From positions 18,918,463 through 18,982,462 of the forward strand of contig NC_080061.1 of the NCBI RefSeq assembly GCF_026212465.1: a stretch of DNA of 64,000 nt, given 5' to 3'. The stretch comes from Amaranthus tricolor (lineage: Eukaryota > Streptophyta > Magnoliopsida > Caryophyllales > Amaranthaceae). Under the pieces are notes generated by a model. That model did no database searches. It saw only the letters and a list, made by a program, of their open reading frames with translations, and was not told where the DNA came from. The translations under genes were made by a program, and so were the position numbers. Below, one piece after another: positions 1-64,000 of the stretch. How positions within the stretch are numbered: position 1 is the first letter of the stretch; each line of letters begins with the position of its first letter.

Positions 1-3000
1 ATAGATGGGGGAAGTGAATCAAATTGTATTAGTTTAGACCTGGTCAAAGAGTTGAGACTGATGACCAAACCCCATCCACACCCCTATAAGTTAAAATGGC
101 TTGATGATAAGGCTAGTAGAGCTGTGAGTAAGTAGTGCCTGGTGAGTTTCATGATTGGTTCATATAAGGATAAGGTTTTGTGTGATGTGTTGGACATGAG
201 TGCTTGTCACTTGCTGCTGGGCAGACCTTGGCAGTATGATAGAAAGACTACATATGACGGTTTTGCTAATACCTACACAGTGAGACATGAGGTAAAGCTC
301 AAAGCCTTGATTCCTTTACCCCCACACAAGACCATAACCCCACCCCTTGGACAAAACCTACAGCTGATGAATAGAAAGGCTTGTGAGAGGGAAATAAAGA
401 GCCAAGAGGAAGTGTATCTGATGTTTACTAAAGAGATAGACCAACCTGTAGACCTACCTGGGGAGGTTAAGCCTTTACTGCATGAGTATGCAGATGTGTT
501 CCCTGTTGAGCTACCGCCTAGACTACTACGCATTAGGGGCATAGAACACCAAATTGACTTGATACCTGGAGCTGCCCTACCAAATAGACCTGCCTATAGG
601 ACAAACCATGTTGAGACTAAGGAGCTTTAGAGGCAGATTGAGGAGCTTATGCAGAGAGGTTATGTGAGGGAAAGCCTTAGCCCCTGTGTTGTGCTTACTA
701 TCTTAGTGCCTAAGAGAGATGGTACATGGAGGATGTGTGTTGATAGTAGAAGTGTCAACAACATTACAGTGAAGTATAGGTTCCCAATACCCAGTTTTGA
801 TGACATGTTTGATGAGTTAGCAGGTGCACAGTGGTTTAGCAAAGTTGATCTAAGGAGTGGTTATCATCAAATTAGGATAAATGAAGGTGATGAGTGGAAA
901 ATAGCCTTCAAGACTAAATATGGGTTATATTAGTGGATGGTGATGCCTTTTGGACTTACAAGAGCACCTAGTACATTCATGAGACTCACGAATGAAGTGT
1001 TGAGACCATTCCTAGGCAGATTCATTGTTGTATACTTAGATGACATCCTTGTGTATAGCAAATAATTTAGAGAACATATTGACCATTTGAGACAACTTTT
1101 TGAGGTTCTAAGAAAGAAGAGGTTATATGGCAAGCTTGAGAAATGTAGTTTCTTCATGCAGGAAGTGTTCTTTTTAGGGTTTATCATTAGAAAAGAAGGG
1201 ATAAAGGTAGATCCTGCTAAAGTAAAAGCTATTCAAACCTGGCCTACACCTAACATCATTACCCAAGTCAGGGCTTTTCATGGGTTAGCCTCATTTTACA
1301 GGAGATTCATTCATAACTTTAGTGCTATCATGGCTCCTATCATAGAGTGCACAAAGAAGAGCACATTTCAGTGGACTGAGGATGTACAACTAGCTTTTGA
1401 GCAAATTAAGAAACTTCCTGATTTTTCAAAGCCATTTGAGGTAGAGTGTGATGCTTGTGGCATAGGCATAGGAGCAGTTCTGCTGCAAGAAGGGAAACCA
1501 GTGGCTTAATTTAGTGAAAAATTAAGCAAGGGTAGGCTTAACTATTCCACATATGACAAAGAATTTTATGCTCTGGTTAGAGCTTTGGAACATTGGGCAC
1601 ACTACCTTAAGGTTCAACCATTCATACTATACACTGATCATGAGTCCCTCAAAAACGTACATGGCCAACACAAGTTTAACCCTAGACATGCAAGATGGGT
1701 AGAAATCCTCCAAACCTTTGACTTTTCAGCCAAATACAAGACAGGAAAGACCAATGTAGTGGTTGATGCCTTGAGTAGGAAGCATAACCTATTAGCCGTA
1801 CTAGGAGCTAGAGTCATAGGATTTGAAATGATTAAAGACTTGTACCCTGAGGATAGTGACTTCAAGGACATTTATGCTAGCTGCCTAGAAGGATCACAAG
1901 GCATGTTTAGCATTAACCAAGGGTTTTTGTTTAAGGGAAATAGGCTTTGTATTCCTAAGACCAATCTAAGGCAATTGTTAGTTAAAAAAGTGCATGAAGG
2001 CAGTTTAGGAGGACATTTTGGTATTCAAAAGACCCTAGATATGCTTAGTCAACATTTTTATTGGCCTAAGATGCTAGGCAATGTTGGCAAGCACATATTT
2101 AGGTGTGAAGCTTGCATTAAGGCCAAGATTACTTTTCACAAAGGAGAATACATGCCCTTACCTGTTGCCACCAAGCCTTGGGAACACCTTAGCATGGATT
2201 TCATCATGGCCTTACATAGGACTCAAAGGGGAAAGGATTCTATTATGGTTTTTGTGGACAAGTTCTCCAAGATGGCACATTTTGTTGCTTGCAACAAGGT
2301 GGATGATGCTCAAAACATAGCTAGGTTAAACTTTGCAGAGATTGTAAGATTGCATGGGGTACCTAGGACCGTTGTGTCTGATAGAGATAGCAAGTTTCTT
2401 AGTTGCTTTTGGAAATCCCTGTGGAGACTGTTAGGCACAAAGCTCTTGTATAGTACATCTCATCACCCTCAAACTGCTGGGCAAACAGAGGTGACCAACA
2501 AGACCTGGGCTTAATCTTAAGAACCTTAGTGAACAAAAATCTAAGGGATTGGGATCTTAAGTTATGCCAAGCAGAGTTTTCTTACAATAGAAGTCCTAGT
2601 TATAGTACAAAGCACTCCCCCTTTGAATGTGTTTATAGGGAGAATCCATTATTGCCTGTATCTCTAACTTGTAATTTTGAAAATGACAGGGTACACAAAG
2701 ATGTTGTGGAGCAAGCTAAAGAAACGATGAAGCTGCACGTGTTGATTCAGGAAAACATTCAGAAGGCCAATGCAAAATACAAGCTCAAAGCAGACAAAGG
2801 AAATCACTCCAAACAACAGCTAGAAGAAGGAGATTTTGTGTGGATATACCTAAGAAAAGCAAGATTTCCCCATCTAAGGAGGAATAAACTCATGCCTAGA
2901 GCCATAGGGCCCTTCCAGATCATACAAAAGTTAAGAAATAATGCATACAAAGTAGATCTTCTGGAAGAGTATAGTGGTTCAAACACCTTCAACATAGGTG

Positions 3001-3395
3001 ATCTCAAACCATACACTAAACCTACAGAATTGAGGACAATTCTTCCTCAAGAAGGGGGAGTTAAATTAAGTATGCAAGGCACACATGGCTCAAGCATGAC
3101 ACTAGAAGAAGATAAGCATGAAGATGAAGCCAACCAAGTCCTCACACAAAGACTCCAAGACTGCACAAAAGGTAAACAGAACAAACAGAACTGCCAGCCA
3201 CCTCCTGCTGACCAGCAGACCTTACAACCCTTCCACAGAGCTAACCTGAGCATCCCCGGAGACACCAAGGGTAGAATCAGAATCTCTATGCATGGGCCTT
3301 ACTACCATGGTCCAAGATTCCTCTTGAAAATCATAGAAGATGCCCAAGGAATGATGCTGAAGCTCGGGTGTTCAGCGGACAGTACAGCAGAATGA
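1..3395 (+). pseudogene. Decayed Ty3/gypsy chromovirus-type pol polyprotein, 5' end outside window
   Basis: Read in order: a protease-side segment with HLLLGRPWQYDR (about 208-243), reverse transcriptase with [13 protein letters not shown] (about 706-750) and the YLDD box at 1033-1044, RNase H (about 1420-1800, TDHESLKN), an integrase HHCC finger ending RCEAC (about 1990-2120), and an integrase core with D at 2197, D at 2380 and E at 2488. The last two acidic residues have 35 residues between them, as the D,D35E family requires. The polyprotein is broken by in-frame stops near 135, 628, 931, 1063 and 1507 and by a frameshift near 2515. The APSTFMRL stretch and the DNA context fit a chromovirus, perhaps the CRM/Reina side, but clade assignment is inference. 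The element enters from the left edge; its 5' LTR and gag are not in view. Confidence 0.9.
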
Positions 3396-3990
3396 ATCAG
3401 TATTCTGTTTTTCTGATTTTGATTCTTAAGACGTGCACATGTTAGTCACGTGTCATTGTTTTTGCCGTTATTTTGGTTTGGCTGCATAAACATTAGTCTT
3501 ACCTAATTTTCGAAGGTCTCATAGCTCTATAAATAAGAGGCTAATCCCTTGTAAACACAGTTTCAGATTTTCAGAAATAAAACACATTTGTTGTTTCCTT
3601 CAAAACATTGTCTGTTTTGTTGAGTGGATATTAGTCATATATTCAAACCTTTGAGTTGTTAGTCATACAACTTCAAAGTTTATCTTGCATTCCACAAGGT
3701 AGTCAATCCTTGGGTTGTATTATTCATTACATGAAGATGGTGAGTGAAGCCATTGGAGGGTAGTCAGTTAGCCGGAAAATCAAGATTTGGTTTCTTGAAG
3801 CTGATCTTGTGTTGTGTTTTGTGTTTTGTGTGTTGTTCGTGTCTTTTCCATTCCAATACATATTCATCATCTTGGGGCAAATTAAGGTGTGCCATCCACC
3901 CTTAATTTGGTGCACTTATGAACAAATTTTGTATTCGATGCTCGGAACTTCTGTGAAATTCAATGATTGTCTGTCGTGTATTAGAAAATC
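3051..3990 (+). mobile_element. Probable polypurine tract and 3' LTR-like region of the first Ty3/gypsy element
   Basis: A purine run at 3051-3060 (GAAGGGGGAG) lies inside the open frame, which continues to 3395. Farther on there is a promoter-like block with CTATAAATAAG at about 3529-3539 and an AATAAAA polyadenylation-type signal at about 3575. This is the U3-R order expected of an LTR. No second copy is in the window, so the LTR ends cannot be fixed by comparison. An inverted repeat (arms 3878-3889 and 3897-3909) lies near the far end. The right limit given is a guess. Confidence 0.55.
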
Positions 3991-4274
3991 ACCATCATCA
4001 TTCGATTACTGCCTCAGCAAATGGTAAATGATTCTTAAGCTAAGCCCTCAAATATGGTTTCTGCCTTGCAGATGGTCTGAATATGGGACAAGGGAGTAAA
4101 GAGGAATTTAGTAATTTAGAGAGCTTTTATTAATGGAATTTTTCATTTGTAAGTGCAAAATTGAAATTCAGGGTTTAGAAAAGGAATTCAATGAGAAACA
4201 AAAAATTAAAACTTACATTAATGAAAATGGTTAAATGTTAAGGGATGGAATTGAATGCGAAAAAAAAATTGAAA
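3991..4274. other. AT-rich stretch without recognisable gene, left flank of the CACTA element
   Basis: I see no coding frame, RNA gene or repeat that I can name here. It ends at the CAC target duplication of the CACTA transposon. Confidence 0.5.
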
Positions 4275-4292
4275 CACCACTAGTGGAAAAAA
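4275..4292 (+). repeat. CACTA 3' terminal inverted repeat with CAC target duplication
   Basis: CAC at 4275-4277, then CACTAGTGGAAAAAA at 4278-4292. The first ten internal bases contain the self-complementary CCACTAGTGG across the junction. It pairs perfectly with the end at 26623-26637. Confidence 0.95.
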
Positions 4293-4500
4293 CCTCATTT
4301 GCTGCGGTTTTTTGGCCATTATTTGCTGCGGTTTTGGCCCCAAACAATATTAATTAATGGCCTATTTTAAATGCTGTGGTTTAAAACCGCAGCAAAAAAT
4401 GGCATTATTTGCTGCGGTCAGCCCCCAAAACCGCAGCAAATAATGGAACTTATTTGCTGCGGTTTTGGGGGTTGACTGCGGCAAATAGCTATTTTTTTTT
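4293..4500. repeat. CACTA 3' subterminal repeats
   Basis: At least seven copies of a motif close to ATTTGCTGCGGTTTT, in both orientations. One pair forms a nearly perfect 23-bp palindrome at 4372-4394. In En/Spm-type elements such subterminal arrays bind the element-encoded accessory protein (TNPA in maize). That role here is inferred from family knowledge. Confidence 0.85.
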
Positions 4501-4743
4501 CATTTTTTGTTTTATTCTAATAATAATCCAATAATAATGTAGAATGTAATAACAATGATTATCAGATAATAATCCAATGATAATCACAAATAATCACCAA
4601 TAATCTCTTTGTAGTAAAAAATTCTCGATAATATAATATAATATGTACGTACATATATATACAATAATATACATTAAAGTCCTAAAAAAATCTATACTAA
4701 TTACAATTTATCAAGGACAAAAATTAGCAAGATACGCGGCAAT

Positions 4744-5003
4744 CTAATCTTTTAATTCGCGCATCTCTTCACCTCTCAGAGGACGTGTTTCCCTCGGAAT
4801 GTCGTATAAAACCTATAATATAATATAAAATTAAAAGATTCATAAACATTAGATTTTACCAATAATAATAATTTAAGAACGTAACAAATACTTACGGCAT
4901 CTATGTTTTTGACTCCAACCTCCTTCACGCATTTTAAGATATCGTCCATGTATTTGAGAGTGTAGTAGCCGCAATCAACGAAATTAGAAGGTTGTTGAAA
5001 GCA
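4744..5003 (-). pseudogene. CACTA second gene, last two exons: Ulp1/C48-type protease C-terminus
   Basis: Exon 5003-4896 follows a clean acceptor (TTTTCTCTTAG) and ends at a GTAAGT donor. It encodes QQPSNFVDCGYYTLKYMDDI, the glutamine plus catalytic-cysteine motif of Ulp1/SENP-like (C48) proteases. The final exon, 4812-4744, follows an AG acceptor and encodes 22 residues with charged DIPRETRPLRGEEMRELKD before the stop at 4746-4744. These are the 3' exons of the gene that begins at 21876. The exon that should carry the catalytic His and Asp (the HW..LV region) is not found upstream; that space is filled by tandem repeats and a retrotransposon fragment. The exon model comes from splice consensus by eye. 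Confidence 0.8.
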
Positions 5004-5009
5004 CTAAGA

Positions 5010-5571
5010 GAAAATAGATGTTAGTGCCAAAGAAGCATAAAAACGCATAAAATCGCAACTTAATACGTAATTTCTAGCATACGACTATGATTTTCAATTC
5101 TAACCACTTCAACGCAATAATATAGACCAAATAGTGTTGTGTTCCAAGTTTCGTGCAAAACAAACTAAGTTTGAGCTACTTTATGCTCAAAAGTGCCAAA
5201 AACGCTTAAAAACCCTTAATATCGCAACTTAACACGTAATTTCTAGCATATGACAATGATTTTCAATTCTAACCACTTCAACACAATAATATATACCAAA
5301 TAGTGTTGTGTGCCAAGTTTCGTGCAAAACAAACCAAGTTTGAGCTACTTTATGCGCAAACGTGCCAAAAACGCTTAAAAACCCTTAAAATCGCAACTTA
5401 ACACGTAATTTCTAGCATATGACAATGATTTTCATTTCTAACCACTTCAACACAATAATATCTACCAAATAGTGTTATGTGCCAAGTTTCGTGCAAAACA
5501 AACCAAGTTTGAGCTACTTTATGCACAAACGTACCAAAAACGGTTAAAAACCCTTAAAATCGCAACTATGA
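5010..5571 (-). repeat. Satellite-related 170-bp tandem repeats inside CACTA intron, first block
   Basis: About 3.3 copies of a unit with period 169-170 bp; the marker ACGTAATTTCTAG recurs near 5064, 5233 and 5403. In reverse complement the unit aligns along its whole length with monomers of the array at 27560-64000: for example CAAATAGTGTTGTGTGCCAA here corresponds to TTGGCACACAACACTATTTG there. It lies between a GTAC donor near 7200 and the acceptor at 5005, so it is intronic to the Ulp1-type gene. Confidence 0.92.
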
Positions 5572-6300
5572 TTTTCTGTTTCTATTTTAAGTGCCCATGT
5601 ATAGCACGTGCGTTTTAATTAGGCGTGTGCTAATATAGCCATTATGTTAGTTGAGAGCTCTATATAAGGAGAGCCGCACTTGTGTAATAAACAAGACCAG
5701 AAGACAGCAGCTGTAGAGGAACAGAACACAACAGCAGCAGCAACAACCCAGCCCGCTGACCAGCCCACCTTGCAGCATGACCTAGCCTTGACCATGGAGA
5801 TCTGGGCCTAACCAATCTTGGGGACGTCATCTCCATACATAGGCCTAGCCATAAAGGTCAAAGATCCATGCTGGTAGTGCATACAATCGCCTAGAACACA
5901 AGCACAAGGGAACCTAGTTGCTGATCCTAATCAGAACAGCACAACAGCACAACTTGCGACCAGGCCACCTTGCACGACACGTGGAGACCAAACCTGTGCA
6001 CCCAGGACCTGAGCTATAGTAGAAATGGAATCTTCATACAAGGATCTTTCCATCAAGACTCTAAGTGTCCATTTCCAAGCATGGGAAGTCATTCAAAAAG
6101 TGAGCCCAAGGTCACCCAGTCGCCAGTTTTAGTTTGAAGGCATTGTAGAGTATTTTAGTTGTCTGTTATGTTTTTAAGTGTGCAAATGTTTTGCACGTGG
6201 TTGTTTTTAGCCGTTAGAGTATAGAAATCTATAAATAGACTCTAGGCCTCGTGTAAATGTATCCAACATTGATTAATTCAATTTCATTTCTCAAATTCAC
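5572..6300 (+). mobile_element. Ty3/gypsy LTR-type fragment embedded in the CACTA intron repeats
   Basis: The 170-bp repeat pattern stops near 5572 and resumes near 6300. Between them are two similar promoter-like blocks, with CTCTATATAAGG near 5665 and ATCTATAAATAG near 6228. Each is preceded by a TTTTAAGTG...GCACGTG stretch. They flank about 450 bp rich in CAGCAG and GACCAG that resembles the tail of the first Ty3/gypsy element at about 3180-3300. No clear target duplication is visible and no protein can be read. It is a fragment or a small non-autonomous derivative; which one cannot be decided here. Confidence 0.6.
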
Positions 6301-7190
6301 GCGCGAAAGTGCCAAAAACGGTTAAAAACCCATAAAATCGCAACTTAACACGTAATTTCTAGCATATGACTATGATTTTCAATTCTAACCACTTCAACAC
6401 AATAATATATACCAAATAGTGTTGTGTGCCAAGTTTCGTGCAAAAAAAAAACCAAGTTTGAGCCACTTTATGCGCAAACGTGCCAAAAATGGTTAAAAAC
6501 CCTTAAAATCGCAACTTAACACGTAATTTCTAGCATATGACAATGATTTTAAATTCTAACCACTTCAACACAATAATATTTACCAAATAGTGTTGTGTGC
6601 CAAGTTTCGTGCAAACCAGACCAAGTTTGAGCTACTTTATGCGCAAACGTGCAAAAAACGCTTAAAAACCATATAAAATTGCAACTTAACACGTAATTTC
6701 TAGAATATGACAATGATTTTCAATTCTAACCACTTCAACACAATAATATATATCAAATAGTGTTGTGTGCCAAGTTTCGTGCAAAAAAAAACCAAGTTTG
6801 AGCTACTTTATGCGCAAAAGTGCCAAAAACGCATTAAAAACCTTAAAATCGCAACTTAACACGTAATTTCTAGCATATGACAATGATTTTCAATTCTAAC
6901 CACTTCAACACAATAATATATACCAAATAGTGTTGTGTGCTAAGTTTCGTGCAAAACAAACCAAGTTTGAGCTACTTTATGCACAAACGTGCCAAAAACG
7001 CTTAAAAACCCTTAAAATCACAACTTAACACGTAATTTCTAGCATATGACTATGATTTTTAATTCTAACGACTTCAACACAATAATATATACCAAATAGT
7101 GTTGTGTGCCAAGTTTCGTGCAAAACAAACCAAGTTTGAGCTACTTTATGCGCAAAAGTGCCAAAAACGCTTAAAAACGCATAAAATCGA
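6301..7190 (-). repeat. Satellite-related 170-bp tandem repeats inside CACTA intron, second block
   Basis: About 5.2 copies; ACGTAATTTCTAG recurs near 6350, 6521, 6691, 6861 and 7030 (spacings 171, 170, 170, 169). It is the same unit as the first block, and related in reverse complement to the large array. Neighbouring copies are very similar, with no higher-order pattern visible over so few copies. Confidence 0.92.
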
Positions 7191-7200
7191 ATTTGTGTAC

Positions 7201-9310
7201 CTTTATTGCTTTCTATTTTGGAAATGTGGCTCTGAATGTAGATCCCATTTGTCCACGCACTTTTTTCAAAACACATGGGAAAAGTAAGAAAATTTTGTTA
7301 GTAATTCGGTTATTAAAACAATTAAACAACAATGCCTAACTTGTAAGATAGTGAACATCACCTCATGTAGATATGGAAAATAGCTACGTTCAGCATCTTT
7401 CGTCTCAAAAGTTGCCCGATGTCACTAGGACCAATAATTACAAACGGGCTCTCTAAAAAGCAGTATTGCTCCTTCAGCAGGTTCAGAATGATTGGGTCCT
7501 CCTCACTTATGCGAGATGCACAAGTGTGCAGCCATTTGCAATCTTGAGAGAGATCTTTTAGCTCCTCATCAGTCAAAATTGGAGTGCTTGGCATCGACTT
7601 TGACCCAGTCGACACCTTTGCTGAGAAACCGACCTCTCTCCAAGATCCCTTTGGACTCTTTTGCTATTTCAATTTATACAATTAATTTAGTGTAAGCATG
7701 CAATTAAAAAAATAAAAATAAATAAGGTACAAATGATTCTTACCATGTTAGTGAATCGGACCCAAGCATATGGCCATGTGACGAAATACCTAGGGCGTCT
7801 GATAGTTTCTCAAGGCTCCATGCTGGCATTGGAATTGGGAGTGAGAAATCTTCAAACCCCTTTACAATAGTTTCCACGGCCACACTGATGTGGCCACTTG
7901 TAACAGGCATTGAAAGCACTGTTTGGCCCTCTTTGTTTGGCTGGGCCACACCATATGCAACCTCAGTTAAGTCGCCATCACTAGCAACACCTAACTGAGG
8001 CAACAAAAGAGAACAAGGAATCGCCTCCTGAAAATTGTGTCGTTTAGTATAATAAGCATCATAATAAAATATTAAAACGCGTTGCAATTTAAATTAATAA
8101 GTGCTTATATATTTAAAAACTTTGTACCTATAGCACTGGCTCCGGAGTTGGCTCCGGATTTTGAACAACGGAGTTTATGTTCTCCGGTGTGGGGTTTTCC
8201 CCTTTAGGGGTATTAGTAATGGGCTGGGGTGCTACGGGGGTAATGGGCTCGGGTGTTGGCTCGACCAAAGCATTAGGATCCCCATGTTGACTTTCCTGAT
8301 CCTCGACAATCGGGTTTTCCAAGTCAACAACGGGTGCTCTCATCTTCTGCAACACGGCGGCCAGTTTGGCGAGAGCGTCCTTTGTAATCTCCGCAGCGTC
8401 GTTCGGGATTGAGTAGCAACACAATCTTTGCTGAATGCCTTTTGTAGCCCTACGCGGACTCCTCCTTTTCCGACTACCCGCCCACTGTAATCTTTCCCTA
8501 AGAACATATGCAATGCGTCAACATTGCCTCTTGACGTGAACTCCCCCGTAGCTTCTTTTTCCTTCCAGCCCATTTGTTCAAATTAGAAGTGATATATATA
8601 GCAATTAGTATAAGTAAATCAAAGCCAAAAAATACAAAACAAATCAAGAATATACTTAATAATTTCAAAACTCACCACAGCATCAGCAACCTTCTTCGTT
8701 CCCAAATCATTAATGGTAAATTTACCACTTGCATCTCGGGAATGAAGCCCGCAATACCAATCACGCACCCGATCTCCAGCAGGAGTATTCAGGGATGCGA
8801 AGGTAGTCGTAGATGAAGGCGTGGATTAACTTTGATTGGGGTATAAACCCGCATCCACCCACTCTTTTCGGACCTCATCGTACGTTTTCTGGCCCAAGCA
8901 ATGATAAAACTTCCTTTTGCTTGCAGAATCAGAAGCTTTACCACGCTTTTCCTAATTAATCAATAGAAATCGAATGTCATGTATTAGTTTAATGCTGAAG
9001 CAAAAAAAGTAAATTCAAATTGGTAAACTATAATATAATATGAAATTCTTACAACTTCTATGGGAGTTGTTCTTTTGGCAACAAAGGCCTCCCAATCCCT
9101 CTCCGATATGTGACCCCATATTTCGTATGGCATCTTCGAAGGTGATTGCTCTCCACCTTCGTTTCCCGTTTTGACCTTTTTGGTCGTACGGGCACGCCTC
9201 TTCGTAATGCAGCCAGATACTAGCTTGGATTTGAAATCTCTGAATCTTTCAGCAACAGCTGAAAGAAACACATTCTTCTTGTCCTCATCGCTCTTGATAT
9301 GGAAAAGATT
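7201..9310 (-). pseudogene. CACTA second gene, middle exons: Transposase_24-like part and start of Ulp1 region
   Basis: Exons read by splice signals: 9310-9053 (after TTTTTTGTAG; WGHISERDWEAFVAKRT), 8951-8676 (KFYHCLGQKTYDEVRKEWV, then GDRVRDWYCGLHSRDASGKF), about 8573-8128 (GKDYSGRVVGKGGVRVGLQK, then a Pro/Thr-rich linker with PTPEP repeats), about 8028-7744 (EVAYGVAQP, then SLPIPMPAWSLEKLSDALG), about 7672-7362 (DCKWLHTC and SPFVIIGPSDIGQLLRR) and possibly 7259-7201. The first ones match the conserved pattern of plant CACTA accessory transposases (Ptta/En/Spm, Transposase_24). The one at 7672-7362 matches the region just upstream of CACTA-borne Ulp1 domains. Damage: an in-frame TAA in the 8951 exon, a frameshift near 8420, and a stop before the 8126 donor. 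The N-terminal exon is at 21876-21490, beyond the Athila insertion. Confidence 0.8.
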
Positions 9311-9323
9311 CTACAAAAAAATT

Positions 9324-10850
9324 TGATGTATGCATTTTGTACTATATTTTTATGCTCCTTTCCCTTGCATTTTATGGCATTCTGATGTGTGATTTCGCAT
9401 TTTCCATATGGTTTTACGTTTGGTTGGAGTTTTTGTGTGTCTTTGATTATTTCAGGCCATTTTACTCCACTCTTGTATTGGAAGCGGATCACTCCTGAGC
9501 ATTAGAATGCGTGCTTCGAGATTTGGCAGAGTTTGAGACCGCACTACGACACTTTTGTGAGCTCACGGCTCCATTCGGATATGCTTTTAGTCCCGTTGGG
9601 TCTCGTTTGTACTTTTGTCGTGTTCTAATGAAGAAAAGTAAGCACAAGATGATGGGTCCGGGCGAGTATTTTCATACCCGAGCGATTTCAATTGAGAAAT
9701 AGGAATGTAAGCCTCCAAGCCCAAGACCTGGTCGGGTATACTCTAAACCCGGTCGGGTCTGTCAATAATCACTTTCATGAATGTTCAGCTTACGGACCCG
9801 GTCCGGTCTTTCTTAAACCCGGTCGGGTCCTGCGTTTTCTGCTCTGTGGAAAACTCCCAGCACACGGACCCGGTCCGGTCTTCCAGAAACCCGGTCCGGT
9901 CCTGCTTTAATAACCGTTTTTCCGCACGGTTTTTATTTTATGATGAGGAATGTAACAAGGGGGCAAGCAACATTTTCTTCTCTGTTTTTTTAGATATTAT
10001 TAACTCTTCACTTTTGGAGAAAAAACTTTGTAACTTTCGATTACTTTCGTTCATCCTTTGGTATTCAACTTCAAGTATTAATTCTTTATCCTTTCCTTGT
10101 TATTACTTTTAATCATGTTTTATTTAATTAATTCTTGTTTTGTTGCAATCGATATGTGTGGGTAGTTTCTTAATCTAGGGTTAGATGGAACCCTAGCCAT
10201 GATGTTAATGATGAATTATTGAATCCCAATCCCTTTTTATTATGCATAATCCTTGTTCATGCTTGGTTTCTTATGCTAGTTAACTCATGTATTTTCAATA
10301 GAAATTTTGGAAATTGTGGTTAAAGATTCATTCAATTGCTAACGAAAGTTTGAGTTGAATGAATTGCCTTTTAGATCAAGGGCTTGATAATCTTCATGAT
10401 AATAGATAGATTTGATTGTTGGATCTTATAGAATACTATGCTCAATGTCATTACTATACTTGATTCCATGAAAATAGGTTTGATAGTATGGTAGTGAAGG
10501 TAATAGTCTTCGAAAGGAGTTTTTAGTATCTTTAATGGTGTATTCATCCTATTGAACTTGGTTATGATTGTTGTAGGGGTAGTAGGATCTCATTGTCATC
10601 ATATCATGCTAGTGGGGAAGTTTATCCCTAGATGTTTTAGTATCATTGATTTACCTTTCTAATTTAATTGCTTGTATTCTAGTCATTTAGTTAGTTTAGA
10701 CATATATTCTCCAAATTTGTGTGTTACTTAGGATCAATTGGTAGCCGGAAAATAATCATTTACTACATTGTTCCCTGTGGATTCGACCCTAACTGCTGCT
10801 ATACTAGTTGCATATTAAGAATTGTTTGGTAGTACATAAACGACCTATCA
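9324..10850 (+). repeat. Athila 5' LTR
   Basis: 1527 bp, TG...CA ends, matching 19810-21414 over nearly its whole length. It contains the GC-rich CCCGGTCGGG motif cluster at 9725-9904. By eye it differs from the 3' LTR by a scatter of substitutions and lacks a 78-bp rearranged segment found there. Confidence 0.95.
9725..9904. repeat. CCCGGTCGGG motif cluster in Athila 5' LTR
   Basis: Six copies arranged as three pairs of ACCTGGTCGGGT, ACCCGGTCGGGT or ACCCGGTCCGGT, with about 10-20 bp inside a pair. Many copies have short self-complementary arms (ACCCG/CGGGT). The cluster stands out in an AT-rich element. Function unknown. Confidence 0.85.
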
Positions 10851-10855
10851 AATTT

Positions 10856-10873
10856 TGGCGCCGTTGCCGGGGA
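10856..10873 (+). promoter_or_regulatory. Athila primer binding site, tRNA-Asp type
   Basis: TGGCGCCGTTGCCGGGGA begins five bases after the 5' LTR. It is complementary to the 3' end of plant tRNA-Asp, the usual primer of Athila elements by family knowledge. Confidence 0.9.
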
Positions 10874-10995
10874 ACAACGGATTAGTTTATTGTTTACTTT
10901 CTTAGTTTAAATTGATTCTTTTTTTCTGATTTCGCTTTGTTTATGTCCCCCCTCCCCTATCTATTTAACCCTTTGCTTTTAGTTTCTTTTGTTGC

Positions 10996-12240
10996 ATGCA
11001 AACCAGACGACAGGGACATGAACTAGTACCTTTTGACCCTGAAATCGAAGCAACAGCAAGAAGACTCAACTCTAGGCAAAGAAGGCGAAGAAACAGAGAA
11101 GGGAAGATTTAACCATGGCTGAAACACCAGAGAAACCCCTCATGGATTACATCACTCCCGATTCTAGCACTGTCACTACTAGCATTTTGAGGCCAGAGAT
11201 TACCGGGAACCAGTATGAGATTCGGTCAGCATTCTTCAACTGGATTGCTCAGAACCAATTTCATGGTATGGAGAATGAGAACCCAACCGACCACATTAAT
11301 CTATTCATCGACAAGTGCATGACACACAAGTACAACAACATCACTTCCGATCAATTAATGTTGATAGCTTTCCCTTTTTCTCTTGCGGGGGCGGCTAAGC
11401 AGTGGCTATGTGAGGAAGAACCCAACTCCATTGCTACTTGGGAGGCTCTGAAAAAGGCATTCTTGCATTGATACTACGCACCCGGAAAAACTTCAAAGTA
11501 CCGAAATGAAATATCTACTTTCAAACAAAAAGACGAGGGATCACTCTATGATGCATGGGAGAGATTCAAAAGTCTAATTAGAAAGTGCCCATATCACGGA
11601 TTACCAGATTGGATGGTTATTGAGACAGTCTACAAAGCTTTGAGGCATGAAATCCAGACTTCTTTGGATGCTGCTGCTGGAGGTAACTTTATGATGAAAA
11701 CACTAACCCAGGCCAAGAAATTCTTGATGACATGGCCTCAAATTACCACTGGCGAGAACAATCAACTCCAAAGCGAGGTGGTAGGTATGAAGTGGATGCT
11801 ATTGTTGCTTTGACTAATAATGTACAGGCTTTGACAAGGAAGGTTGAGCAATTGGATGTAGCTGCAGTAGATAAAGTCCGTGGTGCTTGTGGCTTAAATG
11901 GGCATTCCAGCGTTGATTGCCAACTTCAAGCCGAAGGGGCTGCTACTGTGGAACAAGTCAACGCCATCCAAAATCAGAATGCCAGACAACAATACAACCC
12001 CTATTCCAACACCTTCAACCCAGGATGGAGGGATCATCCAAATTTCTCCTACAGAAACAACAATGCCCAGAATCCCTCATCCTCGTACAACTTACCATCG
12101 GGTTTCCAACAAAGACCTCCCTTCCCACCTCAACAACAACATCCACCGAAGTCCAACCTTGAGAGCTTGATGGAGAACTTCATTGCTACCCAAAGCAATC
12201 AAAATAAACACTTCAGCACCTCCATTAATTAGATTTTATC
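10996..12240 (+). pseudogene. Athila gag, broken
   Basis: The natural start is probably ATG 10996 (MQTRRQGHELVPFDPEIEA), followed by an Arg-rich stretch. The frame is lost near 11110 and continues from 11115. The capsid-like retrotransposon gag region reads FFNWIAQNQFHG and AGAAKQWLCEEEP (about 11240-11430). TGA 11469-11471 interrupts it where the family has an arginine, and the frame shifts near 11740. A zinc-knuckle remnant CGLNGHSSVDC (about 11888-11920) lacks the first cysteine of CX2CX4HX4C. A Pro/Gln-rich tail follows to about 12230, with stops after it. The protein would normally package the element RNA. Confidence 0.88.
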
Positions 12241-15200
12241 TCACAACAAAATGATCGATACTCAGATGGCTTAGATGGCACAACAATTAAGTAACTTGTC
12301 CATGCAAAAGGGGCAACTTCCGGGAAACACAGAAAAAAAACCCAACCACATCTCCCCATCAGCAACTTAATGCAGTAACTACGAGGAGTGGTAGGACACC
12401 TCATGATCCAGCCCCTAAAGTAAAGACCCCACCTATTGTTTTTCCAGATGCAGGAACTAATGATGATGTTTCTGAAGAAAAGAAGGATGAGCCAGTCAAT
12501 TCAGACAAGCCCACAATTGGCGGTCGAACTTACACACCACCAGTGCCGTTTCCTTCTAGATTGGCATAGGCGAAGCTTGAGCATAAATATGGAAAATTTC
12601 TTCAAGTTTTGAGCAAGCTACAGATCAACATCCCCTTCTTAGAAGCCATTAAGGAAATACCCTCTTATGCTAAATTCCTCAAGGACATCATTTCTAACAA
12701 ACGTAAGCTAGAGGAGAGTGTGGTGGAAACTTTGAATGGGCAATGTAGTGCTATTTGGGATGCAAGGTTCCTAAGAAACAAGCTGATCCTGGTAGTTTTA
12801 CTATCTCGCTGAAGTTGGGGAAATATGTGTCTGCCGTAGCCCTTGTTGATTTAGGGGCTAGTGTGAGTGTGATGCCCTTGACATTATGCAAAAAGATCAA
12901 TGGCGAGATGAAAGCCACTCGAATGTCTATACAATTAGCCGATCGATCTGTGAGATACCCAGTTGCTATTCTTGAGGATTTCCCTGACCAAGTTGGTAAT
13001 TACTTCGTACCCTACGATTTCGTCATCATGGATATGGAAGAGGATGCCCGCATTCCGGTGATTTTGGGTTGTGATTTTTTAAAGACTACAGCAGCCATTT
13101 TTGATGTGAAGAATGGGAAGTTATCACTTGAGATTTTGGGAGAACAGCTGCATTTCCATCTCCCCTCATCCATGGCACATCCTGCCATTGGGGAGACTGT
13201 TTATCGGTTGGATGCGATAGTTGATGCTACTGGAATCCACACCTTCCATTGTTGATCCGCTTTATGCAGCTATTGAGGGCAACTATGAGAAGGATAGAGC
13301 CGATGTGATTGAGATGGTCCAAGTTTTAGATGCTGCACCTACATTTGTTCCTGTCAAAGCTAAGTTTGAGGATATCCCACCTTTGAAGGTGTCCACCATT
13401 GAGGAACGAAAGGAGTGTACTACGCCTCCTCAGGTAGAATTAAAACCTCTTCCCCCTTCTTTGAAGTATGTTTTCCTAGAGGATAATGATACCTACCTTG
13501 TTATTGTCAATGCTGAACTCAATGGCACTCAAATTGAGCGATTGCTCACAGTTCTGAAAAAGTATAAGAGTGTTATTGGGTACACTATTGATGACATCAA
13601 GGGTATTAATCCTTCATTCTGCACTCATAAGATCTTTCTTGAAGATGATCATACCTCTTTTATAGAACCACAACGAAGGCTTAATCCTAATATGAAGGAG
13701 GTAGTCAAGAAAGAAGTTCTTAAACTACTTGAAGCAGGAATAATATTCCCCATTTCAGATAACAAGTGGGTGAGTCCTGTTCAAGTAGTTCCCAAAAAGG
13801 GAGGTATGACCGTTGTAAAGAATGACAAAGGAGAATTGATTTCCACTAGAACTGTCACAGAATGGCGAATGTGTATTGACTATCGCAAGCTGAATAAAGC
13901 CACCCGAAAAGACCATTTCCCTCTCCCTTTCATTGATCAGATGTTGGAAAGAATGGCTAAGCATTCCTTTTTCTGTTACTTAGATGGATACTCAGGTTTC
14001 TTTCAAATTCCCATCCATCCAAGTGATCAGGAAAAGACGACATTCACTTGTCCTTATAGCACCTTTTCATATCGCAGAATACCATTTGGTCTTTGTAATG
14101 CGCCCACCACATTCCAATGATGCATGATGGCAATTTTCTCAGATTTCATTGAAAATATCATGGAAGTTTTTATGGATGATTTCTCGGTTTACAGAACATC
14201 TTTTGATTTATGCTTGCAAAATTTAGAAAAGGTGTTAAGTAGATGTGAGGAAGTCCATCTGATATTGAACTGGGAAAAATGTCATTTTATGGTCCAACAG
14301 GGAATTGTTTTGGGTCATGTGATCTCCAATAGGGTTATTGAGGTCGATAAAGCAAAAATTGATGTGATTGAGCGATTACCACCCCCCACTTCTGTAAAAA
14401 GGGTTCGTAGCTTCCTTGGGCATGCGGGTTTTTACCGCTGCTTCATAAAGAATTTTTCTCAAATCGCTCGTCCATTAACTGAGCTCTTGGACAAAGATAC
14501 CCCCTTTGTGTTTTCTGATGCTTTTGTTGAAGCTTTTAGCAGGTTAAAACAAGTTTTGATTTCTGCACCGATCATCCAACCACCGGATTGGAACCTGCCG
14601 TTCGAGATAATGTGTGATGCAAGTGATTTTGCAGTTGGGGCAGTGTTGGGCCAAAGGAGAACGGCAAACTCCATGCCATTTATTATGCCAGTAAAACACT
14701 TGATGCCGCCCAACTCAATTATGCTACCACTAAAAAAGAGTTGTTGGCGGTAGTGTTTGCGGTGGAGAAATTTCGATCCTGCCTTCTTGGGTCGAAAGTG
14801 ATTGTGCATACAGATCATGCAGCATTGAGGTATTTGATGACTAAGAAAGATGCTAAACCTCGACTGATTCGTTGGGAATTATTACTTCAAGAGTTCAATT
14901 TGGAAGTTAAGGATAAAAAGGGGGTCGAAAACGTAGTAGCTGATCATTTGTCTCGCCTTCTTCTTGAGGATGTTGATGACGGTCCTGCTATAGATGATTC
15001 ATTTCCTGATGATCATCTCTTTGCCATCTCACTTGGCAAAGCACCGTGGTACGCCGACATAGCCAACTTTTTGGCTAATCAAATTCTACCTCATGATCTC
15101 ACTTACCAGCAAAAGAAGAAATTTCTCCATGAAGCAAGGAAGCATTATTGGGATGACCCTAATCTGTACAAGCTTTGTGCCGATACGGTCATTAGGAGGT

Positions 15201-16336
15201 GTATTCCGGAAGATGAGGTAGCATCGGTGATTGCTCATTGTCATGATTTGCCTGCAGGAGGCCATGCCGGGGCCACTAAGACTGCTGCAAAAATCCTTCA
15301 CTGTGCTTTCTATTGGCCTACATTGTTCAAAGATGTTCATGAGTAATGTGCAATCGTGTGATCGCTGTCAGCGTACTGGAAACCTCACTAGGCGGTCTGA
15401 AATGCCTTTAAATAACATTCTTGAAGTAGAGTTGTTTGATGTCTGGGGTGTCGATTTTATGGGACCGTTTCCTTCTTCTTACGGGAACAAGTACATCTTG
15501 GTCGCCGTAGACTATGTCTCCAAGTGGGTGGAAGCCATTGCCACCCCCACTAATGATGCAAGAGTAGTAGCTCGGTTCTTCAAGAGAGTTATTTTCCCTC
15601 GTTTTGGTACACCCCGTGTGTTGATTAGCGATAGAGGGTCACATTTTATAGAAGAGAAGTTCGAGTCTATGTTGAAAAAGTATGGTGTGCATCATCGTGT
15701 AGGTTTGTCATATCACCCCCAAACTAGTGGGCAATAGAGATCTTTAACCGTGAAAACAAGTCCATCCTAGAGAAAACGGTTGCAAGATCAAGGAAAGATT
15801 GGGCTAACAAGTTGGATGATGCTTTATGGGCGTACCGAACTGCTTTCAAGACTCCCATCGGTACCACTCCCTATAGATTGGTGTACGGAAAAGCTTGCCA
15901 TCTCCCCGTTGAACTTGAGCATCGCGCTTATTGGGCTATCAAGGCCCTCAACTTTGATTCGCATGCTTCGGGAGAAAATAGAATGTTACAACTTGCAGAG
16001 TTAGATGAGCTTCACCTTGATGCGTACGAAAGTTCTAAGTTATACAAGGAGAGAACCAAGAGGTGGCATGACAAGCACATCCAAAGGCGTGAATTCAAGG
16101 AAGGAGAACTAGTCTTATTGTTCAATTCTCGTCTCAAGCTATTTCCAGGTCAACTCAAATCCAGGTGGTCTGGACCATTCCAAGTCACCAAGGTCTTCCC
16201 TTATGGTTCTGTAGAAGTTTGGAGCGAGGGGAGCGGTACATTCAAGGTGAATGGGCAACGGTTGAAACATTACCAAGCTGGAGTACCCATTCAAGGGAAC
16301 CAGGTTTATAACCTTTCCCTTCCTTCTTCCTACTGA
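12241..16336 (+). pseudogene. Athila pol: protease, RT, RNase H, integrase, broken
   Basis: Protease with ALVDLGASVSVMPL near 12838-12880; RT with EWRMCIDYRKLNKATRKDHF near 13860-13920 and the FMDD box at 14169-14180; RNase H with [13 protein letters not shown] near 14610-14650 and [10 protein letters not shown] near 14807-14836; an integrase finger near 15230-15370 (RCQRTGN side); a core with [11 protein letters not shown] near 15438 and DRGSHF near 15630; C-terminal [14 protein letters not shown] part to 16336. Breaks: a frameshift between the protease and RT frames near 13240, TGA at 14118-14120 where the family has arginine, frameshifts near 14680 and 15345, and one near 15735 exactly where the third catalytic acidic residue of the integrase should be read. 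Confidence 0.9.
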
Positions 16337-16942
16337 GTTGTTGAAGGAAGTCTAGCTATAGACTATAAATAAAGCGCTTATTGGGAGGCAACCCAAGTTT
16401 TTGAGTTCTAATTTAGATTTTTTGTGATTTGTATGCTTAGTAAAAAAAAAAAAAATTAATAATAATAATAATAATAATAAATTCTGGAAGTTAGCTAAAC
16501 CTGGTCGGGTTTCCTTAAAGACCAGGTCGGGTCCGAGCACACTGCACTTTCACTAAAACTAGGTTGCACAGAAACCCAGTCGGGTTTCACTGAAGACCAG
16601 GTCGGGTCCGTGAGGCAGCAGAAAAACAGAGACTCTGAATTTCAGCAAACCCGGTCGGGTTTAATGGGATACCCGGACGGGTCTTTGAACGGCTGTTTTA
16701 AAATCCGCTTTTCCCTTCTCTTCTCCTCCACTTTCCTCCATACTCATTCTCAAGCTTTCTCTCTCTAAATTTCACCATCTTCACCCTCTTCAAAAATTCC
16801 ATCAAAACACACAAAAAATCCATCAAAAATCACATCTTTCTCTTCCCCTTCCTCCCTTCTTCAACATCCATGCTTCTATTTTCACTCAAACCCTAACTTT
16901 CTCTCTTCTCAAAAAGGGCTCCATTTTCTTTCAAACTCAAGG
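16337..16942 (+). other. Athila spacer between pol and the downstream ORF
   Basis: No protein is readable. It holds a poly-A run, an (AAT)n microsatellite at about 16456-16482, a second CCCGGTCGGG motif cluster (16498-16685), then a CT-rich leader (about 16700-16940) directly before the ATG at 16943. The CT-rich stretch looks like a leader or promoter-proximal region for that ORF; this is inference. Confidence 0.6.
16498..16685. repeat. CCCGGTCGGG motif cluster in Athila internal region
   Basis: Three pairs again, mostly ACCTGGTCGGGT, ACCAGGTCGGGT, ACCCAGTCGGGT, ACCCGGTCGGGT and ACCCGGACGGGT. Pairing and spacing resemble those in both LTRs although the surrounding sequence is unrelated. Confidence 0.85.
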
Positions 16943-18265
16943 ATGTCAAAGAGGCAACGATCTACTACTCGTGGAGCATCATCTTCTCGCGGAGGAAACC
17001 GTCAACCACCAATTCCTTCCGACCCGGAATACCCCGACATCATCTTTCGAGATGAGCATCAACATAAGAAGTTTCTTCAGGTTAAGGTACGGGCTATTCT
17101 TACCTCACGTTTTTTCTGTCATGCATCTTTAAGAGAACTTGGAATTTACAATGCTATGTCAAATCTGTGTGCTGCACTGAATTTCACTACTATGTTCAAC
17201 ATGTATTATAATTCTCACCCTGCATTAGTTTATGAATTCTTAAGTTCTTGTGAGGAAGCAGTGTTAAATGGTGTACATGGCATGTCCTTCCGTTTGTTAA
17301 ATGTTGACCGATTTTTATCTTGTGCTGAACTTGGAGAACTCTTTGGGCTAGATCCTGATTGGGGACTTTTGAAGGGTGCTTCGGGTCAATCTGCTTATGT
17401 AATTTGGAGAAAAATAACCGGAAAGCAGGAATTTGACCCAAAGCATCTAACAATTGCGAATGTGCAACACCCGGTGTTAAGAATTTTCCTGAAATTTCTA
17501 TCTACCACTTTGTTTGCCCGGCATGATCATAGTGCATCTAGGTTAAATCATGTTGCATTCTTGGCTCACGCTCTTAGGAGCAACGCCGATCCTCACCATG
17601 CACTTCCTATGAGAATGGTGAAACATTTGACCGGATTGAACTCTAGGCCTATTAAGTCGGAACTTTTAATTGGTGGTATTGTCACTTGCATTGCTGCCCA
17701 TTTTGGTTTTGTAGACTCTGACGAGAGGCACCCTGACGCCTTGTTCACAACCGGCTTCCTCAAGCATGCCAACTATATTACGGACCAAACCGGTCCTTTT
17801 CTTTGGCATGTTGGGAGGAGAATAATTGTTTTACCATCAAGGAAGCTTCCACCACTTTCCCCTGATTTGCCTCACTACCTGTTATTTCCTCCTGCTGGTT
17901 TTGTGGTTGAGGAGGAATATGATCATTTAGCACAGGAAGATCATGAGGAAGAGGAACACATTCATGACTTCCATCCACCTCACGACCCTCCACTCCATCC
18001 GAGTATTCCTCCTATCCCCCATTCTTACAACCACTTCCAACGCGCTGTCATGACCCAATTTTCTCACTTGAACACCCGGTTAGATGACGTTTCTCAGCAT
18101 ATGGCTCAGTTAGAGCTAGACCAGCGTCGAGCTCTTGAGCCTATTTACGGCCAATTCTATCAAACCGGTGTATTTCCTCAAGGGTTTTCTGAACACCCTT
18201 CTTGGTTTGACCCCACTAGATGGGGCGGTCCTTCTGGTTCTGGAGGTGGTGGTTCAGGCCAGTGA
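16943..18265 (+). CDS. Athila downstream ORF (ATHILA ORF1/env-like position), 440 codons, uninterrupted
   Basis: An open frame of 440 codons starts with a basic, Ser/Arg-rich N-terminus (MSKRQRSTTRGASSSRGG). A globular part follows with RAILTSRFFCHASLRELGIY, HPALVYEFLSSCEEAVL and FRLLNVDRFLSCAELGELFG, the pattern I associate with the ATHILA ORF-1 family (often called env-like by position). Then come an acidic/His-rich hinge (about residues 325-350), a likely short coiled coil (FSHLNTRLDDVSQHMAQLEL, about 370-390) and a Gly/Ser-rich tail. No signal peptide or clear transmembrane segment is visible, so an envelope role is not supported. Its function is unknown. It is notable that it is intact while gag and pol of the same copy are broken. 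Confidence 0.8.
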   Translation: MSKRQRSTTRGASSSRGGNRQPPIPSDPEYPDIIFRDEHQHKKFLQVKVRAILTSRFFCHASLRELGIYNAMSNLCAALNFTTMFNMYYNSHPALVYEFLSSCEEAVLNGVHGMSFRLLNVDRFLSCAELGELFGLDPDWGLLKGASGQSAYVIWRKITGKQEFDPKHLTIANVQHPVLRIFLKFLSTTLFARHDHSASRLNHVAFLAHALRSNADPHHALPMRMVKHLTGLNSRPIKSELLIGGIVTCIAAHFGFVDSDERHPDALFTTGFLKHANYITDQTGPFLWHVGRRIIVLPSRKLPPLSPDLPHYLLFPPAGFVVEEEYDHLAQEDHEEEEHIHDFHPPHDPPLHPSIPPIPHSYNHFQRAVMTQFSHLNTRLDDVSQHMAQLELDQRRALEPIYGQFYQTGVFPQGFSEHPSWFDPTRWGGPSGSGGGGSGQ

Positions 18266-19809
18266 TCATTAATTTGATCTTGTGCCAAACACTGAGGATC
18301 GTGCTTAGACTGGCTTGAGGGGGATAATCACTTCTCATTTACTCACTCATTCATGCATCTGTATAGTTTTATCATTTTCAGCATATAGAGTTAGGTTTTA
18401 CTTTTTCGCATGCATAAAAAAATTAAAAAAAATATAAAAAATATAAAAAAAAGTGTTATGGCTTGATGAGAACTGTTGGAATCTCCTATATATGAGTAAC
18501 ACTGTCCTTTCCCCTAAAATGAATTTCGCAAAATGTTTTGACTGGTATTTTGGCATGTGATACTGTTATTTGGATGTCAGAGGTAAACCGCAGACACTCC
18601 TAATTTGAGAACCAGTTAAGTGGCTTTTAATTGCCTCATGAGCATGAGTAGGTTAGCTGGTGAGTACGCCTAATCAAATGTGTGTGCATTATCTGCTAGG
18701 ATGCCCATTAGGGGCTAGACTGATCTTGACTTTGCTTTACTCCTCCTAGAATTTGACTAGATGTACCTTGTTGAAAACGATTGTCAGGTTTAGATGTTAC
18801 TTAAAACCACATGGACTAAAAAGCCACCTTGCACTACTTGACATTAGGTTTTAGCCCTCTTGAGCTTGAGCCTCTTTTCTTTCAACCCGCATTAATAAAG
18901 CTCCACAATCCCAAAATTTTCCCCTCTACACCTTAGGGAGTGAATTGGCTATCTGAGTTTGATGTTGGTTGTTGGTGTGGTTACCGGTCCATAATTGTAA
19001 AATCTTGAGTTTCTTTTAAAATTCCTTTGTATATAGATAACCCTAAGTATTATTTCCTAAAAAAAAAACCCAAAAGAAACAACAAAAAGAATGTGATTTT
19101 TGTTTGTAGTTATAAATTCAAATAAAAAGGGGTTATATCTTATTCCTCTAGAAGCTCGAAATTTCATTGGTTAAGTTCATTTACGATTGGCTGTATGATG
19201 TTCATGCTCGAAGTGTGTGTAGTTGCGGGAGAAAAGAGTCTTCACTCCCTATTGTCCCTACTAGGTCTCAAATTTTAGCACGACTAATAACCTTAGCCAA
19301 CGTTACTCCCATTATTAGCCTGATTTGATTCTCTTGGTAGTTGAAGTCTATTTTAAAGGAAAAGGATAGCAAAGTTAAAGTGAAAGTCTTTAGAATGTTG
19401 TTTTGCATTGGAGAGATCTTTTTATCCTTCTAAATACATGAGTATGAGAGTTGGGAGGGAAACACTGCTTGGGAATGGAAGTAGTCATTTTTACTACTTC
19501 GGTGTGTGTAATGAGTCTTAAAATCATCAACGATGGAGTGGTGAGTTGCCCCGTGAGTACCTCCTTATTTGATTTATGATGTGTTTACGATGGCCTTAAC
19601 TGGTTACCTTTTAGATGAATCGTGAAAGCCTGATTGCACTATGATATTCCGGATTGATGTTGAGTGCGCCTAAATGCCGAGTCGTTTGAAGTTGCTTTTA
19701 AAAGAATTTCGAAAATTTTGGGGAAGAACTTTGTTGACCTATATGATCTCCACTTTTCTTTGATGGTCCATTTGCTTGGGGACAAGCAAGGGTTTGGCTT
19801 GGGGGAGTT
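18266..19809 (+). other. Athila 3' noncoding region with polypurine tract
   Basis: Long untranslated stretch typical of Athila. It holds a GAGGGGGAT purine run at about 18317-18326, A-rich runs near 18415-18452 and the GGGGGAG tract at 19801-19807 that directly precedes the 3' LTR and would prime plus-strand synthesis. I see no further gene. Confidence 0.75.
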
Positions 19810-21414
19810 TGATGTATGCATTTTGTACTATATTTTTATGCTCCTTTCTTTTGCATTTTATGGCATTCTGATGTGTGATTTCGCATTTTCCATATGGTTT
19901 TACGCTTGGTTGGAGTTTTTGTGTGTCTTCGATTATTTCAGGCCATTTTACTCCACTCTTGTATTGGAAGCGGATCACTCCTGAGCATTAGAATGCGTGC
20001 TTCGAGATTTGGCAGAGTTCGAAACCGCACTACGGCACTTTTGTGAGCTCACGGCTCAATTCGGATATGCTTTTAGTTTCGTTGGGTCTCGTTTGTACTT
20101 TTGTCGTGTTCTAATGAAGAAAAGTAAGTACAAGATGATGGGTCCGAGCGAGTATTTTCATACCCGAGCGATTTAAATTGAGAAATAGGAATGTAAGCCT
20201 CCAAGCCCAGGACCCGGTCGGGTATACTCTAAACCTGGTCGGGTCTGTCAATAATCACTTGCATGAATGTTCAGCTTACGGAGCCGGTCCGGTCTTGCTT
20301 AAACCCGGTCGGGTCCTGCGATTTCTGCTATGTGGAAAACTCTCAGCACACGGACCCGGTCCGGTCTTCCGGAAACCCGGTCTGGTCCTGCTTTAATAAC
20401 CGTTTTTCCGCACGGTTTTTATTTTATGATGAGGAATGTAACAAGGGGGCAAGCAACATTTTCTTCTCTGTTTTTTTAGATATTATTAACTCTTCACTTT
20501 TGGAGAAAAAACTTTGTAACTTTCGATTACTTTCGTTCATCCTTTGGTATTCAACTTCAAGTATTAATTCTTTATCCTTTCCTTGTTATTACTTTTAATC
20601 ATGTTTTCTTTAATTAATTCTTGTTTTGTTGCAATTGATATGTGTGAGTAGTTTCTTAATCTAGGGTTAGATGAAACCCTAGCCATGATGTTAATGATGA
20701 ATTATTGAATCCCAATCTCTTTTTATTATGCATAATCCTTGTTCATGCTTGGTTTCTTATGCTAGTTAACTCATGTATTTTCAATAGAAATTTTTGAAAT
20801 TGTGTTTAACGATTCATTCAATTGCTTTTAGATCAAGGGCTTGAAATTGCTAGTTAACTTATGCTAGTTAACTCATGTATTTTCAAGGGCTTGAAATTGT
20901 GTTTAACGAAAGTTAGAGTTGAATGAATTTCCTTTTAGATCAAGGGCTTGATAATCTTCATGAGAATAGATAGATTTGATTGTTGGATCTTATAGAATAC
21001 TATGCTCAATGTCATTACTATACTTGATTCCATGAAAATAGGTTTGATAGTATGGTAGTGAAGCTAATAGTCTTCGAAAGGAGTTTTTAGTATCTTTAAT
21101 GGTGTATTCATCCTATTGAACTTGGTTATGATTGTTGTAGGGGTAGCAGGATCTCATTGTCATCATATCATGCTATTGGGAAAGTTTATCCCCAGATGTT
21201 TTAATATCATTGATTTACCTTTCTAATTTAATTGCTTGTATTCTAGTCATTTAGTTAGTTTAGACATATATTCTCCAAATTTGTGTGTTACTTAGGATCA
21301 ATTGGTAGCCGGAAACTAATCATTTACTACATTGTTCCCTGTGGATTCGACCCTAACTGCTGCTATACTAGTTGCATATTAGGAATTGTTTGGTAGTACA
21401 TAAAGGACCTATCA
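19810..21414 (+). repeat. Athila 3' LTR
   Basis: 1605 bp, TG...CA ends, followed by the target duplication AAATT. It matches the 5' LTR except for scattered substitutions and about 78 extra bases near 20825-20915 made of locally copied pieces. The GC-rich motif cluster recurs at 20209-20392. Confidence 0.95.
20209..20392. repeat. CCCGGTCGGG motif cluster in Athila 3' LTR
   Basis: Same three-pair arrangement as in the 5' LTR, with small changes (for example GAGCCGGTCCGGTC and ACCCGGTCTGGTC). Confidence 0.85.
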
Positions 21415-21489
21415 AAATTATATTTATTACTGTCAATTAAATTATTTTTAAAATGAAACTAAATGAATAAAAATAGTAAAGTTGCTTAC

Positions 21490-21876
21490 CACAGTATCAT
21501 TCCATAGAGAGTTCTTCAAACCCTCTGGAACCTCGTTCCATGCGTGCAATATGGAAAGCTTGCGGATACATAGGCCCACTTGTTTTCCATATTGCCTACG
21601 CTATTTTCCGCAGGGTTGACCCAATGCATTGTATTCCAAATGCATGGGTTCTGTGACTTTGAAGTTTTTCGTAGGACCTCGCCGTTTTCTTTTCTTACTG
21701 GTAGTGGGAGCATCCATTGGTGGGGCGTCTTTAGTCTCAAAATCATTGTCAATCGGTGGAGCGTCTTCAGCCATACGCTCTTATCTCACAATTTGGTCCT
21801 CTTCACTGTCATAACTACGATGCTCATTATCCGAGGTCTCAATCTCGGGGACAATTTCGTCTCTGAATAGATGCAT
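21490..21876 (-). pseudogene. CACTA second gene, N-terminal exon
   Basis: From ATG 21876-21874 the minus strand reads an acidic leader (MHLFRDEIVPEIETSDNE), a KKRKRRGPTKNFKV basic block and then EYNALGQPCGK, followed by LSILHAWNEVPEGLKN. It ends at a GTAAGC donor (GT at 21489-21488). The RGPT...LGQP..K pattern is typical of the start of plant CACTA accessory transposases (Transposase_24 group). Two in-frame stops are present (after QIVR and after LGQPCGK). The next exon is at 9310, on the far side of the Athila insertion. The reading frame and splice signals join the two sides well, which supports one original gene. Confidence 0.82.
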
Positions 21877-21949
21877 TGTATATCAGTACCTGAAAGAGTA
21901 TGAATAGAAATATATTAGAACATAAGCTAAGTAATATTAAGAATATGAC

Positions 21950-22045
21950 TATGATTTACATTAAGTAATATTAAGAATATGACTAAGAACATAAGCTAAG
22001 TTTCTTGCAAAACAAACCAAGTGCCAAAAAAACTTTAAAAAGCTT
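21950..22045 (-). repeat. Degenerate remnant of the satellite-like 170-bp unit between the two CACTA genes
   Basis: AAGTTTCTTGCAAAACAAAC followed by CAAGTGCCAAAAA and CTTTAAAAAGC matches consecutive parts of the intron repeat (AAGTTTCGTGCAAAACAAAC, TGCCAAAAACGCTTAAAAA), with about 23 bases missing between them. ATATGACTATGATTT just upstream also matches the unit. Confidence 0.65.
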
Positions 22046-22068
22046 TAAATTCATACCTTGTGAATCAC

Positions 22069-25000
22069 TTAATTCAAATGTATTCCTTCCGTGTGATCTA
22101 CACGCATATAACCAACATCTACATCATCTACATCATCTTGATCCACTAATTTTGGATTGATAAAGGGAGGGAGTCTTCAAAAGCTTCATATTCTTCCTCA
22201 TCCTCAACATCACCTATACCAAGGATGCTTCTTTTTCCCGGTACAACAATAGACCATTTTCTACAATGTAGAATACTTGCTTGGCTTGTGTGGCTAGTAT
22301 GAATGGCTCCTCACTATCACGCAAACGAGCTAAGTCTACAAGAGTGAATCCACAAGGGTGGTCATGTTTTATTCATCATCGATTATTATCTACCCACTTA
22401 CATTTGAAAAGACCAATATTGAAAGTAGAGTAGTCAAGCTCCCATATTTCATGTACCCGCCCGTAGTATACCAATTTAGCATCAACCGGCGCTTGATCCT
22501 TCGCACTCGCGTAAAATGTAGATGACGCCAAAATAGAAACCCCACTATTCTGTAGATACGATGACTTCTTTTCTTGACCCTCAGTCCAAAATGTGAAGCC
22601 ATTGACTTCGTAACCCTCATATATGTTGACATCATCACGCGGACCAAAAGCTAACCACTTAACAATTTTGGATACAACATGCTTGAGTTCTTTGCATATT
22701 ACTCAATTATGAAACCAATTAATAAACGTCTTGTTATGCAACTGCATCAATGCCCTATCCCCTTTAGAAGGATGTTTTGCGCGCAATATAACAAAATGCT
22801 CACTCAAAAAAGAATGAACTTCTGGAATATGATGCAACACATACAAGTGTGCTTGTAGAAGGCTTTCTCGAACAGGTGTGACCGATATGGAGCCAATTGT
22901 TCCTTTTCCCTCAAGCTTTCCTTCATGTCTAGAGGTGGGAAGTCCAATAGGCTTTGCCATGGCCAAATACTCGGCTATAAAGTTACTAATCTCATCGCTC
23001 AATGTGCCTTGAATCATACTCCCCTCGGGTTGTGCTGGATTCCTCACCTTGTTTTGTAAAACACCCATGTGTCTTTCAAAAGGATAACACCATCTTAAAA
23101 AAACTGGACCCAAAAGCTTGATCTCACGAACGAGATGGACAATAAGATGAACCATTATGTCAAAGAAAGAAGGTGGAAAATACATCTCAAACTTGAATAA
23201 AGTTACAATCACGTCGAGTTGAAGTGCATCAAGTTTAAAGGGATCAAGAACTTTACTACAAATTGTGTTGAAGAACGAACATAGCTCGGTAATAGCATAT
23301 CTCACATGTTTTGGCAGTATTCCATGGATTGTAATTGGTAAGAACACTTGCATCATTACATGGCAATCGTGAGATTTCATGCTTCCCAACTTCAGCTTAC
23401 CATTTAGGCTCACAAATCTCTTCATGTTGGATGAGTACCCAGACGGAACCTTAATGCCATACAAACACTCACCAAATGTCCGCTTCTCTGCTTTGGACAA
23501 TGTGTAGCAAGCTGGAGGTAAATAAACTTTGTCATTACTCATCTTCTTCTTACTGCCACCACTTCATCAGCTCTATTTTTTTTTTCTTACTCACCTTAAC
23601 ATGTTCCCACAACTCCGGACGAAAACCCTTCCATTCAAACCAATCTCGCACGGCCCTAACATCCTTTGTCTTACCCGGAATGTTCATGAGAGTCCCGAGT
23701 ATGGCATCGCATACATTTTTCTCTATATGCATAACGTCAAGACAATGCCTAACCTGTAGATATCTCCAATATGGAAGCTTCCAAAAGATTGATTCTTTTT
23801 TTCATAATCGATATTCACCCCCTTGCACTTGCCCCGTTTTACCAAATACAGTCTCAACTCCCTTAACCTGTTCATAAACCTCATAACCGATCAACGGTCG
23901 ACGAGCTACACGGTCCTCAACCTCCTCGTTGAACAACTTCTTCTTCTTACGATATTGGTGGTCTCGTGGGAGGAACTTTCGATGGTACATGAATACGTGT
24001 TTGCACTTAGGAATCCACGTGGATTCCATGTCATCGATACATATTGGGCATGCTTTCTTCCCTTTGTTCTTATACCCCGATAAGTTTCCATATGCCGTAA
24101 AATCATTAACGGTGCATAAACGCATTGCACGCAAGGTGAACTCCTCATTAGCATATGCATCAAACACTGAAACGCCTTCATCCCACATCTTTCTCAAATC
24201 TTCAACGAGAGGTGCAAGATACACATCTATGTCATTGCCAGGTTGTTTAGGACCCGAGATAAGAAGCGAAAGCATTATGTACTTACGCTTTATACACAAC
24301 CAAGGTGGCAAATTATAGATCACTAAAAGTACCGGCCAAGTACTATGTTGAGAACTAAGATTGCCGAATGGGTTCATTCCATCTGTACATAGTCCGAGCC
24401 TTAAATTACAAACCTCATCCCCAAAAGTCTTATGGAACCTATCAATACTCTTCCACTCCGGAGAATCAGATGGATGTGTGAGCAAGTGACCTTTCTTCAC
24501 CCTATCTGCATGCCACCTCAAATTTAACGCATCTTTCTTTATAGAAAACAAACGCTTGAATCTAGGTATTATTGGAAGATACCACAATACCTTAGCCGGG
24601 GGCCCTTTAGCATCCCGAGCCCCTTTATGCTTGTAGCGCGATAACCCACACCTAGGACACTCTTCTAAGTTCTCGTTTTCATTCCGATACAACACACAAT
24701 CATTCGGACACGCATGAATCTTCTGGTACTCTAAGCCGAAAGGACACATGAGCTTTTTGGCATAATATTTCGACTTTGGAAGTTCATTTCCCTCAGGAAG
24801 CATCTCACCTAACGCTTCTAATAACATTGTGAAACTAGCGTCAGTCCAATTGAACTTTGACTTAATGTTGAAAATTGTCAACACTGCTGTTAGTTTGGTG
24901 AACTTTGTACATCCAGGGTACAAAGGCTTTTGAGAAGCCTCTGTCAACAAGGCAAAAACACGAGGACGTTTTCCTAACTCATCCTCGACTCCCTCCATCA

Positions 25001-25379
25001 TCTCATCAACATGATCCACATCCACATCGACATTCTCTTCATCTGTCTCATACCCATCAACATTATCTACTACATCCTCATTGACATCGGCCACATTATT
25101 GACGTCCTCAAAAACACTTTTCTCTTTGTAAACTCTCTCCTCACCATGCCAAACCCAAACATGATATTGAGGCCTAAACCCACGTAGAAGTATGTGCTCC
25201 CTAAGGATATCAACACTATCTACCTTTGATACATTGCCACAACTGACACATGGGCAATAAAAACCAACTACCCCCGTCCTAAGTTGATGTTCAACCGCAA
25301 TACTACAAAATTCTAATACGCCATCAATAAATTCCGACGATTCAATGCTTCCATACATCCAAGAACGATCTTTTGTCAT
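22069..25379 (-). pseudogene. CACTA TNP2-type transposase, broken
   Basis: The start is taken as MTKDRSWMYGS at 25379, where similarity to the Transpos_assoc domain begins (about residues 4-80, CPCVSC and ILLRGFRPQYHVWVWHGE). An Asp/Glu-rich linker follows, then the Transposase_21 (tnp2) core with CPNDCVLYR and ECPRCGLSRYK cysteine pairs, and LDVMHIEKNVCDAILGTL near 23740. Next is a DUF4218 region (about 23540-22703; YFPPSFFDIMVHLIVHLVRE) and a DUF4216-like part (VKWLAFGPRDDVNIYEGYEV, near 22660-22600), ending at TAA 22071-22069. Breaks: in-frame TGA 23804-23802, a frameshift at the homopolymer near 23576-23585, TGA at 22705-22703, and lost frame near 22380. TNP2-type proteins cut and join the element ends. 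This copy cannot make a full protein. Confidence 0.92.
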
Positions 25380-26339
25380 CCTAATTAGTGTGATTAATTG
25401 ATTCAAAACAAAATTAATACACAACTTTTAAACATATATACTTATTTATAATAAACATATTTAACCCTAAAAATATATACTTTGAATAATTAACATTGTA
25501 TAACCTTAGAAATATAACGTTTAGAATATAAATAATAAAATCAAATCATTTAACCTTAGAAATATAAGTATTCTAATTCTAATAATTAAAGGCAAGTATA
25601 ACAACAAACCACATTTTTAACAAAATATGCAAATAATTAACAAACCACACACAAACCACATTCACAAACAATAAAAATATAAACTTGCAAATTTACAAAA
25701 CAAATAGAAATTACCTTGATTTCGTGGGTTATGTAATAATCTACAAAGAAAAAAAATTAATTAGCACTAATTTTCATAATTCGTATGCAGTAGAAGAATA
25801 ATTCGTATGCAGTAGAAGAATAATTCGTATGCAAAGCACATTAAAAAGAGAAATATAATAATAATTGGTATGCATTAGATTTTTAAAGCAGTATTAGATT
25901 AACAAGTCCTTTAAGTTTTGAAGATTTTTCATATGCAGTAGATTAACAAACCACATTTTAAAGGTTTTTCGTATGTATTGAAATTAAAAAGTGAAATAAT
26001 ACCTTAATTCGTGAGTTTTGAAGATGAACAAGACCAAATGCCTTTGGTTTCAAACGATTTTGAAGAATGATGATGAACAAGAACACAGTAGAAGAACAAC
26101 AGCAAGGATTTACGTTTGTGAACAAGAAGTTTGATTTCTGGGTTTGTGAAAATGAAGATGAACACAAGAAACAAACACAAATCTTGATGCTTAATCTTAT
26201 ACGTTTGTGAAGATGAAGAAGAGGAACGTAGCAAATGAAAATGAAGATGAAGCGTTTTTTCAAAGGGTTCGTTTGAGAGAACAAAGCAAAGTGTATACGT
26301 ATTTGTGAAGGGTTTTGTGAAAAAAGAAACTGGAGGGTT
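25380..26339 (-). other. CACTA 5' region upstream of TNP2 gene
   Basis: AT-rich, no protein similarity recognised. It contains a short tandem repeat at about 25776-25835 (unit AATTCGTATGCAGTAGAAG plus a few bases, about 2.6 copies of 22 bp). It should contain the promoter and leader of the transposase gene, but I see no unambiguous TATA box. Open frames of about 110 codons here are Ser/Phe-rich low-complexity readings and are not called. Confidence 0.55.
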
Positions 26340-26622
26340 TTTAATTAAATTAATGTCCAACGTTCATTTGCTGCAGTTCAAACTAAACCGGAGCAATTAA
26401 AAAATTTGTGAAAGGTTATTTGCTGCGGTTCAAGCAAAACCGGAGCAATTAATGTATTTGTGAAGAATTATTTGCTACGGTTCAAGCAAAACCGGAGCAA
26501 TTAATGTATTTGTGAAGGGTTATTTGCTGCGGTCCCATGGAAAACCGCAAAAATTAATTTTTTTTTTCTAATTCATTTTCCTATTTATTGCTGTGAATAT
26601 ACAAAAACGACAGCAAATACAT
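26340..26622. repeat. CACTA 5' subterminal repeats
   Basis: Four direct repeats of about 55-60 bp, each containing ATTTGCTGCGGTTCAAGC or a variant followed by AACCGGAGCAATTAA; the last has AAAACCGCAAAAATTAA. They share the GCTGCGGTT core with the other end of the element and lie just inside the terminal inverted repeat. Confidence 0.88.
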
Positions 26623-26640
26623 TTTTTTCCACTAGTGCAC
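26623..26640 (-). repeat. CACTA 5' terminal inverted repeat with CAC target duplication
   Basis: TTTTTTCCACTAGTG at 26623-26637 is the exact reverse complement of 4278-4292; CAC follows at 26638-26640. Confidence 0.95.
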
Positions 26641-26884
26641 AAAAGCTTTGATCTGCAATAATGGAGGAGTAAAAGAGAATGGGTTAGGTTAAGGGATGTG
26701 TTAAATGTTAACCTACCCATGTCAACTAAAGGGGAAGGAAGAAAGTCAAAGTTGAAAAGAGTAGTCAACCGGTAAAATTGTACGGAATTGGTCACTTAGA
26801 TTGAATACCGGTCAAAACGCAACTTTGGAGGCTATAATTCGCAAAAGCATCAAAAACATTAAGGCCGTAATTCACAATTAATTC
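26641..26884. other. Short unassigned stretch between CACTA and the AT tract
   Basis: About 240 bp with no gene or repeat I can name. Confidence 0.4.
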
Positions 26885-27459
<575 letters not shown>

Positions 27460-27559
27460 NNNNNNNNNNNNNNNNNNNNNNNNNNNNNNNNNNNNNNNNN
27501 NNNNNNNNNNNNNNNNNNNNNNNNNNNNNNNNNNNNNNNNNNNNNNNNNNNNNNNNNNN
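27460..27559. other. Assembly gap, 100 N
   Basis: Exactly 100 N, the conventional placeholder for a gap of unknown size. The left boundary of the satellite array is hidden in it. Confidence 0.99.
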
Positions 27560-30500
27560 TTTTAATGCTCTTTTGGAACTTAGTCGCTTAAAGTCGTTCA
27601 AAATTTGTTTGTTTCGCATGAACCGTGGCACAAAACACTGTTTAGGTTGTATTATTGTGTTGAAATTGTTAGAGTTGAAAAACAATAGTTATGCGCCTTG
27701 AAATTAAGGTGCGAAGTTGCATTTTAAAGGTTATTAATGAGATTTGGCACTTGCTCGCCCATATTCTTTCAAACTTTCTTTGTTTAGCATTAAACTTGGC
27801 ACACAACACAAGTATTTATATATTATTGTGTTGAAATGGATAGAATTGAAAACAATAGTCATATGCTTGATATTACGTTCAAAGTTGCGTTTTTACGGTT
27901 TTTAATGGTCTTTTGGAACTTAGTCGCTTCATGTCGTTCAAACTTGGTTTGTTTCGCATGAACCGTGGCACACAACACTAATTAGTATATATTATTGTGT
28001 TGAAATGGTTAGAATTGAAAGCAATAGTCATACGCTTGAAATTAAGTGCGAACTTGCGTTTTCAAGGGTTATTAAAGATTTTTGGGACTTGCTCGCTTAA
28101 AGTGGTTCGAATTTTGTTTGTTTAGCATGAAACTTTGCACACAATACAATTTTGCATATATTATTGTATTGAAATGGTTAGAATTGAAAATAATAGTCAT
28201 ATGCTTTATATTACGTTCAAAGTTACGTTTGTAAGGTTCTTAATGCTTTTTCGGCACTTAGTCGCTTAAAGCCGTTGAAACTTGGTTTGTTTGGCATGAA
28301 ACGTAGCACACAACACTATTTGGTATATATTATTCTGTTCCAATGGTTACAATTTAAATCAAGAGTCATAGGCTTGATATTACGTTGGAAGTTGTGTTTT
28401 TAATGTTCTTTAAAACATTTTTGGCACTAACTTGCTTCAAGACTTTAAAACTTTGTTTATTTGGTATAAATGTCGGCACACAATAGTATTTAGTATATAT
28501 TATTGTGTTGAAATTGTTAGATTTGAAAACAATAGTAAAATGTTGATATGGCGTTCAAAGTTGCGTATTCATGGTTATTAAAGCTTTTTCAGCACTTACT
28601 CTCTTAAAGTTGTTCAAACTTGGTTTGTTAAGCATAAAACTTGGCACACAACACTATTTGGGTATATATTATTGTGTTGACATGGTTAGCATTGAAAATT
28701 ATAGTCATTTGCTATATATTATGTTCAAAGTTGCGTTTTTATGGTTTTTTAATGCTTTTTTGGCACTCACTCGCTTAAAACTGTTTAAACATACTTTGTT
28801 TGGCATGAAATTTGGCACACGACACTATTTGGTATACATTTTTGTGTTGAAATGGTTAGAATTGAAAACAATCGAGATATGCTTGATATTACGATCAAAG
28901 TTGTGTTTTTAAGTATTTAAATGCTTTTGGAACTAACTTTATTCAAGACGTTAAAACTTGGTTTATTTGGCCTGAAACTTGGCACACAATAGTATTTAGT
29001 ATATTTATTGTGCTGAGATGGTTAGATTTGAAAACAATAGTTATATGCTTGATATTACGTTGAAAGTTGCGTTTTTAAGGTTATTAAAGCTTTTTCGGCA
29101 CTTACTCGCTTAAAGTCATTCAAACTGTGTTTGTTGAGCATAAAAATTGGCGCACAACACTACTTGGTATATATTATTGTGTTGCAATGGTTAGAATTGA
29201 AAACAATAGTCATATGCTTGATATTATGCTCAAACTTGCGTTTTTCTGGTTTTTAATGCTCTTTTGGAACTTAGTCGCTTAAAGTCGTTCAAAATTTGTT
29301 TGTTTCGCATGAACCGTGGCACAAAACACTGTTTAGGTTGTATTATTGTGTTGAAATTGTTAGAGTTGAAAACAATAGTTATGCGCTTGAAATTAAGTGC
29401 GAAGTTGCATTTTAAAGGTTATTAATGAGATTTGGCACTTGCTCGCCCATATTCTTTCAAACTTTCTTTGTTTAGCATTAAACTTGGCACACAACACAAG
29501 TATTTATATATTATTGTGTTGAAATGGATAGAATTGAAAACAATAGTCATATGCTTGATATTACGTTCAAAGTTGCGTTTTTACGGTTTTTAATGGTCTT
29601 TTGGAACTTAGTCGCTTCATGTCGTTCAAACTTGGTTTGTTTCGCATGAACCGTGGCACACAACACTAATTAGTATATATTATTGTGTTGAAATGGTTAG
29701 AATTGAAAGCAATAGTCATACGCTTGAAATTAAGTGCGAACTTGCGTTTTCAAGGTTATTAAAGATTTTTGGCACTTGCTCGCTTAAAGTGGTTCGAATT
29801 TTGTTTGTTTAGCATGAAACTTTGCACACAATACAATTTTGCATATATTATTGTATTGAAATGGTTAGAATTGAAAATAATAGTCATATGCTTTATATTA
29901 CGTTCAAAGTTACGTTTGTAAGGTTCTTAATGCTTTTTCGGCACTTAGTCGCTTAAAGCCGTTGAAACTTGGTTTGTTTGGCATGAAACGTAGCACACAA
30001 CACTATTTGGTATATATTATTCTGTTCCAATGGTTACAATTTAAATCAAGAGTCATAGGCTTGATATTACGTTGGAAGTTGTGTTTTTAATGTTCTTAAA
30101 ACATTTTTGGCACTAACTTGCTTCAAGACTTTAAAACTTTGTTTATTTGGTATAAATGTCGGCACACAATAGTATTTAGTATATATTATTGTGTTGAAAT
30201 TGTTAGATTTGAAAACAATAGTAAAATGTTGATATGGCGTTCAAAGTTGCGTATTCATGGTTATTAAAGCTTTTTCAGCACTTACTCTCTTAAAGTTGTT
30301 CAAACTTGGTTTGTTAAGCATAAAACTTGGCACACAACACTATTTGGTATATATTATTGTGTTGACATGGTTAGCATTGAAAATTATAGTCATTTGCTAT
30401 ATATTATGTTCAAAGTTGCGTTTTTATGGTTTTTAATGCTTTTTTGGCACTCACTCGCTTAAAACTGTTTAAACATACTTTGTTTGGCATGAAATTTGGC

Positions 30501-33500
30501 ACACGACACTATTTGGTATACATTTTTGTGTTGAAATGGTTAGAATTGAAAACAATTGAGATATGCTTGATATTACGATCAAAGTTGTGTTTTTAAGTAT
30601 TTAAATGCTTTTGGAACTAACTTTATTCAAGACGTTAAAACTTGGTTTATTTGGCCTGAAACTCGGCACACAATAGTATTTAGTATATTTATTGTGCTGA
30701 GATGGTTAGATTTGAAAACAATAGTTATATGCTTGATATTACGTTGAAAGTTGCGTTTTTAAGGTTATTAAAGCTTTTTCGGCACTTACTCGCTTAAAGT
30801 CATTCAAACTGTGTTTGTTGAGCATAAAAATTGGCGCACAACACTACTTGGTATATATTATTGTGTTGCAATGGTTAGAATTGAAAACAATAGTCATATG
30901 CTTGATATTATGCTCAAACTTGCGTTTTTCTGGTTTTTAATGCTCTTTTGGAACTTAGTCGCTTAAAGTCGTTCAAAATTTGTTTGTTTCGCATGAACCG
31001 TGGCACAAAACACTGTTTAGGTTGTATTATTGTGTTGAAATTGTTAGAGTTGAAAACAATAGTTATGCGCTTGAAATTAAGTGCGAAGTTGCATTTTAAA
31101 GGTTATTAATGAGATTTGGCACTTGCTCGCCCATATTCTTTCAAACTTTCTTTGTTTAGCATTAAACTTGGCACACAACACAAGTATTTATATATTATTG
31201 TGTTGAAATGGATAGAATTGAAAACAATAGTCATATGCTTGATATTACGTTCAAAGTTGCGTTTTTACGGTTTTTAATGGTCTTTTGGAACTTAGTCGCT
31301 TCATGTCGTTCAAACTTGGTTTGTTTCGCATGAACCGTGGCACACAACACTAATTAGTATATATTATTGTGTTGAAATGGTTAGAATTGAAAGCAATAGT
31401 CATACGCTTGAAATTAAGTGCGAACTTGCGTTTTCAAGGTTATTAAAGATTTTTGGCACTTGCTCGCTTAAAGTGGTTCGAATTTTGTTTGTTTAGCATG
31501 AAACTTTGCACACAATACAATTTTGCATATATTATTGTATTGAAATGGTTAGAATTGAAAATAATAGTCATATGCTTTATATTACGTTCAAAGTTACGTT
31601 TGTAAGGTTCTTAATGCTTTTTCGGCACTTAGTCGCTTAAAGCCGTTGAAACTTGGTTTGTTTGGCATGAAACGTAGCACACAACACTATTTGGTATATA
31701 TTATTCTGTTCCAATGGTTACAATTTAAATCAAGAGTCATAGGCTTGATATTACGTTGGAAGTTGTGTTTTTAATGTTCTTAAAGCATTTTTGGCACTAA
31801 CTTGCTTCAAGACTTTAAAACTTTGTTTATTTGGTATAAATGTCGGCACACAATAGTATTTAGTATATATTATTGTGTTGAAATTGTTAGATTTGAAAAC
31901 AATAGTAAAATGTTGATATGGCGTTCAAAGTTGCGTATTCATGGTTATTAAAGCTTTTTCAGCACTTACTCTCTTAAAGTTGTTCAAACTTGGTTTGTTA
32001 AGCATAAAACTGGGCACACAACACTATTTGGTATATATTATTGTGTTGACATGGTTAGCATTGAAAATTATAGTCATTTGCTATATATTATGTTCAAAGT
32101 TGCGTTTTTATGGTTTTTAATGCTTTTTTGGCACTCACTCGCTTAAAACCGTTTAAACATACTTTGTTTGGCATGAAATTTGGCACACGACACTATTTGG
32201 TATACATTTTTGTGTTGAAATGGTTAGAATTGAAAACAATCGAGATATGCTTGATATTACGATCAAAGTTGTGTTTTTAAGTATTTAAATGCTTTTGGAA
32301 CTAACTTTATTCAAGACGTTAAAACTTGGTTTATTTGGCCTGAAACTCGGCACACAATAGTATTTAGTATATTTATTGTGCTGAGATGGTTAGATTTGAA
32401 AACAATTGTTATATGCTTGATATTACGTTGAAAGTTGCGTTTTTAAGGTTATTAAAGCTTTTTCGGCACTTACTCGCTTAAAGTCATTCAAACTGTGTTT
32501 GTTGAGCATAAAAATTGGCGCACAACACTACTTGGTATATATTATTGTGTTGCAATGGTTAGAATTGAAAACAATAGTCATATGCTTGATATTATGCTCA
32601 AACTTGCGTTTTTCTGGTTTTTAATGCTCTTTTGGAACTTAGTCGCTTAAAGTCGTTCAAAATTTGTTTGTTTCGCATGAACCGTGGCACAAAACACTGT
32701 TTAGGTTGTATTATTGTGTTGAAATTGTTAGAGTTGAAAACAATAGTTATGCGCTTGAAATTAAGTGCGAAGTTGCATTTTAAAGGTTATTAATGAGATT
32801 TGGCACTTGCTCGCCCATATTCTTTCAAACTTTCTTTGTTTAGCATTAAACTTGGCACACAACACAAGTATTTATATATTATTGTGTTGAAATGGATAGA
32901 ATTGAAAACAATAGTCATATGCTTGATATTACGTTCAAAGTTGCGTTTTTACGGTTTTTAATGGTCTTTTGGAACTTAGTCGCTTCATGTCGTTCAAACT
33001 TGGTTTGTTTCGCATGAACCGTGGCACACAACACTAATTAGTATATATTATTGTGTTGAAATGGTTAGAATTGAAAGCAATAGTCATACGCTTGAAATTA
33101 AGTGCGAACTTGCGTTTTCAAGGTTATTAAAGATTTTTGGCACTTGCTCGCTTAAAGTGGTTCGAATTTTGTTTGTTTAGCATGAAACTTTGCACACAAT
33201 ACAATTTTGCATATATTATTGTATTGAAATGGTTAGAATTGAAAATAATAGTCATATGCTTTATATTACGTTCAAAGTTACGTTTGTAAGGTTCTTAATG
33301 CTTTTTCGGCACTTAGTCGCTTAAAGCCGTTGAAACTTGGTTTGTTTGGCATGAAACGTAGCACACAACACTATTTGGTATATATTATTCTGTTCCAATG
33401 GTTACAATTTAAATCAAGAGTCATAGGCTTGATATTACGTTGGAAGTTGTGTTTTTAATGTTCTTAAAACATTTTTGGCACTAACTTGCTTCAAGACTTT

Positions 33501-36500
33501 AAAACTTTGTTTATTTGGTATAAAAGTCGGCACACAATAGTATTTAGTATATATTATTGTGTTGAAATTGTTAGATTTGAAAACAATAGTAAAATGTTGA
33601 TATGGCGTTCAAAGTTGCGTATTCATGGTTATTAAAGCTTTTTCAGCACTTACTCTCTTAAAGTTGTTCAAACTTGGTTTGTTAAGCATAAAACTTGGCA
33701 CACAACACTATTTGGTATATATTATTGTGTTGACATGGTTAGCATTGAAAATTATAGTCATTTGCTATATATTATGTTCAAAGTTGCGTTTTTATGGTTT
33801 TTAATGCTTTTTTGGCACTCACTCGCTTAAAACCGTTTAAACATACTTTGTTTGGCATGAAATTTGGCACACGACACTATTTGGTATACATTTTTGTGTT
33901 GAAATGGTTAGAATTGAAAACAATCGAGATATGCTTGATATTACGATCAAAGTTGTGTTTTTAAGTATTTAAATGCTTTTGGAACTAACTTTATTCAAGA
34001 CGTTAAAACTTGGTTTATTTGGCCTGAAACTCGGCACACAATAGTATTTAGTATATTTATTGTGCTGAGATGGTTAGATTTGAAAACAATAGTTATATGC
34101 TTGATATTACGTTGAAAGTTGCGTTTTTAAGGTTATTAAAGCTTTTTCGGCACTTACTCGCTTAAAGTCATTCAAACTGTGTTTGTTGAGCATAAAAATT
34201 GGCGCACAACACTACTTGGTATATATTATTGTGTTGCAATGGTTAGAATTGAAAACAATAGTCATATGCTTGATATTATGCTCAAACTTGCGTTTTTCTG
34301 GTTTTTAATGCTCTTTTGGAACTTAGTCGCTTAAAGTCGTTCAAAATTTGTTTGTTTCGCATGAACCGTGGCACAAAACACTGTTTAGGTTGTATTATTG
34401 TGTTGAAATTGTTAGAGTTGAAAACAATAGTTATGCGCTTGAAATTAAGTGCGAAGTTGCATTTTAAAGGTTATTAATGAGATTTGGCACTTGCTCGCCC
34501 ATATTCTTTCAAACTTTCTTTGTTTAGCATTAAACTTGGCACACAACACAAGTATTTATATATTATTGTGTTGAAATGGATAGAATTGAAAACAATAGTC
34601 ATATGCTTGATATTACGTTCAAAGTTGCGTTTTTACGGTTTTTAATGGTCTTTTGGAACTTAGTCGCTTCATGTCGTTCAAACTTGGTTTGTTTCGCATG
34701 AACCGTGGCACACAACACTAATTAGTATATATTATTGTGTTGAAATGGTTAGAATTGAAAGCAATAGTCATACGCTTGAAATTAAGTGCGAACTTGCGTT
34801 TTCAAGGTTATTAAAGATTTTTGGCACTTGCTCGCTTAAAGTGGTTCGAATTTTGTTTGTTTAGCATGAAACTTTGCACACAATACAATTTTGCATATAT
34901 TATTGTATTGAAATGGTTAGAATTGAAAATAATAGTCATATGCTTTATATTACGTTCAAAGTTACGTTTGTAAGGTTCTTAATGCTTTTTCGGCACTTAG
35001 TCGCTTAAAGCCGTTGAAACTTGGTTTGTTTGGCATGAAACGTAGCACACAACACTATTTGGTATATATTATTCTGTTCCAATGGTTACAATTTAAATCA
35101 AGAGTCATAGTCTTGATATTACGTTGGAAGTTGTGTTTTTAATGTTCTTAAAACATTTTTGGCACTAACTTGCTTCAAGACTTTAAAACTTTGTTTATTT
35201 GGTATAAAAGTCGGCACACAATAGTATTTAGTATATATTATTGTGTTGAAATTGTTAGATTTGAAAACAATAGTAAAATGTTGATATGGCGTTCAAAGTT
35301 GCGTATTCATGGTTATTAAAGCTTTTTCAGCACTTACTCTCTTAAAGTTGTTCAAACTTGGTTTGTTAAGCATAAAACTTGGCACACAACACTATTTGGT
35401 ATATATTATTGTGTTGACATGGTTAGCATTGAAAATTATAGTCATTTGCTATATATTATGTTCAAAGTTGCGTTTTAATGGTTTTTAATGCTTTTTTGGC
35501 ACTCACTCGCTTAAAACCGTTTAAACATACTTTGTTTGGCATGAAATTTGGCACACGACACTATTTGGTATACATTTTTGTGTTGAAATGGTTAGAATTG
35601 AAAACAATCGAGATATGCTTGATATTACGATCAAAGTTGTGTTTTTAAGTATTTAAATGCTTTTGGAACTAACTTTATTCAAGACGTTAAAACTTGGTTT
35701 ATTTGGCCTGAAACTCGGCACACAATAGTATTTAGTATATTTATTGTGCTGAGATGGTTAGATTTGAAAACAATAGTTATATGCTTGATATTACGTTGAA
35801 AGTTGCGTTTTTAAGGTTATTAAAGCTTTTTCGGCACTTACTCGCTTAAAGTCATTCAAACTGTGTTTGTTGAGCATAAAAATTGGCGCACAACACTACT
35901 TGGTATATATTATTGTGTTGCAATGGTTAGAATTGAAAACAATAGTCATATGCTTGATATTATGCTCAAACTTGCGTTTTTCTGGTTTTTAATGCTCTTT
36001 TGGAACTTAGTCGCTTAAAGTCGTTCAAAATTTGTTTGTTTCGCATGAACCGTGGCACAAAACACTGTTTAGGTTGTATTATTGTGTTGAAATTGTTAGA
36101 GTTGAAAACAATAGTTATGCGCTTGAAATTAAGTGCGAAGTTGCATTTTAAAGGTTATTAATGATATTTGGCACTTGCTCGCCCATATTCTTTCAAACTT
36201 TCTTTGTTTAGCATTAAACTTGGCACACAACACAAGTATTTATATATTATTGTGTTGAAATGGATAGAATTGAAAACAATAGTCATATGCTTGATATTAC
36301 GTTCAAAGTTGCGTTTTTACGGTTTTTAATGGTCTTTTGGAACTTAGTCGCTTCATGTCGTTCAAACTTGGTTTGTTTCGCATGAACCGTGGCACACAAC
36401 ACTAATTAGTATATATTATTGTGTTGAAATGGTTAGAATTGAAAGCAATAGTCATACGCTTGAAATTAAGTGCGAACTTGCGTTTTCAAGGTTATTAAAG

Positions 36501-39500
36501 ATTTTTGGCACTTGCTCGCTTAAAGTGGTTCGAATTTTGTTTGTTTAGCATGAAACTTTGCACACAATACAATTTTGCATATATTATTGTATTGAAATGG
36601 TTAGAATTGAAAATAATAGTCATATGCTTTATATTATGTTCAAAGTTACGTTTGTAAGGTTCTTAATGCTTTTTCGGCACTTAGTCGCTTAAAGCCGTTG
36701 AAACTTGGTTTGTTTGGCATGAAACGTAGCACACAACACTATTTGGTATATATTATTCTGTTCCAATGGTTACAATTTAAATCAAGAGTCATAGGCTTGA
36801 TATTACGTTGGAAGTTGTGTTTTTAATGTTCTTAAAACATTTTTGGCACTAACTTGCTTCAAGACTTTAAAACTTTGTTTATTTGGTATAAATGTCGGCA
36901 CACAATAGTATTTAGTATATATTATTGTGTTGAAATTGTTAGATTTGAAAACAATAGTAAAATGTTGATATGGCGTTCAAAGTTGCGTATTCATGGTTAT
37001 TAAAGCTTTTTCAGCACTTACTCTCTTAAAGTTGTTCAAACTTGGTTTGTTAAGCATAAAACTTGGCACACAACACTATTTGGTATATATTATTGTGTTG
37101 ACATGGTTAGCATTGAAAATTATAGTCATTTGCTATATATTATGTTCAAAGTTGCGTTTTTATGGTTTTTAATGCTTTTTTGGCACTCACTCGCTTAAAA
37201 CCGTTTAAACATACTTTGTTTGGCATGAAATTTGGCACACGACACTATTTGGTATACATTTTTGTGTTGAAATGGTTAGAATTGAAAACAATCGAGATAT
37301 GCTTGATATTACGATCAAAGTTGTGTTTTTAAGTATTTAAATGCTTTTGGAACTAACTTTATTCAAGACGTTAAAACTTGGTTTATTTGGCCTGAAACTC
37401 GGCACACAATAGTATTTAGTATATTTATTGTGCTGAGATGGTTAGATTTGAAAACAATAGTTATATGCTTGATATTACGTTGAAAGTTGCGTTTTTAAGG
37501 TTATTAAAGCTTTTTCGGCACTTACTCGCTTAAAGTCATTCAAACTGTGTTTGTTGAGCATAAAAATTGGCGCACAACACTACTTGGTATATATTATTGT
37601 GTTGCAATGGTTAGAATTGAAAACAATAGTCATATGCTTGATATTATGCTCAAACTTGCGTTTTTCTAGTTTTTAATGCTCTTTTGGAACTTAGTCGCTT
37701 AAAGTCGTTCAAAATTTGTTTGTTTCGCATGAACCGTGGCACAAAACACTGTTTAGGTTGTATTATTGTGTTGAAATTGTTAGAGTTGAAAACAATAGTT
37801 ATGCGCTTGAAATTAAGTGCGAAGTTGCATTTTAAAGGTTATTAATGAGATTTGGCACTTGCTCGCCCATATTCTTTCAAACTTTCTTTGTTTAGCATTA
37901 AACTTGGCACACAACACAAGTATTTATATATTATTGTGTTGAAATGGATAGAATTGAAAACAATAGTCATATGCTTGATATTACGTTCAAAGTTGCGTTT
38001 TTACGGTTTTTAATGGTCTTTTGGAACTTAGTCGCTTCATGTCGTTCAAACTTGGTTTGTTTCGCATGAACCGTGGCACACAACACTAATTAGTATATAT
38101 TATTGTGTTGAAATGGTTAGAATTGAAAGCAATAGTCATACGCTTGAAATTAAGTGCGAACTTGCGTTTTCAAGGTTATTAAAGATTTTTGGCACTTGCT
38201 CGCTTAAAGTGGTTCGAATTTTGTTTGTTTAGCATGAAACTTTGCACACAATACAATTTTGCATATATTATTGTATTGAAATGGTTAGAATTGAAAATAA
38301 TAGTCATATGCTTTATATTACGTTCAAAGTTACGTTTGTAAGGTTCTTAATGCTTTTTCGGCACTTAGTCGCTTAAAGCCGTTGAAACTTGGTTTGTTTG
38401 GCATGAAACGTAGCACACAACACTATTTGGTATATATTATTCTGTTCCAATGGTTACAATTTAAATCAAGAGTCATAGGCTTGATATTACGTTGGAAGTT
38501 GTGTTTTTAATGTTCTTAAAACATTTTTGGCACTAACTTGCTTCAAGACTTTAAAACTTTGTTTATTTGGTATAAATGTCGGCACACAATAGTATTTAGT
38601 ATATATTATTGTGTTGAAATTGTTAGATTTGAAAACAATAGTAAAATGTTGATATGGCGTTCAAAGTTGCGTATTCATGGTTATTAAAGCTTTTTCAGCA
38701 CTTACTCTCTTAAAGTTGTTCAAACTTGGTTTGTTAAGCATAAAACTTGGCACACAACACTATTTGGTATATATTATTGTGTTGACATGGTTAGCATTGA
38801 AAATTATAGTCATTTGCTATATATTATGTTCAAAGTTGCGTTTTTATGGTTTTTAATGCTTTTTTGGCACTCACTCGCTTAAAACCGTTTAAACATACTT
38901 TGTTTGGCATGAAATTTGGCACACGACACTATTTGGTATACATTTTTGTGTTGAAATGGTTAGAATTGAAAACAATCGAGATATGCTTGATATTACGATC
39001 AAAGTTGTGTTTTTAAGTATTTAAATGCTTTTGGAACTAACTTTATTCAAGACGTTAAAACTTGGTTTATTTGGCCTGAAACTCGGCACACAATAGTATT
39101 TAGTATATTTATTGTGCTGAGATGGTTAGATTTGAAAACAATAGTTATATGCTTGATATTACGTTGAAAGTTGCGTTTTTAAGGTTATTAAAGCTTTTTC
39201 GGCACTTACTCGCTTAAAGTCATTCAAACTGTGTTTGTTGAGCATAAAAATTGGCGCACAACACTACTTGGTATATATTATTGTGTTGCAATGGTTAGAA
39301 TTGAAAACAATAGTCATATGCTTGATATTATGCTCAAACTTGCGTTTTTCTGGTTTTTAATGCTCTTTTGGAACTTAGTCGCTTAAAGTCGTTCAAAATT
39401 TGTTTGTTTCGCATGAACCGTGGCACAAAACACTGTTTAGGTTGTATTATTGTGTTGAAATTGTTAGAGTTGAAAACAATAGTTATGCGCTTGAAATTAA

Positions 39501-42500
39501 GTGCGAAGTTGCATTTTAAAGGTTATTAATGATATTTGGCACTTGCTCGCCCATATTCTTTCAAACTTTCTTTGTTTAGCATTAAACTTGGCACACAACA
39601 CAAGTATTTATATATTATTGTGTTGAAATGGATAGAATTGAAAACAATAGTCATATGCTTGATATTACGTTCAAAGTTGCGTTTTTACGGTTTTTAATGG
39701 TCTTTTGGAACTTAGTCGCTTCATGTCGTTCAAACTTGGTTTGTTTCGCATGAACCGTGGCACACAACACTAATTAGTATATATTATTGTGTTGAAATGG
39801 TTAGAATTGAAAGCAATAGTCATACGCTTGAAATTAAGTGCGAACTTGCGTTTTCAAGGTTATTAAAGATTTTTGGCACTTGCTCGCTTAAAGTGGTTCG
39901 AATTTTGTTTGTTTAGCATGAAACTTTGCACACAATACAATTTTGCATATATTATTGTATTGAAATGGTTAGAATTGAAAATAATAGTCATATGCTTTAT
40001 ATTACGTTCAAAGTTACGTTTGTAAGGTTCTTAATGCTTTTTCGGCACTTAGTCGCTTTAAAGCCGTTGAAACTTGGTTTGTTTGGCATGAAACGTAGCA
40101 CACAACACTATTTGGTATATATTATTCTGTTCCAATGGTTACAATTTAAATCAAGAGTCATAGGCTTGATATTACGTTGGAAGTTGTGTTTTTAATGTTC
40201 TTAAAACATTTTTGGCACTAACTTGCTTCAAGACTTTAAAACTTTGTTTATTTGGTATAAATGTCGGCACACAATAGTATTTAGTATATATTATTGTGTT
40301 GAAATTGTTAGATTTGAAAACAATAGTAAAATGTTGATATGGCGTTCAAAGTTGCGTATTCATGGTTATTAAAGCTTTTTCAGCACTTACTCTCTTAAAG
40401 TTGTTCAAACTTGGTTTGTTAAGCATAAAACTTGGCACACAACACTATTTGGTATATATTATTGTGTTGACATGGTTAGCATTGAAAATATAGTCATTTG
40501 CTATATATTATGTTCAAAGTTGCGTTTTTATGGTTTCTTAATGCTTTTTTGGCACTCACTCGCTTAAAACCGTTTAAACATACTTTGTTTGGCATGAAAT
40601 TTGGCACACGACACTATTTGGTATACATTTTTGTGTTGAAATGGTTAGAATTGAAAACAATCGAGATATGCTTGATATTACGATCAAAGTTGTGTTTTTA
40701 AGTATTTAAATGCTTTTGGAACTAACTTTATTCAAGACGTTAAAACTTGGTTTATTTGGCCTGAAACTCGGCACACAATAGTATTTAGTATATTTATTGT
40801 GCTGAGATGGTTAGATTTGAAAACAATAGTTATATGCTTGATATTACGTTGAAAGTTGCGTTTTTAAGGTTATTAAAGCTTTTTCGGCACTTACTCGCTT
40901 AAAGTCATTCAAACTGTGTTTGTTGAGCATAAAAATTGGCGCACAACACTACTTGGTATATATTATTGTGTTGCAATGGTTAGAATTGAAAACAATAGTC
41001 ATATGCTTGATATTATGCTCAAACTTGCATTTTTCTGGTTTTTTAATGCTCTTTTGGAACTTAGTCGCTTAAAGTCATTCAAAATTTGTTTGTTTCGCAT
41101 GAACCGTGGCACAAAAACACTGTTTAGGTTGTATTATTGTGTTGAAATTGTTAGAGTTGAAAACAATAGTTATGTGCTTGAAATTAAGTGCGAAGTTGCA
41201 TTTTTAAAGGTTATTAATGATATTTGGCACTTGCTCGCCCATATTCTTTCAAACTTTCTTTGTTTAGCATTAAACTTGGCACACAACACAAGTATTTATA
41301 TATTATTGTGTTGAAATGGATAGAATTGAAAACAATAGTCATATGCTTGATATTACGTTCAAAGTTACGTTTTTTACGGTTTTTAATGGTCTTTTTGGAA
41401 CTTAGTCGCTTCATGTCGTTCAAACTTGGTTTGTTTCGCATGAACCGTGGCACACAACACTAATTAGTATATATTATTGTGTTGAAATGGTTAGAATTGA
41501 AAGCAATAGTCATACGCTTGAAATTAAATGCGAACTTGCGTTTTTCAAGGTTATTAAAGATTTTTGGCACTTGCTCGCTTAAAGTGGTTCGAATTTTGTT
41601 TTGTTTAGCATGAAACTTTGCACACAATACAATTTTGCATATATTATTGTATTGAAATGGTTAGAATTGAAAATAATAGTCATATGCTTTATATTACGTT
41701 CAAAGTTACGTTTGTAAGGTTCTTAATGCTTTTTCGGCACTTAGTCGCTTAAAGCCGTTTGAAACTTGGTTTGTTTGGCATGAAACGTAGCACACAACAC
41801 TATTTGGTATATATTATTCTGTTCCAATGGTTACAATTTAAATCAAGAGTCATAGGCTTGATATTACGTTGGAAGTTGTGTTTTTAATGTTCTTAAAACA
41901 TTTTTGGCACTAACTTGCTTCAAGACTTTAAAACTTTGTTTATTTGGTATAAATGTCGGCACACAATAGTATTTAGTATATATTATTGTGTTGAAATTGT
42001 TAGATTTGAAAACAATAGTAAAATGTTGATATGGCGTTCAAAGTTGCGTATTCATGGTTATTAAAGCTTTTTCAGCACTTACTCTCTTAAAGTTGTTCAA
42101 ACTTGGTTTGTTAAGCATAAAACTTGGCACACAACACTATTTGGTATATATTATTGTGTTGACATGGTTAGCATTGAAAATTATAGTCATTTGCTATATA
42201 TTATGTTCAAAGTTGCGTTTTTATGGTTTTTAATGCTTTTTTGGCACTCACTCGCTTAAAACCGTTTTAAACATACTTTGTTTGGCATGAAATTTGGCAC
42301 ACGACACTATTTGGTATACATTTTTGTGTTGAAATGGTTAGAATTGAAAACAATCGAGATATGCTTGATATTACGATCAAAGTTGTGTTTTTAAGTATTT
42401 AAATGCTTTTGGAACTAACTTTATTCAAGACGTTAAAACTTGGTTTATTTGGCCTGAAACTCGGCACACAATAGTATTTAGTATATTTATTGTGCTGAGA

Positions 42501-44741
42501 TGGTTAGATTTGAAAACAATAGTTATATGCTTGATATTACGTTGAAAGTTGCGTTTTTTAAGGTTATTAAAGCTTTTTTCGGCACTTACTCGCTTAAAGT
42601 CATTCAAACTGTGTTTGTTGAGCATAAAAATTGGCGCACAACACTACTTGGTATATATTATTGTGTTGCAATGGTTAGAATTGAAAACAATAATCATATG
42701 CTTGATATTATGCTCAAACTTGCGTTTTTCTGGTTTTTTAATGCTCTTTTGGAACTTAGTCGCTTAAAGTCGTTCAAAATTTGTTTGTTTCGCATGAACC
42801 GTGGCACAAAACACTGTTTAGGTTGTATTATTGTGTTGAAATTGTTAGAGTTGAAAACAATAGTTATGCGCTTGAAATTAAGTGCGAAGTTGCATTTTAA
42901 AGGTTATTAATGATATTTGGCACTTGCTCGCCCCATATTCTTTCAAACTTTCTTTGTTTAGCATTAAACTTGGCACACAACACAAGTATTTATTATTGTG
43001 TTGAAATGGATAGAATTGAAAACAATAGTCATATGCTTGATATTACGTTCAAAGTTGCGTTTTTACGGTTTTTAATGGTCTTTTGGAACTTAGTCGCTTC
43101 ATGTCGTTCAAACTTGGTTTGTTTCGCATGAACCGTGGCACACAACACTAATTAGTATATATTATTGTGTTGAAATGGTTAGAATTGAAAGCAATAGTCA
43201 TACGCTTGAAATTAAGTGCGAACTTGCGTTTTCAAGGTTATTAAAGATTTTTGGCACTTGCTCGCTTAAAGTGGTTCGAATTTTGTTTGTTTAGCATGAA
43301 ACTTTGCACACAATACAATTTTGCATATATTATTGTATTGAAATGGTTAGAATTGAAAATAATAGTCATATGCTTTATATTACGTTCAAAGTTACGTTTG
43401 TAAGGTTCTTAATGCTTTTTCGGCACTTAGTCGCTTAAAGCCGTTGAAACTTGGTTTGTTTGGCATGAAACGTAGCACACAACACTATTTGGTATATATT
43501 ATTCTGTTCCAATGGTTACAATTTAAATCAAGAGTCATAGGCTTGATATTACGTTGGAAGTTGTGTTTTTAATGTTCTTAAAACATTTTTGGCACTAACT
43601 TGCTTCAAGACTTTAAAACTTTGTTTATTTGGTATAAATGTCGGCACACAATAGTATTTAGTATATATTATTGTGTTGAAATTGTTAGATTTGAAAACAA
43701 TAGTAAAATGTTGATATGGCGTTCAAAGTTGCGTATTCATGGTTATTAAAGCTTTTTCAGCACTTACTCTCTTAAAGTTGTTCAAACTTGGTTTGTTAAG
43801 CATAAAACTTGGCACACAACACTATTTGGTATATATTATTGTGTTGACATGGTTAGCATTGAAAATTATAGTCATTTGCTATATATTATGTTCAAAGTTG
43901 CGTTTTTATGGTTCTTAATGCTTTTTTGGCACTCACTCGCTTAAAACCGTTTAAACATACTTTGTTTGGCATGAAATTTGGCACACGACACTATTTGGTA
44001 TACATTTTTGTGTTGAAATGGTTAGAATTGAAAACAATCGAGATATGCTTGATATTACGATCAAAGTTGTGTTTTTAAGTATTTAAATGCTTTTGGAACT
44101 AACTTTATTCAAGACGTTAAAACTTGGTTTATTTGGCCTGAAACTCGGCACACAATAGTATTTAGTATATTTATTGTGCTGAGATGGTTAGATTTGAAAA
44201 CAATAGTTATATGCTTGATATTACGTTGAAAGTTGCGTTTTTAAGGTTATTAAAGCTTTTTCGGCACTTACTCGCTTAAAGTCATTCAAACTGTGTTTGT
44301 TGAGCATAAAAATTGGCGCACAACACTACTTGGTATATATTATTGTGTTGCAATGGTTAGAATTGAAAACAATAGTCATATGCTTGATATTATGCTCAAA
44401 CTTGCATTTTTCTGGTTTTTAATGCTCTTTTGGAACTTAGTCGCTTAAAGTCATTCAAAATTTGTTTGTTTCGCATGAACCGTGGCACAAAACACTGTTT
44501 AGGTTGTATTATTGTGTTGAAATTGTTAGAGTTGAAAACAATAGTTATGCGCTTGAAATTAAGTGCGAAGTTGCATTTTAAAGGTTATTAATGATATTTG
44601 GCACTTGCTCGCCCATATTCTTTCAAACTTTCTTTGTTTAGCATTAAACTTGGCACACAACACAAGTATTTATATATTATTGTGTTGAAATGGATAGAAT
44701 TGAAAACAATAGTCATATGCTTGATATTACGTTCAAAGTTA

Positions 44742-47700
44742 CGTTTTTACGGTTTTTAATGGTCTTTTGGAACTTAGTCGCTTCATGTCGTTCAAACTTG
44801 GTTTGTTTCGCATGAACCGTGGCACACAACACTAATTAGTATATATTATTGTGTTGAAATGGTTAGAATTGAAAGCAATAGTCATACGCTTGAAATTAAG
44901 TGCGAACTTGCGTTTTCAAGGTTATTAAAGATTTTTGGCACTTGCTCGCTTAAAGTGGTTCGAATTTTGTTTGTTTAGCATGAAACTTTGCACACAATAC
45001 AATTTTGCATATATTATTGTATTGAAATGGTTAGAATTGAAAATAATAGTCATATGCTTTATATTACGTTCAAAGTTACGTTTGTAAGGTTCTTAATGCT
45101 TTTTCGGCACTTAGTCGCTTAAAGCCGTTGAAACTTGGTTTGTTTGGCATGAAACGTAGCACACAACACTATTTGGTATATATTATTCTGTTCCAATGGT
45201 TACAATTTAAATCAAGAGTCATAGGCTTGATATTACGTTGGAAGTTGTGTTTTTAATGTTCTTAAAACATTTTTGGCACTAACTTGCTTCAAGACTTTAA
45301 AACTTTGTTTATTTGGTATAAATGTCGGCACACAATAGTATTTAGTATATATTATTGTGTTGAAATTGTTAGATTTGAAAACAATAGTAAAATGTTGATA
45401 TGGCGTTCAAAGTTGCGTATTCATGGTTATTAAAGCTTTTTCAGCACTTACTCTCTTAAAGTTGTTCAAACTTGGTTTGTTAAGCATAAAACTTGGCACA
45501 CAACACTATTTGGTATATATTATTGTGTTGACATGGTTAGCATTGAAAATTATAGTCATTTGCTATATATTATGTTCAAAGTTGCGTTTTTATGGTTTTT
45601 AATGCTTTTTTGGCACTCACTCGCTTAAAACCGTTTAAACATACTTTGTTTGGCATGAAATTTGGCACACGACACTATTTGGTATACATTTTTGTGTTGA
45701 AATGGTTAGAATTGAAAACAATCGAGATATGCTTGATATTACGATCAAAGTTGTGTTTTTAAGTATTTAAATGCTTTTGGAACTAACTTTATTCAAGACG
45801 TTAAAACTTGGTTTATTTGGCCTGAAACTCGGCACACAATAGTATTTAGTATATTTATTGTGCTGAGATGGTTAGATTTGAAAACAATAGTTATATGCTT
45901 GATATTACGTTGAAAGTTGCGTTTTTAAGGTTATTAAAGCTTTTTCGGCACTTACTCGCTTAAAGTCATTCAAACTGTGTTTGTTGAGCATAAAAATTGG
46001 CGCACAACACTACTTGGTATATATTATTGTGTTGCAATGGTTAGAATTGAAAACAATAATCATATGCTTGATATTATGCTCAAACTTGCGTTTTTCTGGT
46101 TTTTAATGCTCTTTTGGAACTTAGTCGCTTAAAGTCGTTCAAAATTTGTTTGTTTCGCATGAACCGTGGCACAAAACACTGTTTAGGTTGTATTATTGTG
46201 TTGAAATTGTTAGAGTTGAAAACAATAGTTATGCGCTTGAAATTAAGTGCGAAGTTGCATTTTAAAGGTTATTAATGATATTTGGCACTTGCTCGCCCAT
46301 ATTCTTTCAAACTTTCTTTGTTTAGCATTAAACTTGTCACACAACACAAGTATTTATATATTATTGTGTTGAAATGGATAGAATTGAAAACAATAGTCAT
46401 ATGCTTGATATTACGTTCAAAGTTGCGTTTTTACGGTTTTTAATGGTCTTTTGGAACTTAGTCGCTTCATGTCGTTCAAACTTGGTTTGTTTCGCATGAA
46501 CCGTGGCACACAACACTAATTAGTATATATTATTGTGTTGAAATGGTTAGAATTGAAAGCAATAGTCATACGCTTGAAATTAAGTGCGAACTTGCGTTTT
46601 CAAGGTTATTAAAGATTTTTGGCACTTGCTCGCTTAAAGTGGTTCGAATTTTGTTTGTTTAGCATGAAACTTTGCACACAATACAATTTTGCATATATTA
46701 TTGTATTGAAATGGTTAGAATTGAAAATAATAGTCATATGCTTTATATTACGTTCAAAGTTACGTTTGTAAGGTTCTTAATGCTTTTTCGGCACTTAGTC
46801 GCTTAAAGCCGTTGAAACTTGGTTTGTTTGGCATGAAACGTAGCACACAACACTATTTGGTATATATTATTCTGTTCCAATGGTTACAATTTAAATCAAG
46901 AGTCATAGGCTTGATATTACGTTGGAAGTTGTGTTTTTAATGTTCTTAAAACATTTTTGGCACTAACTTGCTTCAAGACTTTAAAACTTTGTTTATTTGG
47001 TATAAATGTCGGCACACAATAGTATTTAGTATATATTATTGTGTTGAAATTGTTAGATTTGAAAACAACAGTAAAATGTTGATATGGCGTTCAAAGTTGC
47101 GTATTCATGGTTATTAAAGCTTTTTCAGCACTTACTCTCTTAAAGTTGTTCAAACTTGGTTTGTTAAGCATAAAACTTGGCACACAACACTATTTGGTAT
47201 ATATTATTGTGTTGACATGGTTAGCATTGAAAATTATAGTCATTTGCTATATATTATGTTCAAAGTTGCGTTTTTATGGTTTTTAATGCTTTTTTGGCAC
47301 TCACTCGCTTAAAACCGTTTAAACATACTTTGTTTGGCATGAAATTTGGCACACGACACTATTTGGTATACATTTTTGTGTTGAAATGGTTAGAATTGAA
47401 AACAATCGAGATATGCTTGATATTACGATCAAAGTTGTGTTTTTAAGTATTTAAATGCTTTTGGAACTAACTTTATTCAAGACGTTAAAACTTGGTTTAT
47501 TTGGCCTGAAACTCGGCACACAATAGTATTTAGTATATTTATTGTGCTGAGATGGTTAGATTTGAAAACAATAGTTATATGCTTGATATTACGTTGAAAG
47601 TTGCGTTTTTAAGGTTATTAAAGCTTTTTCGGCACTTACTCGCTTAAAGTCATTCAAACTGTGTTTGTTGAGCATAAAAATTGGCGCACAACACTACTTG

Positions 47701-49139
47701 GTATATATTATTGTGTTGCAATGGTTAGAATTGAAAACAATAATCATATGCTTGATATTATGCTCAAACTTGCGTTTTTCTGGTTTTTAATGCTCTTTTG
47801 GAACTTAGTCGCTTAAAGTCGTTCAAAATTTGTTTGTTTCACATGAACCGTGGCACAAAACACTGTTTAGGTTGTATTATTGTGTTGAAATTGTTAGAGT
47901 TGAAAACAATAGTTATGCGCTTGAAATTAAGTGCGAAGTTGCATTTTAAAGGTTATTAATGAGATTTGGCACTTGCTCGCCCATATTCTTTCAAACTTTC
48001 TTTGTTTAGCATTAAACTTGGCACACAACACAAGTATTTATATATTATTGTGTTGAAATGGATAGAATTGAAAACAATAGTCATATGCTTGATATTACGT
48101 TCAAAGTTGCGTTTTTACGGTTTTTAATGGTCTTTTGGAACTTAGTCGCTTCATGTCGTTCAAACTTGGTTTGTTTCGCATGAACCGTGGCACACAACAC
48201 TAATTAGTATATATTATTGTGTTGAAATTGTTAGAATTGAAAGCAATAGTCATACGCTTGAAATTAAGTGCGAACTTGCGTTTTCAAGGTTATTAAAGAT
48301 TTTCAGCACTTGCTCGCTTAAAGTGGTTCGAATTTTGTTTGTTTAGCATGAAACTTTGCACACAATACAATTTGGTATATATTATTGTGTTGACATGGTT
48401 AGCATTGAAAATTATAGTCATTTGCTATATATTATGTTCAAAGTTGCGTTTTTATGGTTTTTAATGCTTTTTTGGCACTCACTCGCTTAAAACTGTTTAA
48501 ACATACTTTGTTTGGCATGAAATTTGGCACACGACACTATTTGGTATACATTTTTGTGTTGAAATGGTTAGAATTGAAAACAATTGAGATATGCTTGATA
48601 TTACGATCAAAGTTGTGTTTTTAAGTATTTAAATGCTTTTGGAACTAACTTTATTCAAGACGTTAAAACTTGGTTTATTTGGCCTGAAACTCGGCACACA
48701 ATAGTATTTAGTATATTTATTGTGCTGAGATGGTTAGATTTGAAAACAATAGTTATATGCTTGATATTACGTTGAAAGTTGCGTTTTTAAGGTTATTAAA
48801 GCTTTTTCGGCACTTACTCGCTTAAAGTCATTCAAAATGTGTTTGTTGAGCATAAAAATTGGCGCACAACACTACTTGGTATATATTATTGTGTTGCAAT
48901 GGTTAGAATTGAAAACAATAGTCATATGCTTGATATTATGCTCAAACTTGCGTTTTTCTGGTTTTTAATGCTCTTTTGGAACTTAGTCGCTTAAAGTCGT
49001 TCAAAATTTGTTTGTTTCGCATGAACCGTGGCACAAAACACTGTTTAGGTTGTATTATTGTGTTGAAATTGTTAGAGTTGAAAACAATAGTTATGCGCTT
49101 GAAATTAAGTGCGAAGTTGCATTTTAAAGGTTATTAATG
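44742..49139 (+). repeat. Multi-HOR block duplicated at 4546-bp offset (copy 1)
   Basis: Private variants recur 4546 bp downstream: ACTTGTCACAC (46336 and 50882), AACAACAGTAAAATG (47069 and 51615), GTTTCACATGAACC (47841 and 52387), the short-HOR junction, and TTCAAAATGTGTTTG (about 48833 and 53379). The offset equals 1684+1684+1178. The outer limits are set by the first mismatching variants I noticed (near 44741 and 49140) and may be narrower. Confidence 0.8.
47785..48962 (+). repeat. Shortened HOR copy (1178 bp, 7 monomers)
   Basis: Monomer 4 is joined to monomer 7 at about 48365-48376 (CACAATACAATTTGGTATAT), removing 506 bp, exactly three monomer lengths. This is what unequal crossing-over between related monomers in register produces. 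Confidence 0.93.
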
Positions 49140-49287
49140 ATATTTGGCACTTGCTCGCCCATATTCTTTCAAACTTTCTTTGTTTAGCATTAAACTTGGC
49201 ACACAACACAAGTATTTATATATTATTGTGTTGAAATGGATAGAATTGAAAACAATAGTCATATGCTTGATATTACGTTCAAAGTTG

Positions 49288-52200
49288 CGTTTTTACGGTT
49301 TTTAATGGTCTTTTGGAACTTAGTCGCTTCATGTCGTTCAAACTTGGTTTGTTTCGCATGAACCGTGGCACACAACACTAATTAGTATATATTATTGTGT
49401 TGAAATGGTTAGAATTGAAAGCAATAGTCATACGCTTGAAATTAAGTGCGAACTTGCGTTTTCAAGGTTATTAAAGATTTTTGGCACTTGCTCGCTTAAA
49501 GTGGTTCGAATTTTGTTTGTTTAGCATGAAACTTTGCACACAATACAATTTTGCATATATTATTGTATTGAAATGGTTAGAATTGAAAATAATAGTCATA
49601 TGCTTTATATTACGTTCAAAGTTACGTTTGTAAGGTTCTTAATGCTTTTTCGGCACTTAGTCGCTTAAAGCCGTTGAAACTTGGTTTGTTTGGCATGAAA
49701 CGTAGCACACAACACTATTTGGTATATATTATTCTGTTCCAATGGTTACAATTTAAATCAAGAGTCATAGGCTTGATATTACGTTGGAAGTTGTGTTTTT
49801 AATGTTCTTAAAACATTTTTGGCACTAACTTGCTTCAAGACTTTAAAACTTTGTTTATTTGGTATAAATGTCGGCACACAATAGTATTTAGTATATATTA
49901 TTGTGTTGAAATTGTTAGATTTGAAAACAATAGTAAAATGTTGATATGGCGTTCAAAGTTGCGTATTCATGGTTATTAAAGCTTTTTCAGCACTTACTCT
50001 CTTAAAGTTGTTCAAACTTGGTTTGTTAAGCATAAAACTTGGCACACAACACTATTTGGTATATATTATTGTGTTGACATGGTTAGCATTGAAAATTATA
50101 GTCATTTGCTATATATTATGTTCAAAGTTGCGTTTTTATGGTTTTTAATGCTTTTTTGGCACTCACTCGCTTAAAACCGTTTAAACATACTTTGTTTGGC
50201 ATGAAATTTGGCACACGACACTATTTGGTATACATTTTTGTGTTGAAATGGTTAGAATTGAAAACAATCGAGATATGCTTGATATTACGATCAAAGTTGT
50301 GTTTTTAAGTATTTAAATGCTTTTGGAACTAACTTTATTCAAGACGTTAAAACTTGGTTTATTTGGCCTGAAACTCGGCACACAATAGTATTTAGTATAT
50401 TTATTGTGCTGAGATGGTTAGATTTGAAAACAATAGTTATATGCTTGATATTACGTTGAAAGTTGCGTTTTTAAGGTTATTAAAGCTTTTTCGGCACTTA
50501 CTCGCTTAAAGTCATTCAAACTGTGTTTGTTGAGCATAAAAATTGGCGCACAACACTACTTGGTATATATTATTGTGTTGCAATGGTTAGAATTGAAAAC
50601 AATAATCATATGCTTGATATTATGCTCAAACTTGCGTTTTTCTGGTTTTTAATGCTCTTTTGGAACTTAGTCGCTTAAAGTCGTTCAAAATTTGTTTGTT
50701 TCGCATGAACCGTGGCACAAAACACTGTTTAGGTTGTATTATTGTGTTGAAATTGTTAGAGTTGAAAACAATAGTTATGCGCTTGAAATTAAGTGCGAAG
50801 TTGCATTTTAAAGGTTATTAATGATATTTGGCACTTGCTCGCCCATATTCTTTCAAACTTTCTTTGTTTAGCATTAAACTTGTCACACAACACAAGTATT
50901 TATATATTATTGTGTTGAAATGGATAGAATTGAAAACAATAGTCATATGCTTGATATTACGTTCAAAGTTGCGTTTTTACGGTTTTTAATGGTCTTTTGG
51001 AACTTAGTCGCTTCATGTCGTTCAAACTTGGTTTGTTTCGCATGAACCGTGGCACACAACACTAATTAGTATATATTATTGTGTTGAAATGGTTAGAATT
51101 GAAAGCAATAGTCATACGCTTGAAATTAAGTGCGAACTTGCGTTTTCAAGGTTATTAAAGATTTTTGGCACTTGCTCGCTTAAAGTGGTTCGAATTTTGT
51201 TTGTTTAGCATGAAACTTTGCACACAATACAATTTTGCATATATTATTGTATTGAAATGGTTAGAATTGAAAATAATAGTCATATGCTTTATATTACGTT
51301 CAAAGTTACGTTTGTAAGGTTCTTAATGCTTTTTCGGCACTTAGTCGCTTAAAGCCGTTGAAACTTGGTTTGTTTGGCATGAAACGTAGCACACAACACT
51401 ATTTGGTATATATTATTCTGTTCCAATGGTTACAATTTAAATCAAGAGTCATAGGCTTGATATTACGTTGGAAGTTGTGTTTTTAATGTTCTTAAAACAT
51501 TTTTGGCACTAACTTGCTTCAAGACTTTAAAACTTTGTTTATTTGGTATAAATGTCGGCACACAATAGTATTTAGTATATATTATTGTGTTGAAATTGTT
51601 AGATTTGAAAACAACAGTAAAATGTTGATATGGCGTTCAAAGTTGCGTATTCATGGTTATTAAAGCTTTTTCAGCACTTACTCTCTTAAAGTTGTTCAAA
51701 CTTGGTTTGTTAAGCATAAAACTTGGCACACAACACTATTTGGTATATATTATTGTGTTGACATGGTTAGCATTGAAAATTATAGTCATTTGCTATATAT
51801 TATGTTCAAAGTTGCGTTTTTATGGTTTTTAATGCTTTTTTGGCACTCACTCGCTTAAAACCGTTTAAACATACTTTGTTTGGCATGAAATTTGGCACAC
51901 GACACTATTTGGTATACATTTTTGTGTTGAAATGGTTAGAATTGAAAACAATCGAGATATGCTTGATATTACGATCAAAGTTGTGTTTTTAAGTATTTAA
52001 ATGCTTTTGGAACTAACTTTATTCAAGACGTTAAAACTTGGTTTATTTGGCCTGAAACTCGGCACACAATAGTATTTAGTATATTTATTGTGCTGAGATG
52101 GTTAGATTTGAAAACAATAGTTATATGCTTGATATTACGTTGAAAGTTGCGTTTTTAAGGTTATTAAAGCTTTTTCGGCACTTACTCGCTTAAAGTCATT

Positions 52201-53685
52201 CAAACTGTGTTTGTTGAGCATAAAAATTGGCGCACAACACTACTTGGTATATATTATTGTGTTGCAATGGTTAGAATTGAAAACAATAATCATATGCTTG
52301 ATATTATGCTCAAACTTGCGTTTTTCTGGTTTTTAATGCTCTTTTGGAACTTAGTCGCTTAAAGTCGTTCAAAATTTGTTTGTTTCACATGAACCGTGGC
52401 ACAAAACACTGTTTAGGTTGTATTATTGTGTTGAAATTGTTAGAGTTGAAAACAATAGTTATGCGCTTGAAATTAAGTGCGAAGTTGCATTTTAAAGGTT
52501 ATTAATGAGATTTGGCACTTGCTCGCCCATATTCTTTCAAACTTTCTTTGTTTAGCATTAAACTTGGCACACAACACAAGTATTTATATATTATTGTGTT
52601 GAAATGGATAGAATTGAAAACAATAGTCATATGCTTGATATTACGTTCAAAGTTGCGTTTTTACGGTTTTTAATGGTCTTTTGGAACTTAGTCGCTTCAT
52701 GTCGTTCAAACTTGGTTTGTTTCGCATGAACCGTGGCACACAACACTAATTAGTATATATTATTGTGTTGAAATTGTTAGAATTGAAAGCAATAGTCATA
52801 CGCTTGAAATTAAGTGCGAACTTGCGTTTTCAAGGTTATTAAAGATTTTAAGCACTTGCTCGCTTAAAGTGGTTCGAATTTTGTTTGTTTAGCATGAAAC
52901 TTTGCACACAATACAATTTGGTATATATTATTGTGTTGACATGGTTAGCATTGAAAATTATAGTCATTTGCTATATATTATGTTCAAAGTTGCGTTTTTA
53001 TGGTTTTTAATGCTTTTTTGGCACTCACTCGCTTAAAACTGTTTAAACATACTTTGTTTGGCATGAAATTTGGCACACGACACTATTTGGTATACATTTT
53101 TGTGTTGAAATGGTTAGAATTGAAAACAATTGAGATATGCTTGATATTACGATCAAAGTTGTGTTTTTAAGTATTTAAATGCTTTTGGAACTAACTTTAT
53201 TCAAGACGTTAAAACTTGGTTTATTTGGCCTGAAACTCGGCACACAATAGTATTTAGTATATTTATTGTGCTGAGATGGTTAGATTTGAAAACAATAGTT
53301 ATATGCTTGATATTACGTTGAAAGTTGCGTTTTTAAGGTTATTAAAGCTTTTTCGGCACTTACTCGCTTAAAGTCATTCAAAATGTGTTTGTTGAGCATA
53401 AAAATTGGCGCACAACACTACTTGGTATATATTATTGTGTTGCAATGGTTAGAATTGAAAACAATAGTCATATGCTTGATATTATGCTCAAACTTGCGTT
53501 TTTCTGGTTTTTAATGCTCTTTTGGAACTTAGTCGCTTAAAGTCGTTCAAAATTTGTTTGTTTCGCATGAACCGTGGCACAAAACACTGTTTAGGTTGTA
53601 TTATTGTGTTGAAATTGTTAGAGTTGAAAACAATAGTTATGCGCTTGAAATTAAGTGCGAAGTTGCATTTTAAAGGTTATTAATG
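49288..53685 (+). repeat. Multi-HOR block duplicated at 4546-bp offset (copy 2)
   Basis: Counterpart of 44742-49139. It differs at few positions, for example in hybrid monomer 4/7 (GATTTTCAGCAC in copy 1, GATTTTAAGCAC in copy 2). Confidence 0.8.
52331..53508 (+). repeat. Second shortened HOR copy (1178 bp), same junction
   Basis: Same monomer 4 to 7 join (about 52911-52922) and same flanking variants as the copy at 47785, 4546 bp earlier. It was copied together with its neighbours rather than formed independently. Confidence 0.93.
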
Positions 53686-56600
53686 AGATTTGGCACTTGC
53701 TCGCCCATATTCTTTCAAACTTTCTTTGTTTAGCATTAAACTTGGCACACAACACAAGTATTTATATATTATTGTGTTGAAATGGATAGAATTGAAAACA
53801 ATAGTCATATGCTTGATATTACGTTCAAAGTTGCGTTTTTACGGTTTTTAATGGTCTTTTGGAACTTAGTCGCTTCATGTCGTTCAAACTTGGTTTGTTT
53901 CGCATGAACCGTGGCACACAACACTAATTAGTATATATTATTGTGTTGAAATTGTTAGAATTGAAAGCAATAGTCATACGCTTGAAATTAAGTGCGAACT
54001 TGCGTTTTCAAGGTTATTAAAGATTTTTGGCACTTGCTCGCTTAAAGTGGTTCGAATTTTGTTTGTTTAGCATGAAACTTTGCACACAATACAATTTTGC
54101 ATATATTATTGTATTGAAATGGTTAGAATTGAAAATAATAGTCATATGCTTTATATTACGTTCAAAGTTACGTTTGTAAGGTTCTTAATGCTTTTTCGGC
54201 ACTTAGTCGCTTAAAGCCGTTGAAACTTGGTTAGTTTGGCATGAAACGTAGCACACAACACTATTTGGTATATATTATTCTGTTCCAATGGTTACAATTT
54301 AAATCAAGAGTCATAGGCTTGATATTACGTTGGAAGTTGTGTTTTTAATGTTCTTAAAACATTTTTGGCACTAACTTGCTTCAAGACTTTAAAACTTTGT
54401 TTATTTGGTATAAATGTCGGCACACAATAGTATTTAGTATATATTATTGTGTTGAAATTGTTAGATTTGAAAACAATAGTAAAATGTTGATATGGCGTTC
54501 AAAGTTGCGTATTCATGGTTATTAAAGCTTTTTCAGCACTTACTCTCTTAAAGTTGTTCAAACTTGGTTTGTTAAGCATAAAACTTGGCACACAACACTA
54601 TTTGGTATATATTATTGTGTTGACATGGTTAGCATTGAAAATTATAGTCATTTGCTATATATTATGTTCAAAGTTGCGTTTTTATGGTTTTTAATGCTTT
54701 TTTGGCACTCACTCGCTTAAAACCGTTTAAACATACTTTGTTTGGCATGAAATTTGGCACACGACACTATTTGGTATACATTTTTGTGTTGAAATGGTTA
54801 GAATTGAAAACAATCGAGATATGCTTGATATTACGATCAAAGTTGTGTTTTTAAGTATTTAAATGCTTTTGGAACTAACTTTATTCAAGACGTTAAAACT
54901 TGGTTTATTTGGCCTGAAACTCGGCACACAATAGTATTTAGTATATTTATTGTGCTGAGATGGTTAGATTTGAAAACAATAGTTATATGCTTGATATTAC
55001 GTTGAAAGTTGCGTTTTTAAGGTTATTAAAGCTTTTTCGGCACTTACTCGCTTAAAGTCATTCAAACTGTGTTTGTTGAGCATAAAAATTGGCGCACAAC
55101 ACTACTTGGTATATATTATTGTGTTGCAATGGTTAGAATTGAAAACAATAGTCATATGCTTGATATTATGCTCAAACTTGCGTTTTTCTGGTTTTTAATG
55201 CTCTTTTGGAACTTAGTCGCTTAAAGTCATTCAAAATTTGTTTGTTTCGCATGAACCGTGGCACAAAACACTGTTTAGGTTGTATTATTGTGTTGAAATT
55301 GTTAGAGTTGAAAACAATAGTTATGCGCTTGAAATTAAGTGCGAAGTTGCATTTTAAAGGTTATTAATGATATTTGGCACTTGCTCGCCCATATTCTTTC
55401 AAACTTTCTTTGTTTAGCATTAAACTTGGCACACAACACAAGTATTTATATATTATTGTGTTGAAATGGATAGAATTGAAAACAATAGTCATATGCTTGA
55501 TATTACGTTCAAAGTTGCGTTTTTACGGTTTTTAATGGTCTTTTGGAACTTAGTCGCTTCATGTCGTTCAAACTTGGTTTGTTTCGCATGAACCGTGGCA
55601 CACAACACTAATTAGTATATATTATTGTGTTGAAATGGTTAGAATTGAAAGCAATAGTCATACGCTTGAAATTAAGTGCGAACTTGCGTTTTCAAGGTTA
55701 TTAAAGATTTTTGGCACTTGCTCGCTTAAAGTGGTTCGAATTTTGTTTGTTTAGCATGAAACTTTGCACACAATACAATTTTGCATATATTATTGTATTG
55801 AAATGGTTAGAATTGAAAATAATAGTCATATGCTTTATATTACGTTCAAAGTTACGTTTGTAAGGTTCTTAATGCTTTTTCGGCACTTAGTCGCTTAAAG
55901 CCGTTGAAACTTGGTTTGTTTGGCATGAAACGTAGCACACAACACTATTTGGTATATATTATTCTGTTCCAATGGTTACAATTTAAATCAAGAGTCATAG
56001 GCTTGATATTACGTTGGAAGTTGTGTTTTTAATGTTCTTAAAACATTTTTGGCACTAACTTGCTTCAAGACTTTAAAACTTTGTTTATTTGGTATAAATG
56101 TCGGCACACAATAGTATTTAGTATATATTATTGTGTTGAAATTGTTAGATTTGAAAACAATAGTAAAATGTTGATATGGCGTTCAAAGTTGCGTATTCAT
56201 GGTTATTAAAGCTTTTTCAGCACTTACTCTCTTAAAGTTGTTCAAACTTGGTTTGTTAAGCATAAAACTTGGCACACAACACTATTTGGTATATATTATT
56301 GTGTTGACATGGTTAGCATTGAAAATTATAGTCATTTGCTATATATTATGTTCAAAGTTGCGTTTTTATGGTTTTTAATGCTTTTTTGGCACTCACTCGC
56401 TTAAAACCGTTTAAACATACTTTGTTTGGCATGAAATTTGGCACACGACACTATTTGGTATACATTTTTGTGTTGAAATGGTTAGAATTGAAAACAATTG
56501 AGATATGCTTGATATTACGATCAAAGTTGTGTTTTTAAGTATTTAAATGCTTTTGGAACTAACTTTATTCAAGACGTTAAAACTTGGTTTATTTGGCCTG

Positions 56601-59600
56601 AAACTCGGCACACAATAGTATTTAGTATATTTATTGTGCTGAGATGGTTAGATTTGAAAACAATAGTTATATGCTTGATATTACGTTGAAAGTTGCGTTT
56701 TTAAGGTTATTAAAGCTTTTTCGGCACTTACTCGCTTAAAGTCATTCAAACTGTGTTTGTTGAGCATAAAAATTGGCGCACAACACTACTTGGTATATAT
56801 TATTGTGTTGCAATGGTTAGAATTGAAAACAATAATCATATGCTTGATATTATGCTCAAACTTGCGTTTTTCTGGTTTTTAATGCTTTTTTGGAACTTAG
56901 TCGCTTAAAGTCGTTCAAAATTTGTTTGTTTCGCATGAACCGTGGCACAAAACACTGTTTAGGTTGTATTATTGTGTTGAAATTGTTAGAGTTGAAAACA
57001 ATAGTTATGCGCTTGAAATTAAGTGCGAAGTTGCATTTTAAAGGTTATTAATGAGATTTGGCACTTGCTCGCCCATATTCTTTCAAACTTTCTTTGTTTA
57101 GCATTAAACTTGGCACACAACACAAGTATTTATATATTATTGTGTTGAAATGGATAGAATTGAAAACAATAGTCATATGCTTGATATTACGTTCAAAGTT
57201 GCGTTTTTACGGTTTTTAATGGTCTTTTGGAACTTAGTCGCTTCATGTCGTTCAAACTTGGTTTGTTTCGCATGAACCGTGGCACACAACACTAATTAGT
57301 ATATATTATTGTGTTGAAATTGTTAGAATTGAAAGCAATAGTCATACGCTTGAAATTAAGTGCGAACTTGCGTTTTCAAGGTTATTAAAGATTTTTGGCA
57401 CTTGCTCGCTTAAAGTGGTTCGAATTTTGTTTGTTTAGCATGAAACTTTGCACACAATACAATTTTGCATATATTATTGTATTGAAATGGTTAGAATTGA
57501 AAATAATAGTCATATGCTTTATATTACGTTCAAAGTTACGTTTGTAAGGTTCTTAATGCTTTTTCGGCACTTAGTCGCTTAAAGCCGTTGAAACTTGGTT
57601 TGTTTGGCATGAAACGTAGCACACAACACTATTTGGTATATATTATTCTGTTCCAATGGTTACAATTTAAATCAAGAGTTATAGGCTTGATATTACGTTG
57701 GAAGTTGTGTTTTTAATGTTCTTAAAACATTTTTGGCACTAACTTGCTTCAAGACTTTAAAACTTTGTTTATTTGGTATAAATGTCGGTACACAATAGTA
57801 TTTAGTATATATTATTGTGTTGAAATTGTTAGATTTGAAAACAATAGTAAAATGTTGATATGGCGTTCAAAGTTGCGTATTCATGGTTATTAAAGCTTTT
57901 TCAGCACTTACTCTCTTAAAGTTGTTCAAACTTGGTTTGTTAAGCATAAAACTTGGCACACAACACTATTTGGTATATATTATTGTGTTGACATGGTTAG
58001 CATTGAAAATTATAGTCATTTGCTATATATTATGTTCAAAGTTGCGTTTTTATGGTTTTTAATGCTTTTTTGGCACTCACTCGCTTAAAACCGTTTAAAC
58101 ATACTTTGTTTGGCATGAAATTTGGCACACGACACTATTTGGTATACATTTTTGTGTTGAAATGGTTAGAATTGAAAACAATTGAGATATGCTTGATATT
58201 ACGATCAAAGTTGTGTTTTTAAGTATTTAAATGCTTTTGGAACTAACTTTATTCAAGACGTTAAAACTTGGTTTATTTGGCCTGAAACTCGGCACACAAT
58301 AGTATTTAGTATATTTATTGTGCTGAGATGGTTATATTTGAAAACAATAGTTATATGCTTGATATTACGTTGAAAGTTGCGTTTTTAAGGTTATTAAAGC
58401 TTTTTCGGCACTTACTCGCTTAAAGTCATTCAAACTGTGTTTGTTGAGCATAAAAATTGGCGCACAACACTACTTGGTATATATTATTGTGTTGCAATGG
58501 TTAGAATTGAAAACAATAATCATATGCTTGATATTATGCTCAAACTTGCGTTTTTCTGGTTTTTAATGCTTTTTTGGAACTTAGTCGCTTAAAGTCGTTC
58601 AAAATTTGTTTGTTTCGCATGAACCGTGGCACAAAACACTGTTTAGGTTGTATTATTGTGTTGAAATTGTTAGAGTTGAAAACAATAGTTATGCGCTTGA
58701 AATTAAGTGCGAAGTTGCATTTTAAAGGTTATTAATGAGATTTGGCACTTGCTCGCCCATATTCTTTCAAACTTTCTTTGTTTAGCATTAAACTTGGCAC
58801 ACAACACAAGTATTTATATATTATTGTGTTGAAATGGATAGAATTGAAAACAATAGTCATATGCTTGATATTACGTTCAAAGTTGCGTTTTTACGGTTTT
58901 TAATGGTCTTTTGGAACTTAGTCGCTTCATGTCGTTCAAACTTGGTTTGTTTCGCATGAACCGTGGCACACAACACTAATTAGTATATATTATTGTGTTG
59001 AAATTGTTAGAATTGAAAGCAATAGTCATACGCTTGAAATTAAGTGCGAACTTGCGTTTTCAAGGTTATTAAAGATTTTTGGCACTTGCTCGCTTAAAGT
59101 GGTTCGAATTTTGTTTGTTTAGCATGAAACTTTGCACACAATACAATTTTGCATATATTATTGTATTGAAATGGTTAGAATTGAAAATAATAGTCATATG
59201 CTTTATATTACGTTCAAAGTTACGTTTGTAAGGTTCTTAATGCTTTTTCGGCACTTAGTCGCTTAAAGCCGTTGAAACTTGGTTTGTTTGGCATGAAACG
59301 TAGCACACAACACTATTTGGTATATATTATTCTGTTCCAATGGTTACAATTTAAATCAAGAGTCATAGGCTTGATATTACGTTGGAAGTTGTGTTTTTAA
59401 TGTTCTTAAAACATTTTTGGCACTAACTTGCTTCAAGACTTTAAAACTTTGTTTATTTGGTATAAATGTCGGCACACAATAGTATTTAGTATATATTATT
59501 GTGTTGAAATTGTTAGATTTGAAAACAATAGTAAAATGTTGATATGGCGTTCAAAGTTGCGTATTCATGGTTATTAAAGCTTTTTCAGCACTTACTCTCT

Positions 59601-62600
59601 TAAAGTTGTTCAAACTTGGTTTGTTAAGCATAAAACTTGGCACACAACACTATTTGGTATATATTATTGTGTTGACATGGTTAGCATTGAAAATTATAGT
59701 CATTTGCTATATATTATGTTCAAAGTTGCGTTTTTATGGTTTTTAATGCTTTTTTGGCACTCACTCGCTTAAAACCGTTTAAACATACTTTGTTTGGCAT
59801 GAAATTTGGCACACGACACTATTTGGTATACATTTTTGTGTTGAAATGGTTAGAATTGAAAACAATCGAGATATGCTTGATATTACGATCAAAGTTGTGT
59901 TTTTAAGTATTTAAATGCTTTTGGAACTAACTTTATTCAAGACGTTAAAACTTGGTTTATTTGGCCTGAAACTCGGCACACAATAGTATTTAGTATATTT
60001 ATTGTGCTGAGATGGTTAGATTTGAAAACAATAGTTATATGCTTGATATTACGTTGAAAGTTGCGTTTTTAAGGTTATTAAAGCTTTTTCGGCACTTACT
60101 CGCTTAAAGTCATTCAAACTGTGTTTGTTGAGCATAAAAATTGGCGCACAACACTACTTGGTATATATTATTGTGTTGCAATGGTTAGAATTGAAAACAA
60201 TAGTCATATGCTTGATATTATGCTCAAACTTGCGTTTTTCTGGTTTTTAATGCTCTTTTGGAACTTAGTCGCTTAAAGTCGTTCAAAATTTGTTTGTTTC
60301 GCATGAACCGTGGCACAAAACACTGTTTAGGTTGTATTATTGTGTTGAAATTGTTAGAGTTGAAAACAATAGTTATGCGCTTGAAATTAAGTGCGAAGTT
60401 GCATTTTAAAGGTTATTAATGAGATTTGGCACTTGCTCGCCCATATTCTTTCAAACTTTCTTTGTTTAGCATTAAACTTGGCACACAACACAAGTATTTA
60501 TATATTATTGTGTTGAAATGGATAGAATTGAAAACAATAGTCATATGCTTGATATTACGTTCAAAGTTGCGTTTTTACGGTTTTTAATGGTCTTTTGGAA
60601 CTTAGTCGCTTCATGTCGTTCAAACTTGGTTTGTTTCGCATGAACCGTGGCACACAACACTAATTAGTATATATTATTGTGTTGAAATGGTTAGAATTGA
60701 AAGCAATAGTCATACGCTTGAAATTAAGTGCGAACTTGCGTTTTCAAGGTTATTAAAGATTTTTGGCACTTGCTCGCTTAAAGTGGTTCGAATTTTGTTT
60801 GTTTAGCATGAAACTTTGCACACAATACAATTTTGCATATATTATTGTATTGAAATGGTTAGAATTGAAAATAATAGTCATATGCTTTATATTACGTTCA
60901 AAGTTACGTTTGTAAGGTTCTTAATGCTTTTTCGGCACTTAGTCGCTTAAAGCCGTTGAAACTTGGTTTGTTTGGCATGAAACGTAGCACACAACACTAT
61001 TTGGTATATATTATTCTGTTCCAATGGTTACAATTTAAATCAAGAGTCATAGGCTTGATATTACGTTGGAAGTTGTGTTTTTAATGTTCTTAAAACATTT
61101 TTGGCACTAACTTGCTTCAAGACTTTAAAACTTTGTTTATTTGGTATAAATGTCGGCACACAATAGTATTTAGTATATATTATTGTGTTGAAATTGTTAG
61201 ATTTGAAAACAATAGTAAAATGTTGATATGGCGTTCAAAGTTGCGTATTCATGGTTATTAAAGCTTTTTCAGCACTTACTCTCTTAAAGTTGTTCAAACT
61301 TGGTTTGTTAAGCATAAAACTTGGCACACAACACTATTTGGTATATATTATTGTGTTGACATGGTTAGCATTGAAAATTATAGTCATTTGCTATATATTA
61401 TGTTCAAAGTTGCGTTTTTATGGTTTTTAATGCTTTTTTGGCACTCACTCGCTTAAAACCGTTTAAACATACTTTGTTTGGCATGAAATTTGGCACACGA
61501 CACTATTTGGTATACATTTTTGTGTTGAAATGGTTAGAATTGAAAACAATCGAGATATGCTTGATATTACGATCAAAGTTGTGTTTTTAAGTATTTAAAT
61601 GCTTTTGGAACTAACTTTATTCAAGACGTTAAAACTTGGTTTATTTGGCCTGAAACTCGGCACACAATAGTATTTAGTATATTTATTGTGCTGAGATGGT
61701 TAGATTTGAAAACAATAGTTATATGCTTGATATTACGTTGAAAGTTGCGTTTTTAAGGTTATTAAAGCTTTTTCGGCACTTACTCGCTTAAAGTCATTCA
61801 AACTGTGTTTGTTGAGCATAAAAATTGGCGCACAACACTACTTGGTATATATTATTGTGTTGCAATGGTTAGAATTGAAAACAATAGTCATATGCTTGAT
61901 ATTATGCTCAAACTTGCGTTTTTCTGGTTTTTAATGCTCTTTTGGAACTTAGTCGCTTAAAGTCGTTCAAAATTTGTTTGTTTCGCATGAACCGTGGCAC
62001 AAAACACTGTTTAGGTTGTATTATTGTGTTGAAATTGTTAGAGTTGAAAACAATAGTTATGCGCTTGAAATTAAGTGCGAAGTTGCATTTTAAAGGTTAT
62101 TAATGAGATTTGGCACTTGCTCGCCCATATTCTTTCAAACTTTCTTTGTTTAGCATTAAACTTGGCACACAACACAAGTATTTATATATTATTGTGTTGA
62201 AATGGATAGAATTGAAAACAATAGTCATATGCTTGATATTACGTTCAAAGTTGCGTTTTTACGGTTTTTAATGGTCTTTTGGAACTTAGTCGCTTCATGT
62301 CGTTCAAACTTGGTTTGTTTCGCATGAACCGTGGCACACAACACTAATTAGTATATATTATTGTGTTGAAATGGTTAGAATTGAAAGCAATAGTCATACG
62401 CTTGAAATTAAGTGCGAACTTGCGTTTTCAAGGTTATTAAAGATTTTTGGCACTTGCTCGCTTAAAGTGGTTCGAATTTTGTTTGTTTAGCATGAAACTT
62501 TGCACACAATACAATTTTGCATATATTATTGTATTGAAATGGTTAGAATTGAAAATAATAGTCATATGCTTTATATTACGTTCAAAGTTACGTTTGTAAG

Positions 62601-64000
62601 GTTCTTAATGCTTTTTCGGCACTTAGTCGCTTAAAGCCGTTGAAACTTGGTTTGTTTGGCATGAAACGTAGCACACAACACTATTTGGTATATATTATTC
62701 TGTTCCAATGGTTACAATTTAAATCAAGAGTCATAGGCTTGATATTACGTTGGAAGTTGTGTTTTTAATGTTCTTAAAACATTTTTGGCACTAACTTGCT
62801 TCAAGACTTTAAAACTTTGTTTATTTGGTATAAATGTCGGCACACAATAGTATTTAGTATATATTATTGTGTTGAAATTGTTAGATTTGAAAACAATAGT
62901 AAAATGTTGATATGGCGTTCAAAGTTGCGTATTCATGGTTATTAAAGCTTTTTCAGCACTTACTCTCTTAAAGTTGTTCAAACTTGGTTTGTTAAGCATA
63001 AAACTTGGCACACAACACTATTTGGTATATATTATTGTGTTGACATGGTTAGCATTGAAAATTATAGTCATTTGCTATATATTATGTTCAAAGTTGCGTT
63101 TTTATGGTTTTTAATGCTTTTTTGGCACTCACTCGCTTAAAACTGTTTAAACATACTTTGTTTGGCATGAAATTTGGCACACGACACTATTTGGTATACA
63201 TTTTTGTGTTGAAATGGTTAGAATTGAAAACAATTGAGATATGCTTGATATTACGATCATAGTTGTGTTTTTAAGTATTTAAATGCTTTTGGAACTAACT
63301 TTATTCAAGACGTTAAAACTTGGTTTATTTGGCCTGAAACTCGGCACACAATAGTATTTAGTATATTTATTGTGCTGAGATGGTTAGATTTGAAAACAAT
63401 AGTTATATGCTTGATATTACGTTGAAAGTTGCGTTTTTAAGGTTATTAAAGCTTTTTCGGCACTTACTCGCTTAAAGTCATTCAAACTGTGTTTGTTGAG
63501 CATAAAAATTGGCGCACAACACTACTTGGTATATATTATTGTGTTGCAATGGTTAGAATTGAAAACAATAGTCATATGCTTGATATTATGCTCAAACTTG
63601 CGTTTTTCTGGTTTTTAATGCTCTTTTGGAACTTAGTCGCTTAAAGTCGTTCAAAATTTGTTTGTTTCGCATGAACCGTGGCACAAAACACTGTTTAGGT
63701 TGTATTATTGTGTTGAAATTGTTAGAGTTGAAAACAATAGTTATGCGCTTGAAATTAAGTGCGAAGTTGCATTTTAAAGGTTATTAATGAGATTTGGCAC
63801 TTGCTCGCCCATATTCTTTCAAACTTTCTTTGTTTAGCATTAAACTTGGCACACAACACAAGTATTTATATATTATTGTGTTGAAATGGATAGAATTGAA
63901 AACAATAGTCATATGCTTGATATTACGTTCAAAGTTGCGTTTTTACGGTTTTTAATGGTCTTTTGGAACTTAGTCGCTTCATGTCGTTCAAACTTGGTTT

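What the first reader, a model, noticed from the sequence alone, without database searches (positions are those of the whole stretch)
5010..7190. Transposon-borne version of the satellite: CACTA intron repeats and the 36-kb array are one repeat family
The 170-bp tandem units in an intron of the CACTA second gene align end to end, in reverse complement, with the 168-bp monomers of the array, including the shared core (CAAATAGTGTTGTGTGCCAA versus TTGGCACACAACACTATTTG) and the following TAGAATTGAAAA segment. Unit length, order of blocks and phase agree. Tandem repeats inside transposable elements are known to seed satellites in plants; the reverse, capture of satellite by an element, is also possible. 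Within the CACTA the units lie in the sense direction of the gene, have no HOR pattern and have a relative elsewhere in the element. That favours an old, element-resident repeat as source. The direction is inference.
Basis: partly seen in the sequence, partly recalled or inferred. Interest (0 to 1): 0.88.

Follow-up and report, generated by a model that had tools for sequence, protein, structure and literature searches.

The report
Transposon intron carrying amaranth satellite DNA
A CACTA "jumping gene", in a genome that is probably an amaranth's, holds inside a predicted intron a short row of the same 169-letter repeat that makes up a huge array nearby; these copies match the repeat published from grain-amaranth centromere regions better than they match that array, so the transposon likely carries this DNA around the genome but is probably not the parent of the array beside it.

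Summary
Eight full 169-bp units lie in a 22.4-kb CACTA element (4278..26637), inside a predicted intron (7200..5004, minus strand) of its second gene. Their consensus is 86.9% identical to the array consensus (score 123; best of 1000 shuffles 28.5). A search of papers by sequence identifies the repeat: the 169-bp putative centromeric repeat of Amaranthus hypochondriacus and the pericentromeric satellite AmC4. The CACTA consensus is about 90% identical to both and groups with them (support 100) against all ten array monomer types. So this copy is probably not the parent of the array, nor its direct offspring; a 100-N gap also separates them. Without repeat block and insert the intron would be 30 nt. 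The units look star-like, as if grown in place from one monomer. A decayed monomer, equally far from CACTA and array consensus, fills another intron-like stretch of the element. I read this as an old, intron-resident satellite that the CACTA family carries. Which came first, satellite or element copy, is open; no other copy of the family could be examined at DNA level.

The parts
4278..26637 (-). CACTA (En/Spm) element, genes on the minus strand; ends CACTAGTGG...CCACTAGTG, triplet CAC outside both ends; contains a nested Athila-type retrotransposon
   Evidence: ends and flanks read; tnp2
23802..25427 (-). tnp2 transposase reading frame (Transposase_21, Transpos_assoc)
   Evidence: Pfam PF02992 E 1.1e-82, PF13963 E 5e-16
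22703..23563 (-). continuation of gene 1, DUF4218
   Evidence: PF13960 E 7e-33
4738..9310 (-). second gene (ORF2), downstream exons; broken in this copy (in-frame stops, changes of frame, Ulp1 His/Asp segment absent)
   Evidence: 83% identity to A. tricolor P0121, which matches Peptidase_C48; alignment; translations
21448..21780 (-). first part of ORF2, cut off from the rest by the Athila insertion
   Evidence: aligns with P0122-P0125
5004..7200 (-). predicted intron of ORF2 that holds the repeat block; GT at 7200-7199, AG at 5005-5004; 30 nt lie outside the block
   Evidence: splice neighbourhoods; P0121 reads ...WTAIK CFQQP... across the junction
5023..5567 (-). satellite block, part 1 (3 full units)
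5568..6300 (.). about 0.73 kb of foreign DNA interrupting the block
   Evidence: no match to the rest of 1-27460 at E 1e-3 with 5501-6400 masked
6301..7189 (-). satellite block, part 2 (5 full units)
21890..22056 (-). intron-like GT...AG stretch between gene 1 and ORF2, mostly one decayed monomer (I1); splicing predicted by eye only
   Evidence: score 70.5 against shuffle maximum 42.5 (CACTA consensus), 82 against 50 (array consensus), 61.5 against 45.5 (AmC4), 500 shuffles each; 81.4% identical to both consensus units on 86 columns
27460..27559 (.). gap of 100 N between element flank and array
27560..64000 (+). satellite array, 217 monomers of about 168.5 bp in a ten-monomer higher-order repeat (abacdefghi); runs off the window

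Best explanation
The CACTA element holds, as nearly the whole of a predicted intron of its second gene, a tandem block of a 169-bp Amaranthus satellite whose closest relative among those compared is AmC4 and not the array next door, and it likely acts as a long-term carrier that moves small satellite blocks around the genome. Shown: homology, position between ORF2 exons, the subfamily grouping, star-like unit divergence, and a second decayed monomer in the same element. Inferred: because the intron would be spliced out, the block can grow and drift without harming the element's proteins; one monomer was amplified in place; each jump of an intact family member would put a ready-made satellite seed at a new site, where unequal exchange could enlarge it. 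The neighbouring higher-order-repeat array belongs to another branch of the family and was probably not seeded by this copy. Whether the monomer first arose in the element or in a free satellite is not settled; I hold the two about equal.
For: Homology against shuffles. CACTA consensus 90.5% to the A. hypochondriacus repeat (single units 85.2-89.9%) and 89.9% to AmC4; array consensus 84.6% and 85.7%. At 23 columns where CACTA and array consensus differ, AmC4 and the A. hypochondriacus repeat each have the CACTA state at 15, the array state at 5, neither at 3. Tree of 20 rows: CACTA + published against array, SH-aLRT 99.9-100, bootstrap 100. Only 30 of 2197 intron bases lie outside the block and its insert (sequence). 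Units star-like: 48 substitutions in 8 units, 29 singleton and 6 informative columns. The block looks older than the nested Athila: 3.55% per unit from consensus, against 2.9% between the two LTRs, i.e. about 1.5% per LTR. Decayed monomer I1 equally far from both consensus units.
Against: No second copy of this CACTA family was seen at DNA level, so carriage through transposition is not shown. This copy's ORF2 is broken. Splicing is predicted, not observed. With I1 added to the tree it fell beside one CACTA unit on a long branch with weak support (93/64), and the bootstrap of the CACTA + published branch fell to 89. CACTA units share more states with AmC4 or the A. hypochondriacus repeat (6 of 48, expected 2.4, P 0.029) and with the array consensus (8 of 48, expected 3.8, P 0.028) than chance, though not with the array types at large (21 of 48, expected 17.8, P 0.20); this hints at inherited satellite variation rather than growth from one unit.
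Confidence: 0.5

Rival explanations
1. Satellite first: a piece of AmC4-type satellite was captured into the ORF2 intron and replaced the former intron body; the element is only a vehicle.
For: The satellite family is more diverse than the CACTA units (array monomers 72-100% alike, CACTA units 90-97%). AmC4 is a clustered pericentromeric satellite by FISH (PMC11678860, passages). A C. quinoa CACTA carries a 171-bp satellite array near its 3' end, read by its authors as capture (PMC8978399, passages and section 10). Slight excess of states shared with AmC4 and the array consensus.
Against: A captured piece of an array like the one in the window would bring in monomers about 76-80% alike, not 93.5%; a piece of a more uniform AmC4 array would not. 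It needs two captures (block and I1), each leaving an intron of only 30 nt (block) or about 38 nt (I1) besides the repeat.
Confidence: 0.4
2. This CACTA copy seeded the neighbouring array.
For: Same family, same scaffold, same unit length.
Against: The array types form one side of a branch of about 0.095-0.10 with support 99.9-100, and the CACTA units sit with AmC4. A 100-N gap lies between. Array types differ among themselves (75-84% between types) nearly as much as from the CACTA units (73-79% on average per position), so on an even clock the array's diversity is older than the CACTA units' common ancestor.
Confidence: 0.05
3. The resemblance is chance between AT-rich sequences or an assembly artefact.
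For: Both are AT-rich; there is a gap in the scaffold.
Against: Score 123 against a shuffle maximum of 28.5; published sequences from other amaranths match both; the block has ORF2 exons on both sides.
Confidence: 0.02

Closest known systems
AmC4 satellite of A. cruentus (AmH9 in A. hypochondriacus; PMC11678860) and the 169-bp putative centromeric repeat of A. hypochondriacus (PMC5577786)
   Same: 169 bp, collinear over the whole unit, about 90% identical to the CACTA consensus and 85-86% to the array consensus
   Different: There described as pericentromeric or putative centromeric satellite; the passages read make no link to a transposon
CACTA elements of Chenopodium quinoa with a 171-bp satellite array (PMC8978399, passages and section 10)
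   Same: CACTA with tnp2, array of about 170-bp units near the 3' end, same plant family
   Different: The quinoa monomer shows no similarity here: its score against CACTA consensus, AmC4 and array consensus was reached by 87, 49 and 19 of 200 shuffles (the printed sequence has 169 letters). There 32.5 copies, read as capture; no intron position in the section read
Jozin tnp2-derived satellite CficCl-61-40 of Chenopodium (PMC7320549, abstract and outline seen)
   Same: CACTA as source of a major satellite in Amaranthaceae
   Different: Monomer of about 40 bp from coding tnp2 sequence; here the repeat is intronic and 169 bp
Ogre 3'UTR tandem repeats and pea satellite PisTR-A (as told in the review PMC9659126, passages)
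   Same: Tandem repeat in a non-coding part of an element, related to a satellite
   Different: LTR retrotransposon and 3'UTR, not a DNA transposon's intron

Membership tests
CACTA (En/Spm) transposon | CACTA terminal inverted repeats | tested here: met
   CACTAGTGGAAAAAA at both ends
CACTA (En/Spm) transposon | 3-bp target-site duplication | tested here: met
   CAC before 4278 and after 26637
CACTA (En/Spm) transposon | tnp2 transposase | tested here: met
   PF02992 E 1.1e-82
CACTA (En/Spm) transposon | intact, autonomous copy (bears on activity, not on class) | tested here: not met
   ORF2 has in-frame stops and lacks the Ulp1 His/Asp segment
Amaranthus 169-bp satellite, AmC4 subfamily (CACTA-borne units) | same unit length and end-to-end homology | tested here: met
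   169 bp, 89.9% identity, no gaps
Amaranthus 169-bp satellite, AmC4 subfamily (CACTA-borne units) | closer to AmC4 than to the other monomer types compared | tested here: met
   support 99.9-100
Amaranthus 169-bp satellite, AmC4 subfamily (window array) | closer to AmC4 than to the other monomer types compared | tested here: not met
   the ten array types lie on the other side of the branch
Amaranthus 169-bp satellite | pericentromeric clusters | not testable with these tools
   no chromosome data for the window
C. quinoa 171-bp CACTA-borne satellite | sequence homology of the monomer | tested here: not met
   87, 49 and 19 of 200 shuffles reach the scores against CACTA consensus, AmC4 and array consensus
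Satellite born from a transposon | repeat present in element copies that predate or lie far from the arrays | not tested
   no other copy of the family reachable at DNA level; the genome search did not answer in 7 tries

The most novel reading that the evidence does not exclude
The 169-bp centromere-associated satellite of amaranths began as the body of a CACTA transposon intron: an intron-sized, intron-phased unit, still present once (decayed) in one intron and amplified in another, left the element and grew into centromeric arrays.
Probability: 0.2. Interest if true: 0.85.

Novelty: new variant of a known kind. Interest (0 to 1): 0.55.

Why it matters
Where centromere satellites come from is an old open question. 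Here the repeat that two papers place at amaranth centromere regions is found as nearly the whole of a transposon intron, with diagnostic columns that tell transposon-borne from array-borne units. That makes the direction testable with published amaranth genomes. It also warns that maps of the 'centromeric repeat' made by sequence matching may count CACTA-borne copies (inference).

Tried and rejected
Local seeding of the array by this CACTA: rejected because the tree puts the array types apart. Homology with the quinoa 171-bp CACTA satellite: tested against three monomers, none found. Exact-pattern scans for pieces of the repeat, one of viral contigs and one of prokaryote contigs: 0 matches each. 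Pfam on single ORF2 and gene-1 pieces at E up to 10: 9 of 10 pieces without a family, one weak DUF4216 below its cut-off. I1 as outgroup: placed with weak support, so I do not use it as a root. A tree of peptides encoded by the repeat in 15 metagenome proteins (31 of 43 matched stretches, those of 38 residues or more, were used): 10 of 15 proteins have a unit in one clade with 7 of 8 CACTA units and both published repeats (95/90), with short CACTA branches. But 50 residues, changes of frame inside units (C3 fell elsewhere) and a query taken from a CACTA unit make it weak; I do not lean on it. Species of the window: not settled; Amaranthus is likely.

Full report
What is there. The window holds a CACTA element at 4278..26637: CACTAGTGG at one end, CCACTAGTG at the other, the triplet CAC outside both ends, and on the minus strand a tnp2 transposase (PF02992, E 1.1e-82) with DUF4218. 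A nested Athila-type retrotransposon splits its second gene; its two LTRs differ at 45 of 1532 aligned bases. After the element come about 0.25 kb of flank, an (AT)n run, 100 N at 27460-27559, and a satellite array from 27560 to the window's end.

The repeats. TRF and nhmmer find eight full 169-bp units at 5046-5548 and 6329-7175, minus strand, and 216 or 217 monomers in the array. The array is a ten-monomer higher-order repeat, abacdefghi, with two shortened seven-monomer copies; monomers ten apart are 97.6% alike, twenty apart 95.4%, thirty apart 93.3%. CACTA units are 90-97% alike (mean 93.5%), array monomers 72-100% (mean 80.5%), CACTA to array 68-83% (mean 75.7%). The consensus of the CACTA units and the consensus of the array types agree at 86.9%; the score of 123 compares with a mean of 12.1 and a maximum of 28.5 in 1000 shuffles.

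Which repeat it is. Searching papers for the letters of the core found one paper, PMC5577786; a topic search turned up PMC11678860, and a second search by letters found both and no other. PMC5577786 gives a 169-bp monomer as the putative centromeric repeat of A. hypochondriacus (passages). PMC11678860 gives AmC4, 169 bp, clustered in pericentromeric regions of A. cruentus and A. hypochondriacus by FISH, and 88% identical to a tandem repeat in exon 3 of an A. tricolor non-coding RNA (passages). The CACTA consensus is 90.5% and 89.9% identical to these, single CACTA units 85.2-89.9% to the first; the array consensus 84.6% and 85.7%. At the 23 columns where CACTA and array consensus differ, each published repeat has the CACTA state at 15, the array state at 5 and neither at 3. 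In trees of 20 rows (10 array type consensus units, 8 CACTA units, 2 published) the CACTA and published rows stand against all array rows with SH-aLRT 99.9-100 and bootstrap 100, inner branch about 0.095-0.10; the CACTA units by themselves have SH-aLRT 79-83 and bootstrap 82. The root is not inferred. The array beside the element is thus a cousin, not the closest relative, of the units in the element.

Which plant. Of the first 11 relatives of the tnp2 frame, 3 are unnamed, 6 are from Beta (3), Spinacia, Silene and Chenopodium, and one each from Cuscuta and Orobanche. Of the 6 relatives of ORF2 found, 3 are from A. tricolor (the best 83% identical), 1 from A. hypochondriacus, 1 from Beta, 1 from Spinacia. 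With the satellite this points to Amaranthus; the species is not identified.

Where in the gene. Of the five ORF2 relatives scanned, A. tricolor P0121 and Beta P0125 match the Ulp1 peptidase domain Peptidase_C48; the other three match no Pfam family. P0121 reads WTAIK CFQQP without a break; P0122 and P0125 also cover the place without a break. In the window the same residues are split: the exon ends at 7201, the intron starts GTACACAAATT, the block follows at once, and the intron ends AACATCTATTTTCTCTTAG before TGCTTTCAACAACC at 5003. Of 2197 intron bases only 11 + 19 are outside the block with its inserted 0.73 kb. From general knowledge 30 nt is too short for a plant intron, so either a monomer was the intron body or a captured block replaced it. 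This ORF2 copy is broken: it has in-frame stops and changes of frame and lacks the segment with the Ulp1 His and Asp; P0122 lacks that segment too.

A second monomer. Between gene 1 and ORF2 a GT...AG stretch at 22056..21890 aligns with a whole monomer, with deletions: 70.5 against a shuffle maximum of 42.5 (CACTA consensus), 82 against 50 (array consensus), 61.5 against 45.5 (AmC4), 500 shuffles each. In a sliding scan of the element outside block and Athila (308 window-strand scores) the three best places were the overlapping windows here; the next separate one scored 46.5. On 86 columns that I chose as safely aligned it is 81.4% identical to both consensus units and 76.7% to AmC4; at 13 columns where CACTA and array differ it has the CACTA state at 6, the array state at 6, another at 1; on the mean over single units it is nearer to the CACTA units (80.0%) than to the array types (73.1%). 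So it may be about as old as the split of the subfamilies, if it decayed at an ordinary pace. In both introns the monomer begins at nearly the same phase (GATTTTAAG) within 4-11 nt of the donor, by eye; I guess the chance of that at roughly one in ten.

How the block grew. Among the eight units 29 variable columns are singletons and 6 are informative; the units carry 48 substitutions from their consensus (1 to 11 each), 3.55% per base. That is star-like, as after amplification of one monomer, and on an even clock older than the Athila insertion. Against this, 6 of 48 substitutions give the AmC4 or A. hypochondriacus state (expected 2.4, P 0.029) and 8 give the array consensus state (expected 3.8, P 0.028), driven by few columns, while 21 give a state of any array type (expected 17.8, P 0.20). 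This fits some inherited satellite variation.

Reading. I take the CACTA family as a long-term carrier of the satellite, with the repeat sheltered in introns. The steps not shown are splicing, presence in other copies, and any array seeded by a jump. The capture reading is nearly as likely and has a close precedent in C. quinoa (PMC8978399, section 10 read), whose monomer shows no similarity to this one. On print: the listings of searches (25, 25, 15, 15 and 3 papers shown of 67, 199, 46, 129 and 3) showed no title or abstract start that ties AmC4 or the A. hypochondriacus repeat to a CACTA element; of Amaranthus papers I read passages of PMC5577786, PMC11678860, PMC12651990, PMC9847342 and PMC12581244 only.

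Noticed in passing
27560-64000: The array is a regular ten-monomer higher-order repeat (abacdefghi, about 1.685 kb) with two seven-monomer copies (abafghi); similarity falls with distance (97.6, 95.4, 93.3, 91.7% at 10, 20, 30, 40 monomers), a sign of local exchange.
   Followed up: partly
26885-27559: A run of (AT)n ends in a 100-N gap. PMC12581244 says remaining gaps of the A. tuberculatus assembly appear tied to AT-rich repeats (passage), which would fit that species but does not show it.
   Followed up: no
about 9313-21417: Athila-type retrotransposon nested in the CACTA ORF2, LTRs 2.9% different, with an ATHILA ORF-1 match at 16769-18265.
   Followed up: partly
5568-6300: About 0.73 kb of unidentified DNA with two TATA-like stretches interrupts the satellite block; by eye the block resumes out of phase, so it is not a simple insertion with a short duplication.
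   Followed up: no
1-3400: Ty3/gypsy pol remnant with stops (RNase H, integrase zinc binding, SH3_Tf2-1) outside the CACTA.
   Followed up: no
P0127-P0141 (metagenome proteins): Fifteen predicted proteins from ENA metagenomes are translations of this satellite. Some (such as P0127, P0132) read FSHKVV/EMVRI-like where the CACTA units read FAHKVA/EVVRI, by eye, so a further variant may exist.
   Followed up: partly
A. [quoted passage not shown] CACTA-borne copies could add to such maps (inference).
   Followed up: no
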